This document shows, in pieces, positions 1 through 64,000 of a stretch of DNA of 64,000 bases. The stretch is from positions 1 through 64,000 of the forward strand of contig JAKSYS010000145.1 of assembly GCA_022925895.1 (NCBI GenBank). Reading direction: 5' to 3'. The first letter of the stretch is position 1. The number at the start of each line of letters is the position of its first letter. The notes beneath the pieces were generated by a model. The model was not told the DNA's origin, did no database searches, and saw nothing but the letters and a program-made list of their open reading frames with translations. The position numbers and the translations under genes were made by a program. Source of the DNA: Fragilaria crotonensis. Its lineage: Eukaryota > Bacillariophyta > Fragilariophyceae > Fragilariales > Fragilariaceae.

Positions 1-2
1 CT

Positions 3-909
3 GGAGGTTCCGGAATATCTTCTTTTCGAGGACGCTTCTGTCGACCGACATGAAAAATAAGTGAAAACGGATAAACGAGTTTATTGATTTTCCGACGGAA
101 TTTCGAACCTGACATATGGACTAAAGTTTTCAGATCAAATATGAATTCACCTCTCTGGAATACTAGAAATGTTCGTTCGACAAATTCGCCGTGACAAAAG
201 GGGAAGAAGGCTTGGAAAAATGCACGGCAACGACTTCTGTATGACAATCCAATGAATGCATTCTTCACGTTTGATTCTTAAGGAATTTACTTGAGATACT
301 CCGAAGCACATGAATGGAACCCTTTAATTAGGAATCGTCGAGATACATTTTTTTGTGGCAGTTTCTTAAATTTTCTTAAGTTTTCTCATACTTTCTTAAG
401 AAACTTTAAGAAGATTTGAGTAGCTTAAAAAATCTTAAATATTCTACGTGAATCTGGTAATAAAATCGCTCCTTCTTAAATTTTCTTAAATAATCTCAAA
501 CTTTCTCAATCGGACGTGAGAAAATAGAAGTTGCTCATATTTTCTTAAACTTTCTCATACTTTCTCAACCCTTCCTTAAGCAAGATTCCTATGTGTAACT
601 CTTGTTCCAAAACAATTTGTCCGAACGATGGCCTAGGACAATATGAAATGATTATAGTGTATGCATAGAACAAGAGATCGTGTGTAGGAATGGTACGATA
701 CAAATAGTTGATAGTCCATCAGATTATATACTGTCTTTCTCGATTTGTACATACAAAAGTGAGGTGTGTCACGTTTTGACACTAGATTTGATCGTGAATT
801 ACACATTTTCGTGGTTTAGACATTTTTTGTATGCACTTACACATTCTTCCAAAACTGTACGGAGTACGATAATCGGTGTACACGATTTAGAAGGAATTCC
901 GGAACCTCC
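3..909. mobile_element. Candidate non-autonomous element bounded by inverted repeats
   Basis: The first bases of the window (from position 3, ggaggttccggaat) recur inverted at 893-909 (attccggaacctcc). The match continues imperfectly for about 26 bp on each side. No transposase is encoded between them and the interior is AT-rich. The left flank is cut by the window edge, so a target duplication cannot be tested. It could be a MITE just upstream of the giant DUF6824 gene, or a chance inverted repeat. A similar motif (aattccggaacctc) occurs at about 61,294-61,308. Confidence 0.4.
360..590. repeat. Degenerate TTTCTTAA/ACTTTCTCA cluster
   Basis: About a dozen short runs of the type ttttcttaa, actttcttaag and actttctca lie within roughly 230 bases. 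They form an AT-rich, irregular array rather than an exact tandem repeat. It lies inside the candidate inverted-repeat element and upstream of the giant DUF6824 gene. No function is evident. Confidence 0.5.
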
Positions 910-946
910 TGATCCGTGAGAACGAATCATGTTTTCGGTTTTCGGG

Positions 947-1137
947 TGAAACCTCACACAATTCACATCATGGCGATGACGCGAAGACTATGTCGACGAT
1001 ATTTCCAGTTAACGGATTTCATTTGGCGAGTACATCCACCAGCTGTCATTGAAGGAGTTGTCCTATTTCTAAGGCAAAGATGCTCAAGAATGTCCAAAGC
1101 CGTACAGAAACCACGTATAATTTTACAAGCAGTCATT
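947..1137 (+). promoter_or_regulatory. Upstream region conserved between DUF6824 paralogues
   Basis: Two blocks here also occur upstream of the DUF6824 gene at 40.2 kb. The first is gaaacctcac at about 949, matching about 33,619 and also about 42,311 upstream of the copy at 42.8 kb. The second begins aagaatgtcca at about 1,089 and ends in gtataatt.tac, matching 33,826-33,872. Shared upstream DNA shows that the duplicated segment included the promoter; whether the blocks bind regulators is inference. Confidence 0.45.
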
Positions 1138-1285
1138 TCAAAGCCAGGACGGGGTACATGTGCTTTCTCATTTTTCAAAGATACCTTTCTGTGCGTATGA
1201 AATGACCTGAAAATATTCCTACAATTTTAGGGAAGTGTGAACACACCTACGGTACGGTCGAGTACGTAGTACCCTCTTTTCGCGA

Positions 1286-4200
1286 ATGAACAGTCCAATC
1301 CAAAATCTTGCTCTTGGGAGGAACCGCCATGATCATAGCAACGATCGACTGGCAACCGAAGAAGTCAAAGATTCAACCATGACTTTGATCCTGCCGACAG
1401 ATATAATGCTTGGACGAGGTCCAACATGCTACAACAATCCAGGCAACAAGGTGTTTCGAAATCTGATCAAGGAACACGTTACAGAGTACAAGAACGACGC
1501 CCGACGGAAAGACAAGGCCGCACTAGTTAAGTTGTTGGTTTCCAAGATTGAAGCGAAGGGCTATCGTTTTCTCCATCGATCCAAGGATGGGGAATGGGTT
1601 GAAGCGCCTTCGAATATTGTCAAGAACAAGGTTGGCCACGGACTTCGAGACGCTCGAATTGAGGCTGGTAAAATTGACGGCAACGTCAATGTGTCTCCAA
1701 CGAAACCCCGTCCCAACCGTAAAGTGCAAAAGCTTACGTTCCAGGTCGTGCCAGTCATCTCTGTGCAGGCGATGGACGCGGAAGTAATGCGAGGTGATGA
1801 GTCGGGCAACATCCTCATTATCACCACGGGCGAAGACTCTAGATACGAATCTTTGCGCTCATTTTCTCATGTTTATCTTGTGCAAGGTGCGCAAGTTCCA
1901 GAGAGGAAACAACAAGTCTACGCTGAAAAGGCACCATCCAATCTGAATATAGCTTCTGATTCAGACTTGATGATCCATGAGTCAATTCCAGAGAAAGGAC
2001 AACAACGCATCGATGCAACGAAGGCTTCCAATCTCAACAAGACCATAGATTCAGACGCGATGCTACATGAGCCAATTGCAGACAAGGGACAACAACTCCG
2101 CGATGCAAACCCACCATCCGATCTGAACGAGGACATCGATTCGGATGTGATGATAGATGAGCCAATTCCAGACAAGGAACAACAACTCATCGACTCAAAG
2201 TCACCATCCGATCTGAAAATACCTTCTGATTCAGACTTGCTCATGCATGAGCCAATTCCAGAGAAAGGACAAGAAGTCATCGATGCAAGCACGCCTTCCA
2301 ATCAGAGCAAGGCCATTGATTCAGACGCGATGCCACATGAGCCGAATCCAGAGAAGGGACAAGAACTCATCGATGCAAGCACTCCTTCCAATCAGAGCAA
2401 GGCCATTGATTCAGCCGCGATGCCACATGAGCCGAATCCAGAGAAGGGACAACAAATCCGCGATGCAAATTCGCCTTCCAATCTGGACGAGGCCTGTGAT
2501 TCAGACGCGATACCAGATGAGCCACTTCCAGACAAGGGACAACAACTCCGCGATGCAGACTTACCATCCAATCTGAACGAGGACATCGATTCAGACGTGA
2601 TGTCACATGAGCCAATTCCAGACAAGGAACAACAACTCATCGACTCAAAGGCGCCATCCGATCTGAATATAGCTTCTGATTCAAACTCGATCATGCATCG
2701 GCCAATTCCAGAAAAAGGACAACAAATCCGCGATGCAAGGAATCTCAGCAACGACACTGATTCAGACTTGATGATGCATGAGCCAAATCCAGACAAGGGA
2801 CAACAACTCCGCGATACAAGGACGCCTTCCAATCTGAACAACGCCTTTGATTCAGACGTGATGACGCAGGAGCCAATTCCAGAGAAGGGACAAAAATGCA
2901 TCGATCCAAGTGCAACATCCACTCTGAAACAAGCCTTTGATTCAGACGTTGTATCGCAAGAGCAAATTCCAGAGAAGGGACAACTCCTCCTCGATGCAAA
3001 CGTACCATCCAATCTGAGCAGGGATTTTGATTCGAACTTGACGCCACATGAACATATTCCAGAGAAGGAGCAACAACTCATCGATGCAAAGGCACCATCC
3101 AAACTGAATAAAGCTACTGATGCAGACTTGATCATGCGTGAGCAAGTTCAAGAGAACGGACAACAACTCAGCGATGCAAGGACACCTTCCAATCTGAACG
3201 AGACCATTGATTCAGACTCGATGATGCATGAGCCAAATCCAGACAAGGGACAACAATTCCGCGATGCGAAGACGGCTTCCAATCTGAACAACTCCTTTGA
3301 TTCAGACTTGATGATGCGTGAGCCAATTTCAGAGAAAAGACAACAACTCATCGATGCAACAGCATCATCCGGACTGTACAGGGATTTTGCGTCAGACTGG
3401 ATGCGACAAGCCCCAATTCAAGAGAAGGGGCAACAACTCCTCGATGCAAGAACGCCTTGCGATCTGAACGAGGCCTTTGATTCAGACTTGATGCCACATG
3501 AGCTTAATCCAGAGAAGGGGGAACAACTCCTCGATGCAAATGTACCATCCAATCTGAACGAGGCCTTTGATACAGACTTGATATCACATGAGCCAAATCC
3601 AGGTATGGGACAACAAGTTATCGATGCAGACGTACCATCCAGACTGCAAAGGGATTTTGCCTCAGACTGGATGCCAATTCCAGACAAGGGGGAACAACTC
3701 CTCGATGCAAGGGCGGCGTTCAATCTGAACGAGGCCTTTGATTCAGACTCAATGTCACATGAGCCAATTCCAGTGGAGGGTCAACAACTTTTTGATGCAA
3801 ACGGACCATCCAGACTGTACAGGGATTTTGCGTCAGATCAGATGCCGCAAGCGCTAATTCCAGATAAGGGGGAACAACTCCTCGATGCAAGGACGGCGTT
3901 CAATCTGAACGAGGCCCTTGATTCAGACTCAATGTCACATGAGCCAATTGCAGTGAAGGGACAACAACTCTTCGATGCAAGCGGACCATCTAGACTGTAC
4001 AGGGATTTTGTGTCAGACCAGATGCCGCATACGCCAATTCCAGATAAGGGGGAACAACTCCTCGATGCAAGGACGGCGTTCAATCTGAACGAGGCCTTTG
4101 ATTCAGACTCAATGTCACATGAGCCAATTCCAGTGGAGGGTCAACAACTTTTTGATGCAAACGGACCATCCAGACTGTACAGGGATTTTGCGTCAGATCA

Positions 4201-7072
4201 GATGCCGCAAGCCCCAATTCCAGATAAGGGGGAACAACTTCTCGATGCAAGGACGGCGTTCAATCTGAACGAGGCCTTTGATTCAGACTCAATGTCACAT
4301 GAGCCAATTCCAGTGGAGGGTCAACAACTTTTTGATGCAAACGGACCATCCAGACTGTACAGGGATTTTGCGTTAGACCAGATGCCGCAAGCGCCAATTC
4401 AAGATAAGGAGGAACAACTCCTCGATGCAAGGACGGCGTTCCATCTCAACGAGGCCTTTGATTCAGACTCAATGTCACATGAGCCAATTCCAGTGGAGGG
4501 TCAACAACTTTTTGATGCAAGCGGACCATCCAGACTGTACAGGGATTTTGTGTCAGACCAGATGCCGCAAGCCCCAATTCAAGAGAAGGGAGAACAACTC
4601 CTCGATGCAAGGACGGCGTTCAATCTGAAAGAGGCCTTTGATTCAGACTCAATGTCACATGAGCCCATTCCAGTGAAAGGACAACAGCTCCTCAATGTTT
4701 ACGTACCATCCAATCTGAACGAGGCCTTTGATTCTGACTTGATGTCACATGAGCGCATTCCAGAGAAGGGACAACAATATTTTGATGCAAGCGCAACATC
4801 CAATCTGAACGAGGCCTTTGATTCGGACTTCATGTCACGTGAGCTAATTGCAGAGAAGGGACAACAACTCATCGATGCCAATCCATCAACCAGACTGTAC
4901 AGGGATTTTGCGTCAGAGTGGATGCCGCAAGCCCCAATCCAAGAGAAGGAGCAAGAACTCCTCGATGCAAGGAAGGCTTTTAATCTGAACAAGGCCTTTG
5001 ATTCAGACTTGATGCTACAGGAGCCAATTTCAGATATGGGACAACATCTCATCGATCCAGACGCACCATCCAATCTGAACGAGGCATTTGATTCAGACAT
5101 GATGATGCATGAGCCAAATCTAGACATGGGACAACAACTTTTCGATGCAAACGGACCATTCAGACTGTACAGGGATTTTGCGTCGGACCGGATGCCGCAA
5201 GCGCCAATTCCAGATAAGGGGGAACAACTCCTCGATGCAAGGACGGCTTTCAATCTGAGCGAGGCCTTTGATTCTGACGTGATGCCGGATGAGTTTATTC
5301 CAGAGAAGGATCACCAACTCCTCGATGCAAACGTACCATCCGATCTGAACAAGGCCTTTGAATCAGACTTCATGTCACATGAGTCAAATCCAGGTATGGG
5401 GCAACAAAGTTTTGATGCAAACGTAACATCTAACCAGAACGACGCCATCGATTCAGTCTGGATGCCGCATGCGCAAGTTCCAGACAAAGGGGAACAACTC
5501 CTCGATGCAAGGACGGCGTTCGATCTGAACGAGGCCTTTGATTCAGACTTGATGTCACATGAGCTTATTCCAGATCCAGAGAAGGGAAGACAACTTCTCG
5601 ATGCAAATGTACCATCCAATCTGACCAAGGCCTTCGATGCAGACTTGATGTCACATGAGCCAATTCCAGAGAAGGGACAACAACGTTTTGATGCAAACGT
5701 AACGTCTAACCAGAACGACGCCATCGATTCAGACTGGATGCCGCATGAGCCAATTCCAGACGAGGGGCAACAACTTCTCGATGCAAGGACGGGTTTCAAT
5801 CAAAGCATGGCATTTGATTCAGACTTGATGTCGCATGAGCTTATTCCAGATCCAGAGATGGGAGAACAATGCCTCGATGCAAACGTACCATCCAATCTGA
5901 ACGAGGCCTTCGATGCAGACTCGATGTCACATGAGCCAATTCCAGAGAAGGGACAACAACGTTTTGATGCAAACGTAACGTCTAACCAGAACGACGCCAT
6001 CGATTCAGACTGGATGCCGCATGAGCCAATTCCAGACGAGGGGCAACAACTTCTCGATGCAAGGACGGGTTTCAATCAAAGCATGGCATTTGATTCAGAC
6101 TTGATGTCGCATGAGCTTATTCCAGATCCAGAGATGGGAGAACAATGCCTCGATGCAAACGTACCATCCAATCTGAACGAGGCCTTCGATGCAGACTTGA
6201 TGTCACATGAGCCAATTCCAGAGAAGGGACAACAACGTTTTGATGCAAACGTAACGTCTAACCAGAACGACGCCATCGATTCAGACTGGATTCCGCATGA
6301 TCCAATTCCAGACGAGGGGCAACAAATTCTCGATGCAAGGACGGGTTTCAATCAAAACATGGCATTTGATTCAGACTTGATGTCGCATGAGCTTATTCCA
6401 GATCCAGAGATGGGAGAACAATGCTTCGATGCAAACGTACCATCCAATCTGAACGAGGCCTTCGATGCAGACTTGATGTCACAAAAGCCAATTCCAGACA
6501 ATGGGCAACAACTTCTCGATGCAAGGACGGGTTTCAATCAAAACATGGCAGTTGATTCAGACTTGATGTCGCATGAGCTTATTCCAGATCCAGATATTGG
6601 ACAACGTCTCATCGATCCAGACGCACCATCCGATATGAACGAGGCCTTTAAATCAGACGTGATGCCACATGAGCCAATTCCAGAGATGGGACAACATAAC
6701 ATCGATCCAGACGCGCCATCCAATCTGAACGAGGCCTTTGATTCAAAGTTGATGATGCACAAGCCAATTTCAGAGAAGGTAAAACCACTCCTCGATGCAA
6801 TTAAGCCTTCCTATCTGAACAAGACAGTTGACTTCAATCCATTTGAATTTCTTCATTCTCACGGATTGTTGGAGGAGGATACCGCAATGCCCTTGTTGGA
6901 CAATGAGAGTGAAGATTCTTCCGAAGGTTGTGACAGTGGCGGCCATGAAAACAATATTGTAGATCAAATACCTGATGAGCTATCTACTTCCTCCGAGATG
7001 GAACAAGGGATGGAGGATCGGAAACGAAGTTGGGACGACATGAACGACGGAACAGAAATCTGGACGTTGTAA
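1286..7072 (+). CDS. Giant DUF6824 protein with about 55 tandem 30-residue repeats
   Basis: Encodes 1,928 residues. The DUF6824 domain lies at about residues 39-123 (core TDIMLGRGPTCYNNPGN, then YRFLHRS, W, and a KVGHGLRDAR end). The function of this diatom family is not known to me. A short linker is followed by about 1,650 residues of a 30-residue acidic Pro/Gln/Asn-rich repeat (consensus like DSDLMSHEPIPEKGQQLLDA then NVPSNLNEAF), predicted disordered. The final part has the acidic segment shared by its paralogues (EQGMEDRKRSWDD) but stops early. The conserved paralogue tail ending SLCRWLSQSA continues in another frame to 7,197. Paralogues start at the Met of MTLILPTDIMLGRG, here at 1,379 in an AACCATG context, so the 31 residues before it may not be translated. 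It is followed by a convergent P5CS remnant. No intron is evident. The open frame through the whole repeat is seen directly; expression is unproven. Confidence 0.85.
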   Translation: MNSPIQNLALGRNRHDHSNDRLATEEVKDSTMTLILPTDIMLGRGPTCYNNPGNKVFRNLIKEHVTEYKNDARRKDKAALVKLLVSKIEAKGYRFLHRSKDGEWVEAPSNIVKNKVGHGLRDARIEAGKIDGNVNVSPTKPRPNRKVQKLTFQVVPVISVQAMDAEVMRGDESGNILIITTGEDSRYESLRSFSHVYLVQGAQVPERKQQVYAEKAPSNLNIASDSDLMIHESIPEKGQQRIDATKASNLNKTIDSDAMLHEPIADKGQQLRDANPPSDLNEDIDSDVMIDEPIPDKEQQLIDSKSPSDLKIPSDSDLLMHEPIPEKGQEVIDASTPSNQSKAIDSDAMPHEPNPEKGQELIDASTPSNQSKAIDSAAMPHEPNPEKGQQIRDANSPSNLDEACDSDAIPDEPLPDKGQQLRDADLPSNLNEDIDSDVMSHEPIPDKEQQLIDSKAPSDLNIASDSNSIMHRPIPEKGQQIRDARNLSNDTDSDLMMHEPNPDKGQQLRDTRTPSNLNNAFDSDVMTQEPIPEKGQKCIDPSATSTLKQAFDSDVVSQEQIPEKGQLLLDANVPSNLSRDFDSNLTPHEHIPEKEQQLIDAKAPSKLNKATDADLIMREQVQENGQQLSDARTPSNLNETIDSDSMMHEPNPDKGQQFRDAKTASNLNNSFDSDLMMREPISEKRQQLIDATASSGLYRDFASDWMRQAPIQEKGQQLLDARTPCDLNEAFDSDLMPHELNPEKGEQLLDANVPSNLNEAFDTDLISHEPNPGMGQQVIDADVPSRLQRDFASDWMPIPDKGEQLLDARAAFNLNEAFDSDSMSHEPIPVEGQQLFDANGPSRLYRDFASDQMPQALIPDKGEQLLDARTAFNLNEALDSDSMSHEPIAVKGQQLFDASGPSRLYRDFVSDQMPHTPIPDKGEQLLDARTAFNLNEAFDSDSMSHEPIPVEGQQLFDANGPSRLYRDFASDQMPQAPIPDKGEQLLDARTAFNLNEAFDSDSMSHEPIPVEGQQLFDANGPSRLYRDFALDQMPQAPIQDKEEQLLDARTAFHLNEAFDSDSMSHEPIPVEGQQLFDASGPSRLYRDFVSDQMPQAPIQEKGEQLLDARTAFNLKEAFDSDSMSHEPIPVKGQQLLNVYVPSNLNEAFDSDLMSHERIPEKGQQYFDASATSNLNEAFDSDFMSRELIAEKGQQLIDANPSTRLYRDFASEWMPQAPIQEKEQELLDARKAFNLNKAFDSDLMLQEPISDMGQHLIDPDAPSNLNEAFDSDMMMHEPNLDMGQQLFDANGPFRLYRDFASDRMPQAPIPDKGEQLLDARTAFNLSEAFDSDVMPDEFIPEKDHQLLDANVPSDLNKAFESDFMSHESNPGMGQQSFDANVTSNQNDAIDSVWMPHAQVPDKGEQLLDARTAFDLNEAFDSDLMSHELIPDPEKGRQLLDANVPSNLTKAFDADLMSHEPIPEKGQQRFDANVTSNQNDAIDSDWMPHEPIPDEGQQLLDARTGFNQSMAFDSDLMSHELIPDPEMGEQCLDANVPSNLNEAFDADSMSHEPIPEKGQQRFDANVTSNQNDAIDSDWMPHEPIPDEGQQLLDARTGFNQSMAFDSDLMSHELIPDPEMGEQCLDANVPSNLNEAFDADLMSHEPIPEKGQQRFDANVTSNQNDAIDSDWIPHDPIPDEGQQILDARTGFNQNMAFDSDLMSHELIPDPEMGEQCFDANVPSNLNEAFDADLMSQKPIPDNGQQLLDARTGFNQNMAVDSDLMSHELIPDPDIGQRLIDPDAPSDMNEAFKSDVMPHEPIPEMGQHNIDPDAPSNLNEAFDSKLMMHKPISEKVKPLLDAIKPSYLNKTVDFNPFEFLHSHGLLEEDTAMPLLDNESEDSSEGCDSGGHENNIVDQIPDELSTSSEMEQGMEDRKRSWDDMNDGTEIWTL
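1889..6830 (+). repeat. 90-bp coding minisatellite, about 55 copies, with higher-order units
   Basis: The unit is 90 bp (30 codons) and stays in frame throughout. Early copies (1.9-3.4 kb) are diverged. From about 3,680 to 4,650 a two-unit 180-bp period dominates, alternating a RTAFNLNEAFDSDSMSHEP type with a GPSRLYRDF type. From about 5,520 to 6,560 the period is 276 bp, made of three units plus an extra Asp-Pro, with adjacent copies nearly identical. This layering indicates recent local amplification on top of an older array. The strand bias keeps antisense frames open too, which produces spurious long minus-strand ORFs. Confidence 0.95.
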
Positions 7073-7197
7073 ATGCAGCGTTTTACAAAGGCTCGGTGTT
7101 GTGTGACGACTGCTTCGCTGGTGATCCGTGTGAGCCATTGAAGTACGATGCCGAGGATGCGCAGAGCCTGTGTCGCTGGCTCAGTCAATCAGCGTAA
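7059..7197 (+). pseudogene. Out-of-frame C-terminal tail of the giant DUF6824 gene
   Basis: Just past the giant gene's stop, a shifted frame reads LDVVNAAFYKGS, then GDPCEPLKYDAEDAQSLCRW and LSQSA before a stop at 7,195-7,197. Functional-looking paralogues at 32.2, 40.2 and 47.2 kb end in the same motif (DPYxPxxxxxEDAQSLCRWxxxxx). Relative to the 40.2-kb copy, roughly 75-80 bases are missing upstream of this tail and the join is out of frame. The conserved tail is therefore not translated with the body unless the assembly has an error here. Confidence 0.75.
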
Positions 7198-7240
7198 CTT
7201 TGACACGATGCCAACAAATGGTTTATTGTACACAATTTTA

Positions 7241-7372
7241 ACACATTTACGCAGCTCTTTTTATACGTACTGCTGTTTCAATTATTCGTCGCTAATGTAA
7301 TCGCAAACACATTTACGCAGCTCTTTTTATACGTACTGCAGTTTCAATTATTCGTCGCTAATGTAATCGCAA
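7241..7372. repeat. 66-bp tandem duplication
   Basis: The 66 bases beginning acacatttacgcagctc at 7,241 are repeated immediately at 7,307, with a single visible mismatch (tgctg versus tgcag). Near identity indicates a recent duplication. It lies within the P5CS-tail remnant downstream of the giant DUF6824 gene. Confidence 0.95.
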
Positions 7373-7440
7373 ACTCTGTCATACCCATCGATACCAAACC
7401 CCCAACTGTAGCCCGAAATCCGTACAATCCCTCAAGATCA
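7250..7440 (-). pseudogene. Decayed 3' end of a P5CS copy (copy 1)
   Basis: On the minus strand this segment aligns with the last codons of the intact P5CS gene at 48,340-48,570. The shared order is a DE.LK-type segment, then a lysine/glutamate tail with stop (gtttcaa then ttcgtcgctaatgtaatcgc against gtttcaa then cgtctccactgtattcac). A further match, cgataccaaaccc at about 7,389, corresponds to the next upstream codons. The similarity is weak on its own. It is credible because the other three upstream DUF6824 copies carry clearer P5CS tails in the same place and orientation. Confidence 0.5.
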
Positions 7441-8637
7441 CGTTCATTGATACAACAAGTCAAAATCCCAATGTCGGCACTCTAAAATCGTATAAAAATG
7501 CACTCTCTGGCCAATTCCATTCTTGAGGCGGATCCGTGTACCATGTGGTTCCTATCATGGATACCTGATGGTTCCCAATGCAGCACATTACCCTTGTGGC
7601 GCATCCTCACGACATGGTCCAGGTTATGATTGCGTTGCACCAAATAGAGTTGTCACATTTTGCTTTGTCGCGTCGATTTTTCTGGGGTGGCCGGGGGGGA
7701 TTCATGGCTGCCGATACTTGCCAATTCGTACCCACTTTTGTGTCCCAAAGTTTCGTGATTGCTTTGTTGGCTGATGTACAGCATAAATGCCAAGGAGCGG
7801 ATTGCCGATGAGGAAAGTGTCGCATCGATGGTATGTTCAGCATGAGTGGATACAACTTCTGGGCCAAGTACTGGAGTATATTCGGAAAATTTGTGTCCAG
7901 TTGAAGGTGGATTGGTTTTCGTTTCCAGTCGCAATTCGAGATTATTGCGTGATTATTCTTGGCTGAATGTCATAGTTTTTCAGTTGACAGGCATCAATCG
8001 CATCAACGAGTAGGCACATATAGGTTCGTCACGTACTACAGTACTGATGGTTGACACGAATTATGAAAGGCTTGTCAACTTCATTACGTTGTTCCTTGCA
8101 AGATGAGAGGTCAACCGAAAAAGATGTCCCTGTTGGTGCGATTCAATCGACCGGAAAGGATTTCCAAAAAGAGCAGCCCATGGGCGTTTCCTACGAAGAC
8201 CAAGACGATCGAAGGGTGTCGTGGGCAGTGGGCCGACGCGGGCGGTAGTGCCCGGTAGTAGCATTCACAGTTGCTTCGGGAAATCAAAACAATTGGTAAA
8301 AACTTGTGTTTCAAGAAATTGTAGTCTACCTTGCTGTTGATAGTTGAGATGAGATTCGAGACCTGGTCGCCAGTCACTGGCGATGATTTAGAGTGGTTGC
8401 GAGAACCGATTCGCTATTCGACATCACTGGATGCTTTCAAATGGCGTTCAAACTTCCGTAGTCGGCGTTAACCTATATTGATTCATGAACCTGCAGTATG
8501 ACGCTATCCACTAGAGGGTTGTATCGTACCGTGTGGGTCGAGTTCTCCTGCTAATCATGAGCACAGCGGCAGCACGTAAAATAGATCTGGGATTTTTTTC
8601 CGTAGTCGGCGTTAGGTGGGCGGGGGGGGGCACTACA
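7441..8637. other. Intergenic, no gene recognised
   Basis: Only short unconvincing reading frames are present. There are G-rich runs at about 7,690 and 8,620. No RNA gene or transposon domain was recognised. Confidence 0.5.
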
Positions 8638-9120
8638 GACTACAGATCATTCGGCTTCTGAAGCAGTGGCCCGATCCAGCCGGGCAACGTTATATGACGG
8701 TTTTTACTATCGTTGTTTATGGAAAAACGTTTTGATATTTTATTTCAGAGTGATAACGGTCAGTTTTTGGTGAGTCACGAATTTCATTTTGCAATAACTC
8801 GAAACTCGACCATTTCCTGAAACGACGAAAGAAGCGTGCACATTTGTGTTCTTTGTATGGAGTAGTCTCACAATGTGCACGCTTCTATCGTCGTTCCAGG
8901 AATTGGTGGAGATATTGCAATGTGAACTTCCGGACTGAAGAAAAGCTGACCGTTAAACACTCTGAAGTAAAATATGATAAAGAAATACAACGAAACTTAA
9001 ATAAATCGAACCCCTAAGTACATTCAAAAAATGGCAGTGAAAGACAGTTAAAAATCATGAAAAAATGAGCTCATAACCAGAAATCGGGCCACGGCTTCAG
9101 AGGCCGAATGATCTGTAGTC
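8638..9120. mobile_element. Foldback MITE-like palindrome (483 bp)
   Basis: The left end gactacagatcattcggc at 8,638 is matched by its inverted copy gccgaatgatctgtagtc ending at 9,120. The inverted homology continues for about 38 bp. Internal segments pair as well: gtgcacgcttct-type sequences at about 8,835 and 8,875, and aacggtcagt against gctgaccgtt. Almost the whole element can fold as one long imperfect hairpin. No coding capacity and no clear target duplication were seen. The superfamily is undetermined. Confidence 0.8.
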
Positions 9121-9252
9121 ATGCGCCACCTTTAAATATATAGTTTTCTTCCTGAATATATATAATAATGTTTGTACCGGAATTGTTCATCGGAGTATCA
9201 TACAATGTAGGGGAAATTGATATTGTACTGGTAGTCGGAGTACTAGTACCTG

Positions 9253-10154
9253 TGATAGATTCTGCGTGCGAGCGCGGAGTGGAGGCCAGACCATGGTTAA
9301 ATCGGGCGCACGCCAGACCGGGGTCGCAGGCAGGTGGTGACGTCACGGTGACGGTATCGGTCGCTACAGTACGAACGTTGGCCGGTGCTACGGTTTCTGG
9401 ACTACTGGATGCTACGCTAGCGGCAGAGGAAGCGGGAGTGCTAGTAGCAAACGCGACGGTATACGCGTGGGTGTCTACTGGACGGGTATACTGAGCTACG
9501 GTATGACTAGGCGTAACTACAGCACATGTAGACGTAGACACAGTGCTAGTAGGCGAAGCAACTGTGCTAGTATCTGTAGGTACGATGCAAGTAGATGGTG
9601 CTACGTTGCGCGTAGGTGACACTACAGTATGTGGACGTGGGTGGAGTCCTACGGTGACGTCGGTAGCCAAGTGGGTACTAGTACACTGGCTATCGCTACA
9701 GGGGGACTGAACCATGATGACGGCGGGTAAAAAGTCGTCATGGTCAGTTACGCTGCTACGAAAATTGTACATTGTGAAAAATGGGGGCCGGCTAAATATA
9801 TTTACAAGGGTAGACAAATTTGTGAGAAATTGTTGATCATCAAATGATGATCAACTTCTTTTGATGAGTGTTCTCCAGGAACACTCAGGATCACAAAAGA
9901 AACGGTGCACGTCTGAAGAGTGCACGTCTGAAAAGGTGTACGTCTGAAGAGGTCGTACGAGGCCGAGCGTTGGGCGAGAAAATGGTCGTTTATGCAACGA
10001 ACGACATGAATTTGATCGTTGCAATTTTGGAGTGGGATATGATTCCCGTACGACAGTAACGATACGACGTATACTGTTTACTAGCCTAATGTGAAGTGTC
10101 ATACTGAATATGTAGACAGTAAAAATACGTAGGAGCGGTACTAAAAGTCTGTCA
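9253..10154 (-). repeat. 3' LTR of copia element A
   Basis: 902 bp, beginning tgatagattctgcg on the plus strand and ending aaagtctgtca. It is followed inward by cccctctt, the complement of a purine tract (aagagggg) that fits the polypurine tract next to a 3' LTR. It differs from the other LTR at roughly eight to ten positions. Confidence 0.93.
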
Positions 10155-13100
10155 CCCCTCTTGAATCAGATCTCCGTAGAAATTGGTGATGGAGAAAGTA
10201 GGTGATCAGGAAGTTTGCAAAAGATTTTGTCAAGGTGAGGATCAATCTTGGAGGATGTCTGAGTTTTGGTTAGGATGTCAGCAAGTTGAGAGTCACAAGG
10301 GATCCAATAGAGTTGATGAGTACCATCTTGTTGGCCTTGGCGGACAAAGTGAAAGCGTCTTTCAATGTGGCGAGTTTTGCGAGTTAGTTTGCCATTCTTG
10401 GCAATTTGAACAGTTGCTTCATTGTCAATCATAAGGACAGATGGGATTGTAGGTAAACGTTGGGATGATTCGCGCCATTGTTTAGTGCCAAGGTATGTCA
10501 TGTCATATAAAAGCATTCTGATGTGGGCAGTAGCCATAGTTGCAGAGCAGGCTGCCATGTATTCAGCTTCAGAGGTTGACATTGCAATTGGGGTAGGCAT
10601 TGTTGAGTTGGCTTCAATGAGGGCACCATTGTGAAAGATCATGTATCCAACAGTTGATCTGCCAGTGTCAGGGCAATCTTGCCAGCTGGCATCAGAGAAG
10701 ACAGTCAGGTCAGAGTATGGAATGCTGTGTTGGGCACAGATACTATAGATTGGGTTAGAAGTGCCATCAGGATAGAATTTCAAAGCATAGCTGGGTCGGC
10801 GTCTGAGATAGCCAAATAACCAGATAAGGGCGCGGAAGTCAAGTTCACCGGGGCAGATGCAGGCTTTTGCAAGTTTGCAGACTGCAAAAAGGATATCGGC
10901 ACGTGTGTTATATGCTAGATAAAGTAGGGTGCATACGGCTGAGCGAAACGGGAGGCGGGAATGTCTTTTCTCAATTATAGACTTGTCATGATCGGTGACA
11001 GGACGGTTATCTTTGGTGAAGACGTAATCGGGTGGGAAGGGAGTTTCGCGTTCAGGGAATTCGGAATCGGGTCATAGCGTTGGAGAGCGTTCAAGACATA
11101 TCGGTGTTGGTCTAGAGTGTAAGTGGAATCTTTGTGGCGGTGGATGCGCATTTGCAGGAACCATTGTGCAGGACCAAGGAATTTCACGTCAAAGCGGTTG
11201 CGGACGGAATCTTCGAAAGATTTCTCGATGGAATCGTTGCTTCCAACATAAAGCATGTCATCGACGAAGAATAGGAGGCGAAGCCATTGGTTATGTTTAT
11301 CATAGTAAACAAAATAGGATGGTTCTGCTTGGGATTGAATGAATCCTTGAGAGTATAGCCATTCAGAGAATTCAATGTTCCAATATTTGCCTGAGTAGAC
11401 AAGACCATAGATTCCTTTGTCAAGAAGAAGTGGGACTCCAAAGTATTTGGCATATTCTGGGAAGTGGTAGGCAAGGTAAAGTGGCAGGATCACAAAGTGA
11501 CGTCCAATAACTTTGGCTTGAAGATAGGCTCCAATGAAGTCAGCACCTTTAAGGATGCGGCGGAAAGCACAGGTTTTGGATATGAGGAGTTTGACCCCTC
11601 TTGAAGATGCACAGGGTGACCATGTGTCTTCAAAAGGTTGAGGGATCTCAATTGGGATAGTGTTAGACTTCTTAACTTTATTGATATTCTCTTCTCTTTG
11701 CTTAAGTAGTTGCTGCTGGTACTTTGCTTTAGTTTTCTTGATTCTTCTCTTTTCCATGTCGCCGCGGGCAACAAGGCGGGCTTTGAGTTTGTCAAGTTTG
11801 CCAGATGCTGTTTGCTTTGCTTTGAGCACAAGTTTAACTGGGATAATTAATTCATCTGCATGGGGTTTCTGGCCAAGAATGAAGGTACCATGATCAATGA
11901 GGTTCTTGATTTCCATTTTGATTGCATGAAGCCAGGCAGAGCGGATGTCATCATCAAGTTTGAGGACAGCTTGAAAGGATTGGGGTTCTGGCAAGTATTT
12001 ATCAACAGGATCATCATTTTCTGTAGATGTTTCAGCAGAGGCATCAAGGGTAAGCATAGCAGTGTGGATAGGGTCAATGGATGGTGGTGATTCAGCACAT
12101 TCTTGGAAGTAGAGTGTCATCTCTTTCTGAAGGGGTGTGTGTCTCTTCTGGTGATGAGTGAGATTGAGCAGTTGAGGTGCAGGTGGTGTTGGACCAGGTT
12201 GTAGATCATCATCATCAGTGTCATCATCATTATCAATAGTCTCAGTAGGAGGGTGATTATCAACATTATTGGTGCTTATGTTTAGTGTTTTTTGAAGGAT
12301 CATCAGTTGCTAGTTCTTCAATGAAGGAGGAAGGGTTGATTCCAAGGTTGGCAACAGATCCAGTTTGGTGAATGATGGTGGGTTCAGAATTCTCAACATT
12401 TTCTAGTCCATTAGGGTCCATGTGGGAGCGGATAGGAATGGCTCCAGCAAAAGGTTTGGAGTCAAAAGCAAGGGCAGAGCTGAAATCTTCATCAAAATAA
12501 GCGTCACGGGTTGTGATAATTCGTTGAGGATGGTCTGGGGAATAGACTAGCCAGCCAGCAGAGTTTTCAGGGAATCCAATAAAAGTTCCACGGGATGCGC
12601 GTTGGAGCTGTTGTTTATAAGTGATTAACTTGTTTCGAAAAGTCGGTTCATAACGTTTGAAATAGACTGGGCATCCAAATACGCGGAAGTTGGTGAGGCT
12701 GGGTTTTCGGCCATAACTATAGTGGAAGGGGGTTGTAGGATTTCCATCTTGATCAGTGACATTCTTTGCAGGGCAAGCATTGACAATTTGGACTGCATAG
12801 GCATGAGCATGGTGAAAGAAGGCACCTCCAAGTCTGGCAGTATTGAGCAGAGTGTTTGCAATGTTGTGGACTTCTCTCCATTTGGCTTCACAAATTCCAT
12901 TCATTTCTTGATGTTCAGGGGCTGCAGCTTCAACTTTGATTCCAAGATTGGTGCAAGTTGAGATGAATTTGGCAGAAGTAAATGCTGTTCCAGCATCAGT
13001 GCGGATAAAGCGGACAGATTGGGTGCGTCCAAGAAGTTCTGATTGTGTGAGCCAAGATTGCAGGGCAGTGAGAATGGATAAGGTGCTTTCAGTGGGTAGT

Positions 13101-15159
13101 CCAATCCAACCAGTTAGTTTGCCAGGAGTTGTCACAATGAAAAGGTAGGCAGAATAGTTAGTGTTAGTTGTCAGGCCAAAACGGAATGGGTTTCTCAGAA
13201 GGTCAAGGTGAAGTTGATGGAATGGTTCTGAACCTTGGCGGAGTGGGACTTTGCTTCTGGCGCGTTTTTGGCTGATTGAAATTCTGATTGGCCAAGTTTG
13301 AGTGTCAGTGGCTGGTGACAAAATGTGATCATTCCAAACATGGTGAAGGGATCCAGTCATAAGATTGCGGAAATTACGATGTGCAAGGCGACGGGATGTG
13401 ATCTCAAGTGGCAAGGTTGCAGTGGGTTGGTCTGGGTTTGGATTGGTTGAAGTGTCCAAGTGTTGCTCAAAAGTGATGGCAGGTGGGTTTGGAGTGTCAT
13501 CAGAAGTTGTGTTGGGTTGGGAAGTCATGGAAAAAGCTTGTTCAGAGGGTAGCTCTTGAAGAATGGTTGGCCATGTGTATGTTGAGTTGTTGGGAAAACG
13601 GATTGTGGTTGCTCTGTTCTGGATGATGACTGTGAAGTTTTGGGTGGCAGAAATGGCAGTCAGGGAAAGCAGACGGTGGCTAAGACCTTCAATGTAGTAA
13701 ACATCAGCAAGACCAAGGATAGCTTTCTGTCCTTCTGTGGTTGTAAAGAAACAGTCAGTTGTGCCTTTGAAAGTGGATATCTTGGTGGTTCCATCAGCAA
13801 GGGAAACAGGTACATGGCAGGGTTCAACATCATGGAGATCACTGAAGACAGGAGTGTAGTGGCTTGTAGCACCACTGTCAGGAGCCAATTATCAAGATCT
13901 GGCGGTCCAAAGCGCTGATATGCAGACATGGGGTCATCTGGGAAGTATTCAATTGCATCAGTGCTGGGAGGTGAGTGTGACATGGAGGGTACAAAATCAT
14001 TGTCAGTCAGTGATGGGTTGATTTCCATTTGAGGCAAGTTGGTGTCAGGCCAGATTGTTGGTGGGCCATTGTTGAAGGCAGGGTTGTTGTTAATGAGGCA
14101 AGGAAGGCTTGATGGTAATGAGTTGTTTCAGCATGAGGTGAAGATGAATAAGTGACAAAATAAGCTCTTTGATTTCTGGGAGCAGTGTTCTCATTATTGG
14201 TTGGTGACCTTGGGTTTCCTCCATTTCTGTTATTGGTGTTCTGAGGTCTGTTAGTTGCAGTTGGGCATTGTCTTGCATAGTGACCAGTTCTTCCACAATT
14301 GTTACAAACTATGTTGGTGGCATTATTGGGTGAAGGATTTGGCCGAAATGGGGTGGAATTGCTCTGCGGTCGATGTTGGTTGTTGGAGTTTGATGAAGTT
14401 GGTCGCAAGGGCGGTCGGTTGCCATGATTCGGTCTTGGTGGCGGGGCGTTGCGACGATTGTTTTGGTGACGGTTTGAATGCTGATTTTGGTTGCTTTGGG
14501 GTCTGATTGGTGGCCGATTGCCGCTGCTGTTTTGTTGGGTATAAGGTCGCAGAATTGAGCTGAGAGCTTGATGTTGTCGCGGGGTGAACTGTTTTTGGAA
14601 AGTCGGACGATGGGCAGGGCGATGGAATTGTTGGCGGGCAGCATTGGCATGTTGGTTATAATTGCGTTGATTTTGTGATGGCAAAGTTAGGCCACGGGAT
14701 TCGTCAATATTCAAAAGATGGCTTTCAAGTTCGGAGAAAGCGGGCAATTCTTCATCGTTAAGTTCGGCTCTGCGGAGGTCGGCATCAAAACGTTGGTAAG
14801 AGGCAGCATAAAAATGGTGATTACTTCCACCGCGAATGGCTCTTTTAATAAGATCTGCGTCTGTGTTGGGAATGCCGGCGTGGTAGCAATCGCGCGTCAA
14901 AACTCGGATGCGATTCAAATAGGAGGTTGCAACTTCATTGTGGCCTTGTTTAATAGAATAAAAGGCTTCTCTTGTGCGTTCAACATGATCTGGAGTAAGC
15001 GGAGCACAATGTCGGCGGAGAGTAAAGATTGCAGTTCTGGCATCTGGTGGGCCATCAATGATGTGTTTTTGGCAGGGATCACAGACATGTGTAAAAATGA
15101 GATTGTAAATTGCAGTGCCAATGAAGGGATGGGAGTAGGAAATCTGTTTGGGCCAAAGA

Positions 15160-18100
15160 TCAAAGACTTGGCGTGTCAGGAGAGATGTTACAAACGATGC
15201 GGAGGTTATCCATGAAGGCATTGAATTGTCGGCGTCGGGCGACAAGATCGGTTGGGTATGATAGTTTCCGGAGATTGGCATTTTTGGCATATTTCAAAAG
15301 GGTTTTAGTTAAATCTTCAATGGGTGGATAAGTGAAGTCAGTTCTGGTTGAAGAAGTTAGTGCATCTGGGGATTGCAAAGGGATCTGAGGAGGGTCATCC
15401 TGTTGGTCTTCATTATCTTCATCATCAGTAAAGAATGTTTCATGAATTGGAGGATAGGCAAAAGTTGGATGTTTTGCAGGTTTGTCCTTTGCTGCAGGTT
15501 TGGATGGAGTGTCTGTCTTTGGTGAAGAGGATGTTTCAATTTGGGTGTCTGGTTGCACAGATTTTGGAGACAGAATTTGTGTTACAGTGCGTGAAAGGCG
15601 TTTCAAAGGATTTTCGGCAGGTGTGTCAATTTCTTGAGCTTGGACGTCAGAAGATGGCTGATTTGCATCAATATTATGCGTTTCGTGTCGGGAAATGTCA
15701 GTTTCGGAAGAATTGTCAGAAGTATCTGGATCTGCAGTTTCTGGTTCAATTTCAGGGGGATTTTCTTCTTGAAGAGACGATCTACGGGTGCGGACAACCA
15801 TAAGGGCTGTGTGTTCACAAAAAGATGATTCTTGTTTGTCCAATTGAAATCTTACTACATTACAATTACTGCTGTCCATTCTTGTAGCATTTACACCAAT
15901 GTGTCTGTACAGGCAAGAAGGATCAGGTAAGTTGCAAGTAGTAACCTGGTTGTTAAAGAGACTAGTGTTCACACCAGACTCACCAGGGGGGTTGCTCAAG
16001 ATATTGGGTTCAGAGGCTTTGATGAAAGGATATTCAGGATGATTGTGTTGTTGCCAATAATATGAAAAAGGATTGTGAGTGATCTGAGACAATGGGTTGC
16101 TGAGGGCATTCTCAAGGTGTGGGAGAGCCCAGGATCCATAAACATCGGTGGATCCACGTTTTGTAGTAATCACTTGGATGAGGCGAGTTGCAAGAGACAA
16201 GGGAATGGTTTTGGGATCATCAATGACATGATAAACAGGGTTTGGTTGGCGCCAAAGTTGGCTAGGATTGTTGGGGCAAGTCCAGGGATTGGCAGCATAA
16301 CAGGTGTTCATTGGAATGCAGGCTTGGTCATTGAAAAGCTGTTGGACTGTTGTTGTTGTGTAAGGTTTGATGGTCCCATTGTGTTGGTGAAAATGATTGG
16401 TTTGTTCTCCTTGTTGTAGATAAGGGAAAATGTGAGCACTTGGCAATGGAATAGGAAGCTCAGTTGGGGATCCTGGAGTGTAGGAAGGAGTTGACTGATG
16501 CTCTTGGGTGTTGCCTTGGTAGATAAGGACTTTGGTTGGCAAGGGTGTTTGAGGTAGGACACATTGAGGGTCAGTGACATTGATGTTTGAGACAACTCTG
16601 AACATGGTGTATTCATGATCTGGCAGGAAATCAATGGAATGGTTGATGGTATCTGTCTTGATGGGGTCAAAGTTGGACTTAAGGGTTGCATAATCACAGT
16701 TTCCAATTGGGATGGTGAAGTTCTGAAGGTCATTGGAAGTGAGCGGACGGCAGATGACAAAGTTGACGGCAATAGCAGTGGCTTTTGAGTGCATGATTGA
16801 TAACTGTTCAGGTGTAGGGGATGTGGCCATTGGGAAGGCTGAGCAATTGTGATTCATGAGTAGATCAGCAGGGGGAAGGGAACCAATGCAAATGTTTGAG
16901 GATTGCAAATGTAAGTCATCTCCAGTTGTGAGTTTGGAAGTCAAAGTTGCATGTTGGCGGAGTGTTGCTGAGATTAAGACACGGGCAACATGGGAAGCAG
17001 ATGGAGATATTCCAGTTGTGGGTTCTCCAAAACCGTTGACAAGCGGTGAATGAGTGAATGCAATGAGGGATGCAGAGTTCAAATGTGTAGGAGTTTGAAT
17101 ATGGCGAGTCCTGGTGCTGTCCAAAGTGATATCATAGGGACTGGGAGACAGTTGCTGATCTTGGAAGAATTTGATAATGAAGCGCGGGACATCTCTGAAG
17201 TTACTTCGGTTCGGGAAAAGTCGTAGAGCGGTCGCAAAAGTTGGGATATTGCGAATGATATCAGCAAGTTCAGGAGGTTGATGAGGGCATGAAGATGTTT
17301 GTCCCTGAATATAAAGGTGGATGAGGTACATCATTTTGAAGGCATAAAGGATGGATAGGGAGCATTCATGTCCAAAGGATCCAGGTTCATAGTCACTCAA
17401 AAGGGATACAAATAATGATGGGGTGCCATTGGTGAGTTGAGATCTGTGCTCAGAAGAAAGATTGTCCATGACCAAATTGGTAGTTCTGTTGAAAGTGTGT
17501 TGGATGCATTGAATGAATTCCTCTTGATTGGGGTCTTTGTCAGATCCAGCAATTAAAATGGGATAAAGGTTGCACATCAGGTGGCGAAGATGTTCGGTCG
17601 TCAAGTCGCGAATGCATTGTTTGGTGACTGGATTTGACTGAATATAACGTAGACAGAAGCTTGCAGCTGTGATACTTGAATCAACACATGTTGGAAGGTT
17701 GCACATGGTGATTGGCCCATTGATGTCATCTTGAAGAGTTGCATCAGCATAGAAAAGAAGTGAGGCATGTGGATTGGTTCTGGAATCCAAATCAGAATGG
17801 TGTTGCAAAAAGGGGACATGATGGATTGGGTCCAAGACATTGTCTTCAGGGCAAGGGATGTGCAGTTTGTCAAGGCGGTATGGAAGCTCCAAAGTTTCAT
17901 CATCATCAGATAGTTCAAGAAATGCTGTGATTCCAGTGGATGTGGAAAGGCAATCAAAGGTGCTGTCATTGCTGCTGCTCAAATTGGAAAACAAGGGACT
18001 GAAAAGTTCTGAATTGAGACTGATTGCTGGAGATGGTGGTGCATCAAGATTTCTAGGTCCAGAGGTGTTGAAGGTTTTCAAATAATTGACTTGACATGAT

Positions 18101-20322
18101 TGAGTTCTGTTTCTGCTTGAAGGAGTTGAAGGGGTCTCAGTTTCATCATCATCAATTGAAATGGTGAATGGGATTGCAGCATTGATAGGTGGCTTGACAT
18201 AGAAAGGGTTGGCAACATTGATGGGAGTTGCAAATTGCTTGGACTTGGTTGGGGGTTGAGGCCTTGCTGGTCTTGGAATATTTTTCGTCATTTTTACATT
18301 TTTGGTAGCTTTTCTGGTTGTCATCCTGTCCATGAGAGTTAGGGAATCCAAAGTTTTAACTGTGAAGGAATCTGGGATAAATGAGCTGGTGTCTGTGCTG
18401 TCATCATTGTCTGAGGAATCTGGGACTGAGTAGGGAGAGTTTTGAATCATTGGGAGTGCATCAAGTTGTTTTGGAGATTCCTTTTTGTCGCCGTTGCTTT
18501 GTTCTTCAACTTCAACGTCAGCGGCGGGAGCTTTTTGTGCTTTGGTGGGCGGCAGTGTCTGATCGCGAACGGAAAGGCATAATTGTTTGGGACACGGGCA
18601 GTAGATGGAGAAGACACTTGAAGCATTAACTACGTCACTATCGTCGTCGTCATCGTCATCCATATCGTCATCGCGATAAATGTTGGTCGTGGAGCGAGCT
18701 GGAATGTCGTCAGACGCGTCAGTCATTTCGTCATCGTCCACGGGATCGCCGTTGTAATTAGGAACACGAGCATGGCCGTTAGGTTGGTCACGAATTGGAC
18801 GTTGGTAATTAGGAGAGGGGACGTCAGAAGGCGGGGTTGGCGCGCGCGGACGGATAGGCGTGGGTAGGATTTCAAAACCGGTCGGACGCAAGATGACGTT
18901 TGCGTTATGGGGAAAAATATGGACGGACGGGCTGCCAAATGTCGCAGCTGCAGTACTGAAAGAGATCTGTACGATCGTCGTAGAAATGTCATTGGCAGTT
19001 CGGCGCGGGGGTCCAATGTGTCCCAAGTCCAGGACTCTTGGGAGCTGATGGTGCGAATCACCACGATCATGGTCGTGGTCGGAAATGGGAATTGGGGTCC
19101 GCCATGGGGTCGCTTTGAGCGGCGATATCTCCGGATTGGTCGCTCCGATTTTCGTAAGTGGGAGCTTGTTTTGCAGGTCTTGGAGCGCCTGAGGAGTTTC
19201 TGACTTTACTTTTGTCGTGTGAAGGTCCGAACGCCCAACGAAATTGATTTGTTGACTTCCACATTCACGAACATATTGGCGGGTTTTATAACGGATCTCG
19301 GGCTGTTTTGCGTCTGAAAACGCATCCTTTTCGCAGGGAAGCATCGGGGAGGCAGGGACGTCTGAGTCATCGAATTGTCGCTTCCTGGTGGATTTTGGGC
19401 GGGTGGGAGCTGGAATCTTGCGGTCGTCGTCATCACGAACGCTGTAATCGTCATCGTCGGCGACGTCGTCATCGTCGCTATCGTCGAATAATTCTGTCTG
19501 GGGTTGGTGGCTGCGCGCAGGAGGGAAATGGTGAGTGCCCTGGGTGTCTGGAATGTACTCCTGCTTGATTCTCATGACTTTATGAGTGTTTGAGCGCTCT
19601 GCAGTCGCGCTGTCGATGGCCTCGGCGTTGCTAGCCGCTTCATCGTTGTCGTCGTCGTCGGTTTCGGTGGCCCTGAATGTTTTGTTGCGCCCAATAGGAG
19701 TTGTAAGGATGCCCTGGATGTATGGATGAGTCGTTGGATGGTTTCTGGTGGCGCGGGAAGACTTGTTGTTGCGCTCGGAGTTGGCGCGTTCGATGGCCTC
19801 GGCGATGACGGCCGCTTCATCGGTGTCGGTTTCGTAGGTAATTGCAGCTTTAGTAGTAGGAAGCTTCTTCTTTTTCATTGTAGTGTTAGTAAGGCCCAAT
19901 TTGGCTCTCTTAGAGCGAGTTAGATAGAGGGTGGGATGGGTGGGCGTAGCGGCAGGAATGTTGACATCTGCGCTCATGACGACTGGAGGCTCCGGTTCGG
20001 AGGCAAGAAAGGGGGACGAGTCCTTCTTCTTCGACTTCTTGTCGGCTTTCGTAAGGTTGAAGCGAATGGTGGGCATGGTGGGTGGGGCTGAAATGCTGCT
20101 GGAGGGGCTGGGGCTGCTGTTAACTAAGTTCTTAATAAATTGTGTGCACTTTGAATCTGGGGGAGCTCTGTTGAAAAATTCTGTTATTTTCAGTTGCTTC
20201 AGATCTGACAGTTTAGATGGAAGCATAACTGAATTCCTGAGCCTAACTAACCTGAAGGTATCAGAGTTAAAAAGGGCAGAGGACGCCTGCCTAAGTCGGT
20301 TGATTCTAGGCGAGTGAACCAT
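15160..20322 (-). other. Extra very long ORF of copia element A
   Basis: An open frame of about 1,880 codons precedes the gag region. The frame is open from within the 5' LTR (from 20,808), giving a Ser/Thr/Val-rich stretch. An in-frame ATG also sits exactly across the LTR/primer-site junction (20,320-20,322). The product is largely low-complexity and acidic, with Asp runs, several Lys/Arg patches, and about three degenerate repeats near residues 315-440 (TxxTDxDEAAxxAEAI). A QLKITEFF motif lies at residues 205-212. No known domain was recognised except that the end resembles a gag N-terminus. Diatom copia elements usually have a single gag-pol; an ORF of this size is unusual. Confidence 0.7.
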
Positions 20323-21221
20323 GATAGATTCTGCGTGCGAGCGCGGAGTGGAGGCCAGACCATGGTTAAATCGGGCGCACGCCAGACCGGGGTCGCAGGC
20401 AGGTGGTGACGTCACGGTGACGGTATCGGTCGCTACAGTACGAACGTTGGCCGGTGCTACGGTTTCAGGACTACTGGATGCTACGCTAGCGGCAGAGGAA
20501 GCGGGAGTGCTAGTAGCAAACGCGACGGTATACGCGTGGGAGTCTACTGGACGGGTATACTGAGCTACGGTATGACTAGGCGTAACTACAGTACATGTAG
20601 ACGTAGACACAGTGCTAGTAGGCGAAGCAACTGTGCTAGTATCTGTAGGTACGATGCAAGTAGATGGTGCTACGTTGCGCGTAGGTGACACTACAGTATG
20701 TGGACGTGGGTGGAGTCCTACGGTGACGTCGGTAGCCAAGTGGGTACTAGTACACTGGCTATCGCTACAGGGGACTGAACCGTGACGACGGCGGGTAAAA
20801 GTCGTCATGGTCAGTTACGCTGCTACGAAAATTGTACATTGTGAAAAATGGGGCCGGGCTAAATATATTTACAAGGGTAGACAAATTTGTGAGAAATTGT
20901 TGATCATCAAATGATGATCAACTTCTTTTGATGAGTGTTCTCCAGGAACACTCAGGATCACAAAAGAAACGGTGCACGTCTGAAGAGTGCACGTCTGAAA
21001 AGGTGTACGTCTGAAGAGGTCGTACGAGGCCGAGCGTTGGGCGAGAAAATGGTCGTTTATGCAACGAACGACATGAATTTGATCGTTGCAATTTTGGAGT
21101 GGGATATGATTCCCGTACGACAGTAACGATACGACGTATACTGTTTACTAGCCTAATGTGAAGTGTCATACTGAATATGTAGACAGTAAAAATACGTAGG
21201 AGCGGTACTAAAAGTCTGTCA
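20322..21221 (-). repeat. 5' LTR of copia element A
   Basis: 900 bp and near identical to 9,253-10,154. On the coding strand it ends ...atcta-tca and is followed at once by tggttcactcgcc. TGG at this position is the usual start of a tRNA-primer binding site. The flanking acctg at 21,222 completes the target duplication. Confidence 0.93.
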
Positions 21222-22600
21222 ACCTGTTATCTATTCCAAAAATTGAAAGCACCTGTTATCTGCTACTTATAATATACCCCCTCAAATGACAATAATAGAA
21301 CGTTAACTTTTAATATATCAATAACACCTGTTATCTTTTTGCCATTTTTTCAATAGCACAATTTATGTTTTACACAATTTGCAATAACACCTGTTACAAT
21401 TTGCAATAGTAACACCTGTTTCAATTGTGCCAATTTCAACTCCACTCAAATTACCATACCCCAAAACGTAGAATGCCAAAAATTGACACACTTTCAAAGG
21501 TAAGGATCTCATGCATTGCTAAGCATTATCATTTGTTTCCCACTGATGAAATAAGCTGTGTTATTTTCTATTGACAAGGCTTGGCTTGTTGGTGTGAGGA
21601 AGTATGTGGTCATCTCGTGTGCTGCTCTGCTGTCAACATTGTATCTGTGCCAATGTATACATGGGATTCCAGCTTGTACAATGGATATGAAGGAAATTCA
21701 TCAAATGCCTGGGGGCTGACTCTCTTACTGATTGTGGCACACCACCATCATTGCGTTCTGATCAGAACAACTATGCTGGTGGTGGCCTTGGACGCAGTGT
21801 GTCCAGAACTAATTTTCACTCCTTCTTCCTGTGTGCAATAACATATTTGCAGAAGTCTGTGGAAAACTAAAGCATTTATTTTAGCAGGTTTACAATCAAA
21901 ATTTACCTGCTGATTCCTGGTACCTGCTACTCCAGTACTGGGAGTACTCCTGTACTATGGAGGGATGATTGGGTCGTTGATGCCCACCATTGTCCGTGTT
22001 CCGACTGCAGCGGGTGTGGCCTCCCAGTACTATGCAGTGATGGCGCCACAGGCGAGGGTTTCCAGGATAGTATTGATCCAGCCCGGCCCAGCGGATTGCA
22101 GCGAGAGACTGGTACCAAGGCTCCACCATGCTCCCAATCATGATGTGGGTCCCATACTTCCTTGGATTCGAGGCGCCTGAGGTGGTGCTCAAGGTGATGC
22201 AATCATTGCTGGTGGCAGGTCTAGAGTCTGATGTACTTGGGAATCAATCTTTATCCCTAGTTGACTTGTGTATGACAGCATGTGTGCGTGCTCGTGTTAG
22301 TGGTGCTCCCAAAAAACGCAATGTATTGGATTTCCGCTGGTTAACACTGGTACTAGTTACAGAGCGAGAGGTGATCAGCAGGAGGATGAGTATAAGGCTC
22401 CACCTGTCTTCCCAACCTAACAGCACGATCCAGGGAGCTTGCAGCAGAGGAGCAAGTAGCATCAATGGCAGCACCATGAGGCAAAGAGTCCAAGGATTAC
22501 TTGCCATATGAGAGATTTTGCATCATAGTGGCATGCGGGCAATTTGCGGAGCTCGCGACAGAGTGGGATATCCCTAACCTATGCAACCATTCTAGTCTAG
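21222..22600. other. AT-rich region with acctgtta repeats; no gene
   Basis: The motif acctgtta(tct) occurs at least five times between 21,222 and 21,420, spaced 25-75 bases apart, within AT-rich sequence. Copia element A inserted into one copy of this motif. Beyond about 21,580 only short frames occur. The region may be the decayed 5' part of the DIRS-like element to its right; no domain was recognised. Confidence 0.5.
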
Positions 22601-25600
22601 GGTACTAGGGCATTGACTCGGATTGGGGAAGGACTTCGATCCCGTTAGAATCTACGTGCCTCCGTAAGTAATCCGCGACGTTGAAGAACTCCGATTTGGG
22701 TTCGACAATGACCTGTCATTTGAGAACTGTCACCACGACGGCATCACCTCAATCTGTATCATGCTTGTGACTTTGGAGCACCAAGCAAAGCGCTGTCGAA
22801 TTCAGGAACAGGCGGATCAGACAACCTTCCTGTCCACAGCTGATGTGCAAATCATGAAGGCGGAGCCAGGGAAGTGCCCCACCACCTACCACAAAATGCG
22901 TAAGCTGCTCCGGTGCTACATGAGGCTGTTGGATGTCCCGGTCCTGCCAACATGCCCTCATGCAATTGAAAGTGCGTGCCCTGCCTGTTCTAGCTCCTTG
23001 GCCACAGATGGTTGCAGTCTATGATCCTCCAGCCAGCTATGCTGGTTGTGGAACTGCTCTGGCAAGTCTTCATGGATGCTAGGGCTTGCTTCATGCACCC
23101 AGCCAGCAGGACCAATGCCAGCAAGGTCCTCCAAGCTGGCATTGATGAGTCATTTGGTGGAGCCATGCAGCACACTGAAGGCATGATCATTGAACTGCCT
23201 GGTAGTCCACTAATCAATGGAGGAGTTGCAACTTCATCAATTGTGTTGGACGACTTGTCTTGGAGTGGCGGTTTGATGGCCGGTTTGACCATCTCAACAC
23301 TCAGTGCGTCACAAGGGCACCTTGCGGCATTGAGTATCAGGTCCGCCAGTGGACAGGCCCATACAAACCAAGCACCTGTCCCAGAAATCATTGCAATCAT
23401 GTGGCCATTCTGCAAACAGAAGCCTGGAGTTGGAATGTGTGAGCTCCTCATGGGCGCTGAAAAACAAGCTTTGTCCAAATGGCTGGTGTTGGGGCCAAGA
23501 GGAACCTGTATTGACTTTGTTTACTTGGGGAGTCCTCCAATGTTATGTGCACCTACAACCTCAGTATTCAAGTGGGAGGGATTGCAGTGCCCCCTGCACT
23601 TTTGGTGAGACTCAGAAAGATGACAGACAACAATCTTATAAAGGCCTGGCAGGGGCCGGAGGGAAACACAAATCTATACCATGCTAATGACAAACTAGGT
23701 GCGGGCAACACCCAGTGTGCACATACTGTGCCTCATTTGTTACTTTGTTCTGAATTGTTTTTGCCTGCAACAATGATGCATGGTCTGACCTCTGTGTTAG
23801 AAACGGACAACAACCCTGACAATAATACTGGATTAGCAATAGGTAGTACCTGTCAGCCAGCCCTAACTGTGTCAGCACAAGGTGAGCACCAGTCACGTAG
23901 GAGCCTGATGCAACCTGCCCAGCAGTGGATACGTGATTGCATCCCTGTATGACGACAACTTTGGTGGAATAGGCAACAGGAGTGCCAGTTGATCGTGGAG
24001 CACCATGACCAATGGAAGCAATTGACCTTGCAGTGGCCCTGGGGCTGCACTGCAATGCACTTATCACTGAGGCCCAGACACTGTGGATGAAGTTGACTAC
24101 CAGGTGAAGGCAGGTTTTACCAAAGTCATGGACTGGGAGATAGTAAAGCAACTGGCACTCAAGAGTCTTAAAGTTTTTCCGCTTGCTGTCATATCACAAG
24201 TGGCTGAATCAACGTGGACATCTGCTATTGCACCTTTCTTTTCCTGTGCACAAGCAACTTCCCGACAACCAGCATACTGCCACGCAACCATGTATGTCAG
24301 ACCGATGGGCATCTCGTCCAACCAGCAGTAAATGCTTCAACAACGTCTATCTGCTATGTACCCAGCTCCGCCGGTAATGGACTGATATATGACCTCTGTC
24401 TTTCCGGCCGAAGCATCGGCAGACTCCGGAGTTGAAAATGATGGCAATGTATGTGGACAACTATATCTTGGCAGCAGTCCAGAGTGCTGATGGCATGTTG
24501 CACGTTGCTCCAACGCATGGGACGCGCAGCCCTCCTCACAATTCATGCTATCTTTCCACCACCTGCAATGTTCAACGATTCAATTTCACAGAAGAAACTG
24601 GAGGGTATTGATGCTTGATGGGCACCAGAGAAGACCATTCTTGGGTTCATGATTGATGGCAACACCCGCACTGTTTGACTGCCGGACAGTAAAGCTGCCA
24701 ATCTTGCCACAACCACGCGTCGCCTCCTTGCTAAGAAATGTGTACCCCTTAAGACCTTACAATCGGTGGTCGGACGATTGCGTCATGCTGCCAGAATCCT
24801 CCCAGCTGCGCTGTATGTGTTTACTGCCATGAACCGTGCACTCCGCGGTAACCCCGCCGTTGTGATCCTCAGCCCCGCAAACGGTGAGGAGTGACAGGCT
24901 ACCCTGCTGGACCTCTGCACCATGGTCCTGGACTTAGCTTGTTGGCCAATCCATGTCAGCCAATGAACTGGCTCCCTGCCCGCCGGGCTACCTTGGTTAT
25001 TGTGATGCCCCAGCCTTTGGGGCTGGGGGCGTCTGGCTCAGCTGGGCAAATCTGGCGCATTATGTGGCCCTTAACATCCAAAGCGCTGTCGTGTCCTTGT
25101 CTACTAATCCTGAGGGGTGCTTGACAAACTTTTGGAAATGGCTGCGGTCCTCCTCCACTTCACGTCTTTATAACCTGGATGCCAACCCTACAAGATGACA
25201 ACGGCCACACCGTCATCCACAGTGACAATTCCCCCAGTGATGCCTGGGCCACCACAATGGCGACTATGGCTGCAAAATCGGATGCGGTCCACCGGCTACT
25301 TTGCGGACTTGCCGTGCGCCAGTGCTCCTTGGAAGCAGGGCCACTCATTGTGGTCCACATTGCTGGAAATTCAAATACCCTTGCCAACATGGCATCCTGC
25401 CACAATCCTGACATTGCTGATGACTCCCATTTTCTCACACACTAGCCACTTGTTTCCCTTAGTCCCCCAAGCATGCAGCATATATCCTGGCAACGTGCCC
25501 TCCCCATGTCCGAGCAGATGTCAAACGTGATTGTGACCTTGCAGGGGCAGCGATTGCAATGGAATTGGTGGGTGCGTCACTGCGACGAATGCCACATCAA

Positions 25601-26950
25601 TCCCTGACTTCCCGTGTGCCCCATCAGAGTTCAACAACAACTGTGGGCATTGCCGCCCGGCATAGAATTGAATTCTTTGGGGCTGGTCAGCCGGTTGGTG
25701 CCCAAGCCGTTAAGAAAACCCTCCATCACATGGCACAGGCCCGCATGCTGGCTGGACTTAACAACCCTCAACATACCTCCGGTTGCAACAATCTTGTTGA
25801 CCTGCCATTTCCCCATATCCTGAATTCCTACAAGCAACAAACTGACCCCTGCTCCAAAACCCCAATAGGCATTCCCTGTCAATAGTACCGTCAAAGCCGC
25901 CACTGCAGCAGGTCTTGTGCCTGAGGCATCTGCATTCTCACAAGCCATCTCTGACCACATTATCTTGGGGTTTTTCTTCCTCCTACATGTGGGGGAATAC
26001 ATCTTGCCTGCTGCCCATGTCCGCCCCTGCACAACCCGATTCCGCATCTGTGATGTCAAGCAATGGGCCGGATAGTAAGCAATTCTACCTTACTGATCCA
26101 GTCATCCTTTTGGCCGCTACTTTTCTTACCCTTACCAACGACAACCAGACGAATAGCTAGCGGGGGCAAAGTATTCACCACAAGAAAGCAGTTCCCGGCT
26201 TTTTAGCCCCGTCAAAGCCACGGCTCGCCGAGATGGCCTCGCAGCCATGCACCTCCGACTGACCCTGACCACGCCACTCAGCACCGTGCACCCACAACTT
26301 ATCCATCATGTTCGTGCCACCAATATCCTTGCAGCTGTCTGCCATGGAGCCCAACTGGTGAATCTAAAGGCCTGGTGAGCCTATACTAGGATCCCTCTCG
26401 AATTGGCACCCAATCACAGCAAGCATCCGGCGCCATGGCTCTGTGGCTGTCCAGGCATCAAGCTGCAGCAATTATGAAGTATGGGCGATGGAATCAAACA
26501 CATTTTTAACATATATTCATCCCAGATTGCAGTGATCAGCAATCAAGACACAGTACAAAAAATGCAACATCCCATCTCTCTTCATAATGTGGGCAGTAAG
26601 TTACACCGCCTGTGCCGCAAGAGGGCAACCAGGCCGCCCTACTGGCAATTTTGTCCGCCAGTTGGGTTTTTCCCAGACTGATGGTCTGGATGGTGGAGTG
26701 GCTGGCGCTGCCTACTCCAACCAGTGAACTCTACCTGCGGTATCGGCCTCTACACTCTACACTGCCCACTTCTAGTGCTGGAGGGGGCCCGCCTTCGGCG
26801 GCGGACACCCTCCTTGCAAAGGGTGGTGGGGGTCCAGGCACCAACGGCAGAAACCAAATATTACGGCAAAGCCAAAGTTCTTGGCTAGCAATGGTACCGG
26901 TGGGAGAATGCATTGGGGGCAGGGGGTCCTAGGAATGCCACATTGTTCCA
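22600..26950 (+). mobile_element. Decayed tyrosine-recombinase (DIRS-like) retroelement
   Basis: Plus-strand pieces resemble, in order, an ORF1/gag-like region (about 22.7-23.6 kb), a reverse transcriptase (about 24.1-24.9 kb, with TILGFMIDGNTRTV and LQSVVGRLRHAARILPAAL), an RNase H of DIRS type (about 24.95-25.45 kb, with GYCDAPAFGAGGVWLS and HIAGNSNTLANMAS), and a tyrosine-recombinase-like region (about 25.6-26.5 kb, with FFFL.VGEY). That combination and order is characteristic of DIRS-like elements known from oomycetes, algae and fungi. It is badly broken in many places and clearly old. The termini were not defined. Confidence 0.65.
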
Positions 26951-27279
26951 TGGATAGCCTAATCCTACTACCGGTGGAATCTCTCTTCGGCCACCATCCT
27001 AGTGCATAAAGAGTGTGTTCTACACGGACACAGGTACTCTACAAAACCCACGGTACCCACTCCCAACTCCCAAGGAATTCGTGAAGGTCGCCGTACAGCG
27101 GCCTACCTACGATAGGCGTTGACATTCAAAAGGATTTGTCGGAACTTTAAAACAAAGTGATACAAAAATGCCCAACTGGCTACGGAAACCACGTTAAACT
27201 GTAAACGCCCTCATTTCATGTACAGTAGAAAATAAGGTGAATGGTGAACGCCTAATAACTCTGAATCTGAGATCTCTTA
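26951..27279. other. Intergenic, no gene recognised
   Basis: No gene recognised. The segment ends at the left end of the Harbinger element, where tta (27,277-27,279) precedes the terminal gggcgtgtcc. Confidence 0.4.
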
Positions 27280-27493
27280 GGGCGTGTCCTTTCGGGTTTT
27301 TTGCACATCTAAGTTTCCAAGTGCTCGGACTAATCGAATTTGTGTTCAATTTATCCTTGTTCGATGTAGTGTCCATTCGGTCAAAGGGAAATCGAAATTC
27401 CGAACTCCCAAGTTCTTGTTTAAACTCTAGTGAGTAGGTCTCATATTTGCATCCAAAAGCTAGTACTCGAGTACTACTGCAACATAAAATACA

Positions 27494-28725
27494 ATGAGGA
27501 CGACAATACATGGACAGCAATTGTCATCTGTCGTTAACATTGTTGCACATGCAGCAGCTATTCTAGCTCATGGACATGTGCGCCGGCGTCGTAGAAGGCA
27601 AAGAACAAGCAGGACAAATTTAGGATCTATGACTGGACGTACCTTTTGAAAGCGCCAGCGAAGGTCAGTGTGGGACATTTACGATCAACTCGGCGATGTC
27701 TACTTTAGCAGGGCATTTCAAATAAAGTTCAGAACTTTCCAGCGTCTTGCTGAGATATTGCATCCATATATAATTGCAGCATCTGGAAAGAAACAAGACT
27801 CAAGTAACGACCTTCCAAATGGACAAATTTTGACTGACGTCCGACTTGCTTGTGGCATACGTTGGTTTGCTGGGCCTGTTTATGACATAATGACCACTTA
27901 TGGAATCAGTCACACCGACGCTATCAACAGCTGCTGGTATGTTGTTGACGCTGTCAACAGTCATCCAAGCTTCAAAATTGCAAACCCCGAAGAGCATGAC
28001 AAAAAACATTCCATAGCAGAAGCTGCAGGTGCAATTGATGGAAATCTAATATGGAGTCATAAACCGTCTGAGAAAGATTGTGCAAGATCCAGCTGTAGCT
28101 CTGGAAAAATCATGTGTGCGCGGCAAAAGAAGAAGTTCGGTTTGAATTGTCAAGCAGTGAGTGACGTTCGTGGCAGGATTCTTGACATATCAATCGTTTA
28201 CCCTGGATCAACCTCGGATTGTCTGGCGTTTGAAGGAATGTCTCTGTTCCAGAAGTTGGAAGATGGTATGCTAGCTCCCAGGTTGTGCTTATTTGGCAAC
28301 AATGCCTACTTCAATACGTCATAATGGCGACGCCGTATCCTGGTGTGTCAGGTGGCTCAAAAGATGCCTACAATTTCTACCATTCGCAGTTGCGAATCAA
28401 AATTGAATGCACATTTGGAATTTGGACTCATCACTGGTCTATCCTGAGAAGCGCGATACCCATGAACGTCAGCATACAAAAGACTGTTGCGCTTGTAATT
28501 TGTCTTGCAAAATTGCATAACTACTGCATTGATGCCGACGACAATGTTGTTTTGCCATGTACTGCATCGGATGAGTGGCAACACGAGATCAATGGTGCTG
28601 TTCCAATGGTAAAAACGGAGCATTCTGATTCAAGCGGTGGCATAACCCCGCGCCAGTTGCAGGAAGGAGGACATCATTTTGATGATATCATTGGTGGGAT
28701 AACCGGTCTTTATAACAGACAGTGA
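27494..28725 (+). pseudogene. PIF/Harbinger transposase (DDE_Tnp_4 type), inactivated
   Basis: The frame opens with ATG at 27,494 and encodes an Arg-rich N-terminus (VRRRRRRQRTSR), then a TGA at 27,647-27,649, then KRQRRSVWDIYDQLGD and the catalytic region. The first Asp is present (AIDGNLIW), with VSDVRGRILDISIVYPGSTSD after it. The second catalytic site reads GNNAY, codon AAC at 28,298-28,300, where active family members have GD(N/S)AY. A one-base frame change near 28,318 leads into ATPYPG and the HSQLRIKIECTFG motif holding the Glu, then LAKLHNYCID. One stop, one frameshift and one lost catalytic Asp make it inactive. Confidence 0.85.
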
Positions 28726-28856
28726 CGGTACAATTACATATGTGAGAAACAAGGAGTAACACAGCCACATGATAGATTGCATGATTTGGTTGCCTCTGTA
28801 TGTCTTACTCGACCATCATTGCAAGTCCGCTCAGTACAGAATAACTAGTAAAATGA

Positions 28857-30359
28857 TCAATCACAGTCATTAAATGTTTCAAGTTCTAGACTACGAATCT
28901 TGTTTTTGATTCGGAGACATTCATTAACATAAAAGTTTGACAGCTTTGAACTTCTATGCAACCTTGCTACGTCATTCAACTCTGCTTTCCGATGGAAAAT
29001 GCATTCGCGCTGTTGTTCCCTCATTACTGTTGCTTGACGTCGTTGGTTCAGTTGTTGCTCGTGCAATCAATCATCATTCCGATCACTCCACAGCTGTTGC
29101 TGGCATGCTGTAAGTTCTTGAATTGACTGGACAAGAGGAAGCAATTTCAAAGATTCTTCGTCATTCTCCGTATCATCTTGGTAGCGGCGTTTGCGTTTGC
29201 GACGACCAAGACTGCTGGCGCCACTGCTGCTATGTGCTGTGGTTGCCGCACATGAGCGATGCGTCAGATGCACGGGTGCTATTGCTCAGACGCTGCAGCG
29301 ACGATTGAAGAAGTTGGTGACAATCTGCCAACACCAAAAGTACAGATACAATGGTCGACCGTTCAAGAAGGCCGCTCGAGTTTGCAAGGCACGAGCTGGT
29401 CTTCTGGCAAGTGAACCGTGGTGCTGCTGATTTTCGTCGTCCTCCGAAACAGAAGATGCGACACCGGACAATGATACTCCCCCAGCATTCTCATCGTCAA
29501 CTTCTTCTTTCATCCCACCTTCGCCCGGGCCACTCTGTTCCCACCTACTTATGATCCGAAGCAAATCAGATCGCATGGATGCAAATATGTCTTGGATCTT
29601 TTGCGGAGTTGCCGGAGAGAGTGCCTGTACTTGTTCATATGAACAAACAGTGGCACTCACATAATCAACGTGACATTCTGATGCGGGTGCAACACCAGGA
29701 TTGTAGTCCGGACTATTCCAGAGTTAAGAAAGGATTTCGAATAAAGATTTTGGTCTTTGCACATGGAAGAGGAGGAGATGAATTGAGAAGTGTAAGTAAG
29801 TAGTCAGAGCAAACAAGCATGACATTCAACAACAAATGCATCCACATGATTGTAGTTCTTACCTATTTTCATTATGACGTCCATCTAATTCTTGGCAAGT
29901 TAGGACATTAGTAGCTCTGGTCAGAAAGAGGCTCTTCACGTGATCCTGTGTGAGGCACATTATAACGCGAAGATACGGAACAACTCCTCGCCAGCTTTGC
30001 CCCCCACCAGTGCTGACAGTGCTTGGCAACAACTCACTCTCTTGCTGTTATTGCTGGGCTTATACCAAGAACAAGATGTCTTGAACCCTTGCCACCTCCT
30101 TAGTAAGGAATTCAATGTCGGCTTCATTGCGAACTGGGTTTCGTTGGAGCCAATCCATGCAAAGCTGTCGCGTCCACTTACTGGGACATGGAAGTGGGAG
30201 TACATTGAACATTGAACAGCGTTGCTCGTCGTGCAACTTCATTGCAAAAGTCAGTGTTTTTAGGACGCAACAATGCTGTTTTGGGAAGTTGCAACTGCCA
30301 TGGTTCCGATTCCAAGCAGAACAAAGGAGAATTGCCATCGCGATCACGCAAACCAACAC
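28857..30359 (-). pseudogene. Harbinger-associated accessory (SANT/Myb-like) gene remnant
   Basis: Minus-strand frames opposite the transposase give, in order, a segment PSKWTRQLCMDWLQRNPV (about 30.2-30.1 kb) that could be a SANT/Myb-like DNA-binding region, an acidic region (about 29.66-29.29 kb), a basic patch RRKRKRRYQDDTENDEES (about 29.2 kb) and a helical charged tail ending LRIKNKIRSLELETFND. The last two share a frame interrupted by one stop at 29,067-29,069. Harbinger elements normally carry such a second DNA-binding protein. Identity of the domain is inferred from position and composition. Confidence 0.45.
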
Positions 30360-30753
30360 AGCACATCATGTACAATACCTTCTTTTGGTTGCCTGCTTCC
30401 TCGTAAAGTTTCTGACACAGACACAACTCTGTGCCATCAGATACATCCTCCGTCACAGCACTGTTGTCAAAGTCTTCAAAGAAGCTCATGCTGACAATGT
30501 AGATATCATCATAGGGGTGCTGAATAAAATTCAGCTCCCTGCTGTTTGTTTCTTGCACAATGTAGTATAGATGAAGATTCTTTGTGCGTGCTGAATTCTT
30601 CTACGCTTCCTGCTAAAGGAAGACAAAGAACATTTGTTCTTTGCATACTTATGCAGTCAAGCTTTGGTCAGCATCAAACAGGTTATGAAACTTGTACGTC
30701 AGCTTAGCTAAAAAAATCTCGTTAACTTGGATGTCCGAGGCCGCGAAAGATGA

Positions 30754-31153
30754 GGGCGTGTCCATTCGGGTTTTTTTCACATCCAAGTTTCCAAGTGATC
30801 GAACTAGTCGAATTTGGGTTCGATTTATGCTTGGTCGATGTAGTGTCCATTCGGACAAAAGGAGAATCAAAGTTCCGAACTCCCAAGTTTTACTTCCTCC
30901 GAGTAGAGTTGAATGCTTGGGGAGTAGAGTCATTTCAAAATTTTCTGGCATTGCGAACATGAGTGTCGTATCCACTGGATTAGCTGGTACAGGCAACAGG
31001 TTATGAAACTTGGATTTCTGAACTTGGCTAAAAAATCTCGTTAACTTGGGAGTCCCACAAAACACAAAATCCAAGTTGTATCACGAGTCGACTAGTTCGA
31101 TCACTTCGAAACTTGGAAACTTGGATGTGAAAAAAACCCGAATGGACACGCCC
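30754..31153. mobile_element. Harbinger-derived MITE (400 bp) nested in the transposon
   Basis: It begins gggcgtgtccattcggg and ends cccgaatggacacgccc, with terminal inverted homology of about 50 bp. It is flanked by 3-bp direct repeats tga at 30,751-30,753 and 31,154-31,156. Both its left and right subterminal sequences are homologous to those of the surrounding Harbinger element, so it is probably an internal-deletion derivative of the same family inserted into its relative. It has no coding capacity. Confidence 0.85.
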
Positions 31154-31328
31154 TGAGGCCAATCGCCTTATCTTGCCACCAAAACCAAAACCAAAACCAA
31201 AACGAGTCTTGGGTCATTTTGGTTTTGGTTGTCACATAAATCAACCCTTACCATGGGCCCCCTTTTGTCCCTAACGGGTTATGAAGCTTGTGCCATTTTG
31301 GTTGTCTCTGTAATCATAACCTATTCGC

Positions 31329-31353
31329 AACCGAAATAAAGTTAATTTCGGTT
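31329..31353. other. Perfect 9-bp stem hairpin
   Basis: aaccgaaat and atttcggtt are separated by seven bases. It lies in non-coding DNA between the nested MITE and the right end of the Harbinger element. A short run of ccaaaa repeats with its inverted counterpart lies about 130 bp to the left. It may be a remnant of another small element; no function is claimed. Confidence 0.5.
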
Positions 31354-32109
31354 GGCCGACCGAAATGGACCACAGTGCACTGAAATTCCATGTTCCCTTG
31401 CGACACATAAAAATGAAGGTTGCTGATTGGCTGACAGAGTTCTTGCAGACTACAGTAGTCGAGTACATACTAATACTACTAGCTAGTGCCGGTAAGACAG
31501 AACAAATCTACACTGTAGTACAACCTCGTTTGTAAGACAATTCTATGATACGGCCGCCTCTGCTTTGCTTTTACTATGTATGATTCATCAGTAGCTACTC
31601 CCGCGTCCTCGTTCACAAGACGACAGAACTGCCGTAGGTGGCGTGTTGAAAAAGGCGCCGGAGTCGTCATTTGCTGATGATTTGGATTTGTCGTACAAGT
31701 ACTTGTACCTGACGTGTGACATGTCATGCTTTGTCCGATCTGGACGAAGCAGCAAACCAAGATTCCGTTTTGACTACTTCGAATACTGTTACGGTAAGGG
31801 TAACAAAATCACAAGAACGAAAATGACGTGCGATTTTATTAGGTTTCTTTTGAATCGCATTTTGGTAATGGTTTTTCGTCGCAAGATAATAAGGATTGGC
31901 CTGAGAGTCCCACTAACTCAAAAATCCAAGTTGAATCACGAGTCGATTAGTTCGAGCACTTGGAAACTTGGAGGTGCAAAAAAAACCGAATGGACACGCC
32001 CGTTGATTCGCCAAGATGCTATGATCGTACACGTTTTCTGTCTGTGACCAGAATAGAGGTCACTCATGGTACATGTTACATGTACCATTATTCGCATCAG
32101 GCCAAACAG

Positions 32110-32135
32110 GCAAATCCAAAATATTGCCTCAGGAT
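32110..32135 (+). promoter_or_regulatory. Conserved leader motif of DUF6824 genes (copy 2)
   Basis: gcaaatccaaaatattgcc lies 81 bp upstream of the conserved ATG. The same element, aatccaaaatcttgc, occurs at about 1,297 (copy 1) and 40,113 (copy 3); shorter forms caaatccaa occur at 42,671 (copy 4) and about 47,135 (copy 5). A position 50-110 bp before each start suggests a core-promoter or 5'-UTR element, or simply residual homology. Confidence 0.5.
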
Positions 32136-32190
32136 GAACGGCAATGGCCACTGTGAGCAGCGATTGCCAACCAGCGTCGACGCTTCAACC

Positions 32191-33105
32191 ATGTGCTCTT
32201 TGATCCTGCCGACAGACATAATGCTGGGACGAGGCCCAACGTGTTACAACAATCCAGGCAACAGGGTGTTTCGCAAACTGGTGAAGGAACACGTCGAACA
32301 TTACAAGAATGAAGCCCGTCGAAGGGAAAAGGCAGCCTTAGTTAAGATGCTGATTTCCAAGCTGCGCGCGAAGGGCTATCGTTTTCTCCATCGATCTGCA
32401 ACTGGGACATGGATTGACGCGCCTCCTCATATTGTGGAGAAAAAAGTTGGCCATGGGCTTCGAGACGCTCGACTTTCAGCGTCTAAGATTGGCGGCGACA
32501 TCAAGGTGCTCCCGAAGAACTTCCGTCCCGCCATTGCAGAGCCAAAGCACACAGTCCAGGCCGAGGTTGTCGTGAGCGGAGAGATAATGACTGCTGAAGA
32601 AATACAAGGGAAAAGGTCGGACAACACGGCCGTTATCACTACTGGTGAGGCAAGCAATTGCGATACAACTTCAACAAAGTTACAGGAGAATCTCAAGCAT
32701 GTGGTGGACTCCTCACCGGTGTCCCCCCTGAACTTGCCTTGTGACTTCGCCTCGATTCCGCTGGAGCTCCCTCTTGCTGACGGGAGACGACAGAATGCTG
32801 GACTGTCCTCCTTCTTCGCTGAGACTTACACAAATTCCTCCTCAGAGATGGAGCAACGGTTGGAGAATTGTGAACGGAGTTGGGACGACATCAAGGATAC
32901 TTTGAGGCTTCCAGATGTTTCACCAAGGGCTGTGGCAACACATGGTGCCCACGATCTGGATGCTGTGGGCATGGTCATGAACATGTACGCCGGTGTTTAT
33001 GGACAGAATTTCGACAACTACATTGTTGACGATCCCTATCAGCCATTTGGGTGCGATCTCGAGGATGCGCAGAGCCTTTGCCGCTGGTTTAGTCACCTTT
33101 TGTGA
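32191..33105 (+). CDS. DUF6824 protein (copy 2), no repeats
   Basis: 304 residues counted from the Met of MCSLILPTDIMLGRGP, the start shared by the paralogues (CAACCATG context). The frame is open further upstream into the Harbinger right end, which is unlikely to be coding. The DUF6824 domain covers about residues 8-93 (NNPGN, FRKLVKEHV, YRFLHRS, KVGHGLRDAR). The middle is a variable linker without the 30-residue repeat. The C-terminal third has the acidic segment (MEQRLENCERSWDD), a conserved DAVGMVMNMYAGVYG helix-like stretch and the terminal DPYQPFGCDLEDAQSLCRW motif, all intact. The function of the family is unknown. This copy and the one at 47.2 kb look like complete, repeat-free versions of the gene. 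Confidence 0.85.
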   Translation: MCSLILPTDIMLGRGPTCYNNPGNRVFRKLVKEHVEHYKNEARRREKAALVKMLISKLRAKGYRFLHRSATGTWIDAPPHIVEKKVGHGLRDARLSASKIGGDIKVLPKNFRPAIAEPKHTVQAEVVVSGEIMTAEEIQGKRSDNTAVITTGEASNCDTTSTKLQENLKHVVDSSPVSPLNLPCDFASIPLELPLADGRRQNAGLSSFFAETYTNSSSEMEQRLENCERSWDDIKDTLRLPDVSPRAVATHGAHDLDAVGMVMNMYAGVYGQNFDNYIVDDPYQPFGCDLEDAQSLCRWFSHLL

Positions 33106-33180
33106 TTGGAACAGGGCATTTTTGACAACAACAACAACTTTGACACTCCAGTACCTATATTAGCATCTTGTGTAATTATT

Positions 33181-33290
33181 AAGTATAATGACTCTCCGCC
33201 ACTTTATTCGCCCACACCGCAACATCCTTCGATACCAACCCCAACTTCGTAGTCAACAACTCTTGGATATCGTGTGAATTAAAGACTGCC
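33181..33290 (-). pseudogene. Decayed 3' end of a P5CS copy (copy 2)
   Basis: On the minus strand the frame reads ELLTTKLGLVSKDVAVWA and then ends in HYT. The intact P5CS C-terminus at 48.35-48.45 kb reads GLLTTKWQLRSKGVNYVG and then LKHYTHKELL. Nucleotide identity in the central stretch (gtagtcaacaa and neighbours) is about two thirds and in register. It lies convergent to and directly downstream of DUF6824 copy 2. Confidence 0.75.
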
Positions 33291-33996
33291 CAAGCGCCCC
33301 AGCACTTCTGTTTACTTACTTCTGATGACATCATCTTTGTTGTGCTCATGGTGAAAGGAAGGGTAAAAAGCACCTACTGCAGCCTGGACGTTTCAAGAAT
33401 CGTTTTTGATTGGTTTTTGCGAGGCCGTTGAGGGAGGGCAAAGCGGTCATTCATTTTTGTCATCACACAAAACTGTTTAAGAACAACTTTGGTAGAAGTT
33501 CTGTTGCAACTTTTACTTAGGTCGAAGAGTTGCGTGGCTTTTTTTCCTTAGCGTTTTGAGGGCTTATTCAAATGAAAACTGAGGTCTGATCTATTAGAAC
33601 GAGTAATGTTGTCGCGCGAAACCTCACAACTTCTGTTCTAGGTAAGTGCAATGCGACCACGACGTCAAGGACATTTTCATCTGAAGGTCTTTTTTTTCGC
33701 GAGTGCGTCGAACAGATGTCATCGATTGCGTTACGTACGGAGCCAAGTGACGCACCCATGTGTGGTCATCGAATGTGACGTTGGTTCTGAAGGTTGGTCG
33801 GAATTAAAAAACACAACGCGGCGAAAGAATGTCCAACGCAGTATAGAAACCTCGTATAATTCTACGTGCAACTTCGCTACAGTACCTACCTTCGACGCAT
33901 ACGGCTTAACTCTGAATAAAAGCAGTCCTGATGATTCCGAAGATACGACCCGATGATATTCCCAATCTTTTTCGGGAAGTAAAACAAGGGCACGTG
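33291..33996 (+). promoter_or_regulatory. Ancestral upstream region of DUF6824 copy 3, now displaced
   Basis: It contains gtcgcgcgaaacctcac (33,611), ccaagtgacgcacccatg (33,743-33,760) and a block 33,826-33,872. These match the upstream regions of copy 4 (42,302; 42,401-42,418) and copy 1 (949; 1,089-1,135). The gene it belonged to starts at 40,196; copia element B now separates the two by 6.1 kb. tgacgcac resembles a bZIP (CRE-like) site. No other gene is seen here. Confidence 0.5.
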
Positions 33997-34466
33997 TGTT
34001 GAGATGTTCCAGATCTCTGCAACAGTACTTACACTTCCGGTGCGCAGTACCACGGTAAATCTACCAGCTAGTAGTTTGACAACACTATAAACCCTTGTTT
34101 GTTTTCCTCTCTGCAATGTTGTGACTACTTTAGATTACCCCTATCAATCCTCCCAGACCTCTTGGTCTTACCAAATTGATCTTGCTTCTTGGAAGTAACC
34201 TTCTTAGCCTTGTTCTTCACTTCAATCCATGCATTTTCATTAATTATATTTCTCGCACCGTTGATTCCTTTCTTTCGATCGTACCAGTTAATCTTGCATG
34301 TTGGACCTCATCCGTAGGAATTCGTATTCCATTTACGAATCCCGAATAAATATTCTTGAACGAATCTTCCAGATTTCGCACGACTGTCGGTCGTGCGTAC
34401 TGCACTGTCATAGCAGTCCCGTTTCCACTGCTACTGTCGCTTGTCAGTAAACGCTTATCCTCGACA
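33997..34466 (-). repeat. 3' LTR of copia element B
   Basis: Runs from tgttgagatgttcc to tatcctcgaca on the plus strand. Inward it is followed by tcctccctcc, the complement of a purine tract (ggagggagga) at the position of a polypurine tract. Confidence 0.93.
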
Positions 34467-37400
34467 TCCTCCCTCCAACATTCAAGATTCCCATTCCTGA
34501 TTCTCGCTGCATGCTTCGTGTGCAATTTCTCGGGCAGTTCTTATTCAGTATGTCCGCCGAGTTCTCTTCCGATCGTACGAACTGAACCTTTAAATAACCA
34601 GCTTCTTCAAGTTCTCGAATAAAGTGTGCTCTGACGTCAATATGCTTCGTCCTTGCTCCGACGTGTTGATTCTTCACTAAATAAATCGCTCCCAGATTGT
34701 CTTCATAAACACGCCCAACCAATTTCTCTTCCTTCGGGTATCTCATGACTTCGTCCAATAACATCATAATAAACTTGTTCTCACACGCTCCCTTCGCCAG
34801 GCTTATGTACTCAGCCTCCGTACTTGACAACGTAACCACATGTTGAGTTTTCGACTCCCAGTTCACCAACGTACCACCAAGTGTATGTAGCCCGGACGAA
34901 ATGCTCTTGCGGTCATCAATGTTCTTCGCGTAATCCGAATCGACAAATGATATGGGCCTCAATTCCTTCGGTTTCCTGTACGTTAGACCTTCATAGTACC
35001 TCGCCTTGATATGTCCCACTAAACGTTCTAGTGCTTTCCAGTGCTCGTCACCTGGATTAGACAAATGTTGCGCCAACTCGTGCAGGATTTGCCAAATCAG
35101 GTGCCAGCTTGGTCATCAGATACATAATCTTGCCAACAATCGAACGGTACTCAGTCATTCTCACAGGTTCTCCCTTGTTCTTGCTTAGGAATTTGTTTGG
35201 ATATCCCGGGGTCTCAGCTTCCTTGATACTTCTTCCCACACTTGTCTCAAATGACTCAACAATTTCGTCCTCCAATTTTGTCATACTTGCAACAACGTAG
35301 CTCTCTCCGTTATCGTCAGTTTTCCAGTCGTACCATACTCCAAGATGCTTCTTCAAACGTCCCAAGTCAGAGATATTGAACCGTTTCTTAAGTTCCAACT
35401 TAAACTTCTCAATCGTCTCTTTCTTACCAGCAAGTAAAACGTCATCCACGTGTACCACTGCCATCAGAGTCACTTCGCCCGATGTATTCTTCCAATAGTA
35501 CAGGCACGGATCAACCAGACTTTGGATCATCTTCATGATTTGCGTCAAATATCTGAACAATGTCTTCATGAATAGGCGCGGAACGTCAACTCCTCCATAC
35601 ATAGGTCTTGTCAGCTTGATACAAAACTTCCTCCGTTCGTCTTCGGTAATAAATCCAAGTTCAACCATTCCTTCTGGCCATTCAGCAAATACTTCTCTGT
35701 CAGCTTCAAGTTCCGCATTTAGAAATGCTGCTTCGATGTCAATCATTTCCATGATCCAACCTTCACCCTGCCGGTACACTGCAACTGCAATCGTAGTTCG
35801 TACTGTTGTGTCTGTTGCAACCGGCGAGAAAAACTCAGTGTAATCCACTCCTGGGATCATGACGTAGCCCTTAAGTACGATCCGACTCTTGTATCGCAGT
35901 GACCCATCTTGCTCCTCCTTGATCTTGAATATCCATTTCACGGGTATAGGCTTGCGTCCTTTCAGCATCTCTCTGGGAAACTTCTTCCAGGCATCACGTG
36001 ACAGAAAATTGTTGATTTCCACAATAGCTGACGGTTTCCACTTAACTCCGTTCTTCCCATCCATCGCCTTACGAAACGTTTTCGGCTCTCCAGGATCCGA
36101 TGATAAAGTCGCATTAAATGCAACTTGGTCCGTTCTACTTCGTGTTCGTACTCCAACTTCGTCGTCCTCGATTCTGATTGGTTCATCAATTCCAAGTCTC
36201 TTCATTTCCTTCTCCAGTCTCGTTACGCTTCGTTGCGGCCTCTCGGTTTGATCAATTTCGTCAACTTTGTCGTTCGTTTCGTTCTCCGCCATTTCTGGAG
36301 CATTTTCTCTCTGAGGAAGCTCAGGTAAGTCCTCCTCTTCCACACGCTCGTCGCTGTCATCAGTCTGGACCGAACGCGAGTCGTCGCTGTCGCTTTCGTC
36401 TTCAATAGCGGCAGCTTCGTCGGTTTTCCGAAATTGGTCGTCGCGGTCGTCATCGCTTCGTTCGTCGATTTCTCCATCGATTCTCGGTCGTTCGTCGTCG
36501 TTGAAAGTCGCATCCGCGTGTATCCTCCCTGCTTCAGACAATGGTGGACTCAGAGGACGTTGAACGACGGCAAGTTCCTCTTCATATTCGGGGATCAAAT
36601 GAATTTCCTCGCTTGCGACCTTCTCTTCTTGCTCAATTGGGGCCTCCTCCTCCTCCAAAATCAGCTCAGGGTCGAAGACCTGAGTTAGGGTCAATCTGAT
36701 ATCGTTGGCCGCGTTCGTCACGTCGGCCCAAACATGCACATCACGTGTTTCCACGACCTTGCTTGTTACTGGATTGTACATACGGTACACATCCCTGGCA
36801 TGGTTTTCACCATAGCCAATCATCACCATGGGGGGAACTCTTCTCCTTGAACTTCCCCTTCATGGTGGCCCTGTTTGTAACATAGCCAACCCTCCCAAAC
36901 TGGATCAAATGAGGGTAGATGTTGCTCTTTTCACCATAGAATTGCTCGTCCGGAGGTACTGTACTGCGTGTATTCGGTAGCACATTACCCAGTAGTGCAG
37001 CGGTCTTTGTCGCTTCTGCCCACAACTTCGCTTGCATCTCTTTTGTCCATGCTGCGGCGATCATCATAGCCAACGCACGCTTCGCGTCTCTCGAAAACAT
37101 CCGTTCCACGACACCGTTATGCTGTGGTGTATGCGCGGGGCAGTGTACTCCAACTGTATACCGTACTCTCCTTCGCAGATCTTACGTAGCTCGGACATAT
37201 GTTCACCAGCATTGTCGCACCGAAGGTACTTCACAGGCTTTCCAGACGCCTTCAACTTGTCCAATAAGTCCTTCAGGAATTTTGTTATGACGTTTTTCCT
37301 GGCACCGTAGAAATCCCAGGACTTTCTCGTTTTGTCATCCACAAACTTGAACCAGTAGCGTGACCCCATGACTGTTTCCGAATAAGGGCCACTTGTGTCC

Positions 37401-39625
37401 ATGTAAAGTCGTTCTCCCGGTTTGTCCGCTGTCACCTTAGTAGTTTTGTTTGTTCTCTTTTTGGGTCGCCTTCGCTCGTGCACATCCGTCGCAAACGGAC
37501 ATTTTTCCTGTCGCAATAATTTCGAGCGCCTTCAGCGTTTCCCGCACCACTCTCTCTGTTGCGTGACCGAATTTTTGATGAGCTTCATTGATGTCCATGT
37601 ACTGTTTTCGCTCTTTCTTCTCCATTTCTTCGTCTTTTTCAGCAATTTCTTCGACGTTAAACGCCTTTCGTTCTCCTTTGATACGAGATGCAATCAGATA
37701 CGCCATTCCGTCCGAACCCGTTTCGAATTCCAGCATCTCCCGCGACTCATTAAAAATCTTTGATCCTTCTTTTCCAGCCACAAACTCATTTCCTTTCTCT
37801 GTAAGTCGGCCAACACTTATCAAATTCTTCGCAAAACCCGGGACAACCATCACATCTTCCAACTTCAGCTTCTTTCCTGAGCTTTTCTGTTCCAGGGTCA
37901 AATCTCCAATTGCAATTGCTTTCATGGTTTCATTGTTTCCAACTCTGACATGCTCACCCTCAGTTGCTGTCTTCAAATTAGTCATCATCTTGGTGTTGAT
38001 GGAGACATGGGTTGTTGCTCCAGAGTCAACAAGCCAACTTTCATGCCCACTCTCAGTGACAGGAGACATGAATTTTCTTGAATTAGTAGCAAAAACTTGC
38101 TCGTCCCACATCCACTCTGCGCCTTGACTTGATTTATCCATCCGGTACTCGAATTCCTCTTGCGCTTCAGTAATAGACTCAGTGTTCTCGACCTTTCTCT
38201 CAGCTTCAGACTCTCCTGTCTTGCTTTCCTCATAATGCATTTTGTCTTCCTTGTGATCGATGACTTCCTCTCCAGCTTCGGGCTCCTGCGCCTTGCTTTC
38301 GTCATACTCCAGATCGTCTTCTGCGACATCTTCGATTTTCTCTTCAACTTTGTCTTCGTCATCTTCGTCGTCACTCGTTTCGCACATATCAGCCCAACTC
38401 ATAGTACTTGGCTTCTTCTTCTCCCTTCGAATTTTCACCTTGGCTTGCTCGTCGCCTCTCGGTTTCCACTTAAACTCTCGAATGTCCTTCAACACTGCTC
38501 TCTTTGTATTGTTGTACTCAGCAATCTCCTGCAATAACTCCATTGCAAACTTGTCCGTGTCAAAGTAGTAGTCCTTCGTAGACTCTACGTTCCTCTTGAC
38601 GTCATCCTCCCGGCTCTCAGCTCCTCGGATTGTCATACCAACAAACATACCGGACTCTTCCTTCTTTGGACATTCCTTCGCGATGTGCCCAAAGCTCCAC
38701 AGTTGTAACACTTGACCTTCAATTTTGCGTTTTCTCGTTCTCCGTTGTTGTTGTTGTTGCTGTTCGTTCGGCATTCTCTTGCACGATGGCCTTGCTTTCC
38801 ACACTTGTTGCACTTGCCCTTGAACGCACGCCAGCCTCCTTTTCCGCTTGATGTGTTGAGCGCCAGGTGCTTGCCTTTCTTTCTCTCGTCCTTGATTTTC
38901 GCGAGCTTGCCGATTTTTGAACGGCTCAACAAACATCTGGTAATGGACCAGGATCTCCGAAACAAAGTCCTTGTGGGTGAAATCTTTCGACCCAATCTTG
39001 CCATTGAGCGACGCAATAACCGACTCGTACCTTCGTTTGGGCAATCGCGCCAAAATAGTCGCTTCCATCTGCTCGTCGCTGCGCCTCGTTCCATTTTCGC
39101 ATTTTTCGACCTCCCGATTCAATCGCTCCATCTCCATGATCCAGAGGTGCGGATCGTCCAAATCCGACTTCATGTAACACTTCTCCAACTTGGTCGTTGC
39201 CTTCACCAAGTCCCTCGTCTTCTTGGAATCGTAGCGGTCCTTCAACGCTTGATACATCGCGAACGCAGTTTCGTGAGATTCGATGATAGCGAACGCGTCC
39301 CCTCGACAGGACATAATCAGGAAATGCTTCGCCTCGTCGTCTTGGCGAATCAGCTCTTCCTCTTCGTCGGTTCGTCGGCCTTCATCGCCAGGCTCGGCGA
39401 CACGCGATCCTCCAAAAGTGCTCGCTTGAAACCTTTCGTGGCGGCGAAGACCTCGGCTTTCATGAAAAATTCGCGGGGTTCCATTCCCTTTCGTAGTGTC
39501 CGTCCCACTGAAGGGAATCACCTTGATCGACTCCAGGGTTGCTCCAGCCTTCTTCGCTTCGCTCATCCTTGCGTAGTCGTCTCTCGTTCGACCTTAACTT
39601 CCCACAAACAATCGTTTTTAAAACG

Positions 39626-40096
39626 TGTTGAGATGTTCCAGATCTCTGCAACAGTACTTACACTTCCGGTGCGCAGTACCACGGTAAATCTACCAGCTAG
39701 TAGTTTGACAACACTATAAACCCTTGTTTGTTTTCCTCTCTGCAATGTTGTGACTACTTTAGATTACCCCTATCAATCCTCCCAGACCTCTTGGTCTTAC
39801 CAAATTGATCTTGCTTCTTGGAAGTAACCTTCTTAGCCTTGTTCTTCACTTCAATCCATGCATTTTCATTAATTATATTTCTCGCACCGTTGATTCCTTT
39901 CTTTTCGATCGTACCAGTTAATCTTGCATGTTGGACCTCATCCGTAGGAATTCGTATTCCATTTACGAATCCCGAATAAATATTCTTGAACGAATCTTCC
40001 AGATTTCGCACGACTGTCGGTCGTGCGTACTGCACTGTCATAGCAGTCCCGTTTCCACTGCTACTGTCGCTTGTCAGTAAACGCTTATCCTCGACA
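39626..40096 (-). repeat. 5' LTR of copia element B
   Basis: Identical to the other LTR apart from one extra t in a short T run. The primer-site side does not begin with tgg, so the element may use an internal tRNA fragment as primer, as known for some copia families. Confidence 0.93.
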
Positions 40097-40195
40097 CACG
40101 TGGTCCGTATCGGCAAATCCAAAATCTTGCCCTCGGGATAAACCATTACGACCATTTGCAGCAGCAATTTGGCAACCAGAGTCGAGGCTTCAACC

Positions 40196-41386
40196 ATGAC
40201 TTTGATCCTTCCCACAGACATTATGCTCGGACGAGGCCCAACGTGCTACAACAATCCAGGCAACAGGGTGTTTCGCAAGCTGGTCAAGGAACACGTAACC
40301 CATTACAAGAATGAAGCCCGTCGGAAGGAAAAGGCAGCACTAGTGCAGTTGTTGGTTTCCAAGATTGAAGGGAATGGCTATCGTTTTCTACATCGATCTA
40401 CCGCTGGGACATGGGTTGAAGCCCCTCCTCATATTGTCAAGAATAAGGTTGGTCATGGACTTCGAGATGCTCGAATTGAGGCTGGTAGAGTCGGTGGCGA
40501 CGTCAATGTGTCTCCAAAGAAATCCCGTCCCAACCGTAAAGAGCAAAAGCCTACGCTCCAGATCAAGCCAGTCATCACTGTGCAGGCGAAGGTCTCTGAG
40601 GAAATGCGAGTTGAAGACTCGGGCAACACGGTCATGATCTCTACCGGCGAAGATCTTTCATTCGATTCCGACTCATCATCTGCAAAGGATCTCAAGCAAG
40701 ATGCGCCAATTCCAGAGAAGGAACAACAACTCCTCGATGGAAAGGCACCATCCAATCTGAACAAGGCTTTGGCTTCAGACTTGATGTCACATGAACCAAT
40801 TCCAGAGAGGGGACAACAACGCCTCGATGAAAAGGCGCCATCAAATGTGCACAAGGATCTTACTTCAGACTTGATGCTACCTGCGCCCATTCCAGGGAAG
40901 GGACAACCACTCCTCGATGCAAAGGCACCTTCCAATCTGAACAAATCGCTTGATTCAGACTTCATGTCACATGAACAACTTCCTGCTGACGGATTATGGG
41001 AGGATACCATACAGCTCTTGGTCGACGATGAGATTGAAGAGTTTTCCGAACATTGGGGTGGTAGTGGCCACGTTAATAACATTGCAGACCTATGGCTACA
41101 TGAATGCCCTACCGCCTCCGAGGCGGATCAAGGGCTGAAGGATGGGGAGCTCAGTTGGGACGACAAGAACGACACAAGAGTGCTCCCGGATACTTCATCA
41201 AGTCATTTAGCAACAAATGCCGGTCACGTTTTGGAAACTCTGGACGTGGCTTTGACCATCTATGCAGCTTTCTACGAAGGCTCGCCGTCGTTTGAAGACT
41301 GCGTTGCCGGCGATCCTTACGAGCCATTGAAGTACGATGTCGAGGGTCCTCCGAGCCTCTGCCGCTGGCTTTGTCAATCAGTGTAA
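40196..41386 (+). CDS. DUF6824 protein (copy 3) with three to four 30-residue repeats
   Basis: 396 residues from the conserved Met of MTLILPTDIMLGRG (CAACCATG). The DUF6824 domain is at about residues 8-93. Residues of about 170-265 hold three full and one partial unit of the same 30-residue repeat that is amplified in the giant gene (IPEKEQQLLDGKAPSNLNKA, then IPERGQQRLDEKAPSNVHKD, then IPGKGQPLLDAKAPSNLNKS). The acidic region (DQGLKDGELSWDDKND), helix-like segment (LETLDVALTIYAAFYEGS) and terminal GDPYEPLKYDVEGPPSLCRW are intact. It is the closest complete relative of the giant gene and shows what its C-terminus should look like. Copia element B sits about 100 bp upstream and may alter its expression. 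Confidence 0.88.
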   Translation: MTLILPTDIMLGRGPTCYNNPGNRVFRKLVKEHVTHYKNEARRKEKAALVQLLVSKIEGNGYRFLHRSTAGTWVEAPPHIVKNKVGHGLRDARIEAGRVGGDVNVSPKKSRPNRKEQKPTLQIKPVITVQAKVSEEMRVEDSGNTVMISTGEDLSFDSDSSSAKDLKQDAPIPEKEQQLLDGKAPSNLNKALASDLMSHEPIPERGQQRLDEKAPSNVHKDLTSDLMLPAPIPGKGQPLLDAKAPSNLNKSLDSDFMSHEQLPADGLWEDTIQLLVDDEIEEFSEHWGGSGHVNNIADLWLHECPTASEADQGLKDGELSWDDKNDTRVLPDTSSSHLATNAGHVLETLDVALTIYAAFYEGSPSFEDCVAGDPYEPLKYDVEGPPSLCRWLCQSV

Positions 41387-41439
41387 GATCTTGACAAGAC
41401 GCCGAGAAAAATTTTGCGAATAATTTTAGTACATAGTTG

Positions 41440-41830
41440 CAGCTCCTAACGTGTGTACGGGTGTTTTGGCGCCAAGTATCAGTAGCAACTCCAGTTTGGA
41501 AATCAACAATCCATCTACTTCCTGTGGAGACTTGAGGCTACTACGGAAGTAGCGCAGTGCCAAACGGCTGTCCTTCGTAAACTACAGTGTCCTCAATTCG
41601 TCTAGGGTGGTCTGATCTCGTAAACCAGATTCGACTGCACCTCTTACTATAGACTCCCTCTGGACACGTCCATGGATAGCAGGCAGTCGAAATCTCACCT
41701 TTGGCACCGAAACCGAATCTGACCCATCGGCAACCTCAAAAGAGTGGATGTGTTCTTGAAGGTTCATACCACAGCGATGTCATCGGCGAGTATTATTTCG
41801 ACGTCTTCGGCAACCCACGACCTACAGTGA
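41440..41830 (-). pseudogene. Decayed 3' end of a P5CS copy (copy 3)
   Basis: This is the clearest of the P5CS remnants. At 41,675-41,790 the order catggata..gcagtcgaaat, ttggcaccgaaaccgaatc, cccatcgg, then gttcttgaag follows the intact gene at 48,470-48,570 base by base with scattered changes. The extreme tail (agctcctaacgtgtgtac at about 41,443) matches agctccttgtgtgtgtag at 48,348. The reading frame is lost, so it is a pseudogene fragment. Confidence 0.8.
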
Positions 41831-42300
41831 CGTAGCGTGTGCTCATGGGATGGTAAGGCTCGGAAATCTGGCATGGATTCGCAGTTCCCTTCATGACTTG
41901 ATTGGCTTCTTCAAATGCCTGTAGAAACTCATGCTGATATCGTGCGAATCAAAGATTTCCAAGACATCCTGCTTGCTTCGCTGAAGATATCATTTTTTTG
42001 TATAAATCATGGTCGAAGAACAAGGAGGATGTTCGAATTTCACAAGCCTCTACTGAGTTTTCTTTTACGCATGGTATATAAAGGCATTTGAGGGAAGGCT
42101 TAAGTATTCTTCGGGAAAAAACCAATCTGTCTGTTTTGGAACAGCCAATAGCCCTGAACTCAATTGCTTAGACATGGTCATAAGTCATGACATATTTTTT
42201 AATGACCTCTGATTAGAGGAGTTCTGTTGCAAGCTCTTTACTATAGAGCATTCAGGAGCTCATAAGATTGAACATACCGTACGATGCGTGTGCATTGAAG
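41831..42300. other. Intergenic, no gene recognised
   Basis: No gene or repeat was recognised between the P5CS remnant and the upstream motifs of DUF6824 copy 4. Confidence 0.4.
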
Positions 42301-42301
42301 T

Positions 42302-42418
42302 TGTCGCTCGAAACCTCACATCTGTCAATCCGCACTTTAGGCTTTTTCTATAGGGCAGGTACGACCAGACACTCCATTTATCGTTGGCGTTTAGTATGAC
42401 CCAAGTGACGCACGCATG
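42302..42418 (+). promoter_or_regulatory. Conserved upstream motifs of DUF6824 copy 4
   Basis: tgtcgctcgaaacctcaca at 42,302 and ccaagtgacgcacgcatg at 42,401-42,418 correspond to 33,610 and 33,743 upstream of copy 3. The spacing between the two motifs differs (about 100 against 130 bp), while the motifs themselves are almost unchanged. That pattern hints at constraint. Confidence 0.45.
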
Positions 42419-42757
42419 CATGTTCAACCGAATTGTCGACGAATCTAGTTGATTCGGAACTCTGAAAAAAGCGACTAATCTAGAGGGTAAGCCGTGGTAC
42501 AAAACACTCATATTATAACAAGAGCAATCTTTATTCATATTCAGAACTCGGAGTTTGATTGGGTCTGATTTTTGTAAATGACATTTCTGTGACCCTGCAA
42601 ACGGATACGAAGACGTACGTGATGGATATTCTGATCCAAGATCCCTTTTTTTCTTTCTCCAACCAACACGCAAATCCAAATTCTTTTGTTCGTCGACTGA
42701 ACGATTGAACGATTGAACGATCGAGACGATTGAGAGGAACGATCGACAATTCCTACC

Positions 42758-43658
42758 ATGACTTTGATCCAGCCGACAGACATTATGTTGGGACGAGGCC
42801 CAACGTGCTACAACAACCCAGGCAACAGGGTGTTTCGGAAGCTGGTCAAGGAGCACGCAGTCTTTTACACGAATAAAGCACGTCGGAAGGAAAAGGCCGC
42901 ACTAGTCAAGTTGTTGGTTTCCAAGATTGAAGAAAAGGGTATCGTTTTCTCCATCGATCCACACCTGGGACATGGGTTGAAGCACCTCTTCATCTTGTGG
43001 AGAAAAAGGTGGGCCATGGGCTTCGTGATGCTCGACTTTCGGCGTCCAAGATATCCGGCGACGTCAATGTACTTCCTAAGAAGTCTCGTCCCGATACTGC
43101 AGAGCAAGCTCACAAGCGCCAGGTCAAGCCAGTCGTCGCCGGTAAGGCACAAACCTCCCGCATTCCAGAGAAAAGAAAACAACTCCTCGATATCAAGGCA
43201 CCTTCCAATCTGAACATGACGTTTGATTCAGACTCGATGCCACATGATAACGCTCTTGGTAACGGATTGTGGGACGATATAGCACTGCCCTTGTTCGACA
43301 ATGAGATTGCGGAACGCTCCGAACATTGGGGTAGTGACGGAGACGTTAACAATGTTACAGAGAAATGGCCACATGAACTCTCTTCATCCTCCGAGGTGGA
43401 GCAAGGGCTGGAGGATCGGAAACAAGGGCTGGACGCCAAGAACGACGCAGCGGTGTTCCCGGATGATTCACCAAGTCATGGAGTAGCACACGCCGCTCAC
43501 GTTGCGGAACATCTGGATGCGGTTTTGGCCATGTATGCAGCTTTTACAAAGACTCGTTGTCGTTTGAAGACTGCATTGCTGACGATCCACATGAGCCATT
43601 GGGGTACGATGTCGAGGATGCACAGAGCCTGTGCCGCTGGTTTAGTCATCTTTTGTGA
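42758..43658 (+). pseudogene. DUF6824 pseudogene (copy 4), single repeat unit
   Basis: Starts at the conserved MTLIQPTDIMLGRG. Compared with copy 3 it lacks one base at about 42,928 (aagggtat for aagggctat), which shifts the frame inside the DUF6824 domain; the domain resumes in the next frame (EKKVGHGLRDARLSASK). A second single-base loss near 43,545 (gcttttac for gctttctac) shifts it again before the C-terminal tail, which continues as DPHEPLGYDVEDAQSLCRW to a stop at 43,656-43,658. It carries one copy of the 30-residue repeat (IPEKRKQLLDIKAPSNLNMT). Both lesions are single-base losses beside short homopolymers, so an assembly error cannot be excluded; otherwise it is a recent pseudogene. 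Confidence 0.8.
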
Positions 43659-43699
43659 TTGGAACGGTGCAATACTGGCAATAAGCTGAGAAAAGTTTT

Positions 43700-43890
43700 C
43701 GAGAACAATTTTTATAAATTCTGTTATTGCATATCGTAATGTGTATCAAGGTGTTTCCATGGTTCGTCGCCAATGTATTTGCTTATACCATCGCACGCTT
43801 CGATACTGACGCCGCGCATGGATGCGTTCTTGAAGGCACATGCCGCAGCAATGTCATGGGCGACCATGATCTCGTGATCGTTTTTGTTGT
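43700..43890 (-). pseudogene. Decayed 3' end of a P5CS copy (copy 4)
   Basis: On the minus strand GDEPWKHLDTH (about 43,740-43,775) matches GDEPLKHYTHKELL of P5CS. AAACAFKNAS (about 43,815-43,850) matches DAACVFKNAS. The intervening codons are deleted. Same position and orientation as the other remnants. Confidence 0.78.
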
Positions 43891-46800
43891 GCAAACAAAC
43901 GTAGGAGGAAAGAGAATATCCTCATGGTATGGTAAGGCGCGGAGCTTCCGAGGTCAATGAAGAACGGATTCGAAGTCATCTTGTCATGATTGGAATTCCC
44001 GTAATACGTCCATCAGAAACGTGCTGCCCAAGCATCTCAGCATCGACAATACGACGGTGGCAACCAAATCTCCCAACCAAATCTCCAATTGGAGTGAGGG
44101 GCACCCTGACTCCTTAGATACACTATAGTATTCCGACCCTCCACCATGGCACGTTTCGACGTGGCCCGAACCGTGTCGCGATCATACGTAAGAACACGAC
44201 ATTTCTTGGATCGGCATGTTTGCTCAGCTTGCTGGCATTGAGGATTGGCGACGTGTTAGGAGGACGCAGGGCGGACGAGCCTATACTACGGGTACGCAGA
44301 ACATGTATGTAGATCGTAGATCCTGAAATTCTTCTCTCTGCGGCTATGTTTACATTTTTACGTACACCAGTAGATACGAAGTAGAACTGAGCCTCGCTCT
44401 CTAGTCTCTAGTAGAGAATAGTATTGGAAGTACTTTACATCTGACATCTGCTCACAGAGCCCGTATGTCATACCAGGCAGCACGCAGTTCAGAGAAATGA
44501 TAGCAACAAATAGAAATGGTCGTCGGTTCTCATGGAGAGTGTTTCTGTCATATCACCGTAAACCGGTGGTATATTCTCACATATTCGCGATGCACGCGAT
44601 CAGCACTTCATAAGAGAATTCCGCATGTCAATTGTGTTAGAAACATTAAAAATAACCATTTGTATATATATATGCTTAAACAAAGAGCATTGATATTATA
44701 CAATTTTCTAAGCAGCATTTCGATGAAGTACTACCGAGGTAGACCTACAGCACCAAAAGCAAATGTGGCCAATCAAAGTCGTCCTGTCATGAAGTAAATT
44801 TTGGTGCTTTTTCAACTGTGTTTGTGACAGACATGAGCAACACCTAAAATGACCACTCTTGCGTCTATGAGGACAAGAATCATATAGTAAATGTTAAGTA
44901 ACATGCATCATACCTCATTGTTGTAGTAATGATGCAGAAACTCAGCAGCTCCATCATAGACGTAAACAGATTTCATTCAAAATGAGGTTCCTGGACCAAT
45001 CTTCCCTGGCTGAATTTGCTTGCTCCAGGATACGACACTGTTATGGGCGACAATCATATGAACTCTGAGTACATGGTGATGTTTACCAAGTCTCCATTAG
45101 TCAAAAAGGTGCTGGCTGCTTCAAAGCACTGCTTTAAACATCATGTACATGCCAAAGTCAGTTTATTTGTGTGTGCCTTCATCATCATGATGATGATTCT
45201 TCATCAATGATTCTTGCTTGATCAGCCAGACAGCGCACAATTCCCCTGTCCAACATACTTTGTCCATCAATCTATGTGCCCCTCAACCTACAGCATTGAA
45301 CCGTATTGGCAAATGTCTCGTCCTCAGGTCATTCAACTCGTGCAGGAATGATGACCATCAAACCGTGATCACGCACTCAACTCGATTGCTATCATGCGTA
45401 TGATGCCGTTAATGCTTGTCATCTTGTTGGATCCCATAAAATGTGAAGTCCTGGTCAGATTTTGAGATGACCTACACCCATTGAATGTTAACCCCCACCA
45501 TCACATGAAGCGAGAAGCAAACTTCAAGCAGAAACCACCAAGTATTGACCATGGAGGTGGAATGCATCTCCCTCTCCCAGGTGCACGGGTTATTGTTGAT
45601 AATCATATATTTTTCTCTTGCACAACGTGAGTGTGACAAACTCCATCTACTTCAATCATGTCAATCATTATCTATATCATCATTTGAAGGAGAAGGAAAT
45701 CTAGTACAGCAAGAACATTTAGTGCTTGCTTTCATTGACAGCCAAGGTGAGTGCTTGTCATTTGACTACTCATTGGCTGATGTTAAAGTGAGACTGTCGT
45801 CCATTCCAGAAACAACAAGGAAGCATTTCGTCATGCCGTCAACTTGCACGCACCAGCGTTTTGTTTCCAAAAATCTGCCTGTCCATCTATCCGTCATTCA
45901 ATGTGAAGTTTGGGTACAAGTAGATTTTCAATCCCACCATCCCCAGTGATGTCACCTTCTACCGGTAGTATTAATGTCTGGTAGTATTGGCTGGTAGTAC
46001 TCGAGAACACTGCCATTGTAGAAGTGAAAAATTGTGTGTTCCAAACGTTACTTGTACCACAGAATCAAATCTTGCTGATTCCGAAGCCAGAGTTCAGAGG
46101 AGTCAAGGTTATACTAGATGTGTATCTCTCTATATGGATGTATTGGATTTCTGAAGAATTAACACCCTGCTGAGTAGATTGTAACAAACTCCAAACCTGA
46201 GCACTGTACAATGAACATTGATGTTGTAATGCAGAAACATTGGCCAACTGTGGGAGACGGCACAAGTCTCATCGTGTTACTCAATTATTACTCTGTCGGG
46301 AGTTGCTTCGGCGATCCACTTCCTAACCCAGCGAACTGAAACCAGCCGCATCGTTTGCAGAGCCTTTTTACGGCCGAGACAAGTAGACGATCCAAGCTGA
46401 GGTCATCGTGGTATGACAATATAGAATGTACGTTACACCCCTTTTCACGGTATTGTACTAGGTATTCCGAGTATCTGATACCACAGATTCGAACCTTGTT
46501 GATTCAACTTGATTCATGTTCGCGTGCCTTGTATCACACACAATGACCCAAAACAAGTTTACCCACGTCTGGGAAGAATTGTGACATGAACTGTAGTAAC
46601 TCCGATATGTATTGGGTATTGGAGCAGCAGGGTGAGGGGTGATCAATGTAACTCCAAATGACCTAACATTCTGTGCGGTCATACCTTAAGACTTGTTGAG
46701 AACCTCGTCCCTAGCAATGACTGCATTTAGGGAAGACTTTTCTCGTACAATGATATTTTTCGACGTGTTTCTCGCATTAACTCAATATTCATAGGTTCTG

Positions 46801-47187
46801 TGAAGCACTCTTCAGTCTTCAGATCGTACTTGTACGACAGAGAACAGCATATAGTCGACCATTGCTATATCAATGTTGATGATGAAAATCATGTACGAGA
46901 ATTCGATAATGTAAATAGTTCGGCATTTTCAAAGCAGCTGTTCTCTATATGTCGTACCATATAGCATAACACATGTGGGATAAACACTAAGCAACGGAGA
47001 CCGCTCCTCACTCGAGTAATAGTGACCCTGCGGAATCGAAGTTCTCATTTTGGCTGCTTCGGGGTATCCCTGACATCTGACCGCGATCGAGTTCGAAATG
47101 CAAGGCTCTCTTGTGAGCACATAAACCACACACACAAATCCAATCCTCGTCGCAAATCTCACAAAAACTCAAAATTATTGCTTTCAG
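43891..47187. other. Long intergenic region, no gene recognised
   Basis: Several frames of 60-130 codons occur (for example 45,545-45,949 on the plus strand) but none shows a recognisable domain or a conserved partner. Parts may be decayed repeats. caaatccaa at about 47,135 and the ttgctttcag just before 47,188 belong to the leader of DUF6824 copy 5. Confidence 0.5.
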
Positions 47188-48276
47188 ATGATACACCAAG
47201 ACGATTATGAGGCTCGTTGCGCAACTGGAAGCAATGCGTCAACAATGTCATTGATCCGGCCGACAGACATTATGCTTGGAAGAGGCCCCAAGTGCTACAA
47301 CAACTCTGGCAACAGGGTGCTTCGCAAGCTGATCAAGGAACACGTGGTCCACTACACGAGTACAGCCCGTCGGAGGGAAAAGGCAGCTTTGGTAAAGCTT
47401 TTGGTTTCCACACTTCAAATGAAGGGATATCGTTTTCTCCATCTCTCTCCCACCGGGACCTGGATTGAAGCTCCACTTCACATTGCCGAGAAAAAGGTGG
47501 GCCATGGGCTTCGAGACGCTCGACTCTCAGTAGCAAGAAATGCCGGCAATGACAATGTTCTTCCGAAGAACTTCCGCCCCTCCTACAAAGAGCAAATTCA
47601 CAAGGACCAAGTCACTCCAGTCTTATCTTGGGAGGCAAACAACGACAACGAGGAAGAAATGCAAAGCAACGAGTCAGACGCCAAGCAAAGCGACACAACT
47701 GACTCGGACCCACAACGATGCGATGCATCTCCAACAACGCTGCAGAAATGTGCCAACGACGTCGTGGCTGCCTCATCGGCAAAGGCAGTTCAGCGCGTGC
47801 AAGGAGCGTTTCAGGGGAAGGAACAGCAGCTCGTCAACACCAACGCGGGGCTACAGGAGTACCCTTCTGTTCAAGAAGATGGGGAGAACGGGAATTTTTC
47901 CCTTGTTGGCTGTGGGACTGAAGAAGACGTCGACCAATGGGTTATTGGCGGCAATGTCATCGGCAAGACAGAGCGATGGCCAGCACGTGGATCCACGTCC
48001 TCCTCTTACGCGGAGGCGGTACAACAACGTTTTGAGCACTGGGGGCACAGTTGGGAAAACCTCAAGAACAGTACATGCCAGCCATATGTTACGCCAAGTA
48101 CTGGGGAAGCTCTTGACGCTCACCATCTGAATGCTGTGGACATGGCCTTGAACATGTATGCGCCTGCTTATGGCCGCACTTTTGACAATTTGTTTGATGA
48201 CGATCCGTATCAGCCAATTGGGTGCGCTGTCGAGGATGCACAAAGCCTTTGTCACTGGTTTAGTACTCTTTCTTGA
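47188..48276 (+). CDS. DUF6824 protein (copy 5), next to intact P5CS
   Basis: 362 residues from ATG 47,188. The start shared with the paralogues is the Met of MSLIRPTDIMLGRGP at 47,245 (343 residues). The base run ttgctttcag directly before 47,188 looks like a splice acceptor, so a 5' exon is possible. The DUF6824 domain follows the conserved Met for about 95 residues (KCYNNSGN, YRFLHLS, KKVGHGLRDARLS). The linker is Ser/Asp/Gln-rich and holds only a trace of the repeat (GKEQQLVNTNAGLQ). The C-terminal conserved region is complete (LNAVDMALNMYAPAYG, DPYQPIGCAVEDAQSLCHW). It converges on P5CS with a 63-bp gap. This pair is the likely ancestral arrangement of the duplicated block. Confidence 0.87.
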   Translation: MIHQDDYEARCATGSNASTMSLIRPTDIMLGRGPKCYNNSGNRVLRKLIKEHVVHYTSTARRREKAALVKLLVSTLQMKGYRFLHLSPTGTWIEAPLHIAEKKVGHGLRDARLSVARNAGNDNVLPKNFRPSYKEQIHKDQVTPVLSWEANNDNEEEMQSNESDAKQSDTTDSDPQRCDASPTTLQKCANDVVAASSAKAVQRVQGAFQGKEQQLVNTNAGLQEYPSVQEDGENGNFSLVGCGTEEDVDQWVIGGNVIGKTERWPARGSTSSSYAEAVQQRFEHWGHSWENLKNSTCQPYVTPSTGEALDAHHLNAVDMALNMYAPAYGRTFDNLFDDDPYQPIGCAVEDAQSLCHWFSTLS

Positions 48277-48339
48277 GAAAGCTACGTAATTTTGGAAATA
48301 TAGACTAGCTTAATTTTTCCAAACTGATTTTTAGAACAC

Positions 48340-50818
48340 TTATAGTAGCTCCTTGTGTGTGTAGTGTTTCAACGGTTCGTCTCCACTGTATTCACCAACA
48401 TAGTTCACGCCCTTTGATCTCAACTGCCACTTGGTAGTCAACAATCCTTCCACACCTACAGGACCACGCGCATGGATACGGCCAGTCGAAATCCCGACTT
48501 CGGCACCCAAACCAAATCGGAACCCATCGGCGAACCTCGTGGATGCATTCTTGAAGACACAGGCGGCATCGACGCGTCGGAGAAACTCCTCGCCGGCTGG
48601 ATCATCATCGGAACAAATGATCGCTTCGGTGTGACCACTCCCGTACTTGTGGATCCAGTCAATCGCCTCATCCATATTGTCGACAACTTCCACCATACAA
48701 GTTAGGTCGCCATACTCAAACTTCAAATCTTTCGCAGCAATATCTGCCAGTCCCATTTTCATGGCGCATGGTCCGCCCAAACACTTGACTCCAGCTGCCC
48801 GAAGGCTCATGAGGAGCAGTGGTGCCACCCCATTTCGAAGTGTTTCCTTGTGAAGGAGAAGCGTTTCCATGGCGTTACATGCCGACGGGTAATCTGTTTT
48901 AGCGTCAACAACCACCTGACTGGCCGACTCGGCGTCAGCACTGCTGTGGACATAGACATGGCACACCCCGTCGGCATGGCCAAGTACTGGGATGCGTGTA
49001 TTGGCCTTGATGTAGGAAACCAAATCATTGCTGCCCCGAGGAATGACAAGGTCAATGACGTCATCCAGGCTCAACATATCAGCAACTTGACCGCGGCTGG
49101 TAACCAGCGCAATAATATCTCGACTGATTTTGCCACCACTTCCACTCTCAATGGCATCGCCAATAACCTTGTGGATGGTGGAATTGGAATGCACGGCCTC
49201 TTTCCCTCCCTTGAGCAAAAGGCCGTTGCCACTGGCCAGGGCAAGGGCTGAAATTTGAGGCATGGAATCAGGGCGTGACTCGAAGATAATCATGAGAACT
49301 CCAATGGGTACGGTACTGAGGGAGAGTTCCAAGCCATCAGCGAGCTCTCGCTTGGACTTGATGACACCTAGGGGATCCGGCATGTCAGCAATCTGACGCA
49401 ACCCAGACGCGAGCGTGGCAAGCTTCTCATCGGTCAACTTGAGGCGCTTTCGCAAGACCAATGCCGTCCCATCCTTCTCTGCGTTTGCGACATCAATGTC
49501 ATTGGCAGCCATAATTTCCTCCTTTCTGGCGACCAATGCGTCAGCGATCGCAAAGAGAATATCCTTGCGATCGTGGAATGGCAAGGCTTGGAGCTTTCGA
49601 GCTTCAGTGCGTGCTGCCACAGCTTTGTTGCGAGCTTCTTCAGAAACGTTTCCATGCTGTGGATCAGAAGAATGGTTTGAGAAACGAATATGCTTGACGA
49701 GATCAGAGCAATCAAGTACAAGTACAACGACTCACGTTTTGAGCAACAAAATCAGCGAGAGCTTGCTTCTCCAATTCACTTCCTGGTGTCACAAATAAGG
49801 TTCCTTTGACACCGTACTGTGGATCGCTGCCTAGAATAGCCCGAACACTGTTAAGATCCGATCCAGCGGCGACAACGCATGCACTGCACTGTGATCCAGG
49901 TTTGACGGCCGAAGTTGCGGCCTCGATTTTGCTAGACATGCCCCCACGTCCCTGAGCGGACTTGGTTCCAATCTGAACTTCCGATGTGTCTTGATAAAGG
50001 GGAAGGAGCTTTGCATTTGGATTTTCCTTTGGAGAGGAGTCGTAGACACCGTCAACATCCGTCAATAGGAGCAAGACTTCCGCTCCGAAGGATCTCGCAC
50101 ACAAGGCAGCAAGTGAGTCGTTATCGGAAAAGACGTCATCGCTGGTGTACCCTTGATTGGCAGAAACGGCATCATTTTCGTTGATAATGGGCACAACGCC
50201 CAAATTGAGAAGACGATCCACTGTGTAGACGAGATTCCGCTTACGCTTCTCATCTGTAAAGTCACTCTGAGTGACAAGAATCTGGGATGCCGCAACATCC
50301 CCTTGATCAAAGAGACTGGAATACAAGTTCATCATTTCGAATTGACCCGCAGCAGCGCATGCGCTATCATAAAATTTCTTCTTTTCCGATTGAGTATGTG
50401 GAACGCCTCGTAGATTGAGGAGTGATGCAAAGCTCCCGCTGTTTCGTCGGAGTGCTTCGTCCTTGGCAGCATTCATTTTTTGTTCTTCCTCACGGTGCAT
50501 TTCCATAAAGGACATGTTGAGTTTGGATTGCTTCCGAAGGACACGCTTTCCCATCCCAACGGCACCACTCGAAACGAATATAACCTGAACACCACTGCGA
50601 TTCAATTCGGCAATCTGTTCGCAAATGGCACCCAATCTTGTCAAGGATGGACGACCATCTTCATTCGCAACGACAGATGTGCCGGCCTTGACACAGACAC
50701 GACGAGCGCTACGAAGAGCAGCACGAGATGGAGGTTCGGATGATGCTGATGTCGCTGATCTTGCAGATGATGAGTTTTGACTGCTCGTGGCAGTCTCGTT
50801 GATGTTGGCGCTGCTCAT
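48340..50818 (-). CDS. P5CS: Delta-1-pyrroline-5-carboxylate synthetase (glutamate 5-kinase/GSA dehydrogenase fusion)
   Basis: Bifunctional enzyme of proline synthesis: phosphorylates glutamate, then reduces gamma-glutamyl phosphate to glutamate semialdehyde with NADPH. Exon 1 (50,818-49,736) encodes the kinase half (VKAGTSVVANEDGRPS, SSGAVGMGKR, NENDAVS, FSDNDSLAAL, GRGGMSSKI). A 79-bp intron (49,735-49,657, GTGAGT...CCACAG) is followed by exon 2 (49,656-48,340) with the reductase half (IFESRPDS, LKGGKEA, IPRGSNDLVSYI). The catalytic Cys sits in YPSACNAMETLL, about residue 621 of 799. The start is ATG 50,818; the frame upstream has only TTG. Plant P5CS is about 717 residues. The extra length comes from a Ser-rich N-terminus and an insertion of about 30 residues after GMGKRVLRKQSKL. 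No targeting peptide is obvious, suggesting cytosol. Confidence 0.95.
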
Positions 50819-51677
50819 TGTCAAAAGGGACGATTGCGCTCACGCCCGTGTATTACTATTACGTTGTCGGGTGGTGTGACAGTTTACACACTCTTGAACA
50901 AACACTGAACACTCACTGCTTGAGCACTGCGTGTTGTGTGCTCAATGTTCAGTATGATGTCTGGCCTCACAGTCCTCCTGTCACCGAGTTCTTCAATGAG
51001 AAAGAACTTGAATCCTCCGTGATGTGTGTGTGTCGAGTGTCGATGAAGGGCGAGTACAGTACGTCGTTTGATGTTTCCACGTTCCAGCGCCATATAGCTG
51101 AACTCACTCGTACAGTATGGTACAGTACCAGTGTGCTCCCGTATCTACTGTAGGACACTTGGTACTGGATACTGGAGTACTCTGCTACAGTCACGAGATC
51201 AACATTCAGAACTGCATTAATGCACATACCAGATACTGTAGTACCATGTACCATCGATTTCAATAGTGATACTACATACTACATACTACAAATACATGCT
51301 CGGAGTACTGCACAAGTAGTACCAGGTAATGAATCGTACTCTTACGGTTCGCTTACAGCCACACATACTTTCAACATTCGGAGGGACGGACAGTTGTTGG
51401 ACATGAAACCTATGCATACCTGGTACTAGCTAGTACCGGGTAGTAGAACTACGTATGAATAGCACTGTTACTCGGTACGGGGTGCTGTAGTGGACCAACC
51501 CCAACAAATCGGAGTAACAGTACTTTCGATTTTTAATCGTTGGTACTCGGTACTCCAGTACCACAGTAGTTGTATTCATTATTCACGGCGGGCGTGTCTT
51601 GATTTCTTGACCCTACATCCTTCGACCGTCGACACTTCACCATCCCAACACAAGAAAAAACATTTAACTACCCAACC
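50819..51677. promoter_or_regulatory. Divergent intergenic region between P5CS and the SOD-like gene
   Basis: 859 bp must hold both promoters. No TATA-like element was placed with confidence. The stretch 51,120-51,560 is rich in GTAC-type palindromes (tactgtagtacca and similar). No RNA gene was seen. Confidence 0.5.
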
Positions 51678-52157
51678 ATGTCAACCTACTGCGTCTGTGC
51701 TCTTCAATCGGAATCAGGATCCTCGGTGCACGGGATCTTGACACTGTCGCAAGCCTCCGAAGATGCTCCGACGGTCATTTCCGGTGAACTCAAGGGCTTA
51801 GCACCCGGCAAGCACGGGATCTCCATCAACGTTTACGGTGATTTGTCCGATGGCGCCACGAGTTGTGGTGAAATCTTCAATCCATTCGGTCAGCCTCATG
51901 GATTTCCAGGTGATGCAACTCGAAAAGTAGGGTCTTTGGGGAATATTATTGCTGGAGACGATGGAAAGGCCTATGTGGAGATTGAGGATACGCTTGTCAA
52001 GTTGATTGGACCGCATTCGGTGATTGGACGATCGATGCTCGTGTATGCGGCAGAAGACGATGGTGGACGAGGAGGACACGAAAATTCACTTTCGACTGGC
52101 AATGCCGGTCCGAGAGTAGCAGCTGGAGTTATTGGACTCGCAGCATCAAATGCCTAA
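51678..52157 (+). CDS. Cu/Zn-superoxide-dismutase-fold protein lacking metal ligands
   Basis: 159 residues, the usual length of a cytosolic Cu/Zn SOD, alignable end to end (GELKGLAPGKHGI, FNPFGQPHGFPGDATRKVGS, GRSMLVYAAEDD, STGNAGPRVAAGVIGLA). In human SOD1 numbering the ligands become H46 Ser, H48 Asn, H63 Ile, H80 Lys, D83 Ser and H120 Tyr; only H71 remains. The disulphide cysteines C57 and C146 are both Ala, although the neighbouring residue is Cys. R143, the GKHG turn and the core glycine pattern are kept. The fold is thus maintained while catalysis should be impossible, as in scaffolding or chaperone-like SOD domains. No signal peptide is seen, so it is likely cytosolic. Start: CAACCATG at 51,678. 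It is divergent from P5CS and convergent with IMP3. Confidence 0.9.
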   Translation: MSTYCVCALQSESGSSVHGILTLSQASEDAPTVISGELKGLAPGKHGISINVYGDLSDGATSCGEIFNPFGQPHGFPGDATRKVGSLGNIIAGDDGKAYVEIEDTLVKLIGPHSVIGRSMLVYAAEDDGGRGGHENSLSTGNAGPRVAAGVIGLAASNA

Positions 52158-52480
52158 ACTTGTGCTGAAACATGCATTTGCTTTCGAGCTCGTGCTCTTC
52201 CAGTGTCTTTGCCTGGGAGGTATGGTTGGTAGTAGTCCATGGAAAGGCCAGGTCAGCAGACAATGTACTCTCTATAGACTTTCTACTTCAAACAAAATAA
52301 CAATTGTCCTTAATTACTATAATCGTTGGCTCTATGATAAGCAGTTTGTAAGGTTACTCGTCTGACAGACGCAAGTCGTAGAGCTAGTCGATGTATAGCC
52401 TAGTCTACCCGACAGAACCAACAACAGCAAAACTTCATCCTAATAATTCTTCCAAATTATAACAAATCATCATACAATAT
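52158..52480. other. Convergent 3' intergenic region
   Basis: Holds the 3' ends of the SOD-like gene and IMP3. No gene or repeat is recognised. Confidence 0.5.
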
Positions 52481-53161
52481 TTAAAGCAAATCGAAATCAT
52501 CCAACTTATCATTGTACTTGTGGACGGCCCGTCGTACTTTCGATGAATCGACCCACGTACAAAAGTCCTCCATGGTTTTGGTCACTAAAAAGGCGGGATC
52601 CGTCACCACATTCGGACCAATGCGGACTTGTCCCTGTTCGACAAATTCGACTGCCGTCTTGATGGTTTCGGCCATTTTCAAACGCACCATGACCACTGGC
52701 AATCGACGACGACACAACGCCGATGCTGTAATCTCATCTGCCTTTTGAAGAGACTTTTGAGTATTGATAATGCCCAAGTCAAATAATTTTTGAAGCAATT
52801 GATCCGTCATGGCAATACGGAACGGGTCGTCAGGTTTTAGAGTCTATGAATGTGTTGTGTGAGAGAGAAGTTGCAAAAAGGAATAGCAAGGACAATGGAG
52901 ATAACAGGTCAGAATAACCAGCATAAAAAACAACATCAACGTTGGATTCCAACAATAAGGCCTCCAAACGCATCGTACCTTCAATTTGGCAGATAGCTTC
53001 GTAACTTGTCCACATATTCGTTGATAGGCTACAAAATCATTACGATCTTGAATGTGATAGGTTCGCATTACTTTGGCAACTCTCAAGTTATCCTCTCCTT
53101 TCCAACTGTACAAGGATACCTTGCGCAACAGTTTCTTTTCATGATGCTTGAGTTCTCTCAT
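52481..53161 (-). CDS. IMP3: U3 snoRNP protein IMP3 (S4-domain)
   Basis: Component of the U3 small nucleolar ribonucleoprotein (SSU processome) needed for 18S rRNA processing in the nucleolus. Exon 1 (53,161-52,979) encodes 61 residues beginning MRELKHHEKKLLRKVSLYSW. A 135-bp intron (52,978-52,844, GTACGA...TTCATAG) is followed by exon 2 (52,843-52,481). The joined protein is 181 residues, against 184 in human IMP3, and matches along its length. Features are RNDFVAYQRICGQV, KPDDPFRIAM, ITASALCRRRLPVVMVRLKM, the S4 RNA-binding core FVEQGQVRIGPNVVTDPAFL, and the strongly conserved TWVDSSKVRRAVHKYNDKLD with a DDFDLL end. The start ATG is clear. It is divergent from the CCT-domain gene. Confidence 0.95.
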
Positions 53162-54462
53162 TGTCTATATTTGTGTTTGTTACGGAGTATGAGTAGTGGT
53201 AGTTGTTGTATAACAAGACAAGAAGAAAGTTTGTGGTTGAATGGGGCTCTTTGGTGCAGACAAGTTGTTCTGAGAGATTGAGCACTCTAAATGGTGTGGG
53301 TGACCTCCAGTCTCGGCAGTCGACTATTGTCGAATCGTTGGACTTGAACCATGAAATGGTGCAAGAAACCTTTTACTAGAAACCAAAATCCTCGTATTTG
53401 TGTAGAGTTGGTACATTACATTTGTAGCCCCATTGCCAATCAACATCCCCCTGAAACAAGAAAATTACAAAGTTCTGCGACAAATCGAACCTTTTGATTG
53501 GCTAGAATACGTCACTGACCAATCTCATCTGACTTGGTAGGACAAAATTGTTACATTGGAATCTTCGTGGACGAATACACATCCAATATTCGTCGGGTCG
53601 CTCTGCCTTGCGAGATTGTATTTGTACGGCATCCAGTGATCCCTTCTGCGAGGAAAAAAAAAGACTGATCAAGTTACATGCTACGGGTGTAGTGTACACT
53701 TTTTGCCGCTTCACAACTTGGTTTGTCATTCTCTGTCGAACGACAACAACAACAACAAACTGACTGTCTTGTGGACAAGCCTAGCGACACACAACAATCT
53801 TTTGCTTCCTTGTTTCAAAACGCCTTGTGAGTTGCGAAAGATGGATTTGTAGAACGACCAAAAAGGATGGGGAATGTCGATTGTCATGACGAAACAAAAA
53901 CTTGAACGTTTTGAGAACCTCGTTCCATCGTTTTATACATGATTATTTGTTAGACGGCGGGCGTTGGAATCGTCTACTCGTAGCGATGAATCGTAGTCCT
54001 GATGAGTTTCCACATGCTTTCCCCTGAGTATGCACCAAACGAAACCCACGGGACAATCGGATACCATGGCGTGACTTGCGGACCCCCGCAAGACGCGAGA
54101 TTTGATACATGATATCAGTCACTGGGTTAATCTGCCGACTCCAGTGTGGTTGTGAGCGTCAAAGCTTTCCATCGTCCCACACATGACTTATTTGATCCAT
54201 GTTCTCGTTTCCTCGTTCCCCGTGTATGTCTCTTTTTGTCGTTTGTCCTACTCCAGAACGGTTATTTCTTGCCGACTGGTATGAATTTTCCGCTCTTTGG
54301 AGCTCGATTTCCGGGTTCAAGAACCAAGTTCCTGGTTCCGACTTCCGATTGTTGGAGATTCTTGATGTCTTTCCAAGATTTTGGATATACATCACTTAAT
54401 TTTTTATACTCACTTTTTGCCTTCCCTTCTGTGATTGCTGTTCCGACCAAACGTGATCCACC
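53162..54462. promoter_or_regulatory. Divergent intergenic region between IMP3 and the CCT gene
   Basis: 1.3 kb without a recognised gene. It must contain both promoters and the CCT gene leader, whose start lies in a CCACCATG context. No repeat or RNA gene was recognised. Confidence 0.5.
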
Positions 54463-56202
54463 ATGAATACCATCGTCTTTAACATGCAGACAACTTATCC
54501 GAGCACCAACTACCACAGTATGACTGGATCACCAGGAGGAACTGATGTCATGTCTCATGTGATGTCCTTGCGCTCTCGCAAGCCATCCAAGAAGCTGGAC
54601 GGTATCAAGGAAGAGGAGGCTGCGCTCATTTCTGCAGAGGAACGCATGATGGATGACGAGGAGATTGCTAGTGTCGACGAGTTTGGAAATCCAATCGTCG
54701 ACATGGCCAAACTCGAAGAGCGGAATCTGTCTGTTGCAATGTCAAGAAGCGTGTTGGACATGCCTGGAGGGGAAGCGAACGGGATTCATGACGACGACGA
54801 GGACAACGGGGGTCATCGTCGATACGGACTGAGGAAATCGAATCATCTTGTCTCTCCAACAAGTGCAGGGGCTGAACTGAGGTCAGGGAGGGAATCTGGA
54901 CTACATTCTGACAAAGCCCTTCCGACTACAATAACCCCATTACATCCGATACCGAATCTCCCCCCTGTACAAACACTTCCTCCTATCAAGACAACCACAC
55001 CTTCCGCTCCGCCCATGGAGCGTCCTCCACGACTTCCTGTGATTGCAAAGCCTTTGCAGTCCTTACACACATCTTATTGTGTACCGAACCCCTTGGCAAA
55101 CATAGCGACACCTCTCAAACCACCGCCATCCATCCTACCTGCGCCTGCATTATTGTCGACTCAAGCCACAATCGCGACTGCACCTTCTCAAAGCTCAACA
55201 GTGCCGTGTCCGCTGCCAGCTGTTCCATGTCCTCTTGTGCCATCGATATTGCCAGCACCAGCACCCACAACGATAACTTCGGCACAACCCGAATCGCACA
55301 CGCTAGAATTCTCTTCAACGGATCTCCTACCAAATCGACGAGGTCGCATTTTCTCTATGGATATTGATGCGGCAGGTCTCGACTTCCCTGACATGTCCGT
55401 CGACAATATAGCCTCTGGATTTGATTCGCCGGCATTACCTCCGCTTGTTGGTTCACACTCAAATCAAGATCATTCGTCGTCGGACCATCCATCACACGCA
55501 CTGTGTCTTCCTGGAGCCATACACACTACAAACAATACTCCCATGCCTGTTCCCTCTGCGGTGTTCAGCGGACGTGATAGAGCCATGAGCTTCGAATTCT
55601 TCTCTCTAGGAATCAATGCCGACGAACCACTTCCGCCTGTATCGGAAGATGGCTTCATGTTCCAGCCGCGCCCTCGAGGTGACTCCATTATTTTCGACCC
55701 TGTATCATTTCAAGATGGTGGCATTCATGAAGAGAAGGCGCTTTTCCGGAGCCGAGAAAGCTCTATTGACCTACCATCCAAGGACGAAATGGCCATAATG
55801 AATGCACCTGGTTTTGCTCCTCCTCCAGTTGCAGATCACAAGCCCACGACTCCCGAGTTGAAACCTGCATCCTTTGTCTCGTCATCATCGCCGCCTTCGC
55901 CGCAGGCGATAAAACAACCACCGTCGCCCACCGATAGTTCCGCCCACATGGCGACTCTTCCATCATCTCTCAATACGACCATGAGTCATGCCACATTCCA
56001 AATGGACTTGCTCAATAAGGATGGTAGGATTGGAATTTATCTTCCCGATGCCCGAAAAGCACGGATTGCCAAGTTCCATTCCAAACGTAAAATGCGCATT
56101 TGGCGCAAACGAATCAAGTACGATTGTCGAAAGAAACTTGCCGACAGTCGTCCGCGCATCAAGGGACGATTCGTGAAACGGTCCGATATGGATGAAGATT
56201 AA
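54463..56202 (+). CDS. CCT-motif transcriptional regulator with RxRxxS sites
   Basis: 579 residues in a single exon. The C-terminus, about residues 531-573, is a CCT motif as in CONSTANS, TOC1 and pseudo-response regulators (ARIAKFHSKRKMRIWRKRIKY, then KKLADSRPRIKGRFVK). It probably serves nuclear localisation and interaction with NF-Y type or other DNA-binding partners. No B-box or receiver domain is present, so it is a CCT-only protein. The rest is mostly disordered, Pro/Ser-rich (about residues 160-285), with an acidic N-terminal part (KEEEAALISAEERMMDDEE). Four RxRxxS motifs (S298, S376, S408, S434), each in a short hydrophobic/acidic context (RRGRIFSMD, GRDRAMSFEFF, RPRGDSIIFD, RSRESSIDL), look like AGC/CaMK-type phosphorylation sites. 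Start: CCACCATG at 54,463. A light or nutrient role would be speculation. Confidence 0.9.
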   Translation: MNTIVFNMQTTYPSTNYHSMTGSPGGTDVMSHVMSLRSRKPSKKLDGIKEEEAALISAEERMMDDEEIASVDEFGNPIVDMAKLEERNLSVAMSRSVLDMPGGEANGIHDDDEDNGGHRRYGLRKSNHLVSPTSAGAELRSGRESGLHSDKALPTTITPLHPIPNLPPVQTLPPIKTTTPSAPPMERPPRLPVIAKPLQSLHTSYCVPNPLANIATPLKPPPSILPAPALLSTQATIATAPSQSSTVPCPLPAVPCPLVPSILPAPAPTTITSAQPESHTLEFSSTDLLPNRRGRIFSMDIDAAGLDFPDMSVDNIASGFDSPALPPLVGSHSNQDHSSSDHPSHALCLPGAIHTTNNTPMPVPSAVFSGRDRAMSFEFFSLGINADEPLPPVSEDGFMFQPRPRGDSIIFDPVSFQDGGIHEEKALFRSRESSIDLPSKDEMAIMNAPGFAPPPVADHKPTTPELKPASFVSSSSPPSPQAIKQPPSPTDSSAHMATLPSSLNTTMSHATFQMDLLNKDGRIGIYLPDARKARIAKFHSKRKMRIWRKRIKYDCRKKLADSRPRIKGRFVKRSDMDED

Positions 56203-56681
56203 CAGAAACATGGCGAGAGGGCGAGAAACATATATGGACGGAACGGACCATTTTGTATCATTATCCTACAGAGACGCACGCACACACATCACGCAAACAT
56301 CAGGCTCCTTGACACACCACTCCACTGCCTTAGACCATTGTGGTTGGCCGCTTTTAAAAGGGTTGACTACCACTCCTTCTCATCGTCATCATCATCATCA
56401 ACGTCATCATCATCATCATCATCACCCGACATGTAACACTAGTGCAGTATTTGTCTACCAAAACTATGAAATAAAACACGGGGATTTTCAATGTGCTACA
56501 AATAATCGTGTTGTGGTAGAGTCGAGTCAAGAGTGTGTATGTTGCTCTGCTACATCAAGCAAAATGGATCGACATTAATTCGACAATCTAGAAAATCCCA
56601 TCAACAGAGCTAGGACCTCAAACGTCGTTTTTAAATGCCTCTACTATTCAAAGCCTAATACTGATCGAAACCTTTCCCTTC
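56203..56681. other. Convergent 3' region with a CAT/ATC simple repeat
   Basis: Contains an imperfect trinucleotide run (tcatcatcatca) at about 56,381-56,425 within the 3' flank shared by the CCT gene and EF-Tu. Otherwise nothing was recognised. Confidence 0.6.
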
Positions 56682-58185
56682 TTAACCAATCTTGGAGATG
56701 ATACCGGTTCCCACAGTACGACCACCTTCTCTCATGTTAAAACGAAGACCAGGTTCCAAGGCAAGAGGAACGATAAGTTCCACATCGACTGTCAAGTTAT
56801 CTCCTGGCATGACCATCTCGGTACCCTTGCGAAGTTTGACATCGCCGGTAATGTCGGCCGTTCGGAAAAAGAATTGCGGTCGGTAATTGTTGAAAAAGGG
56901 AGTGTGACGGCCGCCTTCCTCTTGGTTGAGGGCGTAAATTTCGGCTTCAAACTTTTGTGCCGTCGACACGGTACCCGGCTTGGCCAGCACTTGTCCTCTC
57001 TGCACGTCCTCGCGCTTGAGACCGCGAAGCAGACAGCCGACATTGTCTCCGGCCATGCCGTAATCCAACAGCTTTTTGAACATTTCGACTCCGGTGCAGA
57101 CAGTTTTGGCGTCCTTCTTGAGACCGACCAATTCGAGTTCATCCCCAACGTTGACTCGGCCCTGTTCGACTCTGCCGGTCACTACAGTACCGCGTCCGGC
57201 AATGGAGAAGACGTCTTCCACGGGCAACAAGAATGGCTTGTCCAAATCGCGAATTGGTTCTGGGATGGTGTCATCAATGGCTTGCATCAGTTCAATGATT
57301 TTGTCCGCTCCGAGTTCAGGATTAATGCCATCGGCAGCTGCCAGGGCCGATCCGCGAATAATGGGAGTGGCATCACCATCAAATTCGTAAAAATCCAGCA
57401 ATTCTCGCACTTCCATTTCGACAAGTTCGAGCAATTCTTCGTCATCGACCAAATCGCACTTGTTGAGAAAGACGACGAGTTTTGGAATTCCGACCTGCTT
57501 GGCAAGCAGAATGTGTTCACGGGTCTGGGGCATGGGACCATCCGTGGCGGCAACGACCAAAATACCTCCATCCATCTGCGCCGCTCCGGTAATCATGTTC
57601 TTGACGTAATCGGCGTGACCCGGGCTGCGAAATGTTAGTTGTTTTGTAGGTGTAGTACCAGGTTTGTTTGTTGTTGTGGAATGATGAAGAAGATGGCGGA
57701 GAGAGGCGTAAAAAGAAACAGAAACGAGGGAGAAAAAGAAACAAGAGGATTAGACGACGATCCGTTGTGTATCATGTTGTCATGTAATCATGTGTTGGAA
57801 AGAATCACTAGCTGACCATGTACACTCACCAATCAATATGTCCATAATGACGATTCGCAGTTTCGTACTCGATATGAGTTGTATTGATGGTAATCTTTCG
57901 TGCCTTTTCTTCTGGCGATCGATCAATATCTTCGTAGGACATGCTCTTGGACCAACCCTTTTCCGACAGGACCTTGGTAATGGCCTGTGTCAGTGTCGTC
58001 TTTCCATGATCGACATGACCAATGGTCCCAATGTTCACGTGAGGCTTGTCTCTCTTGAAACTTTCACCAGCTGCAAAGGAACGAGTGACAATGTACAAGA
58101 CGCCATTATGATGATTGTTGTTGCTGGTGTTGGTGGTGTTGTTAACGACACGTCGAAGGAGGGTAGAACGAAGAATGTTTGATGA
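56682..58185 (-). CDS. tufM: Mitochondrial elongation factor Tu (5' exon not located)
   Basis: GTPase that delivers aminoacyl-tRNA to mitochondrial ribosomes. An exon from 58,185 to 57,830 encodes a basic Ser/Thr/Asn-rich presequence ([13 protein letters not shown]) followed by mature EF-Tu ([20 protein letters not shown]). A 205-bp intron (57,829-57,625, GTGAGT...TTCGCAG) splits the Cys codon of DCPGHADY. The second exon (57,624-56,682) carries NKCD, the GSAL loop and domains 2 and 3, ending [11 protein letters not shown]. The total is about 433 residues. There is no in-frame ATG before the presequence; the frame is closed by a TAG that forms part of a good acceptor (pyrimidine tract then ggtag at 58,186-58,190). 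A tiny 5' exon with the ATG is therefore likely; one candidate ATG followed directly by GT is at 58,457-58,459. Diatom plastid EF-Tu is plastid-encoded, which supports a mitochondrial role. Switch I reads ARKITI where ARGITI is usual. Confidence 0.93.
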
Positions 58186-58189
58186 CTAC

Positions 58190-59624
58190 CGGTCGAGAGT
58201 GAGAAAAAGAAAGAGTGAGTGAGAGACAGTAGTATTGTATTCGATGTAATAGCAGCTCCTGATGTTCCTCTTCCTCATCGGTTGGTGAGACTAGTTGTCG
58301 GAAATGGAGTCATGGCAGCGGATCATGTCACTTTGCTCTCCCGGCAACCATTCCATTGTTGGACGTTAAAGATGTGGGTGTGCCTACAGCCGAGATCGCT
58401 TGTGTATTGTTGACATGACCAAGAACGAAATGGATGTCGATCTCATGTCGCGATACCATGATGATACAAGACACAGCATTACCACACACACCAATCGCAA
58501 TGTTCACAATCGCCCTCGCAATCTCGTTCTCGCTATCGTACAGATCTTGTCAAAGGCGCGGTTGCATCTCCACGTACCATCATGCTTTACGTTACACGTT
58601 ACAGTTTCCTAAGAGAGAAGAAGTGTTGTAGTAGACTCTTGAGGGTTTGCAGAGTGCGGGGTACAAGTACTGTGATCGGTGATGTGTGCAACCACTTGTG
58701 GGTGAGGTGGAAAATGGAATTAGGACACAGTCAATACATGTAAAATAATCCAAAGATGAAGATTACTGATTCTTGTTCAGAGGCAGAAGATGCCGGCGTC
58801 CGTCGTCCCTCCAGCTCCTTCATCCATCCATCGGTCCAGAGACAGTATGACATATGACTGCGATACTACAGTAGCAGGTAACTCAATAGTACTGAAGTAG
58901 TCGTATGTACCAGTACCTGGTATGATACCAGTATCAACTACAGTATCAACCCTGGACCGTCTTCGTAATGAAACGCTGGAAACACTCCAGTACTCCAGTA
59001 GACAGTAGCCTATGTCTTTCGCCCACATGGCGCAACACGAAAAAGATCCGATCTGTTTTGCACCACAAGTTTCCAATGTGCACGCGCATGAGCATTCTTG
59101 AAGTGTCACATCCAACGTCTGAGGAGCAGACGACGCTCGAATATGGGTACTTGTAGCTGGTAAGTACTGGCGTATGATGACGTACTGTGAGATGCGTTGT
59201 TTTCTGCATGGTGGTACCTGGTACATGTACAAGTTCAGTAGATGTTGTGCTGTTGTCCTACGTCCTGCTATGCATACATGTACATCATACATCATACACA
59301 TGCATAGATACAGTATGTTGTGTTCTCCGTACTCCGTACTATACAGTAGATTTGTTCTGGAGTGTGTACGCCAGTATGCACAAGCACAACGACAGGATTC
59401 GCCATGCCTGCTCTTTAAATGGTTCAAGGGTAAACAAGGTTCAACCTACACCTGTTTGTCCTATTATGGCGCATGACAGCCGAAGACAGATCCCTGTTAC
59501 AGATTCCCAAGGCAGCATCGCATTATTACAAACTACAAGCAACGAACTTACAAAACAAACCGTTCCTAAGCATCCTTCATCTACCTTTCTCACAGAACAA
59601 ACCCGACACAACAAGCTATATTGA
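58190..59624. promoter_or_regulatory. Intergenic region upstream of EF-Tu and the 59.6-kb gene
   Basis: It should contain the EF-Tu 5' exon and promoter and the promoter of the gene at 59,625. 58,860-59,360 is rich in gtac/tac-gta words. No other gene was recognised. Confidence 0.5.
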
Positions 59625-60743
59625 ATGACAATGTTTGGATTCCTCTCTTCGCCCTGTACTGTGATTGTTGATTCCTCCGTTCATGTCGTTGCCTGTTTTG
59701 TGGCTCGAGTCCTTCGTCATCCTGCTGTCCGTGAGGTTCTCGAGTCGATTGTATTGGCATCGGCTGTCCATGTACAACCGCCACAACAATTGCCAAACGA
59801 TCCTGTCGTTGTAGTAGGTGATTCCAACGACACCAACGACCAGCAGATACAGCAACAACAAGCACAGCAACAACAGCAAATACTACAAACACATGGGGAG
59901 AATTACGGAACAATGACAATGAAGGACAACGACCATGTGTCGATCGACTTTACTTCTCTTGATGATCACAAAGATTCAACAATGAATGCCTCGTATACTC
60001 ACGACGAGAGTATTGCAAGTAACGTTCATGGAGGTGATGGACTAGACGAAATCAAGGTGACAACGACGACAAAGATGAAGGATGGAGAACAAGAACAACA
60101 ACAAGACGATGCTTCAATTCCAACAACAGCCACAACTGCAACTTCCAACGCACCACAAACTCCAATTCCAAAAACTTGGGATTCAACCTTGCTTTCTCCA
60201 ATCATCAAATCCGCAACCCAATCCAACGAGGCACTGGCGTCTCGTCAAGACGCCCAAGGCAACCACAACAACAATGATGAAACGACACTACCAACCTTTT
60301 TCTACAAGGAAATTATCAGTTCTCATACGCGTCATATGATTATTGTGGTTGAAGCTCCAATAATAAAGGACAATAACGATCGCAATCATGATGATCAACA
60401 GCAACAACGTACCGACGGCACAACCACCACGACAACACCTCTTCCCGACACTACTACTACGACAACAAATACTACTCCGAATAGTAGTCACAACAACAAC
60501 AATCACGACGACGACAACAACAACAATAACGAACCAAACATGTTGGATTTGTCCATTAGTGACAACACTACTGGACGGATTGTGTATCAAACCCCATTGA
60601 CCAAGGATGTGAAAATGGCCGAAAATCTCAATGATTATGCCGATCCAGATGATTATTTGTGGAGCATTACACGTCGAGTGGCACACCGGGCTGCTGCGTC
60701 ATTTTCGTCGTCCGAGGCAGGCAAGTTGTTTGATGCAGAGTAA
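59625..60743 (+). CDS. Unknown low-complexity protein (Gln/Asn/Thr-rich)
   Basis: 372 residues, single exon, ATG at 59,625. I do not recognise the family. Residues 5-48 are moderately hydrophobic with few charges (FGFLSSPCTVIVDSSVHVVA), possibly a membrane-associated or organelle-targeting segment. The middle is dominated by Gln, Asn, Asp and Thr runs, partly encoded by CAA/AAC/ACA triplet repeats, so it is probably disordered. Two stretches look folded and non-repetitive: TFFYKEIISSHTRHMIIVVEAP and the C-terminus (GRIVYQTPLTKDVKMAENLN, then DPDDYLWSITRRVAHRAAAS). Those are the parts to use in any homology search. The long frame with a balanced ordered C-terminus argues for a real gene, but expression is unproven. 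Confidence 0.65.
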   Translation: MTMFGFLSSPCTVIVDSSVHVVACFVARVLRHPAVREVLESIVLASAVHVQPPQQLPNDPVVVVGDSNDTNDQQIQQQQAQQQQQILQTHGENYGTMTMKDNDHVSIDFTSLDDHKDSTMNASYTHDESIASNVHGGDGLDEIKVTTTTKMKDGEQEQQQDDASIPTTATTATSNAPQTPIPKTWDSTLLSPIIKSATQSNEALASRQDAQGNHNNNDETTLPTFFYKEIISSHTRHMIIVVEAPIIKDNNDRNHDDQQQQRTDGTTTTTTPLPDTTTTTTNTTPNSSHNNNNHDDDNNNNNEPNMLDLSISDNTTGRIVYQTPLTKDVKMAENLNDYADPDDYLWSITRRVAHRAAASFSSSEAGKLFDAE

Positions 60744-62509
60744 AATGTTATTGTTGTTATAATCATTATATAAAAGTATGTAGTGGTTCAATCTACAAAG
60801 CCATACCCGGAGATGACTTTCATGCGATCCAGGCAATTTACGCAATGATAGGGAACAGTGTTGAAGTTTGCATCCTACAGTAGGTTGGGCGAAAAAAAAT
60901 GATCCTCAAGGGAGACAACTCATACATTGTATCAGCCACGACGACGCAATTCTGATATAAAGACCACGGTGTGATCAAAACCTTTGCCACTTGTCATGCA
61001 CTCTCAAGTCTCATCACTCATTAGGCGTAAGGTTACTAACTCCCTTGCGAAACTTTATGACCCCTTCACTATTTGCTACTACTAGAGAGGATGAAGTAAC
61101 TTGGAAGTTGTATTCTTGTAGTAGCATCTGGTAGTAATATTCATAATTGATTTGGTACAGATTTTTTTTAAAGGTATGCGTTGGGTTGAATTGTTGACAT
61201 CACTTCGAGCTTCGAGGTACGAGTAGACTACTCGAGTAAACTGTACCACTTGTATCTTGTATCTACAAAATAACTTCATTGCGAGGTGAGCAAGAATTCC
61301 GGAACCTCAATTCTATGGCATTATGTCATACCTACTATGACACACCGGTAGTAATCTGGAGCTATGCAAAATATGTACTGAGCGACAAACCAGGAAAAAG
61401 CACCATTGCCTGGTACTATTGTGACGTAGAATCAACATGTGCTGAAACATATGTATGCATATCCTACTCCTTTTTAAATTTGGTTTGTGCGTGTGTGTGT
61501 GTGTGTGTCTGTTACGGAGTATGACCACTCTGGGGTACTGTTGTACTGTTACGTGGATTACATGTACTACAGGTCTACAGTACATAAATCGACGGTAATT
61601 TATGTTGAAACGACAGTGTCTTACATTACTGTAGTACAGTACTGTAGTAATTCAAAGCTACTGGACGGAATAGTCATCGAATTTGCTGTTAACAGGTTGT
61701 TTCACAAATGCTACTGTAAACACCAGTATGTATCATACGCCTCCGATCAGTTGTGAGGAACCCACTAGTCATACTCTGATTTTCGAACGCAGGACGCAGC
61801 ATCACAAATCCCTACACGAGGTTCGTGAATGATTTGTGTACGACGTATATCATACATGAATACATGAACAACAAATATTTTATCATTTTATCGGACAACA
61901 AAGCACGTCACTGGTGCAGAGTGCTGACACATGCCACAAGATGATGACGGGGAATTGCAACCATGTGTCATGTGTATTTCTCTGTGGAGTACTGGTACTT
62001 CGACTGGTAGTAGCATAGCACTTCAGGTTTTCAGCTCAGGGTTGTACTATATGCATAGAGCATATATATCCCGATTGTAGTGTCCTGAAGACCTGAAGTA
62101 TTCCACACGCAGCAGACGTCGTACTGTAGGATCACGAGATATCGCACTGAACGGAATGCAACAACAGGACAACACGAATACAAATCGTTCCGTCACGTCA
62201 CTCATTTGATCCATCGATACATTGCATTCAGTACTCCTGCATTCCGGTTCCATACCATCCCTGAGCACAACGATTCACTTTACTCGGTGTGACATTTTAA
62301 TTGAGTTGACGGACAAGAGGAGAAGAACGGAACCTAATACCGAACCTACTGCTTTTTGATTCCTACTGTCAGCGAGTAGAATATAGTCCGTATTCGCTCG
62401 GGTCTCAGTCCATCACACTGCTGTACTCCCTCTTCTTTGCTCGGCCGGTTACAATACATTACAAAATCCTCATTTCAAAACACCGCAACAACGCTAGACT
62501 CAAAGAACA
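60744..62509. other. Intergenic region with microsatellite
   Basis: No gene was recognised. It contains a nine-fold GT run at 61,491-61,508, the motif aattccggaacctc near 61,294, and dense gtac/tac-gta words at 61,500-61,740. The promoter of the last gene must lie near its right end. Confidence 0.5.
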
Positions 62510-64000
62510 ATGGCAGAGAACAACAACAACAACAACAACAACATGATTGAAAATTTCGTTCGCGACCCGCACGATCACGATGTGCTCCTCGGACGAGGTG
62601 GTTTGAGCAATCACCATCCTGGGAACAATTGGTTTCGACGACTTGTGCGTTCCAACAAGGCATTGTATGATCAGGCTCAAAAGCATACCAAGCTACTCGT
62701 TGCGAAAGCCATTGTTCATCATGTTCAAGCGCAGGATCCACCAGGACGGTTTCTTGAAAAAGATAAGGAAAGCGGTGTATGGAAGGAAGCAACCTACAAC
62801 AAGGCAGTTCACAAAACATCTCAGGCTCTTCGTGAAAGGAAGTTATTGGAAAATGAGGTCAACCTACAAGTACAGCAGACTCTCCAAAGTCTAGCAATCC
62901 CCATTGCTCCTCTGGGCGATGGAATTACAACTCAGGCAGCAGCAACTGTAACACCATCACCTGCACCAGTTACACTCGAAGAGAACAATTTGACACCAAG
63001 CCACCTGCTTTGCAACAAACGGCGTCATGGTTTTTTAGGAACCATAAAAAGCCAAAAACCGCATCCTCCACGTTGTCCAATAACATTCCGCCTCCTCCTG
63101 GACCAGTCCGACAGCAGTCATCAGGTTTTCTTCGATTCTTTTCGAAAGCCCCGCAAGGGTCTGCAGCCATCAACAACGATACTGCAATGATGCATGGCGG
63201 GTTCGATCAGTCCTTGGAACCAACCCGATTCGCTCCTGCGGATGCTAATTTCCTTGGAACTTCTCAATACGTTGAACCTGTCTCGTTGAATAATCCGCTT
63301 TTCCAAAACATATTTAATCATGATGGGACAAGCAGTCATTCGATCGAACCATTGCCATTGAACAATAACAAGAAACGATCTCGAGACACGTTTGAGCCTT
63401 TGCCGCATACGGATGCTCCAGCCTTGACCAGACTGACCACGCAAGTGTCCGATTGGTTGCAATCCTTTTGGCCCATTGGTGAGGACAGAAGCGGACCGGA
63501 CGAGGAGGTGGAGGCGCAACAGCACCAGCCGATGCATGCGGCCGACCCAACACGTCATCAACCCCAGCGGCCAAAAGAGCGCAGACCGCAGAAACAACTA
63601 CACCACTCGCATCAAACTGCAACAGTTGCACCAGCGACAACTTCGCAAACCTCTGCAAGTCCAGATTTGAACGTTCAGTTGACTGTTGTGGCGGAAAGTG
63701 TCGCTAATTTGAAGCAGCAAATACAAACCAAGCAAATCGGCACCAGTGCTGCCGCAACCATCCAACAAATCCAGATGCAGTTGGAACAGATGCAGGCTGC
63801 AATCGCATCGTCCACCACCTCGTCATCCTCCTCCACGAATGTGGATGAAGCGACGACGATTGCTGCCAGTACCGTTGGTTTAGCGTCGTCGCCACCTCCG
63901 ACAACATTGCAACCATCCGTCACCTCGGCACTGTGGACCTTGGCTTCCACTCCGTCACGCCTATTCTCAGGTCTGTCCTCCATGTTTGGGGACTCTACGA
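62510..64000 (+). CDS. DUF6824 protein (copy 6, divergent type), partial at window end
   Basis: Starts at ATG 62,510 with an eight-Asn run encoded by AAC repeats, then the DUF6824 domain at about residues 20-112 (DVLLGRGGLSNHHPGNNWFR, GRFLEKDKESGVWKEA, KTSQALRERK). It has the GRGG form and lacks the array's C-terminal features, so it belongs to another branch. The first frame closes at 63,190, but from about 63,000 another frame stays open to the window end (ASWFFRNHKKPKTASS, later NNKKRSRDTFEPLP and a Gln-rich helical part). A 53-bp intron at 62,948-63,000 (GTAACA...CCAAG) would connect the frames; a one-base indel is the alternative. The downstream part is Ser/Thr/Gln-rich and probably disordered. 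The 3' end is outside the window. Confidence 0.82.

Follow-up and report, generated by a model that had tools for sequence, protein, structure and literature searches.

How does one member of a gene family come to carry 54 in-frame repeat units, when its paralogs in the same assembly have three, one or none that stand out from background, and is the resulting protein tail maintained? The question is raised by copy 1, a gene in the window analysed here, a stretch of 64,000 bp comprising bases 1-64000 of contig C53 (106,082 bp), within a searched genome of 62.1 Mb and 881 contigs. In our view, to which we give a probability of about 0.6, copy 1 is a working gene of the DUF6824 family whose disordered acidic tail arose when one acidic linker segment of the ancestral gene was multiplied in frame.

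Anatomy of copy 1

The anatomy of copy 1 can be read by computation, and consists of a domain near the N-terminus and a very long repeat array in a single frame:

1286-7072, plus strand: open reading frame of copy 1, 1,928 codons and 1,928 residues, open throughout
1400-1651, plus strand: residues 39-122 of copy 1, its DUF6824 domain, profile match with E 2.3e-18, positions 1-84 of 84
1889-6835, plus strand: array of 30-residue units of copy 1, 54 near-complete units with partial units at the ends

Copy 1 scores 66.8 bits against the Pfam model PF20710 (DUF6824), for which the curated cut-off is 27, and covers the whole model, which places it in this family. TRF describes the array as 54.2 repeats of 90 bp at 1933-6823, and a cyclic protein alignment resolves it into units 2-55 (54 units, 1931-6802), flanked by partial units that start at 1889 and end at 6835; two units are short by three residues and five carry a two-residue insertion. 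With its 90-bp unit, the array is a coding minisatellite, defined as a tandem unit of more than 6 bp whose length is a multiple of three and which is read in one open frame. The sequence-only reading had counted about 55 in-frame units, a figure that both methods bear out, and had proposed that the array be tested for lying in one frame: the array frame has no stops over its 54 units, against 18, 47, 78, 80 and 97 in the other five.

That the length or the frame of the array is an artefact of assembly seems to us very improbable. Direct repeats as long as those found here, up to 275 bp, are liable to collapse or expansion when short reads are assembled, but the mean pairwise identity among copy 1 units is only 72%, so that most of the array is uniquely anchored, the window is without any N, and the single frame is open from end to end; an error would be likelier in the 276-bp blocks described below than in the array as a whole.

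A six-frame search of the genome with a two-unit consensus gave 43 matches (from 48 candidates, all scored), every one on contig C53, and confined the unit to copy 1, copy 3 (40682-40993) and copy 4 (43159-43251); at the DNA level, a 1.4-kb piece of the array used as query had seven matches, all within these same three copies. Four Pfam matches inside the array, DUF7736 (26.8 bits, cut-off 25) and the sub-cut-off nos_propeller_2, DUF7842 and YqzM, span 15-32 profile positions with no single stretch passing alone, and were rejected as chance matches to the repeats.

The DUF6824 family and the paralogs of copy 1

DUF6824 is mainly a diatom family. A literature search found nothing on it, copies 1, 3 and 5 had no match in NCBIfam, and no relative was present among 20 pattern stretches from viral contigs. 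The domain is greatly multiplied in this genome, with 150 scored matches (of 174 candidates), some of which are pieces of one gene. Among the 150, the longest open frame is that of copy 1, which measures 1,943 residues in this count, and the next has 918. Two of the matches on the same contig, C53:72522 and C53:72861, are each assigned an open frame of 408 residues, so that one frame seemingly contains two DUF6824 domains. Within the window the profile finds the full domain in copies 1, 2, 3 and 5, a piece of it (positions 1-56) in copy 4, and a sixth, more distant match at 62579-62836. The other copies are:

31960-33105, plus strand: copy 2 (DUF6824 at 32215-32466), unit not significant
40169-41386, plus strand: copy 3 (DUF6824 at 40217-40468), three units at 40703-40972
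42749-43646, plus strand: copy 4, broken in frame, with a single unit at about 43159-43251
47188-48276, plus strand: copy 5 (DUF6824 at 47266-47517), unit not significant

Two Copia-like elements lie between these genes, both on the minus strand. The first, an LTR element at 9253-21221 between copies 1 and 2, has LTRs of 902 bp that are 99.0% identical and an extra open frame of 1,882 residues (15160-20808) upstream of its zinc-knuckle frame, with no Pfam match at E <= 0.001; the second, at 35057-39566 (RVT_2, Pol_BBD, Retrotran_gag_2), lies just before copy 3.

Members of the closer subfamily share a layout in which the domain is followed by a variable linker and then by a C-terminal motif (LDAV..YA..., SLCRWF). 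The C-terminal part is present at 16 places including copy 3, to which the alignment of linkers adds C548_188k, C326 and C833. Ten members have the motif in frame with the domain, namely copies 2, 3 and 5, C53_83k, C55_244k, C55_256k, C548_188k, C548_78k, C326 and C833. In a family tree of 18 members, built on the domain and the sequence that follows (420 columns; C869_110k, for which no start was found, and C55:250k, C98:162k, C53:72k and C53:92k were among those left out), copies 1 and 3 are sisters (100/99), with copies 4 (71/57) and 2 (63/75) placed near them with weak support.

The units take the same place after the domain in all copies that have them, as had been proposed from the sequence, and their number between paralogs of this one assembly is one in copy 4, three in copy 3 and 54 in copy 1. 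For copy 3 the proposal had been three to four, of which three were found (in the phase IPEKG...SH); for copy 4 the single unit was confirmed, but in a gene that is broken by frame changes rather than intact.

Copy 1 itself departs from the subfamily layout at its 3' end:

7055-7072, plus strand: site between 7055 and 7056 at which copy 1 has lost 55 bp that copies 3 and 4 have, with the resulting frame change and stop, from sequence comparison

The loss of 55 bp shifts the frame and leads to the stop at 7070-7072, and copy 1 is short by a further 9 bp relative to the same two copies. The C-terminal motif is still present at 7069-7191, out of frame, so that copy 1 lacks the in-frame motif found in copies 2, 3, 5 and the seven other members. 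Just downstream of the gene, at 7240-7374, there is a tandem duplication of 66 bp with 98% matches.

Origin of the unit

In an alignment of the linkers, the position of the unit is occupied by a single related segment in three C548 paralogs and in C326. The resemblance was assessed by shuffling ten linkers 1,000 times each against two queries, the consensus unit and a copy 3 unit, giving 20 tests whose results stand uncorrected for their number. With either query, none of the 1,000 shuffles reached the score of the copy 4 unit or of C548_188k. For C326 the number was 0 with the consensus and 46 with the copy 3 unit, and the remaining members gave higher values in the same order of queries: 18 and 63 for C833, 55-57 and 198-221 for the other two C548 members, 68 and 952 for C55_256k, and 977 and 950 for C53_83k. 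A search with a unit profile again returned C326 (9.3 bits) and C548_188k (8.9 bits) as the best distant matches, and one shuffled sequence scored higher (11.0). A single unit is thus likely the ancestral state, a conclusion that draws mainly on two distant paralogs, C548_188k and C326, with a matching lone segment at the same place.

Copies 2 (612 and 466 per 1,000) and 5 (140 and 357) have no unit that stands out from the shuffled sequences. The absence in these copies, described earlier as absent or vestigial, stands as far as significance goes, but not as a state before the birth of the unit: since the distant C548_188k and C326 carry a single matching segment, it looks more like divergence or loss. 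The lone unit of copy 4 is a relic, as the gene is broken. The five copies had been read as clean steps in the birth and growth of a repeat domain, and this does not hold, as copies 2 and 5 make poor starting states and copy 4 is no longer a gene in one frame.

Growth of the array

The copy 1 array is not uniform, and falls into four zones according to the mean identity of each unit to its best match:

1931-3361, plus strand: units 2-17, the diverged zone, at 85% mean best identity and with traces of a 450-bp block (an exact 44-bp run at lag 450)
3362-4702, plus strand: units 18-32, in which two unit types alternate in blocks of 180/360 bp, at 93.5% mean best identity
4703-5512, plus strand: units 33-41, a mixed zone at 87% mean best identity
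5513-6622, plus strand: units 42-53, the zone that looks youngest, at 96% mean best identity

In the last zone, three blocks of 276 bp at 5609-6436 (units 43-51) are 97.5-98.9% identical, and a run of 275 bp occurs in identical form at 5647 and 5923, which shows recent growth. Computation therefore shows that the array grew through blocks of changing size, of 180/360 and 276 bp with traces of 450 bp, a pattern that would fit unequal exchange or slippage.

The direction of change between copies 1 and 3 is less simple. In a tree of the units (90 columns, many forks open), one copy 3 unit joins one of the two types of copy 1 (96/85), and the last, partial copy 3 unit joins the copy 4 unit (93/83). 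These groupings indicate that at least two unit types are older than the split between copies 1 and 3, whose ancestor already carried more than one, and that copy 3 may have lost units. One could go further and suppose that a long array already existed in the common ancestor and that copy 3 shrank, in which case the unit numbers would record contraction as well as growth. The copy 3 unit that falls with a copy 1 type speaks for this; the identical and near-identical blocks record recent growth in copy 1, and the tree on which the argument stands leaves many forks unresolved, and we regard a long ancestral array as unlikely.

TRF was also applied to 46 loci, made up of the 30 best DUF6824 matches, each taken with about 1.5 kb of flanking sequence at either end, and of 16 further stretches; 17 of the 46 had arrays of period 12 or more. 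A frame check on both strands covered 11 of these 17 (all except L059, L061, L062, L063, L066 and L067), and found unit-like in-frame arrays in two, L018 (75 bp x 2.5, after the domain) and L020 (120 bp x 1.9, before the domain), besides short simple in-frame stretches before the domain in L011, L022 and L028. The L018 repeat, of 25 residues at 2019-2202 of that locus, may represent the process seen in copy 1 at an early point. As the repeat scan was limited to the 46 loci and the window, we call copy 1 the extreme of its family by open-frame length.

Selection on the array and on the domain

Since the units share a history, we relied on tree-based tests in preference to a star-like comparison, and the effects are weaker there. 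On the unit tree, 17.1 stops are expected from a minimum of 415 changes, and none is observed; neutral simulations on the tree, under four rootings, gave means of 13.8-16.4 stops and a minimum of 3 in 1,200 runs. One stop does appear in a reconstructed ancestor, which we take as an effect of site-by-site reconstruction. The mean unit charge, -3.83, was attained in 5, 1, 0 and 10 of 300 neutral runs, depending on the rooting. A star-like start from the consensus gives 29.1 expected stops, and no run of 300 as acidic. The length changes of units (-9, -9 and +6 bp) do not count as separate evidence on the frame, because the alignment was built on the open frame.

The frame is guarded, whereas replacements inside the units look near neutral: the Nei-Gojobori ratio is 0.71 over all pairs and 0.87 over the 43 nearest pairs, and with the observed mutation spectrum omega becomes 1.08 (94 silent and 320 replacement changes, P 0.53). 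The stretch of 62 codons that separates the array from the domain is as free, with a ratio of 1.09. Around this overall omega of about 1 the unit positions differ in rate. Column entropy is below neutral (0 of 300 runs as low in all four rootings), position 28 is Asp in 53 of 54 units and took 2 of 414 changes, and the better conserved positions include S11, D12, M14 and D10. Near-neutral replacement fits a tail that has no sequence-specific job.

The domain behaves differently from the units. Its dN/dS between copies 1 and 3 is 0.185, and on the branch leading to copy 1 replacements make up 10 of the 21 assignable changes, where 76% would be expected (omega about 0.29, P 0.005, restricted to sites at which copies 2 and 5 agree and with the neutral ratio and mutation spectrum of the array). 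The copy 1 domain is thus under constraint. Compared with copy 3, it took 21 of the 26 assignable changes (P 0.002) and 11 of the 14 silent ones (P 0.06), an excess for which gene conversion of copy 3 would account, as would a raised local mutation rate.

These data bear on whether copy 1 was released from selection after the 55-bp deletion, its array being a neutral satellite that is open by chance. The gene could indeed be on its way out, because the C-terminal motif has been lost from the frame and so many of the domain changes fell on copy 1, which evolves faster here than copy 3; the neutral replacement rate inside the units and the broken state of the adjacent copy 4 point the same way. 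Such decay would, however, be expected to leave 14-17 stops where there are none, would hardly have kept the array acidic, and sits badly with a domain omega of 0.185, or 0.29 on the branch of copy 1 itself, and so we consider it improbable.

Predicted product

For the DUF6824 domain, AlphaFold2 with five window sequences gave a fair model with a pLDDT of 79.5 and a pTM of 0.67, which predicts a strand, three helices, the first of them short, along with a hairpin and a long final helix. A search with the domain among sequences of solved structures returned nothing at E <= 10, and Foldseek searches of PDB and BFVD with the model returned nothing at E <= 0.001 (best values 1.1 and 0.088), so we assign no fold to it.

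The array, in contrast, is probably intrinsically disordered. A model of four units has a pLDDT of 47 and a pTM of 0.12, with no secondary structure, from only 11 related rows, and the charge-hydropathy value of 0.410 lies on the disordered side of the boundary (0.459). Its net charge is -206 and its pI 4.2, as compared with a pI of 10.0 for residues 1-150 of copy 1. The acidic and probably disordered polymer described from the sequence alone is supported; the Pro/Gln richness also described is only moderate, the composition being D 12.6%, S 8.9, P 8.7, L 8.5, A 8.1, Q 7.4 and E 7.2. A strongly hydrophobic stretch was sought in copy 1 and none was found, the highest 19-residue mean being 1.18, and the product is for this reason likely intracellular.

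A basic folded domain joined to an acidic tail recalls a transcription factor, and the array might be a string of acidic motifs forming a repeated activation domain. The consensus unit contains FDSDLM, presumably a VP16-like motif, and the conservation of unit positions S11, D12, M14 and D10 noted above would fit this idea. One region after the array deserves mention in this respect:

6809-6949, plus strand: acidic/hydrophobic patch after the array (residues 1842-1888), with the only tiles of copy 1 that pass equation 1

The acidic exposure rule for activation domains (PMC10550315) scores 39-residue tiles with limits on charge and on W/F/(Y)/L counts. The looser of its rules, equation 3, is passed by tiles in six of ten paralogs tested. 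Within the array, 112 of 1,587 tiles pass equation 3, no more than in 100 shuffled arrays (105 +- 30), and none passes equation 1, where the shuffled arrays have 10.9 +- 12.1; the mean tile charge of -5.0 and WFYL count of 5.3 fall short of the limits of the predictor. The array thus resembles an acidic activation domain no further than its composition does, and DNA binding by DUF6824 is itself only putative. The patch and the paralog tiles notwithstanding, a repeated activation domain appears to us improbable.

Proposed history of copy 1

The reading that we prefer, in which a working gene gained a disordered acidic tail, would start from an ancestral gene with a single copy of an acidic linker segment some 30 residues long. 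Repeated tandem duplication of blocks, perhaps by unequal exchange or slippage, would have multiplied it in frame, the outcome being a predicted disordered tail of about 1,625 residues carrying the charge computed above. Selection would maintain the open frame and the acidity, with the exact residues drifting almost freely. The small basic N-terminal domain is retained and would bind a partner, most likely nucleic acid or some other nuclear component, and the tail would act through bulk properties, such as charge, length and many weak contacts. In this account the anatomy, the open frame, the pattern of selection and the growth by blocks are results of computation, the single ancestral segment is probable, and the mechanism of growth and the molecular role are proposals.

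A bolder form of this proposal, which we put forward tentatively and think rather unlikely, is that selection guards nothing beyond the open frame and the net charge, that one, three and 54 units, derived from one ancestral linker segment, make up a natural series of length and valency, still changing, for an acidic disordered tail borne by one kind of small basic domain, and that copy 1 traded its C-terminal motif for tail length.

Comparison with known systems

The papers listed by a literature search name no array like that of copy 1, which we see as a new and extreme case of a known event, the in-frame growth of a minisatellite in one paralog. The closest parallel is in the human morpheus paralogs, where type-1 units number at most 4 in one group and up to 39 in the other, with units of 57, 69 and 87 bp (De Grassi and Ciccarelli 2009, PMC2812944). 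In both systems closely related paralogs differ widely in the number of units of a coding minisatellite. They differ in family, host and unit, as well as in the 54 units and acidic, probably disordered product of copy 1, known here from genome data only, and in that the likely single ancestral segment would still be visible in distant DUF6824 paralogs.

Protein repeats in general, according to Persi, Wolf and Koonin (2016, PMC5120217), diverge within one protein under strongly relaxed purifying selection, with adjoining repeats tending to be most alike, as tandem duplication predicts, before a second phase in which each repeat is conserved between species. Relaxed selection between units and likeness of neighbours would place the copy 1 array in this general regime. 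The phenomenon itself is known from other families; the value of this case lies in the apparent survival of the single-segment state, together with a guarded frame set against free residues. One gene family that has the likely single-segment, the three-unit and the 54-unit states of the same repeat, and this pattern of selection, offers a test case for how disordered repeat domains begin and grow, and for whether tail length is itself a trait.
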